From contig MEDZ01000020.1 in the NCBI GenBank assembly GCA_001724275.1, positions 1 through 64,000 of the forward strand: a DNA stretch of 64,000 nt, read 5' to 3'. The translations under genes and the position numbers were made by a program. Position 1 is the first letter of the stretch. Every line of letters begins with the position of its first letter. The notes beneath the pieces are model-generated. The model did no database searches, was not told where the DNA came from, and worked only from the letters and a program-made list of their open reading frames with translations. This DNA comes from Gemmatimonadetes bacterium SCN 70-22 (GTDB lineage: Bacteria > Gemmatimonadota > Gemmatimonadetes > Gemmatimonadales > Gemmatimonadaceae). Of this stretch, positions 1 through 64,000 are shown one piece after another.

Positions 1-747
1 GCCGCCGGCGACTGGATCGCGACGTCGATGCGTGAGCGGGCCGACACGGTCATCGAGCAACGGTGGGAGCATCGCACCGCCGACGGGCGCACGCTCCCCC
101 TCCGCAACATCTTCGCGCGCTTCAACCCGGGCGCCACGGAGCGCGTCCTCTACGTGACGCACTGGGACTCGCGCCCCCGCTCGGAGAGCGCCGGCGACAG
201 CGCCCGGCGCCTCCTCCCCGTCCCGGGGGCCAACGACGGCGCCAGCGGGACGGCGATGCTCATCGCGTTAGGCGACGTCCTCAAGGGGGCGCCGCCGCGC
301 ATCGGCGTCGACTTCCTCTTCGTCGATGGCGAGGACTACGGCGAGTTCGGCCCCCCGGACGTCGACGTCCTCCTCGGGGCGGCGCACTTCGCGAAGCACC
401 CGGTCGTCCCGAACTACCAGCCGCTCTTCGGCGTGCTGTGGGACATGGTCGGCGACCGCGACCTCAGGTTCGAGCAGGAGGCCAACTCGCTCCGCGACGC
501 CCCCGAGGTCGTCTCCCTCGTCTGGGAAACGGCCCAGCGACTCGGTTACGGGAGCACCTTCGTCCCGGCACAGGGGCTCGCCATCACCGATGACCACATC
601 CCCCTGCTCCAGGCCGGGCTTCGGGTCATCGACGTGATCGACCTCGACTACCCCTGGCACCACACCCCCGACGACACCATCGACAAGGTGTCGGCCGCCT
701 CGCTCAAGATCGTGGGCGACGTGGCGTACGAGCTGTTGCGACGGTAA
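1..747 (+). CDS. M28-family zinc peptidase / glutaminyl cyclase-like, 5' truncated by window edge
   Basis: The frame is open at base 1, so the N-terminus lies outside the window and about 248 residues are visible. The sequence fits the M28 fold of the glutaminyl-peptide cyclotransferase type. Candidate zinc ligands appear in family order: THWDSRP (His), GANDGASG (Asp), FVDGEDYGE (acidic pair) and a C-terminal HHTPDDT (His). An internal ATG at 28 exists, but homology-like sequence already runs before it. The usual role is a secreted or periplasmic aminopeptidase or cyclotransferase. The substrate cannot be told from the sequence, and the signal peptide, if any, is out of view. Confidence 0.8.
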   Translation, partial: AAGDWIATSMRERADTVIEQRWEHRTADGRTLPLRNIFARFNPGATERVLYVTHWDSRPRSESAGDSARRLLPVPGANDGASGTAMLIALGDVLKGAPPRIGVDFLFVDGEDYGEFGPPDVDVLLGAAHFAKHPVVPNYQPLFGVLWDMVGDRDLRFEQEANSLRDAPEVVSLVWETAQRLGYGSTFVPAQGLAITDDHIPLLQAGLRVIDVIDLDYPWHHTPDDTIDKVSAASLKIVGDVAYELLRR

Positions 748-889
748 GGCGAGGCGGTACGCGGGGGCGGAGGGAACGCCAAGCGCTGAACACGGTGCGG
801 CTCCGTTGCGCGGTCGCCTCCGCGTCGTTCCGCTACGCCCTGCAACGAATCGGTGACGCTGGCCGGCGAGGGGGTGCCCATCATGTGGC

Positions 890-1591
890 ATGCCCTCTCC
901 CGCCAACCGCGCCCCCCTCCTCCTAGCGCTCGTCGTCGTCCTCGGTGTGGGCGGGCGGTTCCTGCGCGACCGGTGGGAGAGGTCTACGGTCGCCCCCGTG
1001 CACCAGGACGCGCTGGACCGACAGCTGGCACGCGTCGAGCGCGCGGCGCTGGCGACGCGCGGCCGTGCGGCGCGAGGTGCTGCCCAGGGAGACAGGCAAA
1101 GCACGGGCGCCGCCGACGCCACCGGTGCCGCCCGGACCAGGCGAGCTTCGGCGCGCACCACGCCATCGCCGCGCCAGCGCCCCGCCGCCAAGCCTCCGAT
1201 GGGCCGTTCAGCAGACGCGGTCCGGTCAGAACGAACCCCGGTCGGAGCGATTCCGCCCAACGTGCTGGCGAAATATCTCGCATCAACCGGACGGTCAGGG
1301 GAGCTCGTCGGCGACGGGATGGGAACTGTCCGATCGGTCGAGTCTGATGCACGGGGCGTGCGTGACCGAGCGCGCTCCCAGACAATAGTCGATGTGGACG
1401 TTGCCTCCGAACCAGAGCTCGAACGACTCCCTCGAATCGGTCCCGCGCTTGCCAGGCGTATCGTGGAAGATCGGAAGGCGCGCGGTCCCTTCCGGAGCTT
1501 GGAGGGGTTGCAGCGGGTTCGGGGGGTGGGTCCGGCGACGGCCAGGCTACTCGAGGGACGCGTGACCTTCGGGGGGACGGGGCGTCCCTGA
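890..1591 (+). CDS. ComEA-like helix-hairpin-helix DNA-binding membrane protein
   Basis: The 233-residue product has a hydrophobic segment at about residues 8-23 (LLLALVVVLGVGG), a long low-complexity Arg/Ala/Thr-rich linker, and a C-terminal tandem helix-hairpin-helix (LPRIGPALARRIVEDR and LQRVRGVGPATARLLEG). That layout matches ComEA-type DNA receptors, which bind incoming DNA at the membrane during natural transformation. It ends one base before a possible pilB start, and the neighbours are the pilus motors, which fits a DNA-uptake role. The start at 890 is chosen because it places the membrane segment at the N-terminus. The linker is unusually long for ComEA, so another HhH function is possible. 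Confidence 0.75.
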   Translation: MPSPANRAPLLLALVVVLGVGGRFLRDRWERSTVAPVHQDALDRQLARVERAALATRGRAARGAAQGDRQSTGAADATGAARTRRASARTTPSPRQRPAAKPPMGRSADAVRSERTPVGAIPPNVLAKYLASTGRSGELVGDGMGTVRSVESDARGVRDRARSQTIVDVDVASEPELERLPRIGPALARRIVEDRKARGPFRSLEGLQRVRGVGPATARLLEGRVTFGGTGRP

Positions 1592-1646
1592 GATGCTCTG
1601 CCCCGGCACCCTCGAGGCGGAGCGTTCCTCGCCGAAAATCAGGAGA

Positions 1647-3473
1647 ATGGCCGCGCCCACCGCCCCAGTCGTCGAACGCATCCAGGACCTCCTCGTCCGT
1701 GACGGGCACGTCACCCGCGAGCAGGTCGAGCGTGCCGTTCGCGAGGGGAAGTCCAACGGGATGGGCGTCGCCTACAATCTCATCAAGCTTGGGGCGATCG
1801 ACGAGCTGGACATCACCAAGCTCATCGCGCGCCACTCGCGGATGCCGGCCGTCGACCTGTCGAAGTTCGAGGTCGACCAGAAGATCCTGAGGCTCGTCCC
1901 CGCCGAGATCGCCACCAAGCACGTCGTCCTCCCGCTTCGTCGCGAGGGGCGCACGCTCACGGTGGCCATCGCCGATCCCACCAACCTCGGAATCCTCGAA
2001 GACCTCAAGTTCATCACCCGCTACGACATCTTCCCCGTCCTGGCGGGTGAGGTGACACTGCGCAGCGTCATCGAGAAGCAGTACGACTCGGGTGACGCGG
2101 CGATGTCGTCGCTCCTGCAGGACATTGCGGGGCTGGAGGGCGACGTCGAGGTCGTCGAGGACGAGGAAGAGGATGTCTCGGCCGCGGCGCTCGCCGCCGC
2201 CGTCGACGACGCGCCGGTCGTCAAGCTGATCAACGCGATCCTGACCGACGCGGTCAAGCGCGGCGCCTCCGACATCCATTTCGAGTGTTTCGAGCACGAG
2301 CTGCGGGTGCGCTACCGCATCGACGGCGCCCTGCTCGAGGTGATGAAGCCGCCCATGAAGCTCAAGGCGGCGCTCATTTCGCGCTTCAAGATCATGGCGC
2401 AGCTCAACATCGCCGAGCGGCGCGTCCCGCAGGACGGGCGCATCAAGCTGAAGATGGGGAACAAGGTCATCGACTACCGCGTGTCGACCCTCCCCACGCT
2501 CTTCGGCGAGAAGGTGGTGCTGCGCATCCTCGACAAGGGGAACCTGACGCTCGACCTGGAGAAGTTCGGCATCGAGCCGAGGGCCGAGCGGGAGCTGATG
2601 GAGGCGGTCTCGAACCCGTACGGGATGGTGCTGGTCACCGGGCCGACGGGGTCGGGGAAGACGACGACGTTGTACTCCGCCTTGTCGAAGGTGAACAACA
2701 TCGACGTCAACATCATGACCGCCGAGGATCCCGTCGAGTACAACCTGTTCGGGATCAACCAGGTGCAGGTGCGCAACGAGATCGGGATGAGCTTTGCCGC
2801 GGCGCTGAAGGCGTTCCTGCGGCAGGACCCGAACATCATCATGGTCGGCGAGATCCGCGACCTGGAGACCGGCGGCATCGCCATCAAGGCGGCGCTGACG
2901 GGGCACCTGGTGCTGTCGACCTTGCACACCAACTCGGCGCCGGAGACGGTGACGCGACTCCTCGACATGGGGCTCGAGCCGTTCAACGTGGCGAGCGCGC
3001 TCAACCTGGTGCTGGCGCAGCGGCTCGTCAGGCGCATCTGTCCGCGCTGCCGCACGCGCTACACGCCCGACGAGGTGGAGCTGGCGGGAGCGAAGGTGAA
3101 GGCCTCGACCACGTTCCGCGAGCTGCGCTTCACCGAGGAGGCGCTGGAGAATGCCAAGGCGCGCGCCCTCCCGGAGGCGGCGTCGCACATCGCGGATCTC
3201 GGGCTCGACTCGACCATCGGCGACCTCGCCTTCTTCAAGGGGCGGGGGTGCGACGACTGTAACGGCACGGGGCTCAAGGGGCGACAGGGGCTCTACGAGG
3301 TCATGTTCATGACCCCCCACCTGCGCAAGCTCATCCTGATGAATGTCGGCGCCCAGGAGATCCGCGACGCCGCCATCGAGGAGGGGATGCTGACCCTGCG
3401 CATGGATGGCTGGCTCAAGGTGCTGAAGGGGATCACGACGCTGGAGCAGGTGATTCGCGAGACCGCGGTGTAG
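1647..3473 (+). CDS. pilB: Type IV pilus assembly ATPase PilB (GspE family)
   Basis: This is the cytoplasmic hexameric motor that drives pilus extension. An N-terminal MshEN/GspE-N domain (residues about 5-150) precedes the ATPase core. Walker A is GPTGSGKT at residues 332-339, the Asp box follows (TAEDPVEY), and Walker B lies in IIMVGEIRD. A tetracysteine zinc motif appears as CPRCR and GCDDCNGTG, typical of PilB/GspE. The ATG at 1647 opens the conserved domain directly. An in-frame ATG at 1593 would add 18 residues and sits one base after the upstream stop. pilT and pilC follow on the same strand. Confidence 0.95.
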   Translation: MAAPTAPVVERIQDLLVRDGHVTREQVERAVREGKSNGMGVAYNLIKLGAIDELDITKLIARHSRMPAVDLSKFEVDQKILRLVPAEIATKHVVLPLRREGRTLTVAIADPTNLGILEDLKFITRYDIFPVLAGEVTLRSVIEKQYDSGDAAMSSLLQDIAGLEGDVEVVEDEEEDVSAAALAAAVDDAPVVKLINAILTDAVKRGASDIHFECFEHELRVRYRIDGALLEVMKPPMKLKAALISRFKIMAQLNIAERRVPQDGRIKLKMGNKVIDYRVSTLPTLFGEKVVLRILDKGNLTLDLEKFGIEPRAERELMEAVSNPYGMVLVTGPTGSGKTTTLYSALSKVNNIDVNIMTAEDPVEYNLFGINQVQVRNEIGMSFAAALKAFLRQDPNIIMVGEIRDLETGGIAIKAALTGHLVLSTLHTNSAPETVTRLLDMGLEPFNVASALNLVLAQRLVRRICPRCRTRYTPDEVELAGAKVKASTTFRELRFTEEALENAKARALPEAASHIADLGLDSTIGDLAFFKGRGCDDCNGTGLKGRQGLYEVMFMTPHLRKLILMNVGAQEIRDAAIEEGMLTLRMDGWLKVLKGITTLEQVIRETAV

Positions 3474-3493
3474 CCGCGGTCTGGCGAGACGGC

Positions 3494-3718
3494 AGACGGG
3501 AGACGGGAGACGGGGGTTCTATGCTGCATGATGAGACTCACAGGCGCATCGGGATGGCTTCGAGGGGATGCATCTCGCACTTCTCGTGTGGTCGTGCTCA
3601 CACAGTGACGCGGGGGCGCGGCCGCCCGTCTACCCTGAAGTGCGACGCGCGCAGCGCCGTCGCCCGCGCGTCGCGAAGCGGCGCGCACTCCCGCCGGCCG
3701 TCTCCCGTCTCCCGTCTC
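3494..3718. repeat. 20-bp perfect inverted repeats bracketing the pilB-pilT spacer
   Basis: The arm AGACGGGAGACGGGAGACGG at 3494-3513 is the exact reverse complement of CCGTCTCCCGTCTCCCGTCT at 3699-3718. Each arm is itself about three tandem copies of a 7-base unit (AGACGGG). The 185 bases between them hold no convincing gene. A third copy of the unit array lies between pilT and pilC. The arrangement resembles a small non-coding repeat unit (REP/MITE-like), but no transposase-type ends or target duplication were recognised. Confidence 0.6.
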
Positions 3719-3723
3719 TCCGC

Positions 3724-4872
3724 ATGACTCGCCCCGCCGCAGCACCCAGCGTCAACCTTCGCGCGCTGCTCGAGGAGATGATCGAGCGGGAGGCGTCGGA
3801 CCTGCACGTGACGGCCGGCGAGCGCGCCAAGCTGCGCGTCGACGGCGACATCGTGAACTCGAACGCCGAATACGTCCTCACCCCCAAGGACACGCTGCAG
3901 CTGGCCTACTCGGTGCTGACCGAGAACCAGAAGAAGCGCTTCGAGATGGAGGACGAGCTCGACTTCTCGTTCGGGATCCAGAACCTGGCGCGCTTCCGTG
4001 GCAACTGCTTCAAGCAGCGGGGGTGCGTCTCCATGGTGATCCGGCAGATCCCGTTCACCATCAAGTCGTTCTCCGACCTCGGCCTCCCCCCCGTCATCGC
4101 CCGGATGTCCGACAAGCCGCGCGGGCTCGTCCTCGTCACCGGCCCCACGGGGTCGGGGAAGTCGACGACGCTGGCGGCCATGATCGACAAGATCAACCGT
4201 GAGCGGAAGGGGCACATCATCACGGTGGAAGACCCCATCGAGTTCATCCACCGGCACCAGGGGTGCATCGTCAACCAGCGCGAGGTCGGGACCGACACCA
4301 AGACCTTCGCCAACGCGCTCAAGTATGCGCTGCGCGAGGATCCCGACGTGATCCTGGTGGGCGAAATGCGCGACCTGGAGACCATCCAGTCGGCGCTCAC
4401 CATCGCCGAGACCGGGCACCTGGTCTTCGCCACGCTGCACACCAACTCGGCCGCCGAGGCCATCAACCGCATCATCGACGTCTTCCCCAGCCACCAGCAG
4501 TCGCAGGTGCGCGCGCAGCTCGCCTTCGTGCTGGAGGGGATCGTGACGCAGACGCTGCTCCCGCGCGCGCGGGGGAAGGGGCGCGTGATGGCGGCCGAGA
4601 TCCTCGTCATCACGCCGGCCATGCGGGCGCTCATCCGTGACGACAAGGTGCACCAGATCTACTCGCTGATGCAGTCGGGGAAGAAGTACGGGATGCAGAC
4701 GCTGAACGACGCCCTGTACCAGTTGTACGTGGCGCGCGAGGTGACCGAGGAGGAATGTCTCCGCACCTCGAGCGATCCCAACGAGTTCCTCCGGATGATC
4801 GGCCGTTCGCCGCTGGACGACCAGCCGGGCGACGGCAAGCCCCGCGGCTTCGCCGCCGCCGGCAAGCGGTAA
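3724..4872 (+). CDS. pilT: Type IV pilus retraction ATPase PilT
   Basis: PilT depolymerises pili, powering twitching motility and DNA uptake. The protein has the N-terminal PAS-like half (ASDLHVTAGERAKLRVDGDI), Walker A GPTGSGKS at residues 140-147, the Asp box ITVEDPIEF, Walker B VILVGEMRD, and the PilT His box TGHLVFATLHTNSA. The start at 3724 gives the normal 382-residue length. The frame stays open upstream to 3568, but that extension runs through the repeat-containing spacer and is unlike PilT. It sits between pilB and pilC on the same strand. The C-terminal tail DDQPGDGKPRGF is low-complexity. Confidence 0.95.
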   Translation: MTRPAAAPSVNLRALLEEMIEREASDLHVTAGERAKLRVDGDIVNSNAEYVLTPKDTLQLAYSVLTENQKKRFEMEDELDFSFGIQNLARFRGNCFKQRGCVSMVIRQIPFTIKSFSDLGLPPVIARMSDKPRGLVLVTGPTGSGKSTTLAAMIDKINRERKGHIITVEDPIEFIHRHQGCIVNQREVGTDTKTFANALKYALREDPDVILVGEMRDLETIQSALTIAETGHLVFATLHTNSAAEAINRIIDVFPSHQQSQVRAQLAFVLEGIVTQTLLPRARGKGRVMAAEILVITPAMRALIRDDKVHQIYSLMQSGKKYGMQTLNDALYQLYVAREVTEEECLRTSSDPNEFLRMIGRSPLDDQPGDGKPRGFAAAGKR

Positions 4873-4878
4873 CGCCCC

Positions 4879-4903
4879 GACTCCCGTCTCCCGTCTCCCG
4901 TCC
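4879..4903. repeat. Tandem CCCGTCT-type repeat in the pilT-pilC spacer
   Basis: The 40-base gap between pilT and pilC is almost filled by about three copies of the same CTCCCGT unit that forms the right arm of the inverted repeat upstream of pilT. No opposing arm is present here, so it is a solitary half-unit. It ends about 10 bases before the pilC start codon, in the region where a ribosome binding site would lie. Confidence 0.6.
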
Positions 4904-4912
4904 GTTCGAATC

Positions 4913-6106
4913 ATGCCTGCATTTACCTACACCGCGCGTGCCGCCAACGGCGAGCTGAAGACCGCGACCATCGAGGCGCCGTCGCGCGAGGACGTCGTCG
5001 CGCAACTCCGCCGGCAGCGCCTGTCGGTCGTCAAGGTCGACGAGGATGCGAAGCCCAAGAAGGCGAGGGGCTCCATCAAGATGCGTGACATCGTCATCTT
5101 CACGCGGCAGTTCTCGACGATGATCAACGCCGGCCTGCCGCTGGTGCAGGCACTGGACATCCTGGCGCGGCAGACCGAGAACAAGGTGCTGGCCGACGTC
5201 ACGCGCGCCGTGGTCTTCGACGTCGAGTCGGGGCACACGGTGGCCGACGCGCTGGCCAAGCACCCGAATGCGTTCAGCGAACTCTACGTGAACATGGTCG
5301 CCGCCGGCGAGGCGGGTGGTATCCTCGATACCATCCTGATGCGCCTGGCGACGTTCATGGAGAAGAACGACGCCCTGATCCGCAAGGTGAAGGGGGCGAT
5401 GATCTACCCCGGCGTCATCATGAGCGTGGCCGCCATCGCCATCACCGTCCTCCTCATCTTCGTCATCCCCGTCTTCGAGTCGATGTTCGCCTCGGTGGGG
5501 CTCCCGCTCCCGCTCCCCACGCGGGTCGTGATCGGGATGTCGCAGTTCCTCAAGGGGTATTGGTGGGCCATCATCATGGCCATCGGCGGCATCGCCTTCC
5601 TCGGCAAGCGCTATTACGCCACCTCGAGCGGCAAGCTGACCATCGACCGGGCGATGCTGCGCTTCCCCGTGCTCGGCGACGTGCTGCGCAAATCGGCCGT
5701 GTCGCGCTTCACCCGGACGTTGGGGACGCTGATCTCGTCGGGCGTCAGCATTCTCGACGGTCTGGAGATCACCGCCAAGACGGCGGGGAACCGGGTGATC
5801 CAGGACGCCATCATGCAGTCGCGCGCCTCGATCGCCGGCGGCGACACCATCGCCGCCCCGCTGCAGAAGTCGGCCGTCTTCCCGCCGATGGTGATCTCGA
5901 TGATCGCGGTCGGCGAGCAGACGGGCGGTCTGGACGAGATGCTGAGCAAGATCGCGGACTTCTATGACGAGGAAGTGGACGCGGCGGTGAGCGGGTTGTT
6001 GGCGCTCCTGGAGCCGGTGATGATCGTGTTCCTGGGGGTGGTGGTCGGCGGGATGGTGGTGGCGATGTACCTGCCGATCTTCGACATGATCAACGCGGTG
6101 CAGTAG
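4913..6106 (+). CDS. pilC: Type IV pilus inner-membrane platform protein PilC (GspF family)
   Basis: PilC is the polytopic platform that couples PilB/PilT to pilin movement. The 397-residue protein starts with the short MPAFTYTARAANGEL cap and has two GspF domains: VIFTRQFSTMINAGLPLVQAL at about residue 62 and VSRFTRTLGTLISSGVSILDGL at about residue 263. Membrane segments include VAAIAITVLLIFVIPVFE and the C-terminal IVFLGVVVGGMVVAMYLPIF. Length and domain order are normal. It is the last recognisable housekeeping gene before the accessory region. Confidence 0.95.
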   Translation: MPAFTYTARAANGELKTATIEAPSREDVVAQLRRQRLSVVKVDEDAKPKKARGSIKMRDIVIFTRQFSTMINAGLPLVQALDILARQTENKVLADVTRAVVFDVESGHTVADALAKHPNAFSELYVNMVAAGEAGGILDTILMRLATFMEKNDALIRKVKGAMIYPGVIMSVAAIAITVLLIFVIPVFESMFASVGLPLPLPTRVVIGMSQFLKGYWWAIIMAIGGIAFLGKRYYATSSGKLTIDRAMLRFPVLGDVLRKSAVSRFTRTLGTLISSGVSILDGLEITAKTAGNRVIQDAIMQSRASIAGGDTIAAPLQKSAVFPPMVISMIAVGEQTGGLDEMLSKIADFYDEEVDAAVSGLLALLEPVMIVFLGVVVGGMVVAMYLPIFDMINAVQ

Positions 6107-6596
6107 GAGAAGACGCAGGGGCGCACGCTCTTTTATCCGCGCGCGCACCTCAATGTCGTCCGGCGCGCACGTGAAACTTGTCCGCGTGCCGAATCAACGC
6201 CCGCGATGACGGGCTAGCCTGAAGTGGATGAACAACTTGCGCGGGGGATGGCGACGGTCGCCATCCCCCCGCTCGTGCCTTGGGTATCGCGAAAAGGGAC
6301 GGACGTTGCAGATGGAATTCGCTGCACGCGCTGGGCATCCTGCCAGGCCCGCGATGGCGCGCGGCCCGGGGCGGCGACTGCAAGTGGCGACAGAGCATTG
6401 AGATCGGCAGTCGCCCAATGGCGCCAGAGATTCCGCGCAGCGAATTCAATCCGTCGACGGTGGTGAAGACTCCCCGGCGAATTTCGTCCGCTGGCGTCAG
6501 GACAGTTTCGCCAAGCACTGTCCCATCACGGGCCCGCGACCCATACGGGACGGTGTGTGAGCGGGCAAGGACGTCCCGCGTCTCGCGGACATCAAC
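6107..6596. other. Intergenic junction between pil genes and accessory DNA; no gene seen
   Basis: About 490 bases separate pilC from the leftward AAA ATPase gene. Short open frames exist on both strands (for example 6150-6518 minus), but none shows a recognisable domain or a convincing start. The base composition is more mixed than in the pil genes. This is the likely left junction of the accessory region. No direct repeat, tRNA or integrase site was recognised. Confidence 0.5.
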
Positions 6597-7820
6597 TCAT
6601 GCCGAGCCTTCTTCATCATCTTCATGAAGGGGAAGCGCATCGCCCCGACGGCGAAGGAAGTGGTCGAACATTGGCACGGTGAACTCAACGAACCCCCGCC
6701 GGGGTGCCCAGATCATCCCCTTCTTCACGAGCGTGTCCCTGATCGGCGTAACCGGCGTCGTGTTCTCGGCCCCGAGCACCGTGGCGACGGCGCTGGTCGC
6801 GTACGGTCCCTCGCCCAGACCGGCCATGGCGACCAAGTAGTCGCGCTCGCGTGCGGTTACCCGCTGCATCCGAGCCTCGAAGAAGCTCTGGTCGAGCGCC
6901 GCCGTTGCCGCCGCGTGCGCGCGCTCGACGTCGATCACCGTGATCGGCGACTGCGGGGCGGCGAGCCAGGTCTGCAATCCATACTCCTGGAGGAAGTAGG
7001 GGTAGCCCTTCGTCAGGGCGAAGATCCTCTCGAGCGCGTCGTCTTCGATCGCCTCCCCCTGTGCGGTGATCGGCTTTCGAATCGCCTCGGCTGCCGCCTT
7101 GGCGTCGAGCGCCCCAACCTTTGTGAAGCGGAAGATGCGTTCAGCGTACGACTTCTGCTTCGTTGCTTGGCCGAGCACCTGCGGTAGGGCGGCGCCGAAC
7201 ATGATGATCGGGAGGCGGCGCTGTCCGACACGATGAACAGCGGCGAGTAGCGCGCCAAACTCGCGGCCGGCCTCGCGCAACTGGAGGTATTGCAGTTCGT
7301 CGATCAGGAGTGCGACGGGCTGCTCGGCCGCCTTCGCCGCCTCGCCGACGTCCTCCAGCAGGGATCGGAGTTGAATCTCGACGTTCGAGGAAACGATGTC
7401 ATCCTCGGCTCGACCCTTTACCTCGAACTTGGCGCCGTGAACCTCGACGCTGAAGGCCGAGGCGAAGCCACGGAGGGCGTTGAGTGCCGAGAGCGCAAGC
7501 TGCTTCGCCTTCTCGACAGTGCTGAGCTTGGCGAGGAGGTGCTGGAGTTCCGGAACGAGCGCCTCTCCGAGGCTCATCCGATCCGTGGCCTCAAAGGCGA
7601 TCACATGGAACCCTTCCTGTCTCGCCTTCTCCTCCACCACGTTGAGCAGAACAGTCTTTCCTACTCCTCGGAGCCCGTATACCACGGTACCTTGCGCTGG
7701 GCGCCCGGCTTTGACCTGAGCGAGTGCCATGGCGGCATCGCTGATCGCACCGGACCGACCAGCCAGCTCGGGTGGATGGAAGCCGGCGCCGGGGGTGAAG
7801 GGGTTCTTCCGCGGGTCCAT
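6597..7820 (-). CDS. Stand-alone AAA (ORC/Cdc6-like, AAA_16) ATPase with C-terminal winged helix
   Basis: The 407-residue protein carries Walker A GLRGVGKT at residues 49-56 and Walker B in VALLIDELQYL. It then has a long AAA lid and a C-terminal winged-helix-like region (ARERDYLVAMAGL to GFVEFTVPMFDHFL). This is the architecture of ORC1/Cdc6-like archaeo-bacterial ATPases common in mobile and defence regions, and the cellular role of this one is unknown. The start at 7820 (MDPRKNPFTPGAGF) fits the family opening, and an upstream in-frame ATG at 7859 would add 13 unrelated residues. It is monocistronic and reads toward pilC. Upstream DNA is AT-rich with repeated TATGGA motifs. Confidence 0.8.
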   Translation of the reverse strand: MDPRKNPFTPGAGFHPPELAGRSGAISDAAMALAQVKAGRPAQGTVVYGLRGVGKTVLLNVVEEKARQEGFHVIAFEATDRMSLGEALVPELQHLLAKLSTVEKAKQLALSALNALRGFASAFSVEVHGAKFEVKGRAEDDIVSSNVEIQLRSLLEDVGEAAKAAEQPVALLIDELQYLQLREAGREFGALLAAVHRVGQRRLPIIMFGAALPQVLGQATKQKSYAERIFRFTKVGALDAKAAAEAIRKPITAQGEAIEDDALERIFALTKGYPYFLQEYGLQTWLAAPQSPITVIDVERAHAAATAALDQSFFEARMQRVTARERDYLVAMAGLGEGPYATSAVATVLGAENTTPVTPIRDTLVKKGMIWAPRRGFVEFTVPMFDHFLRRRGDALPLHEDDEEGSA

Positions 7821-7980
7821 AGTTCGGGCTCCTAGCCGTTCATAGGTGAATATAGCCAATTCCTCCTATGGAACGCTATGATTCACTGGGGCCCGGGCTT
7901 GCTATTCCATAACCCGTTGTCGCGCTTGAATATAGGCATCCATCCGAATCCATAGCTGCTAGGTCGTATGGAAGCCTATG
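7816..7980. promoter_or_regulatory. AT-rich segment with clustered TATGGA/TCCATA motifs
   Basis: This stretch is clearly richer in A/T than its surroundings and repeats one short motif in both orientations: TCCATAG 7816-7822, CCTATGGAA 7865-7873, TTCCATAAC 7905-7913, TCCATAG 7949-7955 and TATGGAAG near 7967-7974. Partial copies (TTCATAGG 7839-7846, CCTATG 7975-7980) also occur. It lies over and upstream of the start of the AAA ATPase gene. It may be a promoter with multiple operator sites, or a set of transposase binding sites at an element end. Neither can be decided from this window. Confidence 0.4.
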
Positions 7981-8375
7981 CCGCCAATAGAGCGGCACCG
8001 GGCAGCGACTCGCTCCATGGGCCAATGGGTAAGCCATCTTTGGGCAGTAGACGGAGAAAGGGATCCAAGCCAGGCCAACCTCTGCCTCATGACCACACCG
8101 CTTCGCCGAACGGCTGGCTTGGGGTAAGCGACGAGTCGAAAGGGTCAGTCGCTCGAACTACGACAGCGCGCAGTAGGAGATGCGAGAGGCCGCGCACACC
8201 GACACGGGTCCGCCGTCATCTCCGATCTGCTGAAGGCGATGGCAACAAGCTGGAGCGCAAGTGCTCGGGTCGCGACGCCCAATCGCTTCGGGAGGGCGAC
8301 CGCTCTGCCAACGTCGGAACAATGCCGAGCGGCGACCGCACGAAGGGAGTGGCGCGTTCGCCCCTTCGCTGCTGC
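7981..8375. other. Intergenic region, no gene supported
   Basis: About 400 bases between the AT-rich motif cluster and the end of the leftward XRE-type gene. Open frames on the plus strand here (for example 7968-8441) are low in family-like sequence and overlap the downstream gene antisense. Nothing was recognised. Confidence 0.4.
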
Positions 8376-8990
8376 CTAGCGACCCCGGCTGTCCGGGGCG
8401 ACGATGTGTCGGCGCAGTACCTCAGCGAGCGCCGCCCATAGCTCGAGCACTCTGGCCGCCGGGATCCCTCGGCGGGGGCGCCGCGCACCCCTGTGGGAGC
8501 TCGGGGGCCGAGGGGCGCCGTCGGCAGGACCGGCCCCCGACAACGTCACGATGGCGTGGTGGGTGAGCAGTTGCTCCGCCGCCCAGAGCTCTGCGGGAGC
8601 CGCCCCGTCTCGGCGGAGGGCGTTCAGGTGAATGTCCAGCTGACGGCGCAGGCGCGGCGTCAGCCATGTGCCGTTGGACGCGGCGCCTTCCGGCGGACCC
8701 TCCGCACCCGGCTCTCCGCCAGGATTCCACCCATCGAACTCGTCGAGGGTCATCCCGACCAACCCGGCCATGGCGGCGCGAGTGCCCCTCCGCGGGACGC
8801 GCTTACCCGCAAGCCAGCGCGAGACGACGTGGCGCGCCCAGGGGGCCCGGCCTTCCGCCGCACCGACGATCGCGCCGAACTCCTCGTCGGTGATGTCCTC
8901 CTCGCGCGTCGCCATCGCCCGACGTACGGCGTAGACGCGTCGCGCGCTGGGAGGGAGATTGGCAGGGGGCGGGGAGGAGCGTCGACGCAT
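8376..8990 (-). CDS. Small helix-turn-helix (XRE-like) DNA-binding protein, probable local regulator
   Basis: From the ATG at 8990 the product is 204 residues. A helical N-terminal region (EFGAIVGAAEGRAPWARHVVSRWLAGKRVPRRGTRAAMAGL) has the spacing of an XRE-type helix-turn-helix (about residues 35-80). The C-terminal part (RLRRQLDIHLNALRRDG to RVLELWAALAEVLRRH) is helical with no known match. The frame stays open to 9089, but that would run across two palindromes and the start of the divergent gene. It is divergent from the 9077 operon with two palindromic sites between, so it probably represses itself and that operon. The repressor role is inferred. Confidence 0.6.
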   Translation of the reverse strand: MRRRSSPPPANLPPSARRVYAVRRAMATREEDITDEEFGAIVGAAEGRAPWARHVVSRWLAGKRVPRRGTRAAMAGLVGMTLDEFDGWNPGGEPGAEGPPEGAASNGTWLTPRLRRQLDIHLNALRRDGAAPAELWAAEQLLTHHAIVTLSGAGPADGAPRPPSSHRGARRPRRGIPAARVLELWAALAEVLRRHIVAPDSRGR

Positions 8991-9029
8991 CGAACGATTC
9001 GGGATGGGGTGCCAGGGCGGAAGGTAGTT

Positions 9030-9045
9030 GCAAGGAAATCCTTGC
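9030..9045. promoter_or_regulatory. Palindrome GCAAGGAAATCCTTGC, candidate operator
   Basis: The arms GCAAGGA and TCCTTGC are exact reverse complements around a two-base centre. The site lies between the divergent XRE-like gene (start 8990) and the operon starting at 9077, where a regulator of either gene would bind. Confidence 0.5.
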
Positions 9046-9057
9046 GCTAACGCACTA

Positions 9058-9077
9058 TGTTGCCAATTATGGCAACA
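9058..9077. promoter_or_regulatory. Palindrome TGTTGCCAATTATGGCAACA overlapping the start codon of the next gene
   Basis: Eight-base arms TGTTGCCA and TGGCAACA surround ATTA. The last base is the A of the ATG at 9077, so a bound repressor would cover the translation start region. Alternatively the true start is the downstream ATG at 9125, which would put this palindrome at the promoter. Its sequence differs from the 9030-9045 palindrome, so two different proteins or two sites of different affinity are possible. Confidence 0.55.
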
Positions 9078-9718
9078 TGGCGAACACAACCAGTCCCGGC
9101 GGCGGGTCAGGTCCAGGAATCCCGATGCCCCGGGTCACCCTGGAGCCACCGGTCCCCATCGATCCGCAGCACCCGTGGCGGCTCACGCGCCGCTGGACTG
9201 CCGCCGGACTGGAGTGCGGCGTCCTCTCCGGCGTCTTTCGTAACGGCGGCGGAGGTGCGCCGATCCGGCTCGGCTTCGTGCGCGTGCCGCACGGCCATCC
9301 GTGGTTCGACCTACCGAACCACCATCCCGCGCTGGCCGAACTCCGGGCGCTTGCCTGGATTCCGGTCTCGTGCCTCCTGAGCGAGGCGGTCGGCGACAGC
9401 GCCCCGGTGCGGTGCCTCGGCGTGCTCACGTTCCCAGGCAACCCGCTCGAGCAGGCCCTTCACGGCCCCGCACACCTCACCGTCGCGCGTCGAGTGCTTC
9501 TCTCGGCGGGCGTGGAGCCGGAGGACGACATCGCCCACACGCTGGCCTCAGCGATGGCCGTCGTGCTCGCCGTGGCGATCCGACGGGATCCGTCCTTGGA
9601 CTTCGTGGAGCAGTGCCTGGCCGACACCGACGCCCGCGTACGCGAGTACGCGGTGGTGCGCCTGGTACCACGACTTCACGACCGCTCATCCCACCGCCGC
9701 CCTCCGGAGGGCTCATGA
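9077..9718 (+). CDS. Hypothetical protein, first gene of a three-gene unit
   Basis: The 213-residue product is not recognised. It is Pro/Gly-rich at the N-terminus, followed by RLTRRWTAAGLECGVLS, a compact alpha/beta-looking middle (RLGFVRVPHGHPWFDL) and a helical C-terminal third (AHTLASAMAVVLAVAIRRD). The ATG at 9125 (MPRVTLEPPVPI) is an alternative start and would free the palindrome from the coding region. Its stop overlaps the next start as ATGA, so the two are translationally coupled. No signal peptide is seen. A link to the nearby transposition module is only positional. Confidence 0.55.
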   Translation: MANTTSPGGGSGPGIPMPRVTLEPPVPIDPQHPWRLTRRWTAAGLECGVLSGVFRNGGGGAPIRLGFVRVPHGHPWFDLPNHHPALAELRALAWIPVSCLLSEAVGDSAPVRCLGVLTFPGNPLEQALHGPAHLTVARRVLLSAGVEPEDDIAHTLASAMAVVLAVAIRRDPSLDFVEQCLADTDARVREYAVVRLVPRLHDRSSHRRPPEGS

Positions 9719-10155
9719 GGACGCTGCACGCGCGGCAGAACTACTCCGTCGCCCTCTTCCGCTGGGACGGAGTCCTCTACGACCTGCGGCTCGCGTGGCC
9801 CGACGGGCACGGGGGCGAGCCCGAGCTCCGATTCCTGGCGCCAGGTCGCCAGTATCTCCTGATTCGCGAGAGCGAAGGTCTCCTGCGTCCAGCCGATCCC
9901 CAGCAGCCACTCGAGCCCACCCCGTTCGGTGGCTGGTGCTTCCGCGTGGTCTTCGTGACGCAGGAGGAGCTCCGCGAGCGGACCATCCCGGAACACCAAG
10001 GGGGGCCCTGCTACTGCGGGCAGATCCGGATGCCCCACCCTGCGGTGTACTGCCGCCGCATCGACCCGATGGGCGTGGCCCGGGTGCAGCGTGCGTGGGC
10101 GGCGGGGATCGAAACCCTGCACCAGAAGAAGGGCAGCGCCGAGGACCCGGGATGA
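9715..10155 (+). CDS. Hypothetical protein with Cys-rich motif, coupled to upstream gene
   Basis: The 146-residue product starts at the ATG inside the ATGA overlap with the previous stop and has a good ribosome binding site (CGGAGG at 9705-9710). The C-terminal half holds a possible zinc-binding cluster, PCYCGQ followed by AVYCRR about 14 residues later. The N-terminal part (NYSVALFRWDGVLYDLRLAWPD) reads like a beta-rich fold. No family is recognised. It again ends in an ATGA overlap with a third short frame, which indicates one co-translated unit. Confidence 0.55.
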   Translation: MRTLHARQNYSVALFRWDGVLYDLRLAWPDGHGGEPELRFLAPGRQYLLIRESEGLLRPADPQQPLEPTPFGGWCFRVVFVTQEELRERTIPEHQGGPCYCGQIRMPHPAVYCRRIDPMGVARVQRAWAAGIETLHQKKGSAEDPG

Positions 10156-10276
10156 GCGCGTCCGGCTTCGTCCACGTGCGGGACGTGCTCCCGTCCGCCC
10201 TCTACAGTCTCTTGACCCACGCGTCGAAGGAGCTACTCGGGCAGCTCGCGATGCAGGCCGCGATCCTCGGCGGCAC
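10152..10276 (+). pseudogene. Third coupled frame, probably 3'-truncated
   Basis: An ATG overlaps the previous stop (ATGA at 10152-10155) and opens a plausible helical peptide: ASGFVHVRDVLPSALYSLL, then THASKELLGQLAMQAAIL. The frame then runs into the antisense of the leftward gene that ends at 10277 and stays open to 11045 with Arg/Ser-rich sequence typical of a shadow frame. The simplest reading is a gene cut short where the leftward gene was joined on. I list only the part not overlapped by that gene. Confidence 0.35.
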
Positions 10277-11227
10277 TCAGCCTGTGCCTATGGCGCCACC
10301 AGACCGCGAGGCCGGAAGCACCGTGCGCAGACCGCGGGCGCGGAGCCGCTCGGCCAGCTCCGACCAGCGCATGGCCCGTCGCGTCACACGCTCGGCGTCG
10401 GACAGCTGCTCCGACGACGACGGAATGGGGACCGGGCCCAACGAGGCAACGCCCGCCCGTTCCCAGTTGGCCCAGGCGCGGCGCTCCGCCTCGGTGACGG
10501 CGCTCACGTGCACCTTGAACGGTTCCGACTTCCGCGAGGAGGTGTGCCGGTACTTGCCGGCGACCGATGCGGCGGCGAGGTGCGCAAGCCCCTGCGCGCG
10601 CAGGCGGGCGAGCGCGTGCGAGACCTGCGACGCCTCAGGCGCCACCTCCGAGCGCGCCTCGAACACGGCTCGTACCTCTGCCGCCGTGAAGAGCCGGTGC
10701 CGAGAGAGCACGCCGGTGATCGGCCGGAGCCCCTCCGGCAACGTCGCTCCCAGCGCGACAGCTCCATCCGGCCGTACGAGTACGAACGCCGGGCGCGAGG
10801 CCGCCGGCACGTCCAGCCATTCGGCCTCCCAAGCGCGCTCAAGCCGGAGCGCGAGGTCATCGAGGAGCGCGCGCGGGTCGGGAGGCGATGGCGCCGCCGA
10901 CGCTCCCGGGCGGAGCGGCGCACCGCGGCTGACGTGCGGCGACGTGGGCCCAGCGCACTCCACCACCAGCGTGACCCGTTCCGACAGCACCCCGGCCCGG
11001 CGCAAGAGCTCGAAAAAGCCGGCGTCGAAGAGGGCCGGCCCATAGGCGAGCTGCCACCGCAGGAGCACCCCCGTCTCTGGAGCGGGGTTCTCGGGAACCC
11101 TCGTCAAGTGCGCCAGCGCCTCCGGGGAGAGCGCGCCGACCCATCGCCGCCGCCCTGGCGTGGTCGGGCCAGATCCGGACCGGTCGAGGCTGACCTCGAT
11201 GGAGTGATAGCGCGCGATACGGAACAT
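10277..11227 (-). CDS. Hypothetical protein with a winged-helix-like segment
   Basis: From the ATG at 11227 the product is 316 residues. The N-terminal half (MFRIARYHSIEVSLDR to LLLRRAGVLSERVTLVVE) is unrecognised. Around residues 195-245 there is a helix-turn-helix-like stretch (FTAAEVRAVFEARSEVAP, then SQVSHALARLRAQGLAHL, then AGKYRHT). Its pattern resembles the winged-helix modules of the large proteins at 15460 and 32105. An upstream in-frame ATG at 11308 is less likely. It is divergent from the transposase gene at 11515 and converges on the truncated unit to its left. Function unknown. Confidence 0.6.
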   Translation of the reverse strand: MFRIARYHSIEVSLDRSGSGPTTPGRRRWVGALSPEALAHLTRVPENPAPETGVLLRWQLAYGPALFDAGFFELLRRAGVLSERVTLVVECAGPTSPHVSRGAPLRPGASAAPSPPDPRALLDDLALRLERAWEAEWLDVPAASRPAFVLVRPDGAVALGATLPEGLRPITGVLSRHRLFTAAEVRAVFEARSEVAPEASQVSHALARLRAQGLAHLAAASVAGKYRHTSSRKSEPFKVHVSAVTEAERRAWANWERAGVASLGPVPIPSSSEQLSDAERVTRRAMRWSELAERLRARGLRTVLPASRSGGAIGTG

Positions 11228-11514
11228 GGCAGGGAAGGTATTGGGATGCCGAGGCAATAGGGTGGGGCAGGCAGATCGCAGCTCGTCGACTGCAAGTGGC
11301 GCGGGCACAAGGTATTAGCTGTCACTGGATGCCCTATGTAGGACGGCGGTATTGCTGTTCAGCAACAATGCGACCGACTGGCAGGGTGCCGTCGCTAGTC
11401 CAGCACTCTGTGTTCGTGGCGGGTGCGCATGCGATTTCATCCGCAAACGCAAGTGAAAAGCATCCACAGCCCGCCCTTTACCCAGACTCCGAGATTCGGC
11501 GAGCCCGCAGTACC
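11228..11514. promoter_or_regulatory. Divergent intergenic region upstream of the transposase, with palindrome at 11352-11365
   Basis: The 287 bases separate two divergent genes. TTGCTG and CAGCAA form a six-base inverted repeat around TT at 11352-11365. GGTATT occurs three times (about 11238, 11311 and 11349). In Tn7- and Tn5053-type elements the transposase gene lies near an element end that carries repeated transposase sites, so such sites could be here. No terminal TGT...ACA pair could be matched to a partner end in this window. Confidence 0.35.
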
Positions 11515-14079
11515 ATGACGTCCTCCATCACCTTCCCCCTCGTGCCTGTCGCTCCCCACACCGTGTCTCCGGTGACCGGGGAGTACATGCGCGTCCTCGC
11601 CATCCTGGATGCAGCCGGGGCCGAACTGTCGCGTGTCGCCGGGATCGCCAACGCGCGCGGACTGCTCGATGCCACGTACATGTCGACGATCCTCCAGCAC
11701 GTGCTCAAGGCGTCGTCGTCGACACACCACCGGACGGCCCGGCGCGGGAGCGCGACGGCGGAGTCGCCGCTCGGCTGGGACGATGCGCGTGCCGTCCAGG
11801 ACGCGCGCCAGCGCACCGCGCGATGTCTCGCGGAGTTGATGAGGATTCAGGGCCTGCTCGACGCCGCGGGCGTCTCGTACGACGTCGCGCCGGCGCCCGC
11901 GTCAACCCTGCCGGCTCCTGCTCCGGCATCGGCGGCAGCGGTGGCGGTAAAGCGCGGCCCTGGTCGGCCCCGGAAGGCTCGCCTTGAAGACAAGTCGAGC
12001 GACGTGCCTGTCGCGCCGGCGCATCCGTTCGCCGCGGACCTGGGCATGGCCGTTGCCGCGGCGTCGGTCCGTCCCGAGGCCGCCCTGACGCCGGTGCCTG
12101 GTGGACACGAGCGCTGGGCGTTGGTCGAGGGCGAATCGTCCCACAAGTACCCGGTACTCGGGGCGCTCACCGGCTACCGCGAGGGCAAGTCGCCGAAGCG
12201 CCTGCAGGACGCCTTCGTGCGTGAGCGGCTCCTCATGCCGCTGCTGCAGAAGCTGCAGCATCCCACGCACCCGCGTCCGGTGACTGCCGACGAGCTCGCG
12301 CAGGGGTGGCGCGACCTCATTGCGGGGAGGGGGACCCAGCTCGGAATTACCGCAGAGGGGCTCGACTCCGACGCGTGCGATCGCTACTCCGCCATCGCGG
12401 GTCGCACGCTTCGCTACTGGCGCAAGATGGTCCTCGCTGCCCACGCGGAGGACCGGGCGCAGAATCGTCCACCGCGTCCCGCGCGTGAGGTCCTTGAGCA
12501 CGAGTACCCCGCGCGCCGCGGCGCCCCCGAGCGCGAGGAGCGCGAGAAGGCGCTCCGCGAGAAGATCATCGAGTTGCTGGACGACCGGCAGCGGACGCCG
12601 AAGTGGCGGCTCTCCGGGGCACAGGTGGCGCAGAAGCTCAGCGACCAAGGCGTCCAGGTCTCCGCACGCAAGGTGCAACAAATCATCCAGAGCCTCGGCG
12701 ATCGGTTCCGGGCCGAGCTGCGGGGCGACGAGGAGAGCTGCAGAGCGCTCTTCTCAGTCCATCCGCTCCGCGAGGTACAGCATGCGAACGAAGAGTGGGT
12801 CATGGACAACTCCTGGCTGCGCTTCTCAACGCTCTCGGCGGAGGAGCGTCTGGTGCAGCTGGAAGACCCGGATCTGCCGAAGTCCGACTACGCGGAGGAC
12901 TTCCAGCTCGACTTTCTCGAGGTGCATACGAACGAGTTCGGAGACGTCCGATGGGAGCGCTCCGACGGCTGCTACCTCACGGTGATCCTCGACGCGTGCA
13001 CGCGGCGCGTGCTGGCGCTCCGGCTCTGGTCGAAACCAGTCGGTGCCCGGGAGATGCTGCTCGTCCTGCGCGAGGCCATGATGCGGTTCGGCCGCCCGGA
13101 CCGGCTCTATACCGATAACGGCAGCGAGTTCCGGAACAAGGCGCTCAGGGAGGCGCTGCACTTCGCTGGCATCGCGCACGTCTTCTCCAAGCCGTACAAC
13201 CCCCGGGGGCGCGGCAAGGTGGAGCGCGTATTCCGCACCATCAAGGCGCTCATCCAGGGTGCGGGCCTTCCGGGCTTCTATGGTGGCGAGTTGGGAGGCA
13301 TGCGCGCCCCGCTCGAGACGCTGCTGCCGCTGAGCGAGGTGCAGAAGATGGTCTGGGACCTCGTGGACCGGTTGATCAACAGGCAGGTGCACGGCACCAC
13401 CAAGCGGCGCCCGCAGGAGCACTACGACGAGGCGATCCGGCAGCGGTATGCCATCACGCACCTCGACATCGGTGTCGGCGCCGATGTGGTGATGCCGCTG
13501 ATGCTGCACTGCCAGGTCAAGCGCCAGGACCACGGCATCAGCGTCAACGGTCACCATTACTACGGGCCCGGACTCGAGGAGATCATGCTGAAGCGCACGG
13601 TCTGGATCGCGTACGATCCCTGGCTGTGGCAGGTGGTCTACTTCCAGCGCCCTGACGACGCCGACAAGGGCAAGCTGGTCTTCCACGGCGTGGCCGACTG
13701 GTACGATGCCAAGAATCCGCCGCCGGTACTGCGCGAGCGGATGGAGGCCCGGGCGCAGTACCGCCTGGAGCAGGAAGCCAGACGTACGGAGCGCGCTCAC
13801 GCTGCCGACAGGGCAGCCCGCCGGGGAAAGGCCCGCGCCACCGCGCGGATGATCGCTACGGAGATGGCGGTCGCTGGAGCGGCGTCGGGCCTCGAGAGTC
13901 CGCCGCCCGTACTCGGCGCGGGCGACGCGCCCTCCGTCGGCATGCTCCCCAGCGGAGACACCGGGGCCGACGCCACCTCTCCCGCGGCACCGACGCCCCC
14001 GCAGCCGAATAACGCGTTGAACTCTGCTCCCGAGGTGTCGACGCGCCCGGTGTATCGCTCGCCCTTCGACGAGGACTAG
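11515..14079 (+). CDS. TnsB/TniA-like DDE transposase (Mu/Tn7-type integrase core)
   Basis: This is a DNA strand-transfer enzyme of the retroviral-integrase superfamily. The 854-residue product has an AT-hook-like GRPRK near residue 145, helix-turn-helix-type DNA-binding segments (about 250-420), and an RNase H-like core. Catalytic residues are D466 (FQLDFLEVH), D534 (YTDNGSEF) and E570 (GKVERVF), with 35 residues between D534 and E570, the canonical DD35E spacing. A Mu-type beta-barrel and a basic tail follow. The ATG at 11515 is chosen over 11296 because the extra residues lie in the divergent intergenic region. An ATPase gene follows 64 bases on, as in Tn7/Tn5053 modules. The triad is intact, so catalysis is expected. 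Confidence 0.85.
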   Translation: MTSSITFPLVPVAPHTVSPVTGEYMRVLAILDAAGAELSRVAGIANARGLLDATYMSTILQHVLKASSSTHHRTARRGSATAESPLGWDDARAVQDARQRTARCLAELMRIQGLLDAAGVSYDVAPAPASTLPAPAPASAAAVAVKRGPGRPRKARLEDKSSDVPVAPAHPFAADLGMAVAAASVRPEAALTPVPGGHERWALVEGESSHKYPVLGALTGYREGKSPKRLQDAFVRERLLMPLLQKLQHPTHPRPVTADELAQGWRDLIAGRGTQLGITAEGLDSDACDRYSAIAGRTLRYWRKMVLAAHAEDRAQNRPPRPAREVLEHEYPARRGAPEREEREKALREKIIELLDDRQRTPKWRLSGAQVAQKLSDQGVQVSARKVQQIIQSLGDRFRAELRGDEESCRALFSVHPLREVQHANEEWVMDNSWLRFSTLSAEERLVQLEDPDLPKSDYAEDFQLDFLEVHTNEFGDVRWERSDGCYLTVILDACTRRVLALRLWSKPVGAREMLLVLREAMMRFGRPDRLYTDNGSEFRNKALREALHFAGIAHVFSKPYNPRGRGKVERVFRTIKALIQGAGLPGFYGGELGGMRAPLETLLPLSEVQKMVWDLVDRLINRQVHGTTKRRPQEHYDEAIRQRYAITHLDIGVGADVVMPLMLHCQVKRQDHGISVNGHHYYGPGLEEIMLKRTVWIAYDPWLWQVVYFQRPDDADKGKLVFHGVADWYDAKNPPPVLRERMEARAQYRLEQEARRTERAHAADRAARRGKARATARMIATEMAVAGAASGLESPPPVLGAGDAPSVGMLPSGDTGADATSPAAPTPPQPNNALNSAPEVSTRPVYRSPFDED

Positions 14080-14143
14080 GGTCGCATCCCGCCGTCCGAG
14101 AGAAGCCACGCATCATATCCGTCCACCACACCGAGTCACACCG

Positions 14144-15451
14144 ATGTCCCAGAACCTCGACAACGCCCCGCACTCGCAGGCGATGCTCGCCCTCATCACC
14201 GGCGCCCCCATGCCGCCCCTCTCCGCGCCGGTGGAGGGCGAGCGGCCGCGCGCGAAGGGGATCGCGCCCGCGAGCCGCGGACGGCGCAGCATGCCCACGG
14301 CCAACGAAGCCCTGCGGCCGCAGCACACCGCGACGGGCATCGAGGGCATCTCCTCGCAGCTCCATCGGGGTAAGAGCGCCCTCGCGCCGGGGCGGGTGAC
14401 CCAGCGAGATGTCCTGCATTTCTACCCTGAGTCGCGGTTCAAGGGACTGGTGGGGATGATGCGCCAGACGGTGGCGGACCGGCGTCGGCTGTTCGTGCAC
14501 GGCCGCCAACTCGCCGTCGGCGTGTCGACGTTCCTGCACGACTACGCCAACACCTTCAACTTCGAGGCGGTGATGACCGGGCGCCCCGAGCGGTTGCTCT
14601 ACGTCGCCGTGCCCTACGGGACCTCGTCTCCGCGAGGGTTCCTGGACACCCTGGCCAACGCGGCGCGTGCCTCGCTCTCGACGTCCGAGGTGAGCAAGCG
14701 GGCGACGGACCGCCTGCTCTCGCAGTGCCTCGTCGCGATGCGCTCGATGGGCGTCGTGGGCCTCATCATCGACCACGTGCACCACCTCGAGAAGAAGGCG
14801 ATGCCCTTCGTGGCCGAGTTCCTGCGCGCCACCGATGCGACCGCGAGCCACGTGCCGCTGGAGTACGACGAGTTCAACGCTGCGCCGCCGCGCATGGCGG
14901 TCATTCTCGCGAGCCACATCGCCCCCACGCATCTGTTCCGGTCCCTGCCGCACGTGCGGAGCGCCATGAGCGGCAGCTATCTCAGCTTGGACAAGTACAA
15001 GAAGGTTGAGGCATGTGCTGAGGCGGTCCGTCGAGCGGGCGTGGGCCTCGAGGATCTGGAGCTCTCTATCTCAGACGACCGAGAGCTGGTGGTCCGCCTA
15101 CTGGAGGTGACCGACGGCCTCCCGGGTCCGATGAGCGAGGTGCTCTCGCGACTCGACGCCTTCGCGCAGTTCAACGGCGTCCGGCCCGATCTCACCATGC
15201 TGGAGCTGGTCCTCGAGACCTACACCTCCTTCCTCACGGGTAGGGGAGACGACGACGAACACGGAGAAGACGGGGCGCCCGCTGGAGCGACTCCGGTCAC
15301 CACGAAGAATGGCCCCGCCGCCGGCAGCCAGGTGCTCGACGATGCGGGGACGCCGAGGAGCAGCGACGCCGCGCAGCAGCTCAAGCGGATGAAGTACGAC
15401 AACCTGCAGACCAGCCAGCTGCACAAGGCGCTGCTGAGAAGCGGCGCGTAG
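14144..15451 (+). CDS. TnsC/TniB-like AAA protein with degenerate Walker motifs
   Basis: Position and pattern match the transposition regulator ATPase TniB/TnsC. The segment LLYVAVPYGTSSPRGFLDTL corresponds to the TniB VLYVQ.P....... F block and precedes a Walker B-like VGLIIDHVHHL. The P-loop region reads GRQLAVGVST (G120-T129), with Val127 where Lys is expected, and Walker B has D210 followed by His211 instead of Glu. Thus the residues that bind phosphate and activate water both appear lost. The reading frame is intact at 435 residues with a low-complexity tail, so this is not simple decay. It probably still contacts the transposase or DNA, but ATP hydrolysis is doubtful. Confidence 0.7.
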   Translation: MSQNLDNAPHSQAMLALITGAPMPPLSAPVEGERPRAKGIAPASRGRRSMPTANEALRPQHTATGIEGISSQLHRGKSALAPGRVTQRDVLHFYPESRFKGLVGMMRQTVADRRRLFVHGRQLAVGVSTFLHDYANTFNFEAVMTGRPERLLYVAVPYGTSSPRGFLDTLANAARASLSTSEVSKRATDRLLSQCLVAMRSMGVVGLIIDHVHHLEKKAMPFVAEFLRATDATASHVPLEYDEFNAAPPRMAVILASHIAPTHLFRSLPHVRSAMSGSYLSLDKYKKVEACAEAVRRAGVGLEDLELSISDDRELVVRLLEVTDGLPGPMSEVLSRLDAFAQFNGVRPDLTMLELVLETYTSFLTGRGDDDEHGEDGAPAGATPVTTKNGPAAGSQVLDDAGTPRSSDAAQQLKRMKYDNLQTSQLHKALLRSGA

Positions 15452-15459
15452 CCGACCGG

Positions 15460-17457
15460 GTGCGTTCTCGCCGGCGTGCTGACTCGCCAAGGCCGCTGGG
15501 ACGCCTCGACGCAACGGTTGAGGCGGTCCGGCGGGCAGCGTCGCGCGCCCGGGGCGCGGTGACCTTCGAGCGCGTGCGGGCCACGCTGCGAGCGGCACCC
15601 GACCTCGCGCCGCTCGAGCCGTCAAATCTGTCCAACAGCTTGGCGCACCTGATCCGCCATGGTCGCGTCGTGGTGATCACGCGTCGTAACAAGAGTCGGG
15701 AGCGCCGGGGGCGGAACTACTACACCCTTCCAGGGCTCCGACGCGAGGTAGCACGCGACGAGCAGCGCGTGCTCGATGTCGTCCTTGACGTCGCGAGGAC
15801 GCTGTCGAGGCGGTCGGGGGCGCGTCCCTTCACGACCACCGCCCTGCGCCGGTTCGGCTGTTCGCGCCTGAAGGCCGAGGGCAAGCTGCCCCGAACCTTC
15901 TGGGCCAATGCCGTACTCGCACTCGAGTCGAGAGGCGACCTACATCGGGCGCGGGTGCTGCGACACGGAGCCAGTGTGCGCGTCTGGTGGTGCGTCGTGC
16001 CGCCCCCGGGCGCGGCGCACGAATTCACCCGGGACGGGCCGGGCAGCGATGGACGCTCCGCACCCACGACGCTCGCGACCTGCGCGCCCAAGCGCCTTCT
16101 CTCGCATCGCGGTCCGGACGTCGACTTCGTGAGCCGCAGCTCCGACGTGCGAACGCTGGTCCTCGCGGCGAAGGCACGTGCCGCTACGCGGGGAGCGTCC
16201 GAGAGGGAGCGCGCCGCGCTCGAGGCGCGTCCAGTGGACTTCGCGCAGATCTGGGCAGCGCGTTCCGACTGTCCGGGCCTTGGGCCCCGAAGTCGGCGTG
16301 CCCTCGCAGATGCGCTGCATGCCCTATCGCGGCCCTCCGACGCGGCGCGTCCGGGCGACCTGGTGCGCCTGACGTCGCTCGGCGGCCCGGTTTGGTACGA
16401 TCTCGCCTCCCACTCCTCAGGAGACGACGGGATCCCTCGTCGGGGGCGGGAGGGCGCCGACTGGTTCGTTCGGTTCATCGAGGCTTGCGAGGCGGCCGCG
16501 GAGCCTTGGCTGTCGCGCGTGCGGCGGGAGCTCCTCGCGGCGAGACTGCTGCCTGACACGGTTCCATCAGTCGTCGTCAATGCCAGAGCCGCGCAACTTG
16601 CACTTGACCTGAAGATCCGGGCGCGTGATCTGGATGATGCAATCGCCCGGACGTGGCTCCTCCCGGCTGAGCGCGACCGGGCCCGCGATCTTCTGGCGGG
16701 CCTCGAGCGTGCCCAGAGGCTGGTGCTCCCGGAAGGACACCTCGCTCCATCGGTTGGCAGTCTACCGGCCAGGGCGACCGATGGGCTGCTGCTCGACCTG
16801 AGCGACGCCTACCGTCAGCTCGAGGCGCTCGGCGTCATGTCCTTGTCATCGCCCCGTGCCCTCAGGTCACGGCTGCCGACGGTCCGCGTCGTTCGCGTGC
16901 CCGCGTCAAGTTCGGCGGGTCGGGCTCGCATCTTCCTCGACCGGGTGGATTTCGCTTGCTACTGCCTCGGCGCGTACGCGCCAGGGACGTCCCGTCTGGC
17001 GCCATGGGCGCGTAGGGGCCGGCTGGTGCTGGGGGCGCTGCGGGATGCCGAGCTCCTCATCCATGCCCTCAGCCGCGTCGATGACGGCGTGCCCGCCACC
17101 GGTGGGACCCTGCCCGGCGTGTTGGCCGCGCTGGGCCTGCTCGATGACACGCTGTCGCGTGATGCGCTGGTGTCGTTCCTCGAAGGGGCGATGACGACAC
17201 TCGCGCGGGCCAGGGGCAGTCGCGCGGCTACGACGCGGCGTCCGGCACCTGCTGCGTTCGAGGCGGCCGTCATCGGGCTGGCTCGACGCCCCGTAGGTAC
17301 ACTAGCCACAGAGCTTCGGCCCGCCGAGTACATGGCCCTCCGGTCGCTCGAGGTTCTCGCGAGGGCCGACGGCCACTCCGACCTCGCTGCACTGGTGAAC
17401 CGTGTGCGCGCCGGCTGGGCTGCGGAGACTGCTCCCCGGGAACTCATGATGCTCTAA
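15460..17457 (+). CDS. Multi-winged-helix protein, third gene of the transposition triad
   Basis: The GTG start lies 8 bases after the AAA gene, so the two are co-transcribed. The 665-residue product begins with two winged-helix-like modules. The first (about residues 20-95) ends RGRNYYTL, and the second (about 100-180) contains RPFTTTALRRFG and WANAVLALESRGDLHRARV. The rest is helical and ends in a conserved-looking block (IGLARRPVGTLATEL). It is clearly related to the larger protein at 32105-34732. It has no TniQ/TnsD zinc-finger signature. By position it could be a target selector, but this is inference. Confidence 0.65.
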   Translation: MRSRRRADSPRPLGRLDATVEAVRRAASRARGAVTFERVRATLRAAPDLAPLEPSNLSNSLAHLIRHGRVVVITRRNKSRERRGRNYYTLPGLRREVARDEQRVLDVVLDVARTLSRRSGARPFTTTALRRFGCSRLKAEGKLPRTFWANAVLALESRGDLHRARVLRHGASVRVWWCVVPPPGAAHEFTRDGPGSDGRSAPTTLATCAPKRLLSHRGPDVDFVSRSSDVRTLVLAAKARAATRGASERERAALEARPVDFAQIWAARSDCPGLGPRSRRALADALHALSRPSDAARPGDLVRLTSLGGPVWYDLASHSSGDDGIPRRGREGADWFVRFIEACEAAAEPWLSRVRRELLAARLLPDTVPSVVVNARAAQLALDLKIRARDLDDAIARTWLLPAERDRARDLLAGLERAQRLVLPEGHLAPSVGSLPARATDGLLLDLSDAYRQLEALGVMSLSSPRALRSRLPTVRVVRVPASSSAGRARIFLDRVDFACYCLGAYAPGTSRLAPWARRGRLVLGALRDAELLIHALSRVDDGVPATGGTLPGVLAALGLLDDTLSRDALVSFLEGAMTTLARARGSRAATTRRPAPAAFEAAVIGLARRPVGTLATELRPAEYMALRSLEVLARADGHSDLAALVNRVRAGWAAETAPRELMML

Positions 17458-17571
17458 CGGGCGGCTGAACACGCCGGGTTGGTCGCACTCCGGGCCACGC
17501 GCCGTGTGTCCCCGGCGTCGGAAGGGCGTGTGCCCTCGACCAGGCAGTGCGCGGCGCCGCTTGCGGGGCCA

Positions 17572-17603
17572 CCTCCTGGCTCCGAGTGTATCGCTTCAGG
17601 AGG
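17572..17603. terminator. Hairpin between the triad and the FTR1 gene, possible terminator
   Basis: CCTCCTG at 17572-17578 pairs with CAGGAGG at 17597-17603 around an 18-base loop. It sits between two converging genes (stops at 17457 and 17721). No T-run follows on either strand, so intrinsic termination is uncertain. The rest of the 263-base gap shows no gene. Confidence 0.3.
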
Positions 17604-17720
17604 CTCCGGCCCAATCTGGCGTCAGAGCAATCGTCGGATTCGGCACGCAAGGTGTCGCCCATGCTGGGTCTCGTGGCTGAACAAAGAGCCGTAGCTCGCC
17701 GCCGCGCGGTTCGGCGGCGA

Positions 17721-18743
17721 CTACTTCGAGCGCTCTGAACGCCGCGTTCTGAGCAGTCGCAGCTCGACAGCGGCATAGGACAAGAGCACCAGCGCGCCTG
17801 CGACGGCCTGCGCCGTCACCGTCTCAACGTTCGGTGAGACGCCGAACCAGAGCCCCATCCAGCCCGGCAGCACCCGCTCGAGCGCCGGGATCGGGGTGGT
17901 CGACAGCCAGTGCGCGAGCTGCATCTCCTGCGCTTGCTCGCCCACCATCACGAGGAGCACGACGCCGAGCAGCAGCCCCGTGGCGATCAACATCTTCTTG
18001 TAGGGCAGCTTTCGATGGGCGAGGAAGGTGAGTACCGCGACGACCGCAGTCAGCCCCGTACCGAGCAGCACCCCGTACAGAACCGGCACGCCGCCGAGGC
18101 GAAGTCGGTAATGCTGCAGGAAGAGAACGACCTCGAAACCCTCGCGGTAGAAGGAGCTGAACCCGAGGAGCCCCATGCCCCAGAGGAGGCGTGCTCGAGA
18201 CGTTTCGGGGTCACCTGCCGCTGTGAGCAGCCGTCGCTTGCGAGTCGTGTGCATCGAGATCCAGCCCGACCAGTAGACGCTGTGGAAGAACCAGTTCATC
18301 ACCACGAGCAGTACCACGATGGCGACGAGCCCGGTGATCGCCTGGAGGTGCAGCGCCGAGACGTTGGTCAGGAGGCTGTCGAGGACTCGCACCGCCACCA
18401 CCCAGGTGAGCAACGTGGCCATGATTCCCGCGCCCACGCCCACCGTGACGGGCCGGCGATAGCGCGTCTTCGACCCGACCATTCCGGCCGTCACGGCAGC
18501 CAGCACCAGAATGGATTCGAGCCCCTCACGGAAGACGAGAACGGCGATGTCGACGACCTTGGCAGAGGCGCTCGTCTCAAGGGCCGTCGGGTCGGGTAGG
18601 CCGCCCGACACGATCGCCTGCCAGACGATCACGCCCGCAACTGCGAGCGCAGCGCCGGTCACAAGTACGGCCCCGAGCAGCCGGCGACGTGCGAAGCCAC
18701 GGCTCTCCGGCTCCGCGTGGCGCTGTTGGATGGGTGTGGGCAC
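17721..18743 (-). CDS. FTR1-family iron/metal permease
   Basis: FTR1 proteins are polytopic inner-membrane permeases, best known for iron, that use REGLE motifs. Here FREGLES lies at about residues 71-77 and a second variant, YREGFEV, at about 207-213. At least seven hydrophobic segments are visible, and the extra N-terminal segment (LLGAVLVTGAALAVAGVIVW) makes a normal total for the family. The 340-residue gene lies 124 bases downstream of czcA on the same strand and is probably the last gene of that operon. Iron or lead transport both occur in this family, and the czc context suggests a heavy-metal role. Confidence 0.85.
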   Translation of the reverse strand: MPTPIQQRHAEPESRGFARRRLLGAVLVTGAALAVAGVIVWQAIVSGGLPDPTALETSASAKVVDIAVLVFREGLESILVLAAVTAGMVGSKTRYRRPVTVGVGAGIMATLLTWVVAVRVLDSLLTNVSALHLQAITGLVAIVVLLVVMNWFFHSVYWSGWISMHTTRKRRLLTAAGDPETSRARLLWGMGLLGFSSFYREGFEVVLFLQHYRLRLGGVPVLYGVLLGTGLTAVVAVLTFLAHRKLPYKKMLIATGLLLGVVLLVMVGEQAQEMQLAHWLSTTPIPALERVLPGWMGLWFGVSPNVETVTAQAVAGALVLLSYAAVELRLLRTRRSERSK

Positions 18744-18867
18744 TGCGATGGGCGGTGGAGTGGTTATGTCACGTCGGTCAGCGACAGGTGGCCTCGAGGA
18801 GGCCGGAACGGGATGGTAGTCGGGAATTGCGGCGCAGCACGGCCGTGTTCATAGAGGGACCAAGCCG

Positions 18868-21800
18868 TCACACCGCCGAGTCGGCCGACCGCGTGGGCGA
18901 GGAAACTGGGACCAGGGACGGGGTACTGGCCGCCGTCCGTGCCGCACGGCGCAAGCGCCACCGCTCGACGGCACCGTAGAGCGTGGGCAGCACGAGCAGC
19001 GTGAGGAGCGTCGAGGTGACCAGCCCACCGATCACCACCGTCGCCAGCGGCCGCTGCACCTCAGCGCCGGTCCCGTGCGACAGCGCCACCGGGATGAAGC
19101 CGATCGACGCCACGAGAGCCGTCATCAGCACCGGGCGAAGGCGGGCGCGCGCCCCGTCCACGGCCGCGTCATCAACGCTCGAGCCCTCGGCGCGGAGCCG
19201 CTGCACCGTCGAGAGAAGAACGAGTCCGTTCAAGACCGCCACGCCAAAGAGCGCGATGAAGCCCACAGCGGCCGAGATGCTCAGGTGCAGCCCGCGCAGC
19301 AACAGGGCGAAGACGCCGCCCACCGCGGCGAACGGCAGGTTCACGAGGACGAGTCCCGCGAGCGGCCAGCTCCGGAGCGAGACGTAGAGCAGCAGCGCGA
19401 TCAGCGCGATCGAGAGCGGCACCACGAACCTGAGCCGTCCCATCGCGCGCTGCTGGTTCTCGAACTGGCCACCGTACGTGAGGAACACCCCCGGGGGGAG
19501 GCGCACCTCCTTCGCGATCTGTGCCTGCACGTCCGCCACGTAGCCCCCAAGGTCACGGCCGCGGACGTTCGCCTGCACGATGACCAAGCGCTGCGCCCGC
19601 TCGCGGCTGATCTGCACCGGGCCGGGCTCCATGCGGATGTCGGCGAGCTCCGCCAACGCCACGCGAGCGCCCGACGGCGAAGGCACGGTGATGCTGCCGA
19701 TACCCTCCGGCGTGTTGCGGTACTCGGGCGGCACGAGCACCGCGGCGTCGAGCGTGTACGTCCCCGCGCTCCCGTCGGTGATCGTCGCTACGGGTTCCCC
19801 GCCCACGGCGATGGCGAGCGCCTGTCGCACCTCTTCGACCGGGATGCCCTGGCGCGCCATCGCGTCGCGGTTCATGCGGACAGTGAGGTAGCCTTGGCCC
19901 GTCGTCGCCTCCACGAACACCTCGGCCGTGCCCGCGACCTTCCGGATCGCTGCCGCGACGCGCTCGGCCGTCTCGCGGTTCACGTCGGGGTCGTCGCCGA
20001 AGACCTTCACGGCGAGGTCGCTGCGCACGCCGGAGATGAGCTCGTCGAGCCGCATCTTCACGGGCTGCGTGAAGCCGAAGCCGACTCCCGGCACCTGCTC
20101 GTTGAGGTGGTGCTCGAGCTCCTCGATGATGTCCTGCTTGTCGAAGCCCCGGCGCCACTCGTCGCGCGGCTTGAGCATCACGAACACGTCGCTCTGGTTC
20201 GTGCCCATCGGGTCGCTCCCGACTTCGGCGCGCCCCATGCGACTGACGACGGTCGTGACCTCAGGCGTCTGCTTGACGACCCGCTCGATCTCGCGGTGCA
20301 CGTCGCCCGCGTACGACAGCGAGATGCTGGGGTCCTTCGTCGCCTGGAGGAGGATCGAGCCCTCGTCGAGCTCCGGGAGGAACTCGGTGCCGAGCCGCGG
20401 CACGAGCAGCATGCTGGCGGCGAAGAGCGCGACCGCCGCGCCGACCACCACCGCCGGCCGCCGCATGGTCCCGCGCAGCAGCCGCGCGTACCGGTGGTCG
20501 AGCCAGTGCTCGAGGGCCACCGCGTACCGCGCCTCGCGGGCGCCGCCGCGGAAGAGCCACGTGGCCGCCGCCGGCACCGCCACGAGCGCGAGGAGCAGGC
20601 TGCCGAAGAGCGCGACGGCGACGGTGATCGCCATCGGCCGGAACATGCGCCCTTCGAGCCCCTCGAGCGTCATGATCGGCACGTAGACGAGCATGATGAT
20701 GAGCACGCCGAAGACGATCGGGCGGCCCACCTCGCGCGCCGCCGCGACGATGCGCGCCGTGGATTCCTCACGCGAGAGTACGCGGGGCATCGCCGGTGCG
20801 GCCTCGGCGTCCGCGCTCTCGTGTGGGTGCGCCTCGTGCACCGGGTCGGGGTGCAGCTTGCGGATGAAGTTCTCCGCCATCACGACAGCCCCGTCGACGA
20901 TCATCCCGAAGTCGATGGCGCCGAGGCTCATGAGGTTGGCGGACAGGCCGAGCCAGCGCATGCCCACGAAGGCGAACAGCAGCGACAGCGGAATCGTGGC
21001 GGCGACGAGGAGCGCTGCGCGGACGTTGCCGAGGAAGAGCAGCAGCACCGCGATGACGAGGAAGCCGCCCTCGAGCAGGTTGCGCTCGACCGTGGTGAGC
21101 GTGCCCTCGACGAGGTCCGTCTGGTCGTAGTACGGCGCCAGGACCAGTCCCGGCGGGAGCGAGTGATTGATCGCCGCGACGCGCTCGCGCACGCGCCGCA
21201 CGACGTCGCGGCTGTTCGCGCCGCGCAGCATCATCACGATGCCGCTCATCACCTCGCCCCGCGCGTCCCGCGACACTGCGCCCTGCCGCAGCTCGGGGCC
21301 GTAGCGCACGTCGGCCACGTCGCCGACGAGCACGGGCACGCCGCCGCGCGAGCGAATCACGGAGCGGCGAATGTCGTCGAGGCTCGCCGCCTGCCCGAGC
21401 CCGCGGAGGATGTACTGCTCCGTCTCGTGCTCGACGTACGCCCCGGCCGGTACCTGGCTGTTCGCCTCGACGGCTTCGACGACGTCGCCGATCGAGAGGC
21501 CGTAGCTCGCAAGCTTGTCGGGCGACACGACGACCTGCGCCTGGCGCACGAAGCCGCCGAACGTGTTGATTTCGACGACGCCGGGGACGCCTCGCAGCTG
21601 CGGCCGCACGACTCGGTCGTGCAGCGTCCGGAGCGCCATGAGGGCGCTGTCGCTGTGCGCGGCGGCGCCGTGGAGGGTGTCCTCGAGGGTGTAGAGGTAT
21701 ATCTCGCTCGTCGCACCCGCCATCGGGCCGAGCGTAGCCTCCGCGCCTTTCGGCAGCTGATCGCGGATCGACTGCAGCCGCTCGTTCACCAGGGTGCGCG

Positions 21801-22116
21801 CGAAGTAGATGTCGGTGCCGTCCTCGAAGACGACCGTGACCTGCGAGAAGCCGTACTTCGAGATGGAGCGGACCTCCTCGACGTGGGCCACGCCGTTCAC
21901 GGCCACCTCGATCGGGAAGGTCACGAGGCGTTCCACCTCGATCGGCGAGAGGCCGGGCGCCTCCGCGAGCACGGCCACCTGCACGTTCGTCAGATCGGGG
22001 AACGCATCGACGCGGAGCGTGCGAAATGCCCACACGCCGCCGGCGACCAGCGCGAGCACCCCCAGGACGACGAGAACGCGGGCACGCACGGCCCACGCGA
22101 CGAGCATGTCGATCAT
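18868..22116 (-). CDS. czcA: CzcA-type heavy-metal efflux RND transporter (first copy)
   Basis: This is the inner-membrane proton-driven pump of a tripartite cation efflux complex. The 1082-residue length and 12-helix layout are normal. It opens MIDMLVAWAVRARVLVVLG and has the porter motif VDAFPDLTNVQVAVLAEAPGLSP. The transmembrane-4 signature DFGMIVDGAVVMAEN is characteristic of the heavy-metal subfamily and carries the proton-relay Asp residues. The start at 22116 is preferred to the upstream frame start at 22206, which would overlap czcB. It is 7 bases after czcB. Substrate (Zn, Co, Cd, Ni) cannot be fixed by eye. Confidence 0.93.
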   Translation of the reverse strand: MIDMLVAWAVRARVLVVLGVLALVAGGVWAFRTLRVDAFPDLTNVQVAVLAEAPGLSPIEVERLVTFPIEVAVNGVAHVEEVRSISKYGFSQVTVVFEDGTDIYFARTLVNERLQSIRDQLPKGAEATLGPMAGATSEIYLYTLEDTLHGAAAHSDSALMALRTLHDRVVRPQLRGVPGVVEINTFGGFVRQAQVVVSPDKLASYGLSIGDVVEAVEANSQVPAGAYVEHETEQYILRGLGQAASLDDIRRSVIRSRGGVPVLVGDVADVRYGPELRQGAVSRDARGEVMSGIVMMLRGANSRDVVRRVRERVAAINHSLPPGLVLAPYYDQTDLVEGTLTTVERNLLEGGFLVIAVLLLFLGNVRAALLVAATIPLSLLFAFVGMRWLGLSANLMSLGAIDFGMIVDGAVVMAENFIRKLHPDPVHEAHPHESADAEAAPAMPRVLSREESTARIVAAAREVGRPIVFGVLIIMLVYVPIMTLEGLEGRMFRPMAITVAVALFGSLLLALVAVPAAATWLFRGGAREARYAVALEHWLDHRYARLLRGTMRRPAVVVGAAVALFAASMLLVPRLGTEFLPELDEGSILLQATKDPSISLSYAGDVHREIERVVKQTPEVTTVVSRMGRAEVGSDPMGTNQSDVFVMLKPRDEWRRGFDKQDIIEELEHHLNEQVPGVGFGFTQPVKMRLDELISGVRSDLAVKVFGDDPDVNRETAERVAAAIRKVAGTAEVFVEATTGQGYLTVRMNRDAMARQGIPVEEVRQALAIAVGGEPVATITDGSAGTYTLDAAVLVPPEYRNTPEGIGSITVPSPSGARVALAELADIRMEPGPVQISRERAQRLVIVQANVRGRDLGGYVADVQAQIAKEVRLPPGVFLTYGGQFENQQRAMGRLRFVVPLSIALIALLLYVSLRSWPLAGLVLVNLPFAAVGGVFALLLRGLHLSISAAVGFIALFGVAVLNGLVLLSTVQRLRAEGSSVDDAAVDGARARLRPVLMTALVASIGFIPVALSHGTGAEVQRPLATVVIGGLVTSTLLTLLVLPTLYGAVERWRLRRAARTAASTPSLVPVSSPTRSADSAV

Positions 22117-22123
22117 GGCAGTC

Positions 22124-23371
22124 TCAGTCCACGTCCTTGAGCGACGCCTTGGCGAGCTCGGACTTGAGGGTGAAGGCCCCGCGTACCACCAAACGGTCGT
22201 CTGCACCGAGCCCGCTCACCACGGCGACGCGCCCACCCGCGGGCCCCGCGCCGGCCAGCCCTGGGGCGAGCTCCACGGCCCGCCGCTCATAGGTGCGGGG
22301 GCCCACTTCGACGAACACGTACCGATCGGGCCCGTCGGTCACGATCGCGCTCGAAGGGACGGTGAGCGACTGCACGGTCGTGGCCCCACCACCCCGAAGC
22401 TGCACCGTGGCGAACATCCCGGGCTTGAGCGACCTTCCCGTATTCGCCACCGAGATGAGCGCCTTCGCGGTGCGGCGCTCGGGATCGAGCACGTCGCTCA
22501 CGCGCGTGACGCGGCCCACGAAGGGCGCCTGCGGAGCGCCGGCCGCGAGGATCGAGGCGCCCTGGCCAACGTGCACCGCGGGGAGCGCGCGCTCCGGCAC
22601 GTCGGCGGCGACGTTGACGACGGAGAGGTCGGCGATCTTGTAGAGTGGTGTCCCCGCCTCGACCGCCTGGCCCGCGAGCGCGCTCGCCTCCACGATGCTC
22701 CCGGCGAACGGCGCCGGGATCCGAAGCAGCGCCTCGGGGACCCCGCCCGACTCGAGCCGTCTGATGGCGGTCTCGCTCGCGCCCAGCAGCACGAGGCGGC
22801 GCCGGGCCGCGTCGAGCAGGGCCTGCGCGCCCTCGGCGTCCGCGGTGCCACGGAGCAGCACGAGGCGCCGCTGCGCCTGCAAGACATCGTTCTGCGCCGT
22901 CGCGTACGCGGGGCTCTGCACGAGTGCTACGACCTGCCCCGCACCCACCCGGTCGCCCGGCACCGCGAGCAGGCGCTCGAGTCGTCCGCCGGTCCGCGGC
23001 GACACGTAGGCGACGCGGGCGGGGTCGAACTCCACCTGCCCCGGCACCTGGAGCCCGCCGCCGGCGGCGCTCAGGGCCTCCGACCGCGGAGCCTCGACGA
23101 GGATGCCCGCCGTGCGGAACGCGACCTCGCCGAGCGTCACTCGCGCGGCGCTCTCCTTCGCCCCTTCACCCGCCTTGGCATCGCCGGCCTCCCGCTTCTC
23201 GCCGGTCTCGGCTCCGACGGTCGCTGCGACCGCCGCACCTGCGCTCTTGGTCTCCTCGTGCCGTGTGGTGGGCTTCTCCTCGTTCCTCCCCGAGCACGCG
23301 GTGGCGAGGATGAGGGCAACGGCGAGGACGACGGCGGGTCGGCAGCGCGGCCGGCTGATGGGCTCGGGCAT
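22124..23371 (-). CDS. czcB: CzcB-type periplasmic adaptor, lipoprotein (first copy)
   Basis: This is the membrane-fusion protein that links CzcA to the outer-membrane channel. From the ATG at 23371 it has a lipoprotein signal with lipobox LATACSG. A charged Lys/Glu-rich linker follows, then the barrel-sandwich/lipoyl halves (GGRLERLLAVPGDRVGAGQVV and FAGSIVEASALAGQAVEAG) flanking a coiled hairpin. The C-terminal beta-barrel includes LKPGMFATVQLRGG. Its length of 415 residues is typical. An ATG at 23395 is also in frame but overlaps czcC. The lipid anchor fits the Lgt-like gene in the divergent operon. It belongs to the czcCBA operon. Confidence 0.9.
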   Translation of the reverse strand: MPEPISRPRCRPAVVLAVALILATACSGRNEEKPTTRHEETKSAGAAVAATVGAETGEKREAGDAKAGEGAKESAARVTLGEVAFRTAGILVEAPRSEALSAAGGGLQVPGQVEFDPARVAYVSPRTGGRLERLLAVPGDRVGAGQVVALVQSPAYATAQNDVLQAQRRLVLLRGTADAEGAQALLDAARRRLVLLGASETAIRRLESGGVPEALLRIPAPFAGSIVEASALAGQAVEAGTPLYKIADLSVVNVAADVPERALPAVHVGQGASILAAGAPQAPFVGRVTRVSDVLDPERRTAKALISVANTGRSLKPGMFATVQLRGGGATTVQSLTVPSSAIVTDGPDRYVFVEVGPRTYERRAVELAPGLAGAGPAGGRVAVVSGLGADDRLVVRGAFTLKSELAKASLKDVD

Positions 23372-23384
23372 CGGGGCGTGGGTG

Positions 23385-24785
23385 TCAGCGATCATCGGCG
23401 ACCCGGCCAGCGCCGGACTCCGTCGTGAAGGTGGCGGTAGCGGCGGACGAGGGCGCGCCGGACAGGAGATCAGCCAGGGCCGAGAGCGCGTCGAGAGACG
23501 CGCGCGTGCGCTCGATCTCGGCGCGTGAGAGCGCCCGCTCGAAGTCGAGAAGGTCGAGCAGGGAGATGTCCGACGTGCGATACGCGGCGAGCGCGCTCTC
23601 GCGCTCCTCGCGCGCCGCACGCAGAAGCGTGGCGTCGAATGAGGCCGCGCGACGACGCGCCGCTTCGTAGCGCGCACGGGCCGCTGCGAGCGCAGAGCGA
23701 ACGCTGAGCGCCGCGGCCTGGCGCGCGGTGCTCGCGACGACGGTCTGTTGGTCCGCGGCGGCAAGGGCCGCGCGATTGGCGCCGCTGGCGGTGAAGGGCA
23801 GGGTGACGCCCAGCGACAGAACGGGCCCGATCCCGGGCCCGGTGTCGCCCTCTGGGCCGATGCGCTGCACGCCCGCTGACGCGGAGAACGCAGGACGCTG
23901 CTGCGTCAGCAGGAGTCGGCGCTGGGCCGCAGCCTGCGCGACCCGTGCGTCCGCGAGCCGTACGTCGGCCGCGGTGGCGATGAGCGCCTCGATCGACGGC
24001 GCCTCGGGCAGTCGCGATGCGACGGTCAGCAGGGCGCCGAGGCCCGCTGCGCTGCTGCCAAGGGAATCGACCGCGGACGTCGCGACGCGAACCGCTGCGG
24101 AGTCGCCACCGGCGAGACCCACGAGCGTGATCGCGGCCGTCTCGATCTCGGTCTCGGCCGTCGCGCGGTCGCTCTGCACGCGGAGTCGCTCCGTCCGCAG
24201 CCGGAGGACGTCGATGTACCGCGCCTCGCCGACGGTGAAGCGCGCACGCACCGACGCCTCGGCAGACGCGAGTAGCGAGTCCTGTGCTGCCAGGCGCCGG
24301 ACGATCGCACGCCAGCCGGCGGCGGCGTAGAGCGCGCGCGCCACCTCGGCGAGCGTCCGCCGCTCGCTGGCCGCGAGCGCGACTCGCGCCGTCTGTACCT
24401 CCGCCTCCCCGACCGCTCGCTCGCCGCGCCGACGGGCCGCGGAGAGGAAGTCCCGCGAGACCTCCAGGCGCGTGTTGCCGCGGTCGAGACGGCCGCTTCG
24501 CGCTCCCTCCGCCTCCAGCATGAGTGCGGCTTGTGGCGAGAAGCCAAGCGCATCTCGCCGCGCCTCCGCCGCGACGACCTCGGCCCGGCGGAGGGCGAGC
24601 TCCGGAGATGCCGCGAGGACCGCCGTGCGTAAGGATGCTGGGAGCAGAAAGGCGAGCAACGAGTCTGCGGCGCCAGTGGGCGCCGCAGGCACCGGGGTAG
24701 ACGGTGTCGCCGGTGCTTGAGCCGAGGCAGACTGGCTGACCAACGTCAGGAGCGCCGCGAGAGCGGCGGAGGAGGGGAGTCGCAT
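23385..24785 (-). CDS. czcC: CzcC-type outer-membrane efflux channel (first copy)
   Basis: This is a TolC-family outer-membrane factor. The 466-residue protein begins with a clear signal peptide (LAALLTLVSQSASAQA). It contains the two long helical repeats of the family, with alanine-rich coiled segments such as ALRRAEVVAAEARRDALG and the paired motif YRTSDISLLDLLDFERAL near the C-terminus. It is the first czc gene in transcription order. A small membrane or periplasmic gene lies upstream and czcB starts 13 bases after its stop. Confidence 0.9.
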   Translation of the reverse strand: MRLPSSAALAALLTLVSQSASAQAPATPSTPVPAAPTGAADSLLAFLLPASLRTAVLAASPELALRRAEVVAAEARRDALGFSPQAALMLEAEGARSGRLDRGNTRLEVSRDFLSAARRRGERAVGEAEVQTARVALAASERRTLAEVARALYAAAGWRAIVRRLAAQDSLLASAEASVRARFTVGEARYIDVLRLRTERLRVQSDRATAETEIETAAITLVGLAGGDSAAVRVATSAVDSLGSSAAGLGALLTVASRLPEAPSIEALIATAADVRLADARVAQAAAQRRLLLTQQRPAFSASAGVQRIGPEGDTGPGIGPVLSLGVTLPFTASGANRAALAAADQQTVVASTARQAAALSVRSALAAARARYEAARRRAASFDATLLRAAREERESALAAYRTSDISLLDLLDFERALSRAEIERTRASLDALSALADLLSGAPSSAATATFTTESGAGRVADDR

Positions 24786-24966
24786 GTACGTGTGCGGGAG
24801 GCCAAGAGCGGAGCAGCGTTGGACCGGACGACCCGCCGACGCGTCGGGCGGACGGCGGTCTTGTTCCCCGGACGTGCGGGTCCGCTCGCGACATGCGCGT
24901 GCGGACCGGCTGGCTCAGGACGCCGACGCTCGAGGCGCCGATCATCGGCCGAGTCCCGGGGGGCGA

Positions 24967-25446
24967 TCAGCCCGCGACCGCGACCGGCGGGCGGAGCTCG
25001 CGCTCGAGAGTGGGACTCGGCGGGATGATGCCGTCCACTCCGACGGGGCGCGTCGTGGTCGTGCCGACGACGCAAAGGGCCAACGTTGGCGGGCACGTCA
25101 GCGCGACGGCATGGGTGCACGAGCACGGCGCGTGGCTCGACGCCGGAGCCGGTCCGGGCGGATTCGGCACGCGCGCCGGAACGGCCTCACGGGAGACGCG
25201 GTTCACGGCGACGGTTCCGGCCGGGTGCCTCTGCGTCGCGGGAGCCACTGCCTCTGTCCTCGCGTGCGCGGCCGCGCCGATCGCGACACTAGCCCCCTCT
25301 ACCGCCGGCTCGGCGCACGCGACGCCCATCACCATCAGGAGCATCATGGCCACCATTCGCCGGCTCGCGCGGAGCCGGTGCAAGGGGGACTGGACGCCTG
25401 TGAGGGTCGAGGGACGGGTCACGGGATCGCGAGGAAGCGCGGGCAC
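24967..25446 (-). CDS. Small exported Cys/His-containing protein at the head of the czc operon
   Basis: The 159-residue product has a hydrophobic N-terminal segment (MVAMMLLMVMGVAC, about residues 31-44) that could be a lipoprotein signal. It also has a cluster of possible metal ligands (SHAPCSCTHAV and TCPPTLALC). No family is recognised. It starts at the divergent metal-operator region and is followed, after 181 bases, by czcC. Small periplasmic proteins are common ahead of czc genes, and a metal-binding accessory role is inferred. A shorter form starting at residue 31 is possible. A different small exported protein occupies the same place in the second czc operon. Confidence 0.55.
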   Translation of the reverse strand: MPALPRDPVTRPSTLTGVQSPLHRLRASRRMVAMMLLMVMGVACAEPAVEGASVAIGAAAHARTEAVAPATQRHPAGTVAVNRVSREAVPARVPNPPGPAPASSHAPCSCTHAVALTCPPTLALCVVGTTTTRPVGVDGIIPPSPTLERELRPPVAVAG

Positions 25447-25477
25447 GGTTGCGTCGGCGCCGCGGCATTGGTACGAT

Positions 25478-25497
25478 ACCTGAACACCTGCTCAGGT
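25478..25497. promoter_or_regulatory. ArsR/SmtB-type operator ACCTGA-N8-TCAGGT in the divergent metal promoter
   Basis: The inverted repeat ACCTGAACACCTGCTCAGGT resembles the TGAAC...TTCA sites of SmtB/CadC-type repressors. A plausible plus-strand promoter (TTGCGT near 25449, 17 bases, then TACGAT at 25472-25477) directly abuts it. It lies between the leftward czc operon and the rightward arsR operon, so one repressor could control both. Confidence 0.6.
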
Positions 25498-25512
25498 AAT
25501 CAGGAACGTACG

Positions 25513-26001
25513 ATGCCGCCCTCGACTCCGCAATCCCGCCGCTCCGCCAAGCCCCACGCCCGTCCCGGCCGCGCCGACGCCGCGGTGCCCTCGCGGCCGG
25601 GACGACGGTCGACTTCGCTGTCGAAGCCGATCGCCGACCGCTCGGACCTCTGCGAGGTGCAGGTCGTCGACGCCGACAAGATCGCTCGTGCGCGCACGTC
25701 GCTACCGATTCCAGGGACGCTCACGGCGCTCTCGGAGATACTGCGGGCCCTCGGCGACCCGACGCGGCTGCAGATCGTGTGCGCGCTCGCGACCGAAGGC
25801 GTCGACGAGCTCTGCGTCTGCGACCTCGCGACGCTCGTCGGCGTGTCCGACTCAGCGGTCTCGCACTCGCTACGCACGCTCCGCCAGCTCGGCGTCGTGC
25901 GGTACCGCAAGGCAGGAAAGATCGCCTATTACACGCTCGACGACGCGCACGTCGGTGAGATGGTGCGCGAGGGGATCCGCCACCTCGAGAACGACCGCTA
26001 G
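25513..26001 (+). CDS. ArsR/SmtB-family metal-sensing repressor
   Basis: From the ATG at 25513 (AGGAA just upstream) the protein is 162 residues. A basic, low-complexity N-terminal tail precedes the winged helix LSEILRALGDPTRLQIVCAL, then the recognition-helix region VSDSAVSHSLRTLRQLGVV. Likely metal ligands are the Cys pair in ELCVCDLA on the helix alpha3 position and the N-terminal DLCEVQVVDADK, a pattern seen in CadC/CmtR-like Cd/Pb/Zn sensors. It is the first gene of an operon with a P1B ATPase and an Lgt-like gene, and its probable operator is immediately upstream. Confidence 0.9.
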   Translation: MPPSTPQSRRSAKPHARPGRADAAVPSRPGRRSTSLSKPIADRSDLCEVQVVDADKIARARTSLPIPGTLTALSEILRALGDPTRLQIVCALATEGVDELCVCDLATLVGVSDSAVSHSLRTLRQLGVVRYRKAGKIAYYTLDDAHVGEMVREGIRHLENDR

Positions 26002-26052
26002 CAATCGCCAGGTGCTGCGAGCGGTGGATCGAACCAGATCAGGAGGACGGTC

Positions 26053-28230
26053 GTGAACGATGCGCGGGGTACTGGTATCGAGGAACGGATCGGGACGCCG
26101 GCCGCCGGGGACGAGGAGACGCTCGACGTCCGCGTCGCGAACCTCGACTGCGAAAACGACGCGGCGAAGATCCAGCGCGCGCTGCGTGAGGTGCCGGGCG
26201 TCACCGACCTCACGGTGTACCCGAAGGCGGCGCGCGTAGCGGTCCGCTTCCAGGCAGATGCTGCCTCCGCCGACGCGCTGAAAGACCGGCTTCGCGAGCT
26301 CGGGTTCCCACCGCAGGCGGCGGCCACGCTCCCCCAGGCCCCGCGCCCCTGGAAGAATCCGAAGGTCCTCACCTCCGCCGTGTCGGGGATTCTGCTCCTC
26401 GTCGGCTGGCTGCTCTCGCGCGGCGGCGCGGCCGAGGGCGTGACCACGACGGTCTTCGTCGCCTCGCTCCTGATCGGCGGCTACTACTTCGCACGCGAGG
26501 CCCTCGAGGAACTCTTCGGCGAGGGCGAGATCGGCATCGAGCTGCTCATGACGGTGGCCGCCGTGGTCGCGACGATCATGGGCGAGCCGATGGAGGGCGC
26601 GATGCTCGCCTTCCTCTACTCGATGTCGGAGGCGGCCGAGGGGTACACCGGCGAGAAGACGCGGGCGGCGGTGAAGGCGCTGATGGACCTCGCGCCCAAG
26701 ACGGCGCTCGTGCGGCGCGACGGGCGGGAGGTCGAGCTCCCCGTGGAGGAGGTGCGCGTCGACGACGTCTTCATCGTGCGGCCCGGACAGTCGATGCCCA
26801 CCGACGGCGAGGTGATCGTCGGCGCGTCCAGCGTGAACCAGGCCCCGGTGACGGGGGAGAGCGTCCCGGTGGAAAAGTCGGTCGGCGACGCGGTGTTCGC
26901 CGGCACCATCAACGGCGAGGGCTCGCTCGAGGTGCGTGCGACGAAGGCGTTCGCAGAGAACACCATCGCGCGCATCATCCACATGGTCGAAGACGCGCAG
27001 GAGCGGAAGGGGAACAGCGAGCGGTTCATCGAACGCGTCGGCAAGCGGTACAGCCCGGCGGTGCTCGCCCTCGGCGTGCTCATGGCGGTCCTCCCGCCGC
27101 TCCTCACCGACGCGGCGTGGCGCGAGTGGATCACTCGCGCGACGGTCTTCATCGTCGCGGCCGCGCCGTGCGCCCTCGTCATCTCCATTCCCATCACGCT
27201 CGTCGCCGCCCTCGGCACAGGCGCGCGGAAGGGGGTGCTCATCAAGGGCGGCGTCTTCGTCGAGGAGCTCGCGAAGATCCGGGTGGTCGCGCTCGACAAG
27301 ACCGGCACGATCACCCACGGCGAGCCCGAGGTCACGGACCTCGTCGCGCTCCCCGGCGCGCCCGTCCCGGCCGAGCACGCGCTCGCGGCCGCAGCGGGGG
27401 TCGAGTCGCGGAGCCAGCACCCGCTTGCCCGCGCGGTGCTTCGGCACGCCGAGTCGCGCGGCGTCGCGCCCGCCGCGATCACGGACTTCCGCTCGATCAC
27501 CGGCGCCGGGGCGGCGGCGCGCGTCGAGGGCGGGACCTCCGGCGAGGTGTTCGTCGGGAGCCCCACGCTCTTCGAGCGCGAGCTGGGTATCGCGCTGGAC
27601 GGTGCGTCGGCGGACGTGTCCCGTTTTCAGGGCGAAGGGAAGACGGTCATCGTCGTCGGCGACGCGCGGGCCGCCTGGGCGCTGCTCGCGATTCGGGACA
27701 ACGTGCGCCCCAATGCAGCCGCGGCAATCCGCGCGCTGCACGAGAGCGGCGTGCGTACCGTGGCAATGCTCACGGGCGACAACGCGCGCACCGCGGAGGC
27801 AATCGCTCGCGAGGTGGGAATCGACACCGTGCACGCCGACCTCAAGCCTGAGGACAAGGCGCGTATCGTCCGCGAGCTCGCGGCACGGGACGGCCACGTC
27901 GCGATGGTCGGCGACGGCGTGAACGACGCGCCGGCACTGGCCGAGGCGAGCGTCGGTGTGGCCATGGGGGCGGCGGGCACCGATGTCGCCCTTGAGACCG
28001 CCGACGTGGCTCTCATGGCGGATGACCTGGAGAAGCTCGTCTACGCGCTCCGGCTCGCGCAGCGCAACCAGCGGGTGGTGCACCAGAACCTCGCGCTCTC
28101 GGTCGTCGTCATCGGCGTGCTCGTGGTCGGCGCGGTCCTCGGCAAGTTCACGCTACCGGTCGCCGTGATCGCGCACGAGGTGTCCGAGTTCATCGTGATC
28201 GCGAGCGGACTCCGCATGCTGCGTGGCTAG
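26053..28230 (+). CDS. P1B-type heavy-metal-transporting ATPase with an APC instead of CPC motif
   Basis: This is a metal-exporting P-type ATPase. The GTG start at 26053 has AGGAGG at 26041-26046. An N-terminal heavy-metal domain has the ligand motif DCEND (Cys33). The phosphorylation site is DKTGT (Asp415), the HP locus is SQHPLA, and the hinge is MVGDGVNDAPAL. The transmembrane metal site reads A371-P372-C373 (AAPCALVIS) where Zn/Cd ATPases have CPC, so one of the usual thiolate ligands is missing. The length of 725 residues and the helix layout are normal. It lies 51 bases after arsR, and an Lgt-like gene follows at 14 bases. Substrate is uncertain because of the APC site. Confidence 0.88.
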   Translation: MNDARGTGIEERIGTPAAGDEETLDVRVANLDCENDAAKIQRALREVPGVTDLTVYPKAARVAVRFQADAASADALKDRLRELGFPPQAAATLPQAPRPWKNPKVLTSAVSGILLLVGWLLSRGGAAEGVTTTVFVASLLIGGYYFAREALEELFGEGEIGIELLMTVAAVVATIMGEPMEGAMLAFLYSMSEAAEGYTGEKTRAAVKALMDLAPKTALVRRDGREVELPVEEVRVDDVFIVRPGQSMPTDGEVIVGASSVNQAPVTGESVPVEKSVGDAVFAGTINGEGSLEVRATKAFAENTIARIIHMVEDAQERKGNSERFIERVGKRYSPAVLALGVLMAVLPPLLTDAAWREWITRATVFIVAAAPCALVISIPITLVAALGTGARKGVLIKGGVFVEELAKIRVVALDKTGTITHGEPEVTDLVALPGAPVPAEHALAAAAGVESRSQHPLARAVLRHAESRGVAPAAITDFRSITGAGAAARVEGGTSGEVFVGSPTLFERELGIALDGASADVSRFQGEGKTVIVVGDARAAWALLAIRDNVRPNAAAAIRALHESGVRTVAMLTGDNARTAEAIAREVGIDTVHADLKPEDKARIVRELAARDGHVAMVGDGVNDAPALAEASVGVAMGAAGTDVALETADVALMADDLEKLVYALRLAQRNQRVVHQNLALSVVVIGVLVVGAVLGKFTLPVAVIAHEVSEFIVIASGLRMLRG

Positions 28231-28244
28231 GAGGCGTCGGCGTC

Positions 28245-29162
28245 GTGCTCCCCTACTTCGAGCAGCCGCAGGTTCACCTGGGACCCGTGACGATCGCCGC
28301 CTTCGGCGTCATCGTCGCGGCGTCCGTGATGTTCGGCCTGTCGGCAGGGAGCCGCCGCTTCCGGGCCCTCGGGCTCGATGCTGGGCTCGCGGAGGGGTTC
28401 GCCTGGTGGGTGGTGGTGGGCGGCTTCCTCGGAGCGCACTTGCTCTCGGTGCTGTTCTACTTCCCGGAGAAGGTGGCGGCGAACCCGCTGCTCCTCTTCA
28501 AGCTCTGGGAGGACATCAGCTCGTTCGGCGGCATCGTCGGGGGGTCGCTCGCTATCTGGCTCTTCCTGGGGCGTCGCGGGGCGCACCTCGACGCCTCGAC
28601 CCGATGGGCGTTCGTCGACGTGGCCGCTTACGTCTTCCCGATCTCCCTCATGATCGGGCGCATCGCGTGCGCGGTTGCCCACGACCATCCTGGCACAGTG
28701 ACGCGCTTCCCTCTCGCTGTGAGCCTCGAACGGCCCGAGGCGCGCGCCCATATCACGAGCGCCTATACGAACGCGGGCCGCGCCGCCGACCTGCCGCCCG
28801 CCAACGTGCTCGCCGGGCTCGGCTTCCACGACCTTGGCTGGTATGAGTTCCTCTACCTCGCCGGGGTGGTGGTGCCGGTGGTGCTCTTCCTCGCGCGGCG
28901 GGAGCGGCGCCGCGGCGTGCACCACCCGGGCACCTTTCTGGTCGCGTTCATCGCGCTCTACATGCCGGCCCGCTTCGCGCTCGACGTCCTGCGCGTGAGC
29001 GACGTGCGCTACGCGGGGCTCACCCCGGCGCAGTGGGCTGCGCTCGCGGCGCTGGCGGCGCTTCCGGTGGTCCTGCGGCGGGTGCGCGCGCTGCCGCCTC
29101 GCCCATACGCTCCACGCGAGTCGGGTCGCGACGCGACCAGCTCCGGGGGCGCGGCTGCGTGA
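28245..29162 (+). CDS. lgt: Lgt-like prolipoprotein diacylglyceryl transferase in the metal operon
   Basis: Lgt attaches a diacylglyceryl group to the lipobox cysteine of prolipoproteins in the inner membrane. The 305-residue protein has about seven hydrophobic segments. Lgt landmarks include a GPVTIAAFGVIV opening, GGFLGAHLLSVLFY, FGGIVGGSLA and the GRIACAVAHDHPG loop in place of the usual GNF/GRxxC block, so it is a divergent branch. The start is a GTG 14 bases after the ATPase stop. Its presence in a metal operon whose divergent partner encodes lipoprotein CzcB suggests a dedicated copy. The housekeeping lgt is presumably elsewhere. Confidence 0.75.
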   Translation: MLPYFEQPQVHLGPVTIAAFGVIVAASVMFGLSAGSRRFRALGLDAGLAEGFAWWVVVGGFLGAHLLSVLFYFPEKVAANPLLLFKLWEDISSFGGIVGGSLAIWLFLGRRGAHLDASTRWAFVDVAAYVFPISLMIGRIACAVAHDHPGTVTRFPLAVSLERPEARAHITSAYTNAGRAADLPPANVLAGLGFHDLGWYEFLYLAGVVVPVVLFLARRERRRGVHHPGTFLVAFIALYMPARFALDVLRVSDVRYAGLTPAQWAALAALAALPVVLRRVRALPPRPYAPRESGRDATSSGGAAA

Positions 29163-29451
29163 GCACGCGGCTCGAGAGCGAGGCGTGGGGCAACGACGTT
29201 CGCACTGCTCCTGGCGCGACTCCCCCTCGGGTGACAAGGGAACAACTCCGCGGTGGCGCTCGGCGCTCGCCAGCGCGAGAGCGCTAGCCGGTGTGGGGGA
29301 ACACCGGCTTCGGGGCGCGCTTGAACTCCGTCGCGCGGGCGCGCGCGGGCACACGCTCGGAGACGCGGGCCTCGACCTCCAGCGCGCCTCGGTCTCCGGC
29401 GAGAGCTCGGGCGAACAGTTGGAGACGTGGAGCACGGGGTCGGCGTCGCGC

Positions 29452-29834
29452 TAGGTGAAGCCCAGCTCTCCCTCGTCCGTCTGCTCGGCCCAAGGTCCAC
29501 TGACGGGGGCTTCTCGATCACTTCGCGCGGCACGCCGAGCGCGCCGGCGAGCTGCACGACCTCGGCCCTCAGGTGTTGCCGAGGAGCTCCAGGTCGGATC
29601 CCTCGTCCCCGCCGATGGTGAAGTAGCCGAGGGAGTGCTCCGTCGTGTTCTCGGTGCCGAGGACGAGGCCACTGAGGCGGGTCGCGAAGTAGCGGAGCTG
29701 GACGGCGCGCATGCGCGGCTTGATATTCGCCAGCGCGAGCCGCAGCCGCTCATCGTCCGGTGCGCGGCGCAGGTCGTCCGCGAGGCCACTCGTCTCCGCC
29801 TCCGCGTCCACGTGGGCGCGAAGTCGAGCGCGCG
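29452..29834 (-). pseudogene. nadE: NAD+ synthetase (nadE) remnant, 5' deleted and frameshifted
   Basis: On the minus strand the frame from about 29834 to 29569 reads LANIKPRMRAVQLRYFA, then GLVLGTENTTEHSLGYFTIG, then GDEGSDLELLGNT, which is the middle of NadE. The sequence continues in another frame as LAGALGVPREVIEKPPS and in a third as QTDEGELGFT, the following NadE segment. The N-terminal ATP-pyrophosphatase loop is missing and at least two frame changes are needed. It is therefore a dead fragment, probably carried in by an earlier rearrangement. It joins directly to the L,D-transpeptidase remnant upstream. Confidence 0.7.
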
Positions 29835-30270
29835 GCAGTCGACAACGGGAGCAGCGCGACGACGAGCCGGGCGTGGTCTCCATCGAAATCGGCGAAGACC
29901 GAGGTCTTCTTCCCCTCGCACTCTTGGCCGTCGATCACGTTCATCTCCAGCGTCTTCTGTCCGCCATCGTAGGCGTCGACGCGGAACACAGGGACGTCCA
30001 CGAAGATGTAGCGCTGGCCGAGGTTGTGCGCCACCCATCGGGAGCGCTCGAGGTTCGCCGCGATCTGGACGAGGCGGTAGTCGGCCGGCACCTTTGAGGG
30101 CCTGGACCGTCTGGTCGCCGAGCACGCTGTCCACGACAATGCCGTGGTGTGCCTGGAACCGGGCCACCGCGCCGGTCGGGTGGTGGGGCTCGTCAACGCG
30201 CTGCTCGATGCGCCAGACGAGAGCCCCGTGGCCGTCGTGCACCAGTGGGCCACCTCTGCAGCGAGCGTGG
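29835..30270 (-). pseudogene. YcbB-type L,D-transpeptidase remnant, frameshifted and truncated
   Basis: Minus-strand frames carry a peptidoglycan-binding repeat (AVARFQAHHGIVVDSVLGDQ) followed, in a second frame, by the L,D-transpeptidase opening (ADYRLVQIAANLERSRW, then GQRYIFVDVPVFRVDAYDGG). The switch is at an AAA run near 30093 and looks like a single-base insertion. The catalytic HGT...C region is absent because the sequence breaks off near 29835 into the nadE fragment. The original enzyme would cross-link peptidoglycan in the periplasm. Confidence 0.65.
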
Positions 30271-30342
30271 GGGGCGGGACGTCGTCGGACGCGACGGCAG
30301 CCGCCCAGCTCGAGCGAGTGAGCCCCGGACCTGGAGCGCTCC

Positions 30343-30708
30343 ATGCCGAATGCGTTCGGGAGCCTGGTACGGAAACGTCGGATGGAACTCCGCCTCAGCC
30401 TGCGCGAGTGCGCAGCGCGCGCCACGATGGATCCGGGGAACCTGAGCAAGATCGAGCGCGGGCGTGCCGCGCCGCCGCAGGATGCCGACGTGCTGGCCCG
30501 GCTGGTCGACGCTTTGGGACTGACGGGTTCCCCGGGCGCACAGCGGCTGCTCGACGTGGCGGCGACCTCGAACGGACGGATCCCGCAGGACATCGTGAGG
30601 AATGACGACGTGCTGTCCGCGCTGCCGCTGCTGCTCCGGGCGGTCAACGACAAGCTGCGCGACGGTGCACGCGCAGAGGCCCTCATCGAGCTAATCAGGA
30701 ATGCCTGA
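30343..30708 (+). CDS. XRE-family helix-turn-helix regulator
   Basis: The 121-residue protein has a standard XRE domain at residues 5-62: GSLVRKRRMELRLSLRECA, then the turn and recognition helix MDPGNLSKIERGRA. A C-terminal helical tail (SALPLLLRAVNDKLRDG) follows. This size is typical of small phage-like or toxin-antitoxin-linked regulators. It is followed 59 bases later by a small gene of unknown function on the same strand, possibly its partner. No operator was identified. Confidence 0.8.
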   Translation: MPNAFGSLVRKRRMELRLSLRECAARATMDPGNLSKIERGRAAPPQDADVLARLVDALGLTGSPGAQRLLDVAATSNGRIPQDIVRNDDVLSALPLLLRAVNDKLRDGARAEALIELIRNA

Positions 30709-30767
30709 CGATCCACTGATGGCGGGGCGGCCCGTGGTGTGAAAGGCAGCGGCTCTGAACTCGTGAC

Positions 30768-31127
30768 GTGACCGCCCGATCCCGCTTGCCCATGCGACCC
30801 AAGCCCCGCCTCTGGCTTCGCCTGCCGCACACCGTCTACGATGCGCGGAGCCTCGCCGCCTACCTGCGAGAGTACGCCGACACCTGCAGCGGCAGGCCGG
30901 AGGACTGGCCACAGTTGATGCTTCGCGAGGCGGCCGGGCTTCTCGATGGGTGCCAACCTGCCGACGCGGACTGCATGCGGAGGGTCGTGGCGGCGCTCGA
31001 TGCACTGGCCACGACGGCACCGGATGATCCCGCGTGGGGTGAACGCCGGTACTGGGACTCCGTCGCGCACGCCGTGGACCGAGTGGCAGACGCGGTCGGT
31101 CTTCTGCGGAACCGACGGGACCCGTAG
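30768..31127 (+). CDS. Small hypothetical protein downstream of the XRE gene
   Basis: The 119-residue product is rich in helices (YDARSLAAYLREYADTCSG, then WPQLMLREAAGLLDGCQP, then YWDSVAHAVDRVADAVGLL) and is not recognised. It may start at the ATG at 30792 (MRPKPRLWLR). It lies close behind the XRE gene and could be its co-expressed partner. No catalytic motif is visible. Confidence 0.45.
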   Translation: MTARSRLPMRPKPRLWLRLPHTVYDARSLAAYLREYADTCSGRPEDWPQLMLREAAGLLDGCQPADADCMRRVVAALDALATTAPDDPAWGERRYWDSVAHAVDRVADAVGLLRNRRDP

Positions 31128-31276
31128 CAACCGGGGGCGGAGGATGGCCACCATCCGCTACGGCTCAGGCTTCGTGTCGCCGTAATGCTCGGCAGAGTCA
31201 GGCGTCAGTACCCGAGCCCGTGAGCAGATCCGGCTGAACCACATCGGACCGCTGTGGAAATGGCCATGCGCTCCGA

Positions 31277-31846
31277 CTACGCAGAGTCGACGAGCTCCGC
31301 GATCCGCTCCGACCAGCGGCCGGAAGCGACGAGCTCGCGCCGGTGAAACCCCAAGAGCGACGCCCGGGTGGCGATGGTCAGCCCATGGTCTACCCGGTGG
31401 ATGGCGGCGAGCCCCGACGCCTCGGCGCTTGGCGGGGGATGCGCGAGCGGCGATGCGCCGGCCGTGGCGTCGCGGGAGCGCTCATCAGCGTAGCGACGCA
31501 GGTGACGCCAGATGGCCTCGCGGAGCAGATGATACTCACCGAACAAGAGCTCCTCGGAATGCCCTTGCTCGCGACGTGATGCGCCGTGCTGTACCGCACG
31601 GTCGACGAGCTCGCGCCAGGCCGCGGCGTCGCCGCTCGCGGGCGACACCGCCGCGAAGAGTCCCGTCAGGAGTTCGGGAAGGCTGTCGAGTAGGACGGCG
31701 TCAGGGAGCGCGAGCCGCGGCTCCTCGAGCCGAAGCTGTCGCCACTCCGCGAGGATCGACGGGATGTCGTTCGTGAGGCGGGAATAGGGATCGGTCATGC
31801 GGTGCGGAAACGCACGCCGCGCGCCAGCCTCGGCCGTGTCGGACAT
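31277..31846 (-). CDS. RsbRD-N / sensor-kinase-type helical domain protein
   Basis: The 189-residue product contains the pattern of the RsbRD N-terminal four-helix domain: IPSILAEWRQLRLEEPRL, then DSLPELLTGLFAAVS, then GASRREQGHSEELLFGEYHL and LREAIWRHLRRY. In other bacteria this domain precedes histidine kinases or STAS modules. Here no kinase domain follows, so the gene is a stand-alone or truncated sensor. The start may be 31846 (MSDTAEAG, AGGGG just upstream) or 31798 (MTDPYSRL). It is divergent from the large winged-helix gene to the right. Function unknown. Confidence 0.6.
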   Translation of the reverse strand: MSDTAEAGARRAFPHRMTDPYSRLTNDIPSILAEWRQLRLEEPRLALPDAVLLDSLPELLTGLFAAVSPASGDAAAWRELVDRAVQHGASRREQGHSEELLFGEYHLLREAIWRHLRRYADERSRDATAGASPLAHPPPSAEASGLAAIHRVDHGLTIATRASLLGFHRRELVASGRWSERIAELVDSA

Positions 31847-32104
31847 CCCCTGACGCCGTGAGCGGTTTCGCATCGTGAAGTCCCGGGCGCGCCTCCGGCG
31901 AATGGCCCATGCCGAATCCCGGGTCGCCGCGGGGCCGGCGGGCGATCGGCGGTGGGGCGAGGTGGGGCGTGTGGTTGCCCTCGGAGCGCACGACCCGGCC
32001 TTGGCGGCTCTCGGGGCGGCGTTTGGGGCAGGGCTGCAGCGCAGACTATGGTGGAGGATCGCCCCGCTTCCAGCGGAAATCCTCCCCAGAGTCGGTGCAG
32101 TCGC

Positions 32105-34732
32105 ATGTTGGCCGTCGCGCAGTCGCAGGTCGCCCCCCTTGGCGAACCGGAGATTCAGGGTCGCCCCGAGTTCCTCCACAGCCCGCCTTCCGAACCGGGC
32201 GGGACCGCAAATGGGGTGGGTCGCAGGCCGCCATCCGAGCATTGGTGCGAGGCCGCGGAGGTGGCCCTCCGCTTCGCATGCACCCGCCGCCAGGCGATGG
32301 TGCGCGGCGAGGCCATCGGGGAGTGCTGGGAGGAGGCCCTGGGGGAGTCTGTCCCCGACGCTCTCGGGCGGAGTCCGAAATGGAGCCACGTGCTGCGGCC
32401 CGCTGTCGACGCGGGTCGGGTTCGCTCGTTCAAGCACCCTGAGCGCTCGATCTACTTCTTCGCGCCGGCGGACCTCCCGCAGCTGCAGCCGCCGCTGGGG
32501 CGCGGGCGACCCCGCAAGCGCGCGACCCTTGACCGCTGTTCGCTCGCTGAGCGAGCGCTGGCCGTCGCGCTGCGGCGCGCGGGCGGACAGCTCGTGCGGA
32601 GTCTCGACATCACCAGTGCGTGGGAGGAGGCGACGGGCGCCCCGCTCGGAGCGGGCGAGCACTTGCACTGGCCGCTCGTGTTCGGCCCTGCCGTCGAGGC
32701 GGGTCGCGTGCGCATCGAGCGGCGGGGCAGGCAGAACTTCTATGGCCTCGGAGAGGCGGGGGACTACGGCGCCGAGGGCGCTGACCGGCCCCATGGCTCG
32801 CCGGTGCTGGTGCTTCGGGGCCTGGCCGCCGTAGCGGAGGCGCTGAGCCGGGCGGTCGCACGGCACCGCAGCCCGGTGACCCCGGCGACGGTGAAGGAGG
32901 AGGTGGCGCTGCACGCGGACCTGGACGCGACGCCGACGGAGGTGAGCGTGTATCTCACCACATTGGCCCGGTCGGAGCGCGCTGTACGCGTTCACCTGAA
33001 CGGCAACCGCCGGCTGGTCTACTACACCACGCAAGACGGGCCCAGGCGCGTGATGCGGAACCAGCTCCGCGGCCACGACCGGATGTTCGTGATCGTGGAG
33101 CAGCTCTGGCGTGAGGCTGAGGGCCGCCCCTTCTCGGCGACGGCACTCAAGCGCTTTGCCAAGGGGAGGCTGAACCCGGCACCGTCGTCGGACAAGTGGT
33201 CGACGGCGCTCCAGTATTGGATGAACCAGGGGCTGCTGGTGGCCGCCGAGGGCGAGGAGCGCTTCCGCCGGGCGCGGTACGCCGTCGCCGCGGACTGGAA
33301 CGCCCTGACGCCGGCGGTACGGGCGGAGCGGCTCTCCGACGTCCATGGCCGGGACACCCGGGTGTCAGACGAAGCGGAGCGATTCCCCGGCGGTGCGCTC
33401 GCCAGCGCGCCGCTGGTGGACGTGGCCTTTCTGAGCATGACCAAGGACGTCCAGGCGCTCATCGGGCTGGCCCGGGTCCGACGTAGTGAGGCCGAGGGCG
33501 ACGTGGCGCGCCGCGCGGTGCTCGACCAGCGGCCCGTCCGGGTCAAGGACATCTGGGACGCCGGGGAACTGCGGGCGGGGCTTCGTCCGCGCAGCCAGGC
33601 CACGCTCCGCGACGTGCTGCATGGCGGCTCCTGCCGGACGCCCAAGCGCTTCGCGCCGTACGGCGTCGCCGACGGCACCGCCTGGTACACCGTGGAGCCG
33701 AGCGCGCCCGCCTGGCGCTTCATCCAGCACCGGCAAGCTCTGGAGGAGGCCCGGCGAGCCATGCTCCCGTACCTCTTCCATCAGCTGCGGCGCGCCCTGC
33801 TTGCGGCCCCGGGACAGGAGCTGACGCTGTCCCCGGCAATGCTCGAGTCGCGCGCTCGGGCGTTCACGACGCACGCCCAGGCACACCTCCATGCGGTGCG
33901 TGCGACGCGTCTCGCCGCTCCGCTGCTCGAGGAGGAGCAGGCGGCGAGCCTGGCCCGGGAGCTCGAGGTAGAACGGATGATCGCCTGGGTCAGTAACTTC
34001 CTGCCGGCGGCCTCCTGCGGCCCGTGCCCGGTCCCGGGCCCTGCGGCACTGCATCGGCCGCACGACTTGGTCACCAGAACCCAGGCGGTCGCGGAGTTGA
34101 GTGGCCTCCACGGCGTGGAGCCCAAGCGGTCCGCGAGCATGGTGTCACGCTTCAAGAACATCAGGATGATGTTCCTGCCCCCCGCCGCGCTGGAGACGCG
34201 TGTCGACGGGCTCGCGCCGGACTATGACCCGGCGGCGACCGACCACCGTAGCGCGTGGCAGCTGATGCTGGAGCGCGTCGACGTGGCCCGCGCCGCCATC
34301 TGCTGGTGGGGGACCGGGCACCTGGCGGTCCTGGCGTCGCGCGGAGGGTACGCCTTGGGAGAGCTGCGGGAGGAGGAACCCTTCACCGCCAGCCTGGGCA
34401 ACCCGGATCTCGTGTCCTCGCATCTGGCGGCCGCGTGCGCGCTGGCCATGTTGGACACCCCGGTGGCCCGAGAGGCGCTGGTCGGCTACCTGACCCGCGG
34501 GATCGAGGGGGGACCGGCACGCGGGGTGAGTCACGCAGCACTTGCCGCGGCGGCGATAGGGCTGGCGCCGCGGCCGTTCGGGGGGCTGGCCAAGAGCCTG
34601 GCCCAGGAGGAGCGGGAAGCACTTCGGGGGGCGGAGGCGCACGCTCGGGCGGAGGCGGCAAGGCATGCGGCGGGGCTCGTGCTGCGAGCGTGGGGTGGCG
34701 GGTGGGCAGGGAGGAGGCGGTTGGCGCTGTAG
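32105..34732 (+). CDS. Large multi-winged-helix protein, paralogue of the triad protein at 15460
   Basis: The product is about 875 residues from the ATG at 32105, though the exact start is uncertain because the frame is open to 31952. Four tandem winged-helix-like modules of about 80 residues precede the body. The first two are close copies of each other (ECWEEALGESVPDA...AVDAGRVRSF and SAWEEATGAPLGAG...AVEAGRVRIE). The fourth (RPFSATALKRFAKGRL, then STALQYWMNQGLLV) matches the second module of the 15460 protein. The middle (RPVRVKDIWDAGELRAGL) and end (IGLAPRPFGGLAKSL) match it too. No transposase or ATPase lies next to it. A DNA-recognition role is inferred. Confidence 0.65.
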   Translation: MLAVAQSQVAPLGEPEIQGRPEFLHSPPSEPGGTANGVGRRPPSEHWCEAAEVALRFACTRRQAMVRGEAIGECWEEALGESVPDALGRSPKWSHVLRPAVDAGRVRSFKHPERSIYFFAPADLPQLQPPLGRGRPRKRATLDRCSLAERALAVALRRAGGQLVRSLDITSAWEEATGAPLGAGEHLHWPLVFGPAVEAGRVRIERRGRQNFYGLGEAGDYGAEGADRPHGSPVLVLRGLAAVAEALSRAVARHRSPVTPATVKEEVALHADLDATPTEVSVYLTTLARSERAVRVHLNGNRRLVYYTTQDGPRRVMRNQLRGHDRMFVIVEQLWREAEGRPFSATALKRFAKGRLNPAPSSDKWSTALQYWMNQGLLVAAEGEERFRRARYAVAADWNALTPAVRAERLSDVHGRDTRVSDEAERFPGGALASAPLVDVAFLSMTKDVQALIGLARVRRSEAEGDVARRAVLDQRPVRVKDIWDAGELRAGLRPRSQATLRDVLHGGSCRTPKRFAPYGVADGTAWYTVEPSAPAWRFIQHRQALEEARRAMLPYLFHQLRRALLAAPGQELTLSPAMLESRARAFTTHAQAHLHAVRATRLAAPLLEEEQAASLARELEVERMIAWVSNFLPAASCGPCPVPGPAALHRPHDLVTRTQAVAELSGLHGVEPKRSASMVSRFKNIRMMFLPPAALETRVDGLAPDYDPAATDHRSAWQLMLERVDVARAAICWWGTGHLAVLASRGGYALGELREEEPFTASLGNPDLVSSHLAAACALAMLDTPVAREALVGYLTRGIEGGPARGVSHAALAAAAIGLAPRPFGGLAKSLAQEEREALRGAEAHARAEAARHAAGLVLRAWGGGWAGRRRLAL

Positions 34733-34827
34733 AGCGGGCCCCCGCCGAGGGATCCCGGTAGTCGAGCCGCGTGTGGTCACGCCGGGCGCAGTGATCCTGC
34801 GCGTGTGAAGTCTTTCTGGCTATTGTC

Positions 34828-34847
34828 CTTGTCGGCAGCATGACAAG
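34828..34847. repeat. Inverted repeat CTTGTC-N8-GACAAG in the gap before the CBASS operon
   Basis: The site lies in the 297-base gap between two converging genes (stops at 34732 and 35030). GACAAT also occurs on the minus strand immediately beside it. TGTCA/GACAA repeats are common in Tn7-like element ends, but no matching partner was found elsewhere in the window. It may equally be a terminator stem without a T-run. No gene is seen in this gap. Confidence 0.3.
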
Positions 34848-35029
34848 ATGGCGGGGCGGCAAAGTGGCCGCTCCCGCCATTGCTTCGCGACAGCGCGCGC
34901 TTGTGCTGAGCGGCGCCGGATGCGCAGTTCTTGAGGCACTTGGTTAGCCCACGGTCCGCGGGAATGAACGCGTCGTGTGCCACAGCGACGCGACCCGCCT
35001 TCCAGAGCCCCCGTGTCTCCGAGAAGGCG

Positions 35030-35449
35030 TCAGCGGTGCTGACCCAGATGTTGGAACTGGATGAACTTCGCCTTGGTGCCACGGACGGCGTTGAGGCGCT
35101 TCAGGAGGTCGGCCGGGCCAAAGAGCACGAAGTCAGTGCTCTGCGCGTTGAACCCCTGCAGCACGAGCACGCAGTAGTCGGCGGGCCACGCCAGCAGCTC
35201 CTCTCGGTTGAAGGTCCACCATCCGCATGCGCGGAGCTTGGATCGGAAGCCCGGGGGCATGTGCGTGACGAGGAAGTCCTTCGAGAACTTCACCTGCAAC
35301 GACAGGGTGCGCCGGGCGGCGCGGTCCGTCACGAGCAGGCCCACCTCCGTGTCCTTCCCGGGGAGCCAGATCGCCAGGTCCGGGTAGTGCTGTTCGAGGT
35401 ACGAGCCGACGAGGTACTCGCCAGCGTGGAGCGTGAAGATGGGGCGCAC
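35030..35449 (-). CDS. Small PD-(D/E)XK-like protein, last gene of the CBASS operon
   Basis: The 139-residue product starts at a GTG 8 bases after the E2 stop, so it is part of the operon. The core LHAGEYLVGSYLEQHYPD, then LPGKDTEVGLLVTD, then LSLQVKFSKDF has the spacing of a restriction-endonuclease fold, with Asp in GKDTEV and Gln-Val-Lys in place of the usual ExK. No recognised CBASS accessory (E1, JAMM, TPR) matches. It could be a second effector, a nuclease-fold regulator or a neighbouring gene recruited to the operon. The longer open frame to 36139 is antisense to the E2 gene and is not used. Confidence 0.55.
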   Translation of the reverse strand: MRPIFTLHAGEYLVGSYLEQHYPDLAIWLPGKDTEVGLLVTDRAARRTLSLQVKFSKDFLVTHMPPGFRSKLRACGWWTFNREELLAWPADYCVLVLQGFNAQSTDFVLFGPADLLKRLNAVRGTKAKFIQFQHLGQHR

Positions 35450-35457
35450 GCGCCAAC

Positions 35458-36171
35458 CTACGCGCTCTGCCGCGCGCGATTCATTCGACCCCGGCGTGGC
35501 AGCGGACCTCCCTGCTGCCACGCGAGGAGCTTCCATTCTGCACGGCACACGAGTCGACCGAGTCGGCGTCGCGCCTCGTGCACGGCAGCCGCGTGGCATC
35601 GCCCCACGCGGACCCCGCTGCGGCAGGGGCACCGGCGCTTGTTGGCGTGTCGCCGCTTCAACGATGCCAGCCGCAGGAACTCCTCGGCGTTCGTGCCAGG
35701 CGGCAGACGAAAGAGTCGACGGACATCGTCCTCGAGTCCCGCTGCACCGTGGGCGAGTTCGCCGAACGGCATCCGGTCGAAGCGTACGAAGTAAGCGTGG
35801 CTGTAGAGGTACGGCACGACGACGCGGTCGATGAACCCACCGATCGTCGGTTCCTCCTCGATCGCGAACCGGAGGGCGATTGGGGACCCAAGACAGAGGG
35901 TGGTGTCCGGGTTCCGGTGGAACGTCGGGGGCACGCGGCCCTTCGTCTCGAAGACCCGCGGGAGCGCGCGGGGGAAGCCGCGGGGCACCTCGATCTTCAC
36001 CGCGTAGTGCTCGTCGATGACCACATCGTCCGGCCCGACGCGGTGACACCGTAGATCGCCCTCGATCACGACGTCCGACGACGCAGATGGAGTCAGGGAC
36101 AGTCCGGGCTGGCGGGACAGCGCCTCCGCTAGCTGCCATGCGACGGGGATAGCGGAGCCGCCGCTGCGCAT
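35458..36171 (-). CDS. CBASS E2-like (Cap2-short type) protein with C-terminal SEC-C motif
   Basis: The 237-residue protein carries a ubiquitin-conjugating-enzyme-like fold: VKIEVPRGFPRALPRVFE, then the catalytic region TFHRNPDTTLCLGSP with Cys93 as the likely thioester residue. The C-terminus has a SEC-C zinc motif (CPCRSGVRVGRCH). In short type II CBASS an E2-only protein acts on the CD-NTase without the E1 and JAMM partners, and none is present here. It starts 4 bases after the CD-NTase stop. The SEC-C tail is not part of the minimal E2 and may be a substrate-binding adaptor. Confidence 0.7.
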   Translation of the reverse strand: MRSGGSAIPVAWQLAEALSRQPGLSLTPSASSDVVIEGDLRCHRVGPDDVVIDEHYAVKIEVPRGFPRALPRVFETKGRVPPTFHRNPDTTLCLGSPIALRFAIEEEPTIGGFIDRVVVPYLYSHAYFVRFDRMPFGELAHGAAGLEDDVRRLFRLPPGTNAEEFLRLASLKRRHANKRRCPCRSGVRVGRCHAAAVHEARRRLGRLVCRAEWKLLAWQQGGPLPRRGRMNRARQSA

Positions 36172-36175
36172 GCGG

Positions 36176-37369
36176 CTAGTACGTCGAACGGTCCCGAGGA
36201 GTGCTCTGCCACGGCCGCGGCGCGCCGTCGATACGCGCAGGTGCGGCCGCGGCGACGATCGCGGGCGCTGCCGCGGCGGATGCCGCACGGTTCGTGAGTC
36301 GACGCTGCTGATCCTCCGACAGCCTGATGGCAAAGCGCCGCTGCACCAGGTCCGGGCTCAACGCCTGCTGCGAGAAGTAGCGCACGTCCGTCCGCACCTG
36401 CTCGACCCACCGCCAGAAGTTGTCCTCGAGTGCCGGCTGCAGCCGCCACTTGTCCGCGTAGTCCTCCGCGGGGTGCGTCGGGTTCGGGACGCGGGGGACC
36501 GAAGCCCGCACGTACTGCCCCATGCGCTCGACGATCCCGGCAAGCGCCTGGCCGAGGTCCTGCTCCCCCTCGTACGCCTGGGCGGCCAGGTTCGTGATGA
36601 TCATGGAGATCGGCGCTAACGATGGCGCGTTCTGGAACATCACGTCGCGGTGGCGCTTCAGGATCTGGACGGCCCGCTGGAGGGGCGTGCGCCACTCGTA
36701 CGGGGGCACCTCCTCGACCGACGCCTGCGCGCTCCGGCCCGTCGCCCCAGCGCGTCCCAGCGCGGCCCGGGCTTCGAACCACCGGGCGAAGCCGCTCGGG
36801 TTGCTCGTCAGCCACTCGGCCCCAACAACGTTGTACTGCGGGTGACGGTCGTCGGTGATGGCGACCGCGCGCAGCGCCCAGCGCTCATCGACGCCGAGGC
36901 GTCGGAGCTGGAGCACGGCAGCCTCCGCCGCGGGCACGCTGGGCAGCGAGTCGAGGTGGAACGCGACCTCGTCACGGTACTTGAGCCGCCAGCACCGATG
37001 CTTCTCGTCGAGCGCCTGCATCCCGTGGGCGCGAGCGTAGGCGGCGAGCTCCACGCCGAGGCGGCGCTTCAACTCGAACTGGGAGAGGTCCTGCGTACCG
37101 AGGCGCCTCAGCGTCACCACTTGGTCCAGATCGTAGGTCGCCCCTTCCACCAACGGCTTGATCACCGTCCCGAACCGGAAGGACCCCTGCGGGCGGACGC
37201 TGGGCTCGTAGCGCGCGAGAGACGACTCGGGGCGGCAGAGCCACTCGCCCAGCGACGTGTGACGGTCCGTCGCCCGCTCGTACAGCGAGGGCGCGACGTC
37301 GAGTTCGTCGGCGAGGGTGGTCCACAGCGGCGTACTGCTGGGCGACGGCGTCAGGGCGGCGGCGGTCAT
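36176..37369 (-). CDS. CBASS CD-NTase (cyclic oligonucleotide synthase)
   Basis: CD-NTases make cyclic di- or trinucleotides on phage infection. The 397-residue protein has the nucleotidyltransferase signature GSFRFGT (residues 62-68), D80-L-D82 (YDLDQVV) and a third acidic residue D140 (FHLDSLP), followed by a helical C-terminal half (RAVQILKRHRDVMF) and an Ala-rich tail. The ATG at 37369 overlaps the HNH-SAVED stop as ATGA, which shows coupling. The cyclic product cannot be named from sequence, but a SAVED effector implies a cyclic nucleotide ligand. Confidence 0.9.
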   Translation of the reverse strand: MTAAALTPSPSSTPLWTTLADELDVAPSLYERATDRHTSLGEWLCRPESSLARYEPSVRPQGSFRFGTVIKPLVEGATYDLDQVVTLRRLGTQDLSQFELKRRLGVELAAYARAHGMQALDEKHRCWRLKYRDEVAFHLDSLPSVPAAEAAVLQLRRLGVDERWALRAVAITDDRHPQYNVVGAEWLTSNPSGFARWFEARAALGRAGATGRSAQASVEEVPPYEWRTPLQRAVQILKRHRDVMFQNAPSLAPISMIITNLAAQAYEGEQDLGQALAGIVERMGQYVRASVPRVPNPTHPAEDYADKWRLQPALEDNFWRWVEQVRTDVRYFSQQALSPDLVQRRFAIRLSEDQQRRLTNRAASAAAAPAIVAAAAPARIDGAPRPWQSTPRDRSTY

Positions 37370-38604
37370 GGACTGGGCTCCGCGTTGAGGGTGAACGCGG
37401 GGACGAAACCTCCGCGCGACTGCTGCTCGTCGTACACGACCCAAGGCGCGTCGGCTTTGGGCATACGTGCGCGCCCGAGCTCAATGGCCAGCGACACCGG
37501 CAACGCGGGGAACACGTGGATGGGCGTCGTGTGACCGTGCTGCGCCTTCATCCGGTCGAGGACCGTCCTCATCTCCCTCCGAAAGGCGCTCAGCATCCCG
37601 CGGGCCTTCACGAGGTCGTTGTGGGGCTCGGCGACTGTGATGGTCCACACAGCCGCATCGTCACCAAGGACTCTCGCGATGCGGTCGCGCGTGACCGTGG
37701 CGCTGACCGCCAGGACTAGAGCGGGAGTGCTGCCTGAACGTGCGGGCCTGGAAACCTCGAAGGCCACCGCAGCCCCCTCTGCTGGCCATGCCCATCCTGG
37801 CGGTTCACGGTGACGCTGGAACGTGTCGGCCGGCGTGATGTCCCCGAGCAGGACCCCCAGGTGGATGAGCAGGGGCTGCGGCGCGAGGGCGAACACCGAC
37901 AGGTGCGAGATGTCGCCTCGCTCGATCGGCGTCCGCACCTGACGCTCGAACTGATATTCGAGTTCACGGCGCTGCTCCGACCAGAACGCGTCATCATGGT
38001 CCCGTTGCGAGCCGCCGCGCGTGCCGAGCTCGATGAGCGTCGCAGAGGCGGGCAGCCGGGTCGGGAACAGCGCCGCCGCGGCGTCATCGAAGCTGGGCAG
38101 CGCCTGGTGCGCGCCGATGAACGTGCCGTAGGTCAGCACGTGGCTCGACAGGTTCGGGGCGATGCCGGTCGCGATTTCGATGCGCTGCTCGTGCCGGCGC
38201 TTCATCTCCATGAGCACGGCGGCCGTGTACCGCTCCGGCCCGTCGCCCTTGTCGATGTTGACGTGGCAGTCGTGGCAGACGAGAAGCAGGTTCTCGACGT
38301 CGTTGAGCAGCTTCGCCGGCCAGGCGCTATCGGCTCGCGGTCCACCACGGCTGAACGCGTAGATGTGCGCCTTCTCCGCGATGTTGCGCGTCGCCTGCGT
38401 CGCCGGGACCCGCGACAGGATGCGGTTGCAGTTGTCGAACTGGCAGCGGCCTGCGGCCCGGCCCCACAGCAGATTCTGCACTGCCGGGCGGAGGTCGCGA
38501 GTCAGAACCTGGATGACGTCCTTCGCCCGCGCCCGCCCAGAGCGGGCAGCCGTTCCCCTCTTTCGCGTATCGCCTGGCTCGGGCCGTCGCGGTGTGGTTG
38601 GCAT
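37366..38604 (-). CDS. cap5: HNH-SAVED effector nuclease (Cap5-like)
   Basis: This is the CBASS effector that degrades DNA when its SAVED domain binds a cyclic nucleotide. The N-terminal HNH domain shows Cys54 and Cys59 (CQFDNCN), His80 (EKAHIYAFSRGG), Asn105 and the CHDCH metal motif at residues 110-114. The SAVED domain fills about residues 190-410, ending VFPALPVSLAIELGRARM. The start at 38604 removes a hydrophobic, unlike-family extension reaching 38694. It is the first gene of the operon, ahead of the CD-NTase, E2-like and small nuclease-like genes. Confidence 0.9.
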   Translation of the reverse strand: MPTTPRRPEPGDTRKRGTAARSGRARAKDVIQVLTRDLRPAVQNLLWGRAAGRCQFDNCNRILSRVPATQATRNIAEKAHIYAFSRGGPRADSAWPAKLLNDVENLLLVCHDCHVNIDKGDGPERYTAAVLMEMKRRHEQRIEIATGIAPNLSSHVLTYGTFIGAHQALPSFDDAAAALFPTRLPASATLIELGTRGGSQRDHDDAFWSEQRRELEYQFERQVRTPIERGDISHLSVFALAPQPLLIHLGVLLGDITPADTFQRHREPPGWAWPAEGAAVAFEVSRPARSGSTPALVLAVSATVTRDRIARVLGDDAAVWTITVAEPHNDLVKARGMLSAFRREMRTVLDRMKAQHGHTTPIHVFPALPVSLAIELGRARMPKADAPWVVYDEQQSRGGFVPAFTLNAEPSP

Positions 38605-39070
38605 AGGGTGCCGGGTGTCATCGGGCCTAGCCGACTTGGCGTTGCGGGCGGCCAGGAGGGCGAAGAAACCCCGTAGGAAGTCTACCACGTGCACGTGCTT
38701 CGGAGCAAGTCGCTGGAGCCGAGACGGGGCCGGCGTGTGACCGCGGGCCAGTGGTTATTCCGTACGCCCGCGGGCCGCCGGCGCGGGGCCTGTGCCTTGT
38801 TCGGCTACGGTCGGGGCCATGTGGCATTCTCGGCGGAGATGCTACACGGCCCCGGCACTGCGTACGTGGCTAGGCAAGTTTCGTCGTTGAGGTTCCCGCG
38901 GTTGCGTGTCCGCGCCAGCGCTCGGGGATCCGTCGGCATCGACTGCCGTAGCGTGGAGCGGGCAAGGCGCTCCGGGACTGTCCGGCAGGCGATACGCGGG
39001 CGCGACATCGGCCGGAACACGGCCGCGAAGAACGCAGGCACCCCCCCGCCAGGGCCGCCGCCCGCAAGAG
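38605..39070. other. Intergenic region upstream of the CBASS operon
   Basis: This holds the expected CBASS promoter region. Open frames on both strands are Arg/Gly/Pro-rich and show no family-like sequence. No clear -35/-10 pair or operator was identified. Confidence 0.4.
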
Positions 39071-39364
39071 TTACCCGGATGGTCGGTCCCGGCCCCTCAG
39101 CAATGTCCGGAACCGGATGCCCCAGCGCGAGCGCTCGGCGAGCCGGAGTTTGGACAGCGCGTGCGCCAAGCTCGCGTACCGTGGTGCGGACGGATGGGTG
39201 ATGATGTTCCCGGTCTGGGTGCCGCCCACGAAGCCCTCGGGCGACGTGACCGTGACGCGGTCGCCGATGTGCTCGACCGTCGCGGGTTCGGCGACTTGAC
39301 AGTCACCGTGTACAATGCCGTTCCCAATCGCGTCGCGGAGGGCGCGTTGCGGGTTGGCCCGCAC
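39071..39364 (-). pseudogene. Fragment of an AlbA_2/HATPase_c_4-type ATP-binding protein
   Basis: The minus-strand frame reads NPQRALRDAIGNGIVHGD, then GDRVTVTSPEGFVGGTQTGNI, then LAHALSKLRLAERSRWGIRF. This is the HATPase_c_4 region found at the C-terminus of RecG-like and AlbA_2 (Schlafen-like) transcription regulators. The N-terminal domain is missing and the sequence upstream loses similarity, so it is a remnant of about 97 residues with no obvious start. Confidence 0.55.
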
Positions 39365-39964
39365 CTGCGCGGGGGCGAAGCTCTAGCCGTCTGGCGCTCG
39401 CGCCCGTTCCCACGAGACGGTTCCCAGCTTGCGCAGCGATCTTGACGGCCGCAAGCTGCACTAGCAACGCGCACGCGATTGCTAGCTGGGTCGCCACCAT
39501 CGGCGCTAGAGTGGCCTCTCACAGCGCCCTTCAGAGGCTGCGGTCCGCGTGACTGGTGTGCTGCGCCAGCGAAGCGACCTGTCCTCCCGAGGACACGTAC
39601 CCCTCAGCAAGCGGCGTTGCTTACGCAGATGTAGCGCCGATACCTCCTTCTCGCCGTGGACCGCGTAAAGGCGCTTCTGGAGGTCCGCCGAGGGGAGCGC
39701 CGCTCAACCACGCTTCGGCCAGCAGAGCTGCTGTCGGTCGTGGTAGATGGTGCACGCAGGTATTATACTCCTGCTGCCTGACGTGTATGCGGTTCGCCGC
39801 TGCGACGCGAAGTCGCGGTTAAGATGCGCGGGCTGTCCTGGGTCGAGGTGTACGGTCCTTTCGGCTGTGCCGGGAGTCACCGCCGGCGACTGCGAGGGGT
39901 CGGCTCTCGGGGGCTTCGAGCTACCGCGACGGGGTCGCCACGGACCCAGCGGTCCGTTAGTCCG
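39365..39964. other. Intergenic region, no gene supported
   Basis: About 600 bases between the HATPase remnant and the ImmA-type gene. Base composition is less GC-biased than the neighbouring genes, suggesting decayed DNA. Short open frames on both strands show nothing recognisable. Confidence 0.4.
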
Positions 39965-40507
39965 CTACCGCGAGAGCTCCTGCGATAACCCGCGGAGCAG
40001 GCCGAGCTCCATCAAGCGGATCGTCAGTGCCTGTACGCTCACCTGATAACGCTGCGCGAGCCGCTTGACTGCCGCCTCGTCGAACATGTCGACCGTCCGG
40101 TTGTGCAGGTCGTCGCGCAGGAAGTCCTCCGGCATGAGGAGCGCGGCAGCGAACGCGTTCGCCTCGACCTCAATCGGGGCGGACCCCCGCTCCTCCTCGC
40201 CCCGGAAGTGCACCATCATCCCGTCGACGTAGACAGTCGGGTGTGTCGGGTGCAGACGCGCATGGGCAAGTTCGTGCGCCACGGTGAACCGCTGACGGTT
40301 CGCATGGTGCCGGGCGTTCACCCCGATGATGGTTTCCTGCCCTGTTTGAACCAGCATGCCGGAGATCTTGTCCTCCAGCTCCTGGAAGACGACGCGGATC
40401 CCCTGGTCCTGCGCCAACGCGAGCACGTCGACGGGCGGCTGCTGCACGCCATGCTCCTCGAGCACGAGGCTCGCGAGCTTCTGGGCCTTCTGAATGTCCG
40501 CCATCAC
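39965..40507 (-). CDS. ImmA/IrrE-family metallopeptidase
   Basis: The 180-residue protein has the zinc-protease motif HELAH preceded by RQRFTVAHELAHARLH, with a downstream EANAFAAALLMPED block that supplies the third ligand, as in ImmA/IrrE peptidases. These cleave or inactivate a partner XRE repressor after DNA damage or phage signals. The C-terminus has a further helical segment (VKRLAQRYQVSVQALTIRL). Its start overlaps the stop of the XRE gene (40504) by 4 bases, so the pair is coupled. The pair resembles CapP/CapH, which control CBASS operons, and lies between a CBASS and a Ubl operon. Confidence 0.88.
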   Translation of the reverse strand: MMADIQKAQKLASLVLEEHGVQQPPVDVLALAQDQGIRVVFQELEDKISGMLVQTGQETIIGVNARHHANRQRFTVAHELAHARLHPTHPTVYVDGMMVHFRGEEERGSAPIEVEANAFAAALLMPEDFLRDDLHNRTVDMFDEAAVKRLAQRYQVSVQALTIRLMELGLLRGLSQELSR

Positions 40508-40947
40508 TCTTCTCCGGTTCCTCGAGGGGATCGAGGGGATGCACGGCCACGGCGCCGGGCTGGTGGGCGAGCCGCTGGGGCGCGCGCTGGCTCGTGGTGC
40601 TGCGTCAGGAGCGTACCGAGAAACTGAACGACGTCCGGTGGGAGCTGACTGCTCTCGCCTGCGATGTTGACCAGCTTCGGCACGTCGCGCGACGCATCGA
40701 CCAAGGCGACGAGCTCCGCGTGCGTCGGGAGGAGCGCTGCCATGTCGACGTCGAGCGCCTCGGCAAGTCCCAGGAGAACGTGCACGGGGGCATGTTGCTG
40801 CCCACGCTCGATGTTGGCAATAGACGACCGGGAGATGCCGACGTCGCCCGCGAGCTCGTCCTGGGTCTTCTTGAGCGTCTCCCGCCGCTGCCGGACGCGG
40901 GCCCCCATCTCCAGGTAGAGCCGCCGGATCAGCGAATCGTCGATCAT
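40504..40947 (-). CDS. XRE-family repressor paired with the ImmA-type peptidase (CapH-like)
   Basis: The 147-residue protein has an N-terminal XRE domain (GARVRQRRETLKKTQDELA, then GISRSSIANIERGQQ) at about residues 15-70 and a basic, disordered C-terminal tail. The start codon is directly followed upstream by the palindrome GTGAAAAATTTCAC, a likely self-binding site. It is divergent from the ubiquitin-like operon and is probably its repressor. Cleavage by the adjacent ImmA-type protease would release that operon. Confidence 0.85.
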   Translation of the reverse strand: MIDDSLIRRLYLEMGARVRQRRETLKKTQDELAGDVGISRSSIANIERGQQHAPVHVLLGLAEALDVDMAALLPTHAELVALVDASRDVPKLVNIAGESSQLPPDVVQFLGTLLTQHHEPARAPAARPPARRRGRASPRSPRGTGEE

Positions 40948-40961
40948 GTGAAAAATTTCAC
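40948..40961. promoter_or_regulatory. Palindrome GTGAAAAATTTCAC, candidate XRE operator
   Basis: Six-base arms GTGAAA and TTTCAC flank AA. The site begins one base upstream of the XRE start codon, in the divergent region that also carries the promoter of the Ubl operon. Confidence 0.55.
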
Positions 40962-41060
40962 GTAGTGCGGCATGGGCGTCAATGGCACCGGGCTCGAGAG
41001 CCCAGTAGAGTGATGTTTGTATTATAAACGATAGTCGTCATTCGCGCTATGGCCTTTCTG

Positions 41061-41089
41061 TTGACATACTCCGAAACATCCGATAGGTT
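41061..41089 (+). promoter_or_regulatory. Candidate sigma70-type promoter for the Ubl operon
   Basis: A consensus -35 TTGACA (41061-41066) is followed after 17 bases by TAGGTT (41084-41089), a weak -10. It is about 100 bases upstream of the Ubl start codon. An AT-rich stretch with GTTTGTATTATAAAC lies just upstream (about 41016-41030) and may be an additional operator or promoter element. Confidence 0.4.
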
Positions 41090-41189
41090 GCAGGCAGCGG
41101 CAGGAGCGGACGCGGCCGAGCTGCTGTCATTGCGACCAATCACCGGGTGACCGCGACAGGCGACAGCCATATCAGCGAGGGTCAGCACC

Positions 41190-41471
41190 ATGAGCAACGA
41201 GCACAGCAAGGGAGGCGCCGAGAAGACGCGCTTCACCATCGTCGTCAACGGGACACCGACCGAGCTCGAGCAGAACGTCAACAGTCCGCTCCGCGCGGTG
41301 ATCGAGCGCGCGCTGGGGGAGACGGGCAACGTCGGCCAGCCCCCCGAGAACTGGGAGCTCCGTGACGAGCAGGGGGTGCTGCTCGAGCCCGACCGCAAGA
41401 TCGGCTCGTACGGCTTCGCGGGTGCTGTCACGCTCTTCCTGAGCCTCAAGGCCGGCGTGGGGGGCTGCTGA
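41190..41471 (+). CDS. Bacterial ubiquitin-like protein with C-terminal GGC
   Basis: The 93-residue protein has a beta-grasp-like pattern: TRFTIVVNGTPTELEQNV, then SPLRAVIERALGETG, then NWELRDEQGVLLEPDRKIG and AVTLFLSLKAGVGGC. It ends Gly-Gly-Cys, so removal of the last residue by the nearby JAMM protease would expose a GG tail for activation. It is the first gene of a Ubl-E2-JAMM-E1 operon like the Bil/Bub antiviral systems. Here it is a single Ubl domain rather than the tandem Ubl seen in Bil. E2 starts 2 bases after its stop. Confidence 0.8.
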   Translation: MSNEHSKGGAEKTRFTIVVNGTPTELEQNVNSPLRAVIERALGETGNVGQPPENWELRDEQGVLLEPDRKIGSYGFAGAVTLFLSLKAGVGGC

Positions 41472-41473
41472 CC

Positions 41474-42187
41474 GTGGACGAGCGGGAGCCGGCGGTGCGG
41501 CAAGAAACGCAGCACAACGGGACGGGCGAGGCGACGGAGCCGAGGCGGGACGCCCCGGGGAGCACGGCGAGCGCCGTGCCCCGGGGTGAGGTGCTCGTGG
41601 ACCCGACCGTCTCGCGCGCGAAATTCTCCCGGGACCTGGACCAGTGCCGGCGGCTCGGTGGCGACTTGCGCCGGCGTGGCTGGTGGATCCTGGATGCTGA
41701 GTTCCCCGACGTGCTCGTCGCATTCGTCGCCCCTCAGCTCCGCCCGCGCCCGGTGATGTTCGGCGCCGTCATCAACTTCGACAACTACGACCTCTGGGCG
41801 CCAAGCGTCCGGATCGTGGACCCCTTCACGAGCAAGCCGCTCCTCTCGCGCGAGATCCCACCGCACCTGGCGTTCATGCGCCGCGTGCCGGGTCCGGGCC
41901 AGGTCGAGATCCCCGGCCTCGGGTTCGTGCAGGCGCAGGGACTCGAGCAGCCGCTCCTGATCACGCATGGCCCGGATGAGCTGCCGTTTCTGTGCCTGCC
42001 GGGAGTCCGCGAGTATCACGAACACCCGGCGCACACCGGCGATGACTGGCTCCTCCATCGGGACCGAGGCGAGGGGACCCTCTACTTCCTGCTGGAGAAG
42101 CTCGCCCGGTACGGGCTCGAGCCCATTCAGCAGTACCAGTTCGGCCTGCAGATCGTGGGCTACGCGCGCGGGGAGGCGCCGGTGTGA
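41474..42187 (+). CDS. Bacterial E2-like conjugating enzyme
   Basis: The GTG start is 2 bases after the Ubl stop. After a charged N-terminal tail, the 237-residue protein contains the prokaryotic E2 pattern IPGLGFVQAQGLEQPLLITH, then the active-site block LPFLCLPGVREYHEHPAHTG with Cys174 as the likely thioester residue. WLLHRDRGEGTLYFLLEKLA follows. It would accept the Ubl from the E1 encoded two genes downstream. It overlaps the JAMM gene by 4 bases (42184-42187). Confidence 0.85.
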   Translation: MDEREPAVRQETQHNGTGEATEPRRDAPGSTASAVPRGEVLVDPTVSRAKFSRDLDQCRRLGGDLRRRGWWILDAEFPDVLVAFVAPQLRPRPVMFGAVINFDNYDLWAPSVRIVDPFTSKPLLSREIPPHLAFMRRVPGPGQVEIPGLGFVQAQGLEQPLLITHGPDELPFLCLPGVREYHEHPAHTGDDWLLHRDRGEGTLYFLLEKLARYGLEPIQQYQFGLQIVGYARGEAPV

Positions 42188-42714
42188 TGAGCATTGCGCC
42201 GAACCATCCGCAGGCAGGCACCGCCAGCGGCTTCCTCGACGTCGAGGGGCTCCTGGTGCCGCGCCGCCTCGCTGACGCTGCGCAGCACCACCTGCGCATG
42301 GTCGGCCGGCAGGGCAACGAGGGCTTCGCGCTCTGGATCGGCCGCCGCGCGGGCCGCGTCTTTCACGTCGACGAGACGCTGATCCCCGAGCAGCGCGGAC
42401 TCCAGTTCAACACCGGTGTGTGCGTGACGGTCGGGAGTGAGGAGCTCTTCCGTATCAACAAGTACCTCTACACCACCGGGCGCCAGCTCGTCGCGCAGCT
42501 CCACAGCCACCCTTCCGACGCGTATCACAGCGAGACCGACGACAGCTTCCCCATCGCCACGACCGCGGGCGCGTTCAGCCTGGTGATCCCGGACTTCGCC
42601 GTCCGGCCGTTCTCGCTCGACGAGTGTGCCGTGTACCGTCTGGTGCCCGGCGATGGCTGGCTCGAGTTCCCCGCGCCGGCGGTGCGCCGCGTCATCCGCC
42701 TCACCAACGACTGA
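42184..42714 (+). CDS. JAMM/MPN zinc isopeptidase of the Ubl operon
   Basis: The 176-residue protein has the JAMM signature HSHPSDAYHSETDD with His107, His109, Ser116 and Asp119, and a plausible upstream catalytic Glu in the beta-strand region (PEQRGLQFN to EELFRIN). Such proteases trim the Ubl precursor and remove Ubl from targets. The Ubl here ends in GGC, a substrate such a protease could mature. It is translationally coupled to the E2 gene by the 4-base overlap. The E1 gene follows after 24 bases. Confidence 0.88.
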   Translation: MMSIAPNHPQAGTASGFLDVEGLLVPRRLADAAQHHLRMVGRQGNEGFALWIGRRAGRVFHVDETLIPEQRGLQFNTGVCVTVGSEELFRINKYLYTTGRQLVAQLHSHPSDAYHSETDDSFPIATTAGAFSLVIPDFAVRPFSLDECAVYRLVPGDGWLEFPAPAVRRVIRLTND

Positions 42715-42738
42715 CCGCCACCGCTGACAGAGTCACCC

Positions 42739-44616
42739 ATGGCGCTCGCTCCCTTCTTCGACAAGGCCGCCCTCGCCGCCGCCGCGGTGCTCCAGGGGTT
42801 CGACCGCGAGCGCTTCGCGGCCGCGCTCGACACGCAGCCCATCGTGGTGGCCTTCGACGACATGGCCGCCCGCTCGACCGAGGGCCGCACCACGCTCACG
42901 CTCGCCGTGAACCTGGCGGCGCGGCTCTACCCGACCCTCGCGCTCGTCGCGCACGGTACGGACGCGGAGGCGCTCCTGCCCGAGCTCGTGGCCATCGCGT
43001 GCGCCGTGAACCCACACATTGCGCTCACCGCCGGAGGGGCAGCCACGTGCGACTCCGCCGAACCGGACGCGGTGGTGCTGGTCGTCGGTGAGACCGCTGC
43101 GCGGGCCTTCGGCTTCGCCGACACCGCGACCACCGTCTACATCGGCTCGCGCGGCTGGGAGGCCCGCGTCTCGACCTCGCGCCCGGTCGGGAGCGGCACC
43201 ACGACGCTCCCATTCGGTGCGGCGGCGGCGGCCTGCCTCGGCGCCGCGAACCTGTTCCGCCATGTCTTCCGTGCGCAGCTGTCGAACGCAGGACTCGACG
43301 ACGCGCTCGCGTTCTCGACGCTCTCCCTCAAGACGCGGCTGGGTAGCGAGGTGGCCGGGCACGAGATCCTCGATGCCGACGCGCGGGTCACGCTCGCCGA
43401 CGTGGACCTCGGCGAAGTCGTGCTCGTCGGCGCTGGCGCCGTCGGACAGGGTGCCCTCTGGACGCTCGCGCGGCTGCCGGGGATCCGGGGTACGCTGCAC
43501 GTCGTCGACGGGGAGGCCATCGACGCCTCCAACCCACAGCGCTACGTCCTCGCGACCTCGGCTGACGAGGACACCAAGAAGGTGGCGCTCGCCGTGGAGC
43601 TGATGCGCACCGCGCCCGATCCGGTCGCCCCGGGTGCCAGTGACGGATCCGTGGTCCGCCGCGTGCCGCCGACGGAGCGCGCCACCTTCACCGTCGTGCC
43701 GCACGACGTCCGCTGGGGACAGTTCCTCGCCGCGCGCCCCACGCCCTGGCGGCTCGCGCGCGTGCTCGTCGCGCTCGACTCCGCGCGCGACCGCGTCGCG
43801 GTGCAGGCCGCGCTCCCGCAGTGGATCGCCAATGCGTGGACGCAGCCCGGTGATCTCGGCCTCTCGCGCCACACAGGGTTCAGCCAGACGGCCTGCCTCG
43901 CCTGCCTCTACATGCCGACGAGTGCGAGCGCAGCCAATGAGGACGTTCTGGTCGCGGAGGCAGTTGGGCTCGCGGGGCAGCACATGCTCGTGCGACACCT
44001 GCTGGCGACCGGCGCGCCGGTCGAGGATGACGTGATCGCCCAGATGGCGGCGGGGCTCGGTGTGTCAGTCGAGCCGCTCCGCGCCTTCCGTGGGCGCCCG
44101 CTGCGCGCCTTCTACTCCGAGGCGGTCTGCGGGGGCGTCGTGCTCCGCTTGCAGAGCGAACAGCGTCGGCTCGACGCCCAGCAGGAGCTGGAGGGCGTCG
44201 GGCCGACCACTGGCCAACCTCGGGACCGCGCAGCGATGGTGCCGATGGCGTTCCAGTCGGTTCTCGCCGGCGTGCTCCTCGGGGCGGCGACCGTGGCGGA
44301 GGCGGCAGGCATCCCCGCCCCGGAGGCGGGCCAGAAGGCGGTGCTCAACCTGCTCCGGCCCGTCACGGCCCGGCTCCTGGTGCCGGTGGCGCGCCACGGG
44401 TCCGGCAAGTGCCTCTGTCAGGACGTGGACTATCAGGCGGCCTTCGACGCGCAGTGGAACCTACAGCCGGCGGCAGCGCCGGCCCCGCGCACGGGCGCCA
44501 GTGCTGACGCCAGCGTCCTGGTGGCGGACGCGGTGCCCGTGAGCGCGTCCAGCGACGCCCCCGGCGACGCAGCGGCCGAGACGATCCGGAACGATCTCGA
44601 TGCGGTGGCCCGATGA
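42739..44616 (+). CDS. ThiF/E1-type activating enzyme of the Ubl operon
   Basis: The 625-residue protein has an N-terminal domain of about 220 residues without catalytic motifs. An E1 Rossmann domain follows with GAGAVG at residues 231-236 and the nucleotide-binding DGEAIDASNPQRY. The downstream TACLACLY (Cys386, Cys389) is in the position of the E1 catalytic-Cys region and may alternatively bind zinc with the later KCLCQD pair. It activates the Ubl with ATP. The start at 42739 follows the JAMM gene by 24 bases. The stop overlaps the NYN nuclease start by 4 bases (ATGA). Confidence 0.88.
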   Translation: MALAPFFDKAALAAAAVLQGFDRERFAAALDTQPIVVAFDDMAARSTEGRTTLTLAVNLAARLYPTLALVAHGTDAEALLPELVAIACAVNPHIALTAGGAATCDSAEPDAVVLVVGETAARAFGFADTATTVYIGSRGWEARVSTSRPVGSGTTTLPFGAAAAACLGAANLFRHVFRAQLSNAGLDDALAFSTLSLKTRLGSEVAGHEILDADARVTLADVDLGEVVLVGAGAVGQGALWTLARLPGIRGTLHVVDGEAIDASNPQRYVLATSADEDTKKVALAVELMRTAPDPVAPGASDGSVVRRVPPTERATFTVVPHDVRWGQFLAARPTPWRLARVLVALDSARDRVAVQAALPQWIANAWTQPGDLGLSRHTGFSQTACLACLYMPTSASAANEDVLVAEAVGLAGQHMLVRHLLATGAPVEDDVIAQMAAGLGVSVEPLRAFRGRPLRAFYSEAVCGGVVLRLQSEQRRLDAQQELEGVGPTTGQPRDRAAMVPMAFQSVLAGVLLGAATVAEAAGIPAPEAGQKAVLNLLRPVTARLLVPVARHGSGKCLCQDVDYQAAFDAQWNLQPAAAPAPRTGASADASVLVADAVPVSASSDAPGDAAAETIRNDLDAVAR

Positions 44617-45530
44617 GCGACGCAGCCAAGGCGGCGACGGCGGCGTCGCCCGCGCCCATCGCTCCTCCGACGACCTCTGTCGAGGCTCAAGGCCACGCGA
44701 CCTCGACTAGCAGCGCGCCACCAAGGCCGCGGCTCATGACGTTCTTCGACGGCCAGAACCTCTTCGGTTGTGCGAAGGCGCTCTACGGGTACACGGAGGC
44801 GAACTACGACCCTCAGCTCCTCTCCGAATTCGTGGCAAAGAAGCTGGGCTTCGACCTGGTGGGCGTGCGGTTCTATACCGGTGTGCACGATCAGGGGGAG
44901 CGGCCGAAGCTGTTCGCCTTCTGGCGGGCCAAGCTGAATCGGATGGTGAACCGCGGCATCGTCACGACCCAGCGGCCGCTCGCCTACACGCGCGAGACTT
45001 TGACGAACCCCGACGGAACGACCCGGGTTATCTCGACGGGGCGCGAGAAGGGGATCGACCTGCGCCTCGGTCTCGACATGGTGCGCCTCGCCCGCGAGCA
45101 GGCGTACGACGCGGTCGTCCTGTTCAGCGAGGATAACGACCTGGGCGAGGCAACGAACGAGGTCAAGCGGATCGCTCAGGAGCAGGGACGCTTCGTCCAC
45201 GTGTACTCGGCGTTCCCCTGCGGGAAGGATGCTGGCCACCGGGGACATCGTGGGAAGCGCGGCGTGGAGCGCACCAACTGGCTCCGACTCACCCGCGCTG
45301 AGTACGACGCCTGCTTGGAAGTGCTGTCCCACAGCGCTGCGTCGGTGCCGGCAACCCCGCGGAGCGCGCAGCGCGGGACCGGCGCCGCTCCCGCTAGCCA
45401 GAGTCTCGGGCCCACGGCGGCAGCGGCAGCCAATTCGGCGCCCCGTGTTACGTCTTTCGGCGCTGCACTCCAGGCTGCCGTGGATGACGCCGCAAGGCGA
45501 GCCGGAGGGGCCGGAAGTGGTGGGAAGTAG
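44613..45530 (+). CDS. NYN-domain (PIN-like) nuclease coupled to the Ubl operon
   Basis: NYN/PIN-like nucleases cut RNA using clustered acidic residues. The 305-residue protein has a low-complexity N-terminus (residues 1-35), then the NYN core: MTFFDGQNLFGCAK, then EKGIDLRLGLDMVRLA, then AVVLFSEDNDLGEA and FVHVYSAFP. The acidic residues in FFDGQN, GIDLRLGLD and SEDNDL are in the expected places. The ATG overlaps the E1 stop, so it is made with the conjugation enzymes. A C-terminal Ala/Ser/Gly-rich tail ends the protein. It could be an effector or target of the Ubl pathway, which is inferred from coupling alone. Confidence 0.82.
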   Translation: MSDAAKAATAASPAPIAPPTTSVEAQGHATSTSSAPPRPRLMTFFDGQNLFGCAKALYGYTEANYDPQLLSEFVAKKLGFDLVGVRFYTGVHDQGERPKLFAFWRAKLNRMVNRGIVTTQRPLAYTRETLTNPDGTTRVISTGREKGIDLRLGLDMVRLAREQAYDAVVLFSEDNDLGEATNEVKRIAQEQGRFVHVYSAFPCGKDAGHRGHRGKRGVERTNWLRLTRAEYDACLEVLSHSAASVPATPRSAQRGTGAAPASQSLGPTAAAAANSAPRVTSFGAALQAAVDDAARRAGGAGSGGK

Positions 45531-45534
45531 GGGC

Positions 45535-45573
45535 AAAAAAACCCGCCGAGCGGCACAAGGCACGGTCGGCGGG
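45535..45573 (-). terminator. Intrinsic terminator reading leftward
   Basis: On the minus strand the stem CCCGCCGA/TCGGCGGG (45573-45566 with 45549-45542, 16-base loop) is followed directly by seven U residues (A run 45535-45541 on the plus strand). No T-run follows the stem on the plus strand, so it serves leftward transcription. It starts 5 bases beyond the stop of the NYN gene. Confidence 0.65.
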
Positions 45574-45581
45574 CGAGAAAC
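45535..45581 (-). ncRNA. Candidate tiny RNA between a strong leftward promoter and the terminator
   Basis: A near-consensus promoter at 45588-45616 would start RNA near 45581, and the terminator would end it at 45535. The RNA would be about 47 nt and consist mostly of the hairpin. No open frame with a ribosome site fits. It could be a small regulatory RNA, or a decoy or attenuated leader. It is predicted from sequence only. Confidence 0.35.
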
Positions 45582-45587
45582 TCCCCT

Positions 45588-45616
45588 AGTATACTACCAG
45601 TTGGCACAAGTGTCAA
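45588..45616 (-). promoter_or_regulatory. Near-consensus sigma70 promoter reading leftward
   Basis: On the minus strand the -35 is TTGACA (45616-45611), the spacer is exactly 17 bases, and the -10 is TATACT (45593-45588). The -35 region also carries an imperfect palindrome, TTGGCAC-AA-GTGTCAA (45601-45616 on plus), a possible operator. It points at the 3' end of the Ubl/NYN operon. Confidence 0.65.
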
Positions 45617-45930
45617 CCCTAGGGCGGCGGCATCGACAAGATTGGCGGTCCGCATCTCGCCGATGCGCAAGAGCCGGGCCGCCGGAGCCTCGTCTTCCAC
45701 GAAATGCTGATGCCGCAAGCCAAGCCCCGATAATCTCTTACGGCCGACGGTGCGGGGGCGATGGTCACCTCGCTAGGCCGTGTGTGCAAGCGGGACGCGG
45801 GGTAGTAGAAGGAGGCGTATTCCAGAGGAGTTGACCGATCCGCAGTCGGAGCGCCTCCGCTCCTTTGGCTGCGCTGAGGCGTCGCCCTGGCCGCCGGCGA
45901 TGGGCGGTAGCTACACCGAGCTACAGCGAG
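45617..45930. other. Intergenic region, no gene supported
   Basis: About 314 bases between the leftward promoter and the transporter gene that ends at 45931. A short direct repeat of GAGCTACA/GCGAGCTACACC lies at about 45910-45938 at the end of the transporter gene. No open frame with family-like sequence was seen. Confidence 0.4.
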
Positions 45931-46332
45931 CTACACCGAGGCGAGAGACGGTCGGCAATTGCGTCGTGTCCACACGTTCCAAGCGGCGGCTGCGAAGAGG
46001 CCGACGGCGCCGGCATTGATGAGCAGCCGCGCCGGCGAACCATGCACGAACACCACGCCCGCGACGAGGGCGACACCCGCGACGCCGGCCAGGAGCAGCG
46101 GACCGAGCCGGCGGTGGGCACGCCAGTCGCTGGCGAGCCCCCAGAGGGCGACGAGGAGCGAGAGCCCCATGAGGGGCCAGAGAATCCGGTCGTTGCGGAG
46201 GGCGCTCAGACCGACGGCAGCCAGGGCGCTGACGATCACCGTCGCCCCGGCACAGCAGAGGGCCGCGAAGATGGCCCCGAGCACGCCCGCGGTGTCGGCC
46301 CACCGCACGCCCCGCTGCTCGTCCTGCCTCAC
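45931..46332 (-). CDS. Small mercury-type membrane transporter (MerT/MerC-like)
   Basis: The GTG start overlaps the stop of the upstream gene (GTGA, 46329-46332). The 133-residue protein has about four hydrophobic segments: LGAIFAALCCAGATVIVSALA with a Cys-Cys pair in the first helix, LWPLMGLSLLVALWGLA, LLLAGVAGVALVAGVVFV and LLINAGAVGLFAAAAWNVW. A Cys pair in the first helix is the hallmark of MerT/MerC-type mercury importers. No merA reductase or MerR is seen nearby, so the role is tentative. It is followed by the region leading to the leftward promoter-terminator unit. Confidence 0.65.
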   Translation of the reverse strand: MRQDEQRGVRWADTAGVLGAIFAALCCAGATVIVSALAAVGLSALRNDRILWPLMGLSLLVALWGLASDWRAHRRLGPLLLAGVAGVALVAGVVFVHGSPARLLINAGAVGLFAAAAWNVWTRRNCRPSLASV

Positions 46333-46559
46333 GAGCAGTCCCCGCAGCAGGACGCCCCCGCCGGTCCGCCCTGCATGGGCGGACAGGGCACCGAGCCATA
46401 GGAGCAGAAGACGCAGCAGTCGCCCGCCTTGGGACGGATCACGGTGCCGCACGCACTGCACGCGTGGAAGAAGATGCACGCGTCAGTCGGCATGGGCAGC
46501 GTCTCCGCATGCCCGCAGGCGGGGCACCGCAGCGTGGAGGTCAGGACGGCAGTGGCCAT
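46329..46559 (-). CDS. Small Cys-rich protein with GDCCVFCSYG motif
   Basis: The 76-residue protein has CPACGH, then CSACGTVIRPKAGDCCVFCSYG, then CPPMQ and a C-terminal CCGDC. About 13 cysteines in total suggest metal binding. Proteins with a GDCC.xCSYG core are commonly found beside mercury or similar metal transporters. It is coupled by a 4-base overlap to the membrane protein downstream. The operator-like repeat TATCGG-N5-CCGATA lies about 80 bases upstream. Confidence 0.7.
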   Translation of the reverse strand: MATAVLTSTLRCPACGHAETLPMPTDACIFFHACSACGTVIRPKAGDCCVFCSYGSVPCPPMQGGPAGASCCGDCS

Positions 46560-46639
46560 GCCCTCAATCTACAAGCGCTTCACACACGCCCCAGCCAATG
46601 GCTGAGGAGCCGGCCGGGACGAATCATAAGTCAATCTAT

Positions 46640-46656
46640 TATCGGAACGGCCGATA
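46640..46656. promoter_or_regulatory. Inverted repeat TATCGG-N5-CCGATA upstream of the Cys-rich/transporter pair
   Basis: Six-base arms around AACGG sit in an AT-richer patch about 80 bases upstream of the Cys-rich gene. It is a reasonable binding site for a metal-responsive regulator. No regulator gene is adjacent. Confidence 0.4.
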
Positions 46657-46868
46657 GAACCGGATCTGCCCGGGAGTGCTGTACTCTCCGCTCGCCTCTG
46701 CTGGCGGCCATGTCGGGTCGCAGGCACTCTCCCTCGTGTAGGTGGACCGAGCGCTCGTGGTGGCCGTAAGTGGTTGTCCTACAACGGGTGGACAATATTC
46801 GCTGCGCCTCCCTGAACTTCTGCGGATAGAATCCCCTGCGCGCGCGGATAAAATCGGACGTGGGTAAC

Positions 46869-46904
46869 AGAAGACGAGAGGACGAGAAGACGGGAAGACG
46901 AGAG
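46869..46904. repeat. GA-rich short tandem repeat (AAGACGGG/AGAGGACG units)
   Basis: Degenerate units of AAGACGAG/AAGACGGG repeat about four times directly before a strong hairpin. They resemble the AGACGGG units between the pil genes, so a dispersed intergenic repeat family is possible. Confidence 0.45.
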
Positions 46905-46930
46905 GGGCCCGATCCGGGAGGATCGGGCCC
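46905..46930 (+). terminator. Strong 11-bp hairpin, possible terminator
   Basis: GGGCCCGATCC and GGATCGGGCCC form a perfect 11-base stem with a GGGA loop. The following TTCGTCG is only weakly U-rich. It is in a gene-free stretch between the Cys-rich gene and the leftward secreted-protein gene. With no gene ending just before it on the plus strand, its target is unclear. Confidence 0.4.
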
Positions 46931-47129
46931 TTCGTCGTGTCAGAGCTCTCCCAACTCCTTCTCGCTGGGACGCTCGGTCGACTACTGCCGCTGAAATCCC
47001 TGAGGAAGCACCGTGAGCACTATGCGCATCACGCGAGGGAACGCGGCCCGTCGTCGCCGCGTGAGGACCCACTTCACCGAGTTTCCTGAAACATCGGGGC
47101 AGTCTGGGAAGGCCGAGTTCTCCCCCAAC

Positions 47130-48002
47130 TCATGGGATCACTCCTGGCGGACACGGAACTGTGCGGTTTGTCAAGCGCGCGACCTCGCGATCCCCCAGCT
47201 TCGCCACGACCACGCCGTGCGGGACCAGCAGCAGCGCCCGTGCCGCCGTACCGTTCATGGCGGCGCCGATACCTACCAGCTGGTCGTAGGTTGTCCCCAA
47301 CACCGTCAACCGCACCGGTAGGCTGATGTCGGCGGTAGACACGAGTTCGGTCTGTCGACCACATTTCGCGACGAGCTGGACCGCATCCGGCGCCAAGGGC
47401 GTCAAGCCTGGCTCGAGTAACGCCAGCTGCTGGCGCACGGCGAGCGCCGAGACGCGGACGGTGGCGTCCGGATGACCCGTGGCGAGCTGCGCCACGAGCA
47501 TGGCAAGTCGCGCCTTCTGCGTGCGATCGGCAGGCGCGCTCGCCGGCGCATGCATCTGCTTTGGAAGCCCGGCGCCGAGTTGCAGCGCTGCCATCTGGTC
47601 CGCCCGCGGCGCGAAGGCGACGTCGAAGGCCGACACGGCCGCCGCCAGGGCAGCGTGGGTCACCCGCGCGCCATGGCGACCGGCCAACGTGGCTTCTAGC
47701 TGCTGGGTCACCGCGCGGGCGCGCGGCCAGCGGGATGCGTCCACGAGCACCTCGAGCGTCGCGTCGGACAGGGCGGCGTGCCGACCCCAAAGGACCACGA
47801 GCCCCTGGGTGCCCGCGGTGCTACACCGGACGAAGTCCCGCACCACGCGGGCGGCGGGATGCGCATCGGTGCGTGCCGACCGTTCGGCCGCCGGACAATC
47901 CGTGGTCGGCGCCTGCGCCTCGAGCGCCGATGCGCCGAACGATCCGCACAGCGCGCTCCCGGCGAATGCCAGCGACAGGAGCAGTCGCGACAGTCTCATC
48001 AT
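47130..48002 (-). CDS. Exported hypothetical protein
   Basis: The 290-residue protein starts with a clear signal peptide (LLLSLAFAGSALCGSFG, cleavage near ALEAQ). The mature part is Ala-rich and helical with isolated cysteines (STAGTQG preceded by FVRC; LVAKCGRQ; TVPCPPG). No family was recognised. It lies 10 bases downstream of a frameshifted gene on the same strand and may have been its operon partner. Confidence 0.6.
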   Translation of the reverse strand: MMRLSRLLLSLAFAGSALCGSFGASALEAQAPTTDCPAAERSARTDAHPAARVVRDFVRCSTAGTQGLVVLWGRHAALSDATLEVLVDASRWPRARAVTQQLEATLAGRHGARVTHAALAAAVSAFDVAFAPRADQMAALQLGAGLPKQMHAPASAPADRTQKARLAMLVAQLATGHPDATVRVSALAVRQQLALLEPGLTPLAPDAVQLVAKCGRQTELVSTADISLPVRLTVLGTTYDQLVGIGAAMNGTAARALLLVPHGVVVAKLGDREVARLTNRTVPCPPGVIP

Positions 48003-48012
48003 GCTGCTCCGT

Positions 48013-48443
48013 TCAGAAGTAGTTGAAGAGCAAGCACCCGCCCAGCGTCACGTTGGTGACGTAGTTGCGCGTGCTGTCGGTTTGCAGATGCGAGAGCGCG
48101 ACGGCCTGGTTGTACACTGTTTGATTGACGGTCAGCACCAAGGCGGGCATGCGCCCGCTGCTGGCCGCTAACGGCCCGTACTGGCGCCGACCCACGGAGT
48201 CGGCGGTCGAGAAGAACACGGCGGGATGGGAGGCATCCCAGGTCATGGGATCCGGAGTGAACCCCTCGTGCTGATGGTCAGGTTCTTCAGGGTGTCGGGA
48301 ATAACGGACCTCGCGCAAAAGACGCCGCTCTTCGTCTTCTTCTTCTTCTTGGTCCCTTGGAGGTTGTACCACGGGCTCCCGGCGTACAACGCGCTGTCAT
48401 TGAGTTGCGACTCGTTGCCGAACTTGGTCGGGAACTTCGCCAT
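48013..48443 (-). pseudogene. Frameshifted hypothetical gene (or one-base assembly error)
   Basis: The start frame (48443) reads FPTKFGNESQLNDSALYAG, then KKKKKTKSGVFCARSVIP and NLTISTRG. The sequence then continues in a second frame as GFTPDPMTWDASHPAVFFST to the stop at 48013. The switch falls in a run of four G residues on the minus strand near 48259, so a single-base indel joins the two into one protein of about 142 residues. Family not recognised. A short AAG repeat encodes the lysine run. Confidence 0.5.
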
Positions 48444-48568
48444 GACGTCCCCCCGGAAAGTCTACTCCATGTTGTCTACCCGACAGGGGAGCCTGCCATG
48501 GCGGGCGCGGGAAAGTTGTCGGAAAGGGTTTGCGAGCGCCCACGTACGTCGCGCACGCCACGAACCGT

Positions 48569-49882
48569 TCAGTCCACGTAACGCTGAGCGGCCTCGCGCT
48601 CCTCATGCTCGAACGCGTCAGCGAAGCTCTCGATCTCGTCGTCCGTGAAGCCGAGCGTCGTCGCCTCGTCGCGCCACGTTGAGACAGCACGTTCGACCTC
48701 GCCGAGCACGCGTGCCGCTCGCGCGGACGTGAGCCCGAAGTATCTCGCGATGCCCATGAGCGCCTCGACGGACGCGGCGGGCCCGGCGTCCTCGCTCATC
48801 CACGTCTTGAGTTCGCGGACGCGGTCGGGGAAGGGGTTCACATCGAATGCCGGCGAGAGGCGCCACAGCGCCCTCTCGACGTGCAGGAAGCCGTGGTTGT
48901 GCAGGTGATCGTCTACGTTGGTGATCAGGACCGAGAATGCGATGCGTCGCCAAAGCTCCTCGAGATCCGCGCTCGCGTCGGCGCTTCGCTGACGGATGAC
49001 GTCCGCGATCTCCGTGTACGCGTGCTCCCCGGAGTCGCCCCGGGCGAGCCCCATGAGGGTGGCGGCGGAGACGAGCAGGAGTCGGCGGTCCTCGCCCGTG
49101 GCTGGGTCTCGCACCCGGTCGAACCGGCGTACGAGGGCGACCGCCACTCCGTCGCTGTCGACCAGCCGAGCCTCTGCCGCAGTGATCCCGGCGCGAGAGG
49201 CGAGGCGCAGGGCGAGCACCTCCCCCTTGGTGTGGGAGCGCTCGTCAGTCACGCTCGGGAACTTGCCGAGGCAGAGCCCCCACGCATCGTCGCGCACGCT
49301 GCACTTTGGCCGCATGCCGCCGAGCGAGGTGCCGCGCCCACGCAGGTACTCGAGGTCCGCCAAGGTCTCTGCCTGGTGCTCCACCGCACGTGTGGCGCGG
49401 AGGAGGTCGGGAAGCTCGAGGAGGGGCGGGGCCGTGCGACGGCTGGGTTCAAGGGCGCGCTGACAGATGCCCTCCTCATCCCGAAATCGGAGCGCGCCGA
49501 CGCGGGCGTGATCGTCTACGGCGAGCAGGAAATCCAGCGCTGTCTCAACGGGGGGCAGCGTCTCGCCGGCCGCCTTGGCCGCTTGTCGACGCTTCGCGTG
49601 GTCGCGCAGGATGACCCGCCGCGCCCAGCCATCGGGTTCCGTGTCGGCAATCGCACCATGGAACCGCGAAGCGTCCTTGGCCCTGGCGTGCGGCGGGAAC
49701 TGAAAGCCGGCGACCAATGGGAGCGTCGGGTCGATCTCGTAGCGTGCGGGGTCAGCGAGCCACGAGGGCGCGTACTCGAAGGCGGCGTGCTCGCGACGGC
49801 CCTCGTGCGTGAAGCGCAGATGGCCGACGAGGACGTCGCCAACGAGGACATCCATATGTCGGGGCGTCGTCGCGGCGGGCAC
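48569..49882 (-). CDS. hipA: HipA-family toxin kinase
   Basis: HipA is a Ser/Thr-kinase-fold toxin that is neutralised by HipB. The protein contains the HipA N-terminal pattern (MDVLVGDVLVGHLRF), the glycine-rich/phosphate-binding GRGTSLGGMRPK, the catalytic-loop block TNVDDHLHNHGF and the metal-binding SPAFDVNPFP. The GTG at 49882 lies 3 bases from the hipB stop, and an in-frame ATG at 49855 begins the family-like part. The length of about 430 residues is normal. It is the second gene of the hipBA operon. Confidence 0.9.
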   Translation of the reverse strand: MPAATTPRHMDVLVGDVLVGHLRFTHEGRREHAAFEYAPSWLADPARYEIDPTLPLVAGFQFPPHARAKDASRFHGAIADTEPDGWARRVILRDHAKRRQAAKAAGETLPPVETALDFLLAVDDHARVGALRFRDEEGICQRALEPSRRTAPPLLELPDLLRATRAVEHQAETLADLEYLRGRGTSLGGMRPKCSVRDDAWGLCLGKFPSVTDERSHTKGEVLALRLASRAGITAAEARLVDSDGVAVALVRRFDRVRDPATGEDRRLLLVSAATLMGLARGDSGEHAYTEIADVIRQRSADASADLEELWRRIAFSVLITNVDDHLHNHGFLHVERALWRLSPAFDVNPFPDRVRELKTWMSEDAGPAASVEALMGIARYFGLTSARAARVLGEVERAVSTWRDEATTLGFTDDEIESFADAFEHEEREAAQRYVD

Positions 49883-49885
49883 GGG

Positions 49886-50215
49886 CTACTTGGGCTGAGG
49901 CGTGCGCTTCGGCCGCACCGTCTTGGGGAGCTCCGCGATCTCCAAGGCGGTACCCGTCTCGTCGGCCTTAGGATCGACATTTCGCTCAAGACCGGTCCAC
50001 TCGAGACCGAGGACGAACATGGCCATGATGTACGTCCCCATGGCGACCGTCGGGTCGCCAGATTCGACCCGTCGGTAGGTCTGGCGGCTGACTCCGACCC
50101 GTTGCGCCATCATCTCGGCCGTAAGCCTACGCCGTCGGCGAGCGATGTTGATGCCTCGGCCAAGCTCGCTCATCGAGCGGCGCACGCGACTCGGAAGGAA
50201 GTCTTTGCTAGGCAT
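49886..50215 (-). CDS. hipB: HipB-like antitoxin / XRE regulator
   Basis: The 109-residue protein has an XRE domain (GRGINIARRRRRLTAEMMA, then GVSRQTYRRVESGDPTVAMG) and a Pro/Lys/Arg-rich C-terminal tail. It immediately precedes hipA. A perfect palindrome lies about 30 bases upstream of its start, as expected for HipB autorepression. Confidence 0.88.
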   Translation of the reverse strand: MPSKDFLPSRVRRSMSELGRGINIARRRRRLTAEMMAQRVGVSRQTYRRVESGDPTVAMGTYIMAMFVLGLEWTGLERNVDPKADETGTALEIAELPKTVRPKRTPQPK

Positions 50216-50246
50216 ATGGGTGATAGAAAGTCCGTGGAGCAGCTTT

Positions 50247-50266
50247 AAGGATGATACATCATCCTT
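50247..50266. promoter_or_regulatory. Palindrome AAGGATGATACATCATCCTT, likely HipB operator
   Basis: Nine-base arms AAGGATGAT and ATCATCCTT flank AC. The site lies about 30 bases upstream of the hipB start, and the sequence just to its right (GAGTCAATCAC) is AT-richer than average and could hold the -35 side of the promoter. Confidence 0.7.
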
Positions 50267-50452
50267 TCTTCTGAGTCAATCACTTCCGATGCGAGCCGTC
50301 GGTCGACGGGTTGAGGCGACCGACGCCCGCGGGGCGGAGGATGGACGGGCGCTAAACGGAACTCGGAGACGAGACAGGCCTGCGGCATCGTCGCGCACGT
50401 ATCTCGGGCCGGCCCCCGCATCGCGGCAGGCGAGCTTGGCTGTTCGCCCAGG

Positions 50453-50995
50453 TTAGTGGGAGGCGTCGAGCTCCCGCACTGTGACATCGATCCACTTGAC
50501 CAGGCGATCACGCTCCTTCGGCTCCACGGGGAGCAGGCGGATGCGCGCGATGAGCTTCCGTGGACTGACCAGCCGTTCGGCGAGTAGGATGCGGACGAAG
50601 TCGCGGTCCTTCTCGCGATAGGCGGCGAGCTTGGAAGCGGCCAGATCGTGGGCCTCGAGGCAGTAGGCGGTCTTGCCACTGGTGCTTCGGGTCCGGACCG
50701 GAACGGTGCGCATCGCCCAGTTCTTGGGGAGCTTCGCTGCTTCGGTTATAGGGACGCCGTGCACGTAGTAACCGAACTGTCGATGGAACGGCGAGTCCTC
50801 GCCGATGGCGTTGAGATATTCGCCCCGTTCGACCCGGTTCCTGGGCCAGACGTCGGCCTCGGCGGAGAAGCGAAGTGACGCGGGTGCGTCCGGATACTGC
50901 CCGAGGATGGCTTGGGAGCCGAAGACGTAAATCTCATCGTCGCCGGCAATGTCACAGGCGGCCCGGATGATGTGCTCGAGATCCTCGCGCTTCAT
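50453..50995 (-). CDS. DUF6036-type nucleotidyltransferase-fold protein (AbiEii-like toxin candidate)
   Basis: The 180-residue protein opens with the nucleotidyltransferase pattern YVFGSQAILGQY (residues about 24-35) and an acidic follow-up (FSAEADVWPRN). A helical region then gives TAYCLEAHDLAASKLAAYREKDRDF, typical of DUF6036/AbiEii-like enzymes. It starts 30 bases after the winged-helix gene on the same strand. Such pairs act as type IV toxin-antitoxin or abortive-infection systems in which the NTase is the toxin. That role is inferred from family and position. Confidence 0.75.
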   Translation of the reverse strand: MKREDLEHIIRAACDIAGDDEIYVFGSQAILGQYPDAPASLRFSAEADVWPRNRVERGEYLNAIGEDSPFHRQFGYYVHGVPITEAAKLPKNWAMRTVPVRTRSTSGKTAYCLEAHDLAASKLAAYREKDRDFVRILLAERLVSPRKLIARIRLLPVEPKERDRLVKWIDVTVRELDASH

Positions 50996-51024
50996 GGGCG
51001 ACTCGTGGTCGGCTCAGCGAACAA

Positions 51025-52023
51025 TCACGGGCGTCTGGAGTGCTCGCCGCCTTGGTGGGCCGCGATAATCTCGTCTCGTTCCTCTGGCGACAGGATGCCC
51101 GTGAACGGAAGCGTCTGGCGGAGCCGCGTGGCGCGTTGGCCGGTGTCCACGAGGAAGCGTCTGAGGCGTGGGAGGCTCATGGTGCGAAGGATCCGGTCCC
51201 ACTCGCGAAGCTCGCGCCGCTCGCCTGCTGCGGCGCTGGTTAGGCGCTCGGCGATATGCGTGCGCGCGCGTGCGACGAGGCTCGGGTCGGACCGCAGGCG
51301 GAGTGCGATGGCGCCGGCGAGGTCGCGCGCGCGCGCGTCGAGCTCCGCGTGCGTGTACGACTGCCGCTTCGGTGCGGGAACGGCGCCGGCATCGGCGCTG
51401 ATGATGGCGAGTGGCGGAGGGCCGAGGAGTGGCAGCACCCGTCGGAGTGCCGCGAGCTCTTCGTCCGTCCCCGCCGAGAGATCCGCCTCGGTGCGTGCCT
51501 TGATCTCGATGGTGACGTCCTGCTCGAGCTCGAGGTCCCCGAGTGCTTCCTCGAAGCCGGACACGGTCGCCTCGAGGTCGCGGACGCCGCCGAGGAGGCC
51601 CACGATCAGTGGGTCTCCCGGCCCGTCTCGGTCCTCGAGCACGGGGCCCTGAATCCACGCCGCGCGAGGAAGGGGGGCGGTGCGGCGTGCCGCGTCGGTC
51701 AGGCGATCGACGATGGTGTTGAATCGAGCGCGCTCCGCCTGAAAGAGCGCCTCGATTGCCGGCGCGAGCGGGTGCGTCCGGCGATACTGCACGGGGCGAC
51801 GGGTGCCGACTCCCACGGTCTCGACGATCCCGTGATCCTCCAGGAGAGCCACGGTGCGCGCGATTCCGGAAATGTGGAGCTCGGTGAGCTCGGCGAGCCG
51901 GGAAGGCGAAACCGGTGTGTCCGTACCGGAGAGGGCCCGGAGGACGCGGACGTTCGCCTCGCGGCCCAGGATCTCGTTGAGCGGCGCCTTGAGGGCGCTC
52001 TGACGGTTCAGGACGGGGCGCAT
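51025..52023 (-). CDS. Winged-helix regulator fused to a degenerate NTase-like domain (AbiEi-like partner)
   Basis: From the ATG at 52023 the protein is 332 residues. Residues 10-95 form a winged helix (EANVRVLRALSG, then SRLAELTELHISGIARTVALL, then DHGIVETVGVG). The middle WIQGPVLEDRDGPGDPLIVG resembles an NTase core in which the GS and DxD residues are replaced, so catalysis is unlikely. The C-terminal third is helical. It is the first gene of a pair with an NTase-fold protein and has palindromes just upstream, consistent with an autoregulated antitoxin. Upstream in-frame starts to 52062 are less likely. Confidence 0.7.
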   Translation of the reverse strand: MRPVLNRQSALKAPLNEILGREANVRVLRALSGTDTPVSPSRLAELTELHISGIARTVALLEDHGIVETVGVGTRRPVQYRRTHPLAPAIEALFQAERARFNTIVDRLTDAARRTAPLPRAAWIQGPVLEDRDGPGDPLIVGLLGGVRDLEATVSGFEEALGDLELEQDVTIEIKARTEADLSAGTDEELAALRRVLPLLGPPPLAIISADAGAVPAPKRQSYTHAELDARARDLAGAIALRLRSDPSLVARARTHIAERLTSAAAGERRELREWDRILRTMSLPRLRRFLVDTGQRATRLRQTLPFTGILSPEERDEIIAAHQGGEHSRRP

Positions 52024-52225
52024 GAGGAGACCTCGGTGGAGTCGGCGACCGACATCGCTCAAGTAGTATGTACTATACTCTAAGCAACTTACTAGATTAT
52101 AAGCTAGTAGCTAGATAATAATCAAGTCGATAGTTTCGCCCCACTCCCGTCGTCACCCCCGACCGGTAAGTTCAGCCCGCGCCGTCCGTTCATGGCGCTC
52201 CGAACAGGACCCTCGAGCCCCTCGC
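52024..52225. promoter_or_regulatory. Divergent AT-rich promoter region with two inverted repeats
   Basis: TAGTA-TG-TACTA occupies 52064-52075, and TACTAG-N8-CTAGTA occupies 52090-52109. The two sites share the TACTA core and sit in a strikingly AT-rich patch between the winged-helix gene and the Type III res gene. They probably bind the winged-helix protein and may influence both directions. Confidence 0.55.
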
Positions 52226-54943
52226 ATGGCGCTTCACCCCGCCTTTCCCTCGTCGCCGTACACCCCGCTCGACCCGGACCAGCGCTGGTTCCCGGCCGAC
52301 GAGGCCCTGCGGACCACGGCGTACGAGAAGCTCCTCCCCCCGCTGGTCGCCAGGATCCGCCGGGAGGTCGCCGACTGGCGGGCGACGGGGTATGCGGGGG
52401 CGTCACCGACCTCGGTCGCCCTCCTGCGCCACTGGTTCGAGACCGACCACCTCCTGGAGGAAGCGGACGGCTCGCTGGCCCCCTTCCGCTACTACTTCGC
52501 CCAGCGCGAGGCGGTGGAGACCGTGATCTGGCTCTACGATGTCCGGCAGGCGCGCGACAAGTACGACCTGCTGCGCTTCGACGCGTCGGGAGCGGTGTCA
52601 CACGGGATGTTCGCCGAGGACTGGCCGCGCTACGTGCTCAAGATGGCCACCGGCGCCGGCAAGACGAAGGTGATGTCGCTCCTGATCGCCTGGAGCTACT
52701 TCCATCGCCTCTATGAGAAGGGCTCGGAGCTCTCGCGCAACTTCCTCGTCATCGCCCCCAACATCATCGTCCTCGACCGCCTGCGCGCCGACTTCGACGG
52801 ACTCCGGATCTTCTTCAACGATCCCATTCTGCCGCCGAACGGCGTGGACGGGCGCAACTGGCGCGATGACTTCCAGGTCGCCCTGCACATCCAGGACGAT
52901 GTGCGCGTGTCGCACGAGACGGGGAACATCTTCCTCACCAACATCCACCGCGTCTTCCTGCACGAGGTGCCGGAGCCGACGCTCGGTGACGATGACCTGA
53001 GCAACTACTTCCTTGGGCCATTTGGCGATCGCCCGGTGGGAAAGACGACCGACAGCGGGACCGACCTGGGGGAGATCATCCGCGAGGTGGACGAACTGGC
53101 CGTCTTCAACGACGAGGCGCACCACATCCACGACCCGCGCATGGCCTGGTTCAAGTCGATCCAGGACATCCACCACCGCATGCTGCAGAACGACAAGCGC
53201 CTTGCGCTGCAGGTGGACGTGACGGCCACGCCGCGGCACGACACCGGAGCGATCTTTGTCCAGACCGTCTCTGACTATCCGCTGGTGGAGGCGATCCACC
53301 AGAACGTGGTGAAGCACCCGGTCCTCCCCGACGCCGCCAGCCGGGCCAAGCTGCGCGAGCACAAGACGGCGATCTTCACCGACAAGTATGCGGACTACCT
53401 GGCGCTCGGCGTGGAAGAGTGGCGCAAGAGCTTCGCCGAGCACCAGGCGATGGGGAAGAAAGCGGTCCTGTTCGTGATGGTGGACGACACGCGCAACTGC
53501 GACGAGGTGGGAGCCTACCTCCCCAAGATCTGCCCCGAACTGGAAGGGGCGGTGCTGGTGATCCACACGAAGAAGAACGGGGAGATATCGGAGGCCGCCA
53601 GCGGCAAGGACGCCGACGAGCTGCGCCTGCTGCGCCAGCAGTCCAACGCGATCGACTCGACGGCGTCGCCGTACAAGGCCATCGTTTCCGTGCTGATGCT
53701 CAAGGAAGGGTGGGACGTGCGCAACGTGACCACCATCGTCGGGCTGCGGGCCTATTCGTCCAAGGCCAACATCCTCCCCGAGCAGACGCTGGGGCGCGGG
53801 TTGCGGCGCATGTACTTCGGGACCGACTTCCCCGAGCGGGTAAGCGTGATGGGGACTCCGGCGTTCATGGAGTTTGTCGAGTCCATCCAGCAGGAGGGAG
53901 TCTCCTTCGAGCACGTCCCCATGGGGGCGGGGGTCGATCGCAAGGACGCCCTGGTCGTCGAAGTCGATCGGGAGAACGCGCACAAGGACATCGACGCGCT
54001 CGACATCGCCCTCCCAAAGCTCTCGCGGCGCTATGCGCGCGACTTCAAGGAGCTGGGGGCACTCGATCCGTCCGCGTTCGGTCACACGCCGATCGCGCTC
54101 AAGCCCTTCAACGCCGACGAGATCCGCGAGATCGTCTTCAAGCGCATGCTCGACGACGAAATCGATCATGTGGTGCAGCTCGATGGTGCCGGCGCCGCCG
54201 ACTATCGCGCGGTCATCGCCTTCTTCGCTCGGCAGCTCATGCAGGAGCTGCGGCTGGTGGGGGGATACGACATCCTCTATGGCAAGGTGAAGCAGTTCGT
54301 GCGCGATCACCTGTTCGCGGAGTCGCCAGTCGACCTCGAGAGTCCGGTGGTGCTGCGCAACCTGTCGGAGCCGGCGCCCGGCAAGCTCCTGATGGACGGA
54401 TTCAAGCAGGCCATTCATGCGCTCACCGTGCAGGAGGCGGGGAGCACGCATGTGGAGGACTGGATCCGTCTCAAGGAGACACGCCCCTTTCGCACCGAGA
54501 ACCGCCCGTTCCAGTACTCCAACAAGTCGGTCTTTTCGCGCACCGTGGGGGAGCCGCGCGCCGGAGGCTTCGAGCTGGCGTTCGCCGCCTTCCTCGATCG
54601 TGAGGGGAACGACGTGCAGTCACACGCCAAGAACTATCTGGCCGTGGGCTTCTCGCTCGACTACGTGAAGACCAATGGCGAGATCTCGGCCTACATCCCC
54701 GACTTCATCGTGCGCGATGTGCACGGGACGGTGTGGATCGTCGAGACCAAGGGACGAGCGGAGCTGGAGCTGCCACGCAAGATGGCGCGCCTCAGGCAGT
54801 GGTGCCTGGACGCCACCGCGGCCGCTGCCGAGGAGGGGGCGGTGACGTATCGCTTCCTCTTTGTCGATGAGGACGGGTTCAACAAGCACAAGCCGGCGAC
54901 CATGGCCGACCTGGCCGCCTCTTTCACCGAGTATCAGGACTGA
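52226..54943 (+). CDS. res: Type III restriction enzyme Res subunit
   Basis: This is a DEAD/DEAH-type translocase-endonuclease that cuts unmodified DNA together with Mod. The 905-residue protein has Walker A ATGAGKT (K146), the DEAH box at 296-299 (FNDEAHH), later helicase motifs (VLMLKEGWDVRNVTTIVGL and QTLGRGLRRM) and a C-terminal PD-(D/E)XK nuclease with Asp826 (IPDFIV) and Glu840-Thr-Lys842 (VETKG). All catalytic residues are present. The start at 52226 opens the conserved N-terminus. The mod gene follows after 4 bases, an order opposite to the common mod-res. Confidence 0.92.
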   Translation: MALHPAFPSSPYTPLDPDQRWFPADEALRTTAYEKLLPPLVARIRREVADWRATGYAGASPTSVALLRHWFETDHLLEEADGSLAPFRYYFAQREAVETVIWLYDVRQARDKYDLLRFDASGAVSHGMFAEDWPRYVLKMATGAGKTKVMSLLIAWSYFHRLYEKGSELSRNFLVIAPNIIVLDRLRADFDGLRIFFNDPILPPNGVDGRNWRDDFQVALHIQDDVRVSHETGNIFLTNIHRVFLHEVPEPTLGDDDLSNYFLGPFGDRPVGKTTDSGTDLGEIIREVDELAVFNDEAHHIHDPRMAWFKSIQDIHHRMLQNDKRLALQVDVTATPRHDTGAIFVQTVSDYPLVEAIHQNVVKHPVLPDAASRAKLREHKTAIFTDKYADYLALGVEEWRKSFAEHQAMGKKAVLFVMVDDTRNCDEVGAYLPKICPELEGAVLVIHTKKNGEISEAASGKDADELRLLRQQSNAIDSTASPYKAIVSVLMLKEGWDVRNVTTIVGLRAYSSKANILPEQTLGRGLRRMYFGTDFPERVSVMGTPAFMEFVESIQQEGVSFEHVPMGAGVDRKDALVVEVDRENAHKDIDALDIALPKLSRRYARDFKELGALDPSAFGHTPIALKPFNADEIREIVFKRMLDDEIDHVVQLDGAGAADYRAVIAFFARQLMQELRLVGGYDILYGKVKQFVRDHLFAESPVDLESPVVLRNLSEPAPGKLLMDGFKQAIHALTVQEAGSTHVEDWIRLKETRPFRTENRPFQYSNKSVFSRTVGEPRAGGFELAFAAFLDREGNDVQSHAKNYLAVGFSLDYVKTNGEISAYIPDFIVRDVHGTVWIVETKGRAELELPRKMARLRQWCLDATAAAAEEGAVTYRFLFVDEDGFNKHKPATMADLAASFTEYQD

Positions 54944-54947
54944 TAGC

Positions 54948-57122
54948 ATGGCGCGCCCCAACGCCGACGCCTACGAACTGACCGACACCGAGAAGCGCGA
55001 CCTCATCAAGCTCATCGAGCAGGGGAGGCCGCTCCCTGACAAGTACCGCTTCATCCTCTTTGCCGACAAGCGCGAGGTGGAGCTGGTGTGGAACGGGAAG
55101 ACGCGCGAGGTGACGACCGCCGTACTGCCGTTCCAGACGTTGGAACACATCGACGAGCCGCGGAAGGAGTCGGGAGCCGACCCGCAGATGGGGCTCGATG
55201 TGGGCGGGCGACAGGTGAAGGGGTGGACCAACAAGCTCATTTGGGGAGACAACAAGCTCATTCTGTCGTCGCTCAAGAGCGGGGCGCTGCGCCGGCAGAT
55301 CGAGGACGCCGGTGGGCTCAAGCTGATCTACATCGACCCGCCGTTCGACGTGGGGGCGGACTTCAGCGTCGACATCGAGATCGGCGGGGAGACGTTTCAC
55401 AAGGAGCCGAACGTCCTGGAGCAGATTGCGTATCGCGATACGTGGGGGAGGGGGGCGGATTCGTTTATCGCGATGATCTATGAGCGGTTGATTCTAATGC
55501 GGGATCTAATGCATCAAGAAGGCACCATCTATGTGCACTGCGACTGGCACGTCAGTCATCTGCTGCGCACTGCGCTCGACGAGGTGTTCGGAAGTCGACT
55601 CTTTCAGAACGAAATTGTGTGGCACTATTACAATAAGATGCAGGGAAACGTCGGACGCTTCGCGTCAAATCATGACGTGATCTTCTGTTACAGTAAGTCT
55701 GCGAACAAGATATTCCACCGACTCTTCGAAGAGCGCCCGGAAGCGGTCAAACAGCTAAAGCGTGTATGGGACAAGCAGGGTAAGAAGCTCGTCAATGCGA
55801 AGGATGACGAGGGAAGAGTCATCTACATCGAAACCGATCAGAAGGCGATAGACGACGTGTGGCGACTTTCGATGTTGCAGCCCGCAGATAGATCCGAGAA
55901 CGTCGGCTTTACCACCCAGAAGCCCGAGTCTCTAGTCGAACGACTAGTGCGCGCAAGCAGCAACGAAGGCGACCTCGTCGCCGACTTCTTCATCGGCTCC
56001 GGCACCACCGCCGCCGTCGCCGAGAAGCTCGGCCGCAAGTGGATCGGCACCGACCTCGGCAAGTTCGGCATCCATACGACCCGCAAGCGCCTCATCCAGG
56101 TGCAACGCGAACTCAAGGCGACCGGCAAACCCTTCCGCGCCTTCGAGGTCCTCAACCTCGGGCGCTACGAGCGCCAGGCGTACCTCAACGTCGGTGGGCG
56201 GCTGACGGGGAACAAGAAGGAGGAAACGCTGGCCCGGAAGGAAGGGGAGTTCCGCGACCTGATCCTGCGCGCCTACAAGGCCGAACCGTTAGGCGCCAGC
56301 GGCTTCTTCCATGGCAAGTCCGGCGGACGATTGGTGGTGGTGGGGCCCATCAACCTCCCAGTGGGACGACTGTTCGTGGAAGAGGTCATCACCGAGTGCC
56401 GCAAGCGCGGCGCCTCGCGTGTCGATGTCCTGGCCTTCGAGTTCGAGATGGGGCTCTTTCCCGCCGTGCTCGACGAGGCGAAGCGAAAAGGGATCGACCT
56501 CGCCCCCAAGACCATTCCCCCCGAGGTCTTCGACAAGCGCGCCGTCGACAAGGGACAGGTGCGCTTTCACGAGGTGGCCTACATCGAGATCAAGCCGCGA
56601 CTCGATCCCAACTGCCCGTTGCGTCTGACGGTCGAACTGACCGATTTCTCCGTCTTCTACTCGCAGGGGCTCGCCGAGTCGATCACGGCCGAGCTCAAGG
56701 CGGGGAAGAGCGAGGTGCTGTGCGACGCCGGAAAGCTCATCAAGGTGAGCAAGGACAAGAACGGGACGGTCACCCGCGAGGTGCTCACCAAGCAGTGGAC
56801 CGACTGGGTGGACTACTGGGCGGTGGACTTCGACTACGAGAGCCGCAAGGAGGTCATCCAGGTGCCGAAGAACTTCGGCGTGGAAGGGGAGCTCCCCGGA
56901 CTCGCAGTGACAACGGAGTTCATCGAGTTCCAGGAGCAGTGGACCGGGAGCTACATCTTCGAGAACGAGTGGCAGAGCTTTCGGACGCGGAAGTCGCGGG
57001 AGCTGGAGCTTACGAGCGCGCCGCATGAGTACCGGGCGCCGGGGCGGTACACGGTGGCGGTGAAGGTGGTGGACATCTTCGGGAACGACACGATGTCGTT
57101 GACGCCGGTGGTGGTGGGGTAG
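54948..57122 (+). CDS. mod: Type III DNA methyltransferase Mod subunit, mosaic in composition
   Basis: Mod methylates the recognition sequence and confers specificity. The 724-residue protein has the catalytic motif DPPF at residues 130-133 and the AdoMet-binding FFIGSGTT at about 348-355, in the order of beta-class amino-methyltransferases. The region between them (nucleotides about 55468-55970), which in Type III enzymes contains the target-recognition domain, is visibly more AT-rich than either flank and shifts sharply at both ends. That suggests replacement by recombination. The ATG at 54948 is preferred to the overlapping upstream frame start at 54861. Confidence 0.92.
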   Translation: MARPNADAYELTDTEKRDLIKLIEQGRPLPDKYRFILFADKREVELVWNGKTREVTTAVLPFQTLEHIDEPRKESGADPQMGLDVGGRQVKGWTNKLIWGDNKLILSSLKSGALRRQIEDAGGLKLIYIDPPFDVGADFSVDIEIGGETFHKEPNVLEQIAYRDTWGRGADSFIAMIYERLILMRDLMHQEGTIYVHCDWHVSHLLRTALDEVFGSRLFQNEIVWHYYNKMQGNVGRFASNHDVIFCYSKSANKIFHRLFEERPEAVKQLKRVWDKQGKKLVNAKDDEGRVIYIETDQKAIDDVWRLSMLQPADRSENVGFTTQKPESLVERLVRASSNEGDLVADFFIGSGTTAAVAEKLGRKWIGTDLGKFGIHTTRKRLIQVQRELKATGKPFRAFEVLNLGRYERQAYLNVGGRLTGNKKEETLARKEGEFRDLILRAYKAEPLGASGFFHGKSGGRLVVVGPINLPVGRLFVEEVITECRKRGASRVDVLAFEFEMGLFPAVLDEAKRKGIDLAPKTIPPEVFDKRAVDKGQVRFHEVAYIEIKPRLDPNCPLRLTVELTDFSVFYSQGLAESITAELKAGKSEVLCDAGKLIKVSKDKNGTVTREVLTKQWTDWVDYWAVDFDYESRKEVIQVPKNFGVEGELPGLAVTTEFIEFQEQWTGSYIFENEWQSFRTRKSRELELTSAPHEYRAPGRYTVAVKVVDIFGNDTMSLTPVVVG

Positions 57123-57163
57123 GGCGCTGAAACTGGAGTGAAATTCGGGCAAGAAGGGGACGC

Positions 57164-57646
57164 ATGGAACTCGACCGCACTGACGCCGAGCGCGAAGCCA
57201 GGCGGTCGTCCCCCATGCGGTTCGGGGATGCCTTCTATCTATCGGAGGATGCGGTGCTACCCGCCGACGTACGTATGCCGAAGGCACGGCCGCGCTCGGC
57301 GACATTCATCGGCACCCTCTGGTGGCCATGGAGTCCAGCGGGATCCAGAGTGGAGGACGTGTACGACTCCCTCGACAGTAGCCGGAAGTACATGGTGCTC
57401 TGGTCGGACAGCGACGACGGAGAGTTCTCGCTGAAGCGCGCCCCGGCGATTATCCTGCGACACTTAATCGATCCCGAGCTCGCGGTACTGGCCTTGCTCC
57501 TTGCGGGTTACCGCGGGGAGGAGATGGAGTTCGGCTCCGAGACTGGTCCGTGGATTGTGTGGCGGCCGGACTTCTTCTCCGCGGCGGAGTTGATGATGGC
57601 CGCTGCGATCATCTGGCCGGACGAAAAATGCGCGGGCGGCGCGTAG
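57164..57646 (+). CDS. Hypothetical protein downstream of mod
   Basis: The 160-residue product is not recognised. It contains MRFGDAFYLSEDAVLPAD, then SATFIGTLWWPWSPAG, then YMVLWSDSDDGEFSLKRAP and a C-terminal WIVWRPDFFSAAELMMAA. A Trp/Asp-rich composition suggests a compact soluble domain. It follows mod after 41 bases on the same strand and might belong to the restriction-modification operon, but no known accessory matches. Confidence 0.5.
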   Translation: MELDRTDAEREARRSSPMRFGDAFYLSEDAVLPADVRMPKARPRSATFIGTLWWPWSPAGSRVEDVYDSLDSSRKYMVLWSDSDDGEFSLKRAPAIILRHLIDPELAVLALLLAGYRGEEMEFGSETGPWIVWRPDFFSAAELMMAAAIIWPDEKCAGGA

Positions 57647-57951
57647 GCATCTCCGCCGCTCCCGACGCGGTGAGCTGGCTCCGCCGTGGAGAGACGCGCC
57701 ATTGGCGAAACAGCGTCTGGGTGACTTCCGCGGACAGTCCGTTTCTCCTGGGGCGCTGGCGCGCGTGGAACGGACGCAAAACCGCGCGAGTTCGCGCTTC
57801 TCGAAGGTGACCACGACGGGACGGTCCGGCGGCTCCAGCAGAGGCGGTACAGGTGCGGCCGGTCCGTAGGGTGGCAGCGTGCTTGCGCGCACCACGGGGA
57901 TTCCGATCGCACGCACGATGGAATCCGGGTACGCGTTGGCGAGCTGCGCCG
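57647..57951. other. Remnant sequence left of the IS element
   Basis: The minus strand here carries an open frame (QLANAYPDSIVRAIGIPVV, then STLPPYGPAAPVPPLLEPPD) that is interrupted by the IS3 element at 57952. The frame continues on the far side of the insertion as HQANPGSTTSGRS. It may be the residue of a gene disrupted by the IS, but no family was recognised and the open frame is not proof of coding. Confidence 0.3.
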
Positions 57952-58019
57952 GTAAGCTCCCCTATCGGGTAGACAGCGTGGCGTAGACTTTCCGGGGTGC
58001 CTTTCGGGAGGCATCACCG

Positions 58020-58283
58020 ATGAAGAAGTCCCGCTTTACCGAGTCGCACGTCGCGGTGCTGAAGGAGGGGGAGGCCGGGGTGCCGGTCGCCGAGATCCTC
58101 CGCAAGCACGGCATCAGTCGCCAGACCTACTTCACCTGGAAGTCGAAGTACGGCGGCGCCAGCGTGAAGGATCTGACGCGACTCAAGGAACTCGAGCAGG
58201 AGAATGCGAAGCTGAAACGGCTGTACGCCGAGCTCGCCCTGGAGAATGCGGCGATTAAGGACGTGCTCGCCCGAAAGTTGTGA
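58020..58283 (+). CDS. IS3-family transposase OrfA
   Basis: The 87-residue protein is the DNA-binding half of the IS3 transposase: a helix-turn-helix (KSRFTESHVAVLKEGEAG, then EILRKHGISRQTYFTWKSKYG) followed by a leucine-zipper-like coil (LKELEQENAKLKRLYAELAL). The C-terminal end overlaps orfB by four bases, where the full transposase would form by frameshifting. Confidence 0.92.
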   Translation: MKKSRFTESHVAVLKEGEAGVPVAEILRKHGISRQTYFTWKSKYGGASVKDLTRLKELEQENAKLKRLYAELALENAAIKDVLARKL

Positions 58284-59137
58284 CGCCGTCCGCGAAGCGG
58301 CAGGCCGTCGGACTCCTCACCGCCGAGCATGGGCTCTCGGTGCAGCGCGCGTGTCGCGCGGTCCGATTGTCGCGGGCGGCGTACTACCGGCCATCGGTGC
58401 CCCGCGTGCTCGCGGATCATGGCGTGATCGACGCCTTGGAGGAGGTCGTGAAAGCGCAGCCGCGATGGGGCTTCTGGAAGTGCTTCGATCATCTGCGCTG
58501 GCGTGGCCAGCGCTGGAACCACAAACGCGTCCATCGGGTGTACTGCGCCCTGCGCCTCAATCTGCCGCGTCGCACGCGCCGACGCCGGTCACGGGAGACG
58601 GTGCATCCGCTCGACGCGCCCGCGACGTTGAACCACACGTGGGCCGTCGACTTCATGACGGACACGCTCTATGACGGCCGGCGCTTTCGCACGCTGAACG
58701 TGCTGGACGAAGGGAACCGGGAAGGGCTCGCCATCGACGTCGGCATGTCCCTGCCGAGTGTGCGCGTCATCGCGGTGCTCGACGACCTGGTGGCCCTGCA
58801 CGGCGCGCCCCGTGCGCTGCGCGTGGACAACGGGCCGGAGCTCACCTCCCTCGCCCTCACGCGCTGGTGCGCCCAGCGCCACATCGCGCTGCACTACATC
58901 CAGCCGGGGAAGCCGCAGCAGAACGCCTACATCGAACGCTTCAACCGAACCTACCGCACCGAGGTCCTGGACGCCTACGTCTTTCACTCCATCACCGAAG
59001 TGCGCGAGCTGACCGCCGAGTGGCTCGTCAGCTACAACACGGAGCGGCCCCACGACAGCCTTGGCCGGGTGCCGCCGCTCGCCTTTCTGCCAAGGCCCAC
59101 CGCACCCCAGGAGTCTACTTCTGCACTGTCTACTTGA
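58280..59137 (+). CDS. IS3-family transposase OrfB (rve integrase core)
   Basis: The 285-residue protein carries the DDE core: WAVDFMTD (first Asp), VDNGPELTS (second Asp) and NAYIERFNRTYR (Glu), preceded by the HTH_21-type segment (RRAARVVRLSRAAYYR-like). A GTG start overlaps the orfA stop (GTGA at 58280-58283). All catalytic residues are present, so the element is probably still active. Confidence 0.92.
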   Translation: MTPSAKRQAVGLLTAEHGLSVQRACRAVRLSRAAYYRPSVPRVLADHGVIDALEEVVKAQPRWGFWKCFDHLRWRGQRWNHKRVHRVYCALRLNLPRRTRRRRSRETVHPLDAPATLNHTWAVDFMTDTLYDGRRFRTLNVLDEGNREGLAIDVGMSLPSVRVIAVLDDLVALHGAPRALRVDNGPELTSLALTRWCAQRHIALHYIQPGKPQQNAYIERFNRTYRTEVLDAYVFHSITEVRELTAEWLVSYNTERPHDSLGRVPPLAFLPRPTAPQESTSALST

Positions 59138-59150
59138 CGGGGGAGCTTAC

Positions 59151-59711
59151 CCGAGCGCCCGGATGTCGTCGACCCGGGATTCGCTTGGTGAGGTGAGAGC
59201 TCGCTGGCGAACGGGGCACGCCTGCGACGGGGCGGACTCGACATGGGGTCAAGAACCAAATGCCTTGACGTTCCCCTTCTGGACGATGCGCGGGAGAGCG
59301 CTGGGCGGCATCCCAACGGAGGAGGTAGCGGTCGTTGACCATGGACGAGGCCGGAATCATGTCGCGGTGCCACGCCTCAACGTCGTTGCGGTTGGCGGCA
59401 AGCGCGGTGGCGAGGCGCAGATACGCGTACGTATCGAGCCGACGCGCCCGCCAGACGGCCAGTGTTGAGCCGACGTACTTGGAGGTCTTGGTGACCGCCT
59501 GGGCACGTAAGTCTCGCCGCAGTGCGCCGCGAGTTCGGGGCGGGTCGCACGTACCTGACGAGCGTACGATGGATCGTCCGACGGAGGAGCGCACGTGAGA
59601 CCGTGCGAAGTACGACGGCAGGAGCGGCTGGCCTTGTGACGTGTGTAGGGCAGTTTGGCGTCGAGGAGGCGACCATTGCCAGAGTGCCCGGCCGTGACTA
59701 GGATATGCAGC
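59151..59711. other. Region right of the IS, with a possible decayed minus-strand gene
   Basis: On the minus strand a frame around 59580-59240 reads VTKTSKYVGSTLAVWRARRL, then TYAYLRLATALAANRNDVE, then AWHRDMIPASSMVNDRY, which looks protein-like, but it has no recognised family and no clear start. It may be a degraded gene or part of an older mobile element. No feature is confident here. Confidence 0.3.
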
Positions 59712-60098
59712 ATGCGGATTCGTCCCGTCCTGCGTGCAGTCACGCTCATGTTCGCTGCCGTCATCGCCCTCGCTGGGCCGCTGACGGCGATGGCGCATGG
59801 CGTTGCGCATGCGAACGCGCGCACGGATCTGCTGGCCGTCGTCGCCGGCGGTACGTCGTCCGCTCCCTCGTCTGCCCTCGACGACGGCGCTGACGCGTAC
59901 GACCATGCTGGACTGCACACGCGTAACACCAGGATTGTCGAGCCCGTCTCGGTAGCCCTCCTCACCGCGACGGTCGCTGTGCTCGTCGCGCTGCCCGTGG
60001 TGCGTGAGCCGATCTCGGTCGCGCGTGCGGACGATACCCCCGCGCTAAGCGCGGAGAGCGCATCCGCGGATCAGCCTCGAGCGCCACCGCTCGGCTGA
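59712..60098 (+). CDS. Small exported/membrane protein at the head of the second czc operon
   Basis: The 128-residue product has an N-terminal signal-like segment (VLRAVTLMFAAVIALAGPL) with a nearby His-containing stretch (MAHGVAHANAR), an acidic/His middle (DDGADAYDHAGLHT) and a C-terminal membrane helix (VSVALLTATVAVLVALPVV). It lies 151 bases before czcC and occupies the same position as the small exported gene at 24967-25446 in the first czc operon. A metal-handling role is inferred from this. Confidence 0.5.
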   Translation: MRIRPVLRAVTLMFAAVIALAGPLTAMAHGVAHANARTDLLAVVAGGTSSAPSSALDDGADAYDHAGLHTRNTRIVEPVSVALLTATVAVLVALPVVREPISVARADDTPALSAESASADQPRAPPLG

Positions 60099-60249
60099 CC
60101 AGCACCACCGCCAGTCGCCCCTAGGCGGACTGGCACCCTTTAAGTCGACACGCTTCGCTCCGCGCCCAACTCGGCGCGTCGAGCGTGCGTTCGGCGCCGT
60201 CGCGGCGACCGCTCGGCCGCGCGGACCTCCGCGACCGCTACTCTCCGTT

Positions 60250-61626
60250 ATGCTTAACATTCGTATGCGTGGCCCCCTCGCGGGCGTCGCGCTCGCCCTC
60301 GCCGCACGTGTCGCGCACGCGCAGGGCGCGTCCACGCGAGTCGACTCCCTTCGACTCACCGACGTTCTCGCGCGCGCGCTCACGCAGCATCCCCTCATCG
60401 AAGCGGCACGCGCCCGTGTCCGCGGCGCCGAGGGCACGCGGCTGACCGCGCGCTCGCTCGCCAACCCCGTCTTCACCTGGCAATTGGAGAACGCTCCGTT
60501 GCCAGGTGGCGCGTCCATCCCCGGACTCCCGCGCGAGTCCTCCACCTTCGCCACCCTCCCGCTCGAGGGGCTTTTCCAGCGATGGCCCCGTGTGCGCGCC
60601 GCCGACGCTGGGCTGCGCGCCGTCGAGGCAGAGCTGGACTTCGCGCGCCGCTCCGTGGCACTTGACGCCGCCCGTGCCTACTACCGTGTTGTGCTGAGGC
60701 AGGCAGTCGCGCAGGGAGCGGCCGACGTGCAAGATGGACTCGCCGAACTCGCGACATTCACGGACGCCCGCGTGCGCGAGGGGGTGACTTCGGAGGGTGA
60801 CCTGATCCGCGTGCGGGTGGAGCTGGACCGCTCCGAGGCGGCGCTGATGCTCGCCGAGGCCGAACTCGCACGCTCGCGCGGCGGTCTGGCACCCTACCTC
60901 GGCGCAGCGCTATCGCCGACGGACATCTCGGTCGTGGCCGTGCGCATGGAAGACACAGACGCGGTCGTCCCGAACGTGGGGCGGCGCGAAGGCGCGACAC
61001 CGGTTGCCGCGCTCATGGCGCTCGACGACTATCTCGCGCGCGCTCGTACGGCGCGCCCCGAGTTGCGCATTGCGCGCGCGCGTGTATCGGCGGCCCGCGC
61101 CGAGTCGGGGTACCAGCGGGCGCTCACGGTACGTCAGGTGGGCGTCAGCTTTGGGTCGAAGCGCATCGGCGACCAGAACACGGTGATCGCCGGGTTGAGC
61201 TTCCCTCTACCACTTTTCGACCAGAATCGCGGCGAGGTGCGGCGCGCGAACGCCGAAGCGGCGGCGGCCGAGCTCGAACTCGCCTGGCGGGAGCGCCAGG
61301 TGACGGCCGAAGTGGCCGCCGCACACCAGGCGGCGCGACTCATGGTCGAGCGCCGCACACACCTCGGCGACTCGGTTGTGGCTCGCGCCGAGGAGGCGCG
61401 GCGCATCGCGCTCGCCGCATACCGCGAAGGCGCCACGAGCCTGCTCCAGGTCATCGATGCTTCGCGAACTCTCGCCGATCTCCGCTCGGCCTACTACCAG
61501 GTGCTCGTCGCCGAGCGCGAGAGCCTGCTCGAGCTCGAACTGCTCTCTGGCGCCGAACTCACCCCCGCGCCTCCTCCCACCGATACCGACACGCGCGCCC
61601 CCGGCCGCGATGGAGCCCGCCCGTGA
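60250..61626 (+). CDS. czcC: CzcC-type outer-membrane efflux channel (second copy)
   Basis: This TolC-family outer-membrane factor of 458 residues has a signal peptide (PLAGVALALAARVAHAQG) and two long coiled repeats, with motifs SLANPVFTWQLENAPLPGG and the C-terminal YREGATSLLQVIDASRTLADL. ATGs at 60250 and 60265 are both possible. It is more similar in motif style to czc channels than to the first copy's sequence, so the two operons are not recent duplicates. The czcB start overlaps its stop (GTGA). Confidence 0.9.
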   Translation: MLNIRMRGPLAGVALALAARVAHAQGASTRVDSLRLTDVLARALTQHPLIEAARARVRGAEGTRLTARSLANPVFTWQLENAPLPGGASIPGLPRESSTFATLPLEGLFQRWPRVRAADAGLRAVEAELDFARRSVALDAARAYYRVVLRQAVAQGAADVQDGLAELATFTDARVREGVTSEGDLIRVRVELDRSEAALMLAEAELARSRGGLAPYLGAALSPTDISVVAVRMEDTDAVVPNVGRREGATPVAALMALDDYLARARTARPELRIARARVSAARAESGYQRALTVRQVGVSFGSKRIGDQNTVIAGLSFPLPLFDQNRGEVRRANAEAAAAELELAWRERQVTAEVAAAHQAARLMVERRTHLGDSVVARAEEARRIALAAYREGATSLLQVIDASRTLADLRSAYYQVLVAERESLLELELLSGAELTPAPPPTDTDTRAPGRDGARP

Positions 61627-62819
61627 TCCCGACATCCCTGGAACGAACTGTGCGCCCGCTTGCCGTCGTCGCCACCGTTGCGTGGCTGGCCTCGTGCGGC
61701 GGCAAGGAGCAGGAAGCGGCATCCGTCCGTGCGGCCGCCGACCCGAACGTCGTCATCTTCAGTGCGGCGCAGGTGCAACACGGCGGCGTGCGTTGGGAAC
61801 CGGTCGCCGCGAGCTCCGGCGCATCGGTGCTCGAGGTCCCCGGACAGCTCGTGCCTAACGAAGATCGTACTGCGCGGCTCGGCGCGCCGGGCCGTGGGCG
61901 CGTCGTGCGCGTGCACGTGCAGCCCGGGCAGCGCGTGACGATTGGCCAGCAGCTCGTGACGCTCCAGAGTGCGGAGGCTAGCGCCGCGCGCGCCGATTTC
62001 GACAAGGCCGTCGCCGAACTCGACTCGCGGCGCGCCGGGGCGACATACGCGCGTACCGCCCGGGAGCGCGCAGAGCGACTGCTCATCGCCAAGGCGATCT
62101 CGCGGCAGGAGCTCGAGCGGTCGCAGGCGGACGACGAGTTGGCGCGCTCCTCGCTCGCGCAGGCGGAGGCCGAACTGCAGCGGGCGCGGGCCGCGATGCA
62201 ACAGATGAGCGTGAGCGCTGCCGATGGTTCGACCCTCGTCGTCGCCCCCTTGGCAGGGGTGGTCCTTTCGCGCGATGCCGTCCCAGGCGCTGTCGTTGAG
62301 GCGGGCGCCCCGCTCGTCTCGGTGACCGATCCGAGCTCGCTCTGGCTCGAGGTGAGTGTGCCGGATCGTGCTGCGTCGGGGTTGGTCACGGGGGCCCGCG
62401 TGCGCTTCGTGGTGCCGGCGTTCGTGGGCGACACGTTCGAGGCGCGCGTGCAGAGCGTCGGCGGCGCGCTCGATCCGTCAACGCGCACCCTCCCCGTGCG
62501 CGCGCTCGTGGGCAACAGCGCCCGTCGGCTCCGCTCGGCGATGTTCGCCACGGCCTGGATCGAGGGGGGCGAACGGCGCGCGACCGTCAGCGTGCCGGAG
62601 GACGCCGTGCAGATGCTCGAGGAACGGCCGGTGGTTTTCATAGCCGTCCCCGACGGCAAGGGGGGCGCCCAGTTCGAGCGTCGCAACGTGCAGCTGGGCG
62701 GCACGGTCGCCGGGCGCGCACAGCTGCTCCAGGGCGTGAGTGCGGGTGACGTCGTGGTCACGGCCGGGGCGTTCGCGGTGAAGAGCGAGTTCGCGCGCTC
62801 CAAGATGACGAAGGAGTGA
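61623..62819 (+). CDS. czcB: CzcB-type periplasmic adaptor lipoprotein (second copy)
   Basis: The GTG start at 61623 overlaps the czcC stop. The 398-residue protein has a lipobox (VAWLASCGG). The lipoyl halves are GRGRVVRVHVQPGQRVTIGQ and LAGVVLSRDAVPGAVVEAGAP, around a coiled hairpin (ARADFDKAVAELDSRRAG). The beta-barrel includes RLRSAMFATAWIEGG. It delivers metal to the CzcA-CzcC complex in the periplasm. czcA starts 7 bases after its stop. Confidence 0.9.
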   Translation: MIPTSLERTVRPLAVVATVAWLASCGGKEQEAASVRAAADPNVVIFSAAQVQHGGVRWEPVAASSGASVLEVPGQLVPNEDRTARLGAPGRGRVVRVHVQPGQRVTIGQQLVTLQSAEASAARADFDKAVAELDSRRAGATYARTARERAERLLIAKAISRQELERSQADDELARSSLAQAEAELQRARAAMQQMSVSAADGSTLVVAPLAGVVLSRDAVPGAVVEAGAPLVSVTDPSSLWLEVSVPDRAASGLVTGARVRFVVPAFVGDTFEARVQSVGGALDPSTRTLPVRALVGNSARRLRSAMFATAWIEGGERRATVSVPEDAVQMLEERPVVFIAVPDGKGGAQFERRNVQLGGTVAGRAQLLQGVSAGDVVVTAGAFAVKSEFARSKMTKE

Positions 62820-62826
62820 GACGACC

Positions 62827-64000
62827 ATGATCGAACGACTCATCACGCTCGCGCTGCGCTTCCGCGTGGCCGTCATCGGCGCCACGCTCCTGCTCGTCGT
62901 CGCCGGTTCCTGGGCGCTCTCGAGCATCAACACCGACGCCTTCCCAGACCTCACGCCGAACCAGGTGCAGGTCATTACCGTCGCGGCCGGGCTGTCGCCG
63001 AACGAGGTCGAGAACCTCGTGAGCTATCCCATGGAGACGGCGATGATGGGGCTCCCGCGTACGCGGGGCGTGCGCTCCATCTCCAAGGCGGGCATCTCTG
63101 TCGTGACCGTCTCGTACGACGACGAGGTGGACATGTACTTCGCGCGGGCGCAGGTGACGCAGCGCATGCAGGACGCGGTCGGGAGCCTCCCGGACGGGTT
63201 GCAGCCCTCGCTCGGCCCGCCTGCGACGCCGATGGGCGAGGTGTTCCAGTACCTCGTCGAGGCGACCGACTCGCTCCACCCCGTGTCGCTCATGGAGTTG
63301 CGCAACATCCAGGAGTACACGATCAAGCCGATGCTGCGAACGCTTCCCGGCGTGGCCGACGTGAACTCCTGGGGCGGCATGGTGCAGCAATTCCATGTGC
63401 TCGCCGACCCGTCGAAGCTTGCGGGCTACGGCCTCTCGCTCGAGGACCTCCAGCGCGCGCTCCAGGCGAACAACGGAAACTTCGGTGCGGGCTATATCGA
63501 GAACCGCGGCGAGCGCTTCACCGTGCGCGGCCTCGGCCGCCTCGGCGACACCGTCGACATTGCCAACGTGGTCGTGGCGACGCGAGAAGGCGGGACGCCC
63601 GTGTACGTCCGCGACGTGGCCGACGTCACGGTGGGCCCCATGCCCCGCGAGGGGGCGGTGTCGCGCGACGGGCGCGGCGAGACGCTCTCGGGGATGATCG
63701 TCATGCTCAAGGGCTCGAACGGGAAGGCCGTCGTGGACGAGGTGAAGACGCGACTGAACGAGATCACCCCGCTCCTCCCGTCCGGCGTCACGATTCGCCC
63801 GTTCTACAACCAGGGCGACGTCGTGGAACGTACCACGCGCACCGTGTTCAAGAACCTCCTCGAGGGCGGATTGCTCGTCGTCCTCGTGCTCTTTGTCTTC
63901 CTGCGTAACGTTCGGGCGTCGCTCATCACGGCTTCGGTCATTCCGCTGTCGCTACTCGTCGCGTTCGTTGCGATGCAGCAGTTCGGCGTCTCCGCCAACC
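62827..64000 (+). CDS. czcA: CzcA-type heavy-metal efflux RND transporter (second copy), 3' end outside window
   Basis: The frame is open to the right edge, giving about 391 of an expected 1040 or so residues. The N-terminus (MIERLITLALRFRVAVIGA), the porter motifs (NTDAFPDLTPNQVQVITVAAG, then ISKAGISVVTVSYDD) and the start of the second membrane block (LLEGGLLVVLVLFVFLRNVRA) match heavy-metal RND pumps. The transmembrane-4 signature lies beyond the window. It completes a czcCBA operon with close or overlapping spacing. Confidence 0.9.
   Translation, partial: MIERLITLALRFRVAVIGATLLLVVAGSWALSSINTDAFPDLTPNQVQVITVAAGLSPNEVENLVSYPMETAMMGLPRTRGVRSISKAGISVVTVSYDDEVDMYFARAQVTQRMQDAVGSLPDGLQPSLGPPATPMGEVFQYLVEATDSLHPVSLMELRNIQEYTIKPMLRTLPGVADVNSWGGMVQQFHVLADPSKLAGYGLSLEDLQRALQANNGNFGAGYIENRGERFTVRGLGRLGDTVDIANVVVATREGGTPVYVRDVADVTVGPMPREGAVSRDGRGETLSGMIVMLKGSNGKAVVDEVKTRLNEITPLLPSGVTIRPFYNQGDVVERTTRTVFKNLLEGGLLVVLVLFVFLRNVRASLITASVIPLSLLVAFVAMQQFGVSAN

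Follow-up and report, generated by a model that had tools for sequence, protein, structure and literature searches.

A Tn7-like element downstream of pilC in Gemmatimonadota, with a TnsC-fold protein lacking its Walker lysine and glutamate and a proposed winged-helix/HEAT target selector

The 64,000-nucleotide window analysed here opens with the genes pilB-pilT-pilC, the last of which encodes a T2SSF-type inner membrane protein (4913-6106, plus strand; Pfam T2SSF, E 1.2e-65). Between the pilC stop codon and the pilC terminator lies an element of 40.8 kb (about 6115-46869). Its left end (6115-6200, plus strand) carries the terminal inverted repeat core TTTTATCCGCGCGCGCA (6131-6147) together with further end-type repeats, and this 17-bp core has an exact inverted match at 46837-46853, within the inverted repeats of the right end (46784-46869, minus strand), which finishes in ...GGGTAACA. 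The 6-bp direct repeat GAAGAC flanks the element at 6109-6114 and 46870-46875 and is probably a target-site duplication, at a repetitive site (AGAAGACG) that leaves the exact length of the repeat uncertain. A hairpin at 46905-46930 corresponds to sequence found immediately downstream of pilC in the nearest genome, G001 (L054); it is the terminator of pilC itself, displaced beyond the right end of the element. We delimit the element in this way because its 17-bp ends are inverted, the sequence to its right matches G001, and GAAGAC is present at both ends. In G001, whose pilC is 95% identical, the site is empty, which is a sign of recent movement. Another hairpin, GGGGGATGGCGACGGTCGCCATCCCCC (6243-6269), lies just inside the left end and is probably an element-borne terminator. 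Equivalent hairpins follow pilC in three relatives, G071 (L059), G320 (L067), and G382 (L065), and this terminator-like structure inside the pilC-side end apparently stands in for the displaced one.

The cargo includes a metal-related block (17721-28230), in which Pfam recognised, on the minus strand, an FTR1-like gene (17721-18743), an RND pump (18868-22206), an HlyD-type adaptor (22124-23764), and an OEP gene (23385-24785) and, on the plus strand, an ArsR-type regulator (24784-26001) and a heavy-metal P-type ATPase (26053-28230). Pfam and PADLOC further identified a CBASS-type pair on the minus strand (36176-38694), composed of a DncV-like cyclase (36176-37444) and a SAVED-HNH effector (37366-38694). 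Near this pair, and likewise inside the element, is a ubiquitin-like conjugation cluster (41190-45530, plus strand) with DUF2604, Metal_CEHH, BilC/JAB, an E2-ThiF fusion, and NYN; a MerC-like mercury transporter is encoded at 45931-46479 (minus strand). TnsA had no Pfam match in the element ORFs tested, a set that took in some of the small ORFs; TnsA is absent from many Tn7-like elements. Beyond the element, positions 48569-59137 hold a HipA-like kinase, type III restriction-modification genes, and an IS3-type transposase and make up another island, past the terminator of pilC.

The transposition genes form a triad on the plus strand, with products of 854 (11515-14079), 435 (14144-15451), and 665 (15460-17457) amino acids; the first frame is open from 11296. 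By codon-position G+C the three genes look real, and homologues exist for each. A preliminary description, made before the extent of the element, the pilC site, and the sister triads described below had come into view, placed the triad at the correct coordinates and in the correct frames. It read the genes as encoding a DDE transposase, a TnsC-like protein, and a third protein that is not TniQ/TnsD, and this reading is supported by an rve match (E 2.1e-15), by profile and structure matches to the TnsC fold, and by the lack of a TniQ/TnsD Pfam match in the third gene and in the other element ORFs tested.

The first product is a TnsB/TniA-type DDE transposase according to this Pfam match, alignment, and tree. 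Its catalytic triad consists of D431 (in the motif VMDNSW), D534, and E570, all invariant in an alignment with six relatives. The preliminary description had correctly named D534 and E570 with their 35-residue spacing; its candidate for the first catalytic Asp, D466, is ruled out, as it is not conserved among the six relatives. Transposase copies from the six genomes of what we call the lost-motif clade form one group with a support of 100/100; how this clade branches relative to the sister clade and to further groups of TniA-like transposases is beyond the resolution of the tree. A query of 84,980 species genomes and, separately, of viral contigs with the transposase returned 48 distant loci, the viral contigs contributing distant transposases only, and a plasmid collection contained no relative. 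These loci served as a control for the neighbouring ATPase: in 36 of the 48 the gene directly 3' of the transposase encodes a GK[ST] P-loop, the remaining 12 being fragments, contig ends, or loci with no recognisable ATPase at that position.

The product of 14144-15451 is an AAA+ protein of the TnsC/TniB/MuB fold. Pfam gave only sub-threshold matches, to AAA_22 and TniB, and the relationship emerged from hhalign against TniB/TnsC-type ATPases (E 5e-7) and from a profile-profile comparison with the sister ATPases (E 2.8e-11). An AF2 model (mean pLDDT 67, with values above 85 for most of the core) found its best structural match in ShTnsC (Foldseek E 2.7e-9; VIA Z 20.0, rmsd 3.5 over 249 residues), followed by VchTnsC and MuB (Foldseek and VIA; best matches at Z 18-20). 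The P-loop region reads GRQLAVGVST and the Walker B region LIIDHVHHL, and both alignments set Val against the Walker A Lys and His against the Walker B Glu, exactly as the preliminary description had placed these substitutions. A functional Lys or Glu elsewhere in the protein was also sought, and neither a GxxxxGK[ST] nor an hhhDE motif was found; one isolated GKS, at residue 76, shows no conservation. In addition, where canonical and sister proteins share an invariant Arg in a joint alignment, none of the five full-length lost-motif members has one; judged from its expected position, this Arg is the putative arginine finger. Since Lys, Glu, and the residue that is probably the Arg finger are all missing, the protein is most likely unable to hydrolyse ATP, and it may have given up ATP binding as well.

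The same substitutions occur in the relatives. Overall identity to the four full-length ones (G071, G320, G310, and G261) is 24-29%. The position of the Walker A Lys is occupied by Val in the window protein and by Ala, Val, Ser, and Ala, respectively, in these four, and the Walker B Glu is replaced by His in all five, so that Asp-His is invariant; a truncated copy in G382 has Asp-His too. The changes are therefore clade-wide rather than sporadic across homologous triads, in a clade for which only five full-length members were found, mostly in draft assemblies. The ATPase motifs were probably lost once, a single loss being the simplest account because the six transposases form one group. Two weak ATPase matches were rejected as apparent chance hits: the frame in G307 encodes a MeaB-like protein with its own intact P-loop, and the locus in G184 encodes a DNA-ligase-like frame. 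G261, whose triad sits on contig C59, has a second, partial transposase of the same type at the end of its pilC contig (C68; L071, 4560-5576) and may hold two elements.

Conservation within the degenerate motifs raises an alternative, rather unlikely in our judgement, that nucleotide is bound in a non-canonical manner, with ATP acting as a structural cofactor that is turned over slowly or not at all. The Walker A Ser/Thr after the lost Lys persists in all five proteins, the Walker B Asp remains, and the core alignment has only 26 columns without variation, two of which are D210 and H211, so that the invariant His may take part. Against this stand the combined disappearance of Lys, Glu, and putative Arg finger and the free variation at the Lys position (V/A/V/S/A).

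Searches with the third gene recovered four sister triads in Gemmatimonadota (G352, G314, G032, and G244) with identical gene order, in all of which the ATPase keeps GKT and DE. Their third gene is homologous to that of the window (E 1.5e-18); the sister third-gene profile matched 90 genomes, most of them through the HEAT-repeat part only, and just four at full length. We tie the lost-motif clade to this sister clade because of the shared third gene and the shared site, not on the basis of the transposase tree.

The shared site is the 3' end of pilC, after whose stop codon the element ends come in the window and in relatives. The triad is on the pilC contig in the window, G320, G382, and G071 and in the sisters G314 and G032; the triads of G310 and G261 could not be linked to pilC by contig. 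In G314 and G032 the triad lies within inverted end repeats that start right after pilC, and such repeats bound elements of 16.4 kb (G314), 32 kb (G032), and, in the lost-motif clade, 61 kb (G071; end pair TGCTGAGCGACAC..., with a 6-bp GGGCGG repeat). No exact target-site duplication was seen in G314; for the G320 element no far end could be located, and that of the G382 element is unclear. In G244 the 12-bp end repeat that follows pilC is present again next to the triad, which lies on a different contig, and G352 also has end repeats after pilC. A shuffle test for tandem repeats right after pilC (p<=0.033) was passed by 7 of the 9 genomes with a triad and by 5 of the 25 other genomes (Fisher p 0.004), where the best triple of the window is partly G+C-driven and the 25 comparison genomes include three (G002, G282, and G430) with end-like repeats in which no triad was detected; G382 and G261 failed the test. 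Since the sister triads with intact Walker motifs are pilC-linked as well, pilC targeting is probably older than the loss of the ATPase motifs. End motifs vary between members of the lost-motif clade, which fits continued co-evolution of transposase and ends.

The region after pilC shows signs of other insertions in two genomes. A 10.7-kb segment directly after pilC in G002 (L055, 3221-13937) has inverted ends of about 50 bp and metabolic genes and lacks a transposase; it is a non-autonomous passenger at the pilC site. In G003 (L058, reverse strand), the pilC terminator region is present as an exact 35-bp direct repeat with copies 7 kb apart (about 3171-3205 and 10349-10383) and end-like repeats in between; this may be the trace of an old insertion by which the site was duplicated.

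Homologues of the third gene (15460-17457) were found in all full-length relatives and in the sister triads. VIA matches of the AF2 model of its product predict tandem winged helices (residues about 13-90 and 98-180) and a HEAT-like C terminus (HEAT/armadillo repeats, 521-659), and TniQ/TnsD chains, to which it may yet be remotely related, are not among the best structural matches. From co-occurrence and predicted fold, we consider this protein a likely target selector. It could instead be cargo or a regulator, in which case the transposase or the TnsC-fold protein would recognise pilC. HEAT repeats serve as protein-binding modules in general, and the element carries a second, lone homologue (31952-34732, plus strand; 926 aa, 28% identity by alignment), which would suit such a role. 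Yet the third gene belongs to the gene set of both branches, both at pilC, and its product has predicted tandem winged helices, and we regard the cargo explanation as unlikely. The 926-aa homologue has more N-terminal repeats and a layout nearer to the G071 and G320 proteins; no transposase or ATPase gene adjoins it and no clear element ends were found around it, and it is maybe a remnant of another element or a second selector.

Taken together, we favour, at a probability of roughly two in three, a mobile, site-specific Tn7-like element whose TnsC protein would act as an adaptor independent of ATP hydrolysis; the reading of the triad as a rewired transposition system, offered by the preliminary description, is likely to hold. 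In the mechanism we envisage, the winged helices of the third protein would bind the conserved 3' part of pilC, the TnsC-fold protein, as a constitutive adaptor without an ATP cycle, would link the third protein to the TnsB-type transposase, and the transposase would join the element ends just past the pilC stop codon. Fidelity would come from the selector and the single attachment site. Loss of the motifs was probably a single event that followed the rise of pilC targeting and did not end mobility. We are more tentative, at somewhat short of even odds, about the wider proposition of a pilC-targeting Tn7-like branch that combines a nucleotide-independent TnsC-fold adaptor with a new winged-helix/HEAT selector class and descends from an ATP-dependent ancestor at the same site.

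Two further explanations concern mobility itself. The element could be moved by an intact TnsC that a different element supplies within the cell, the degenerate protein having become a regulator, such as an inhibitor or an immunity factor. Action in trans is made plausible by the non-autonomous element at the same site in G002; we nevertheless hold this scenario to be improbable, as a sister-type ATPase was not found in the six lost-motif-clade genomes, in a search run without a positive control, and as the degenerate gene occupies the exact position of the intact gene in the sister triads. Least credible is a relic triad, in decay or exapted, with an island that was placed or is held by other means and has stopped transposing: the truncated G382 copy and the transposase-less element in G002 would fit, but open frames, invariant DDE residues, delimited ends with 6-bp repeats in the window and G071, the empty site in the nearest genome, the conserved attachment site, and clade-wide persistence at 24-29% identity speak against it and against the exapted module, no longer transposing in the usual way, that the preliminary description had entertained.

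The element resembles Tn7 and Tn7-like elements in its TnsB-type DDE transposase and TnsC-fold partner, its insertion just downstream of a conserved gene, the repeated inverted transposase sites in its ends (window, G071, G314, and G032), and its large metal and defence cargo. It differs in that no TniQ/TnsD is detected by Pfam, a winged-helix/HEAT protein being in the selector position, in that the site is pilC, and in the TnsC-fold protein without Lys and Glu; moreover, Tn7 and Tn7-like elements produce a 5-bp target-site duplication, whereas the direct repeats here (window and G071) are of 6 bp. No pilC attachment site was found in the open-access literature searched, including two surveys of Tn7-like elements. 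IS21 (IstA/IstB) and phage Mu (MuA/MuB) likewise pair a DDE transposase with an AAA+ activator but have no dedicated site-selector gene and intact AAA+ sites.

The need of TnsC-type proteins for ATP turnover in targeting, immunity, and disassembly is an open question, and ATPase mutants differ by system (PMC11406308, PMC11208146). Mutation of the Walker B Glu renders Tn7 hyperactive and cripples other systems (PMC11406308), IstB ATPase mutants retain partial activity, and a lack of hydrolysis often goes together with lost target immunity (PMC11208146). A partial natural precedent is provided by type V-K CAST, some of whose TnsC proteins are reported to have no Walker B Glu or no typical Walker A (PMC11406308). 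In contrast to those systems, no Cas effector was seen here, the clade-wide loss takes in both motifs as well as the putative Arg finger, and an intact sister clade uses the same site. One survey of TnsC dropped sequences with gaps at Walker positions (PMC10293859), so that such proteins could be under-counted. The two branches described here form a matched natural pair, homologous triads at one site of which one is motif-intact and the other is not, and would thereby make it possible to test the contribution of the ATP cycle directly.

The closest parallel to the proposed selector is Tn6022, a Tn7-like element in which TnsF, a selector not based on TniQ, recognises the conserved gene comM (PMC10293859). 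TnsF derives from a tyrosine recombinase, unlike the winged-helix/HEAT candidate at pilC; if the third protein is indeed a selector, protein-guided targeting gains a further class that does not depend on TniQ and has pilC as its site.
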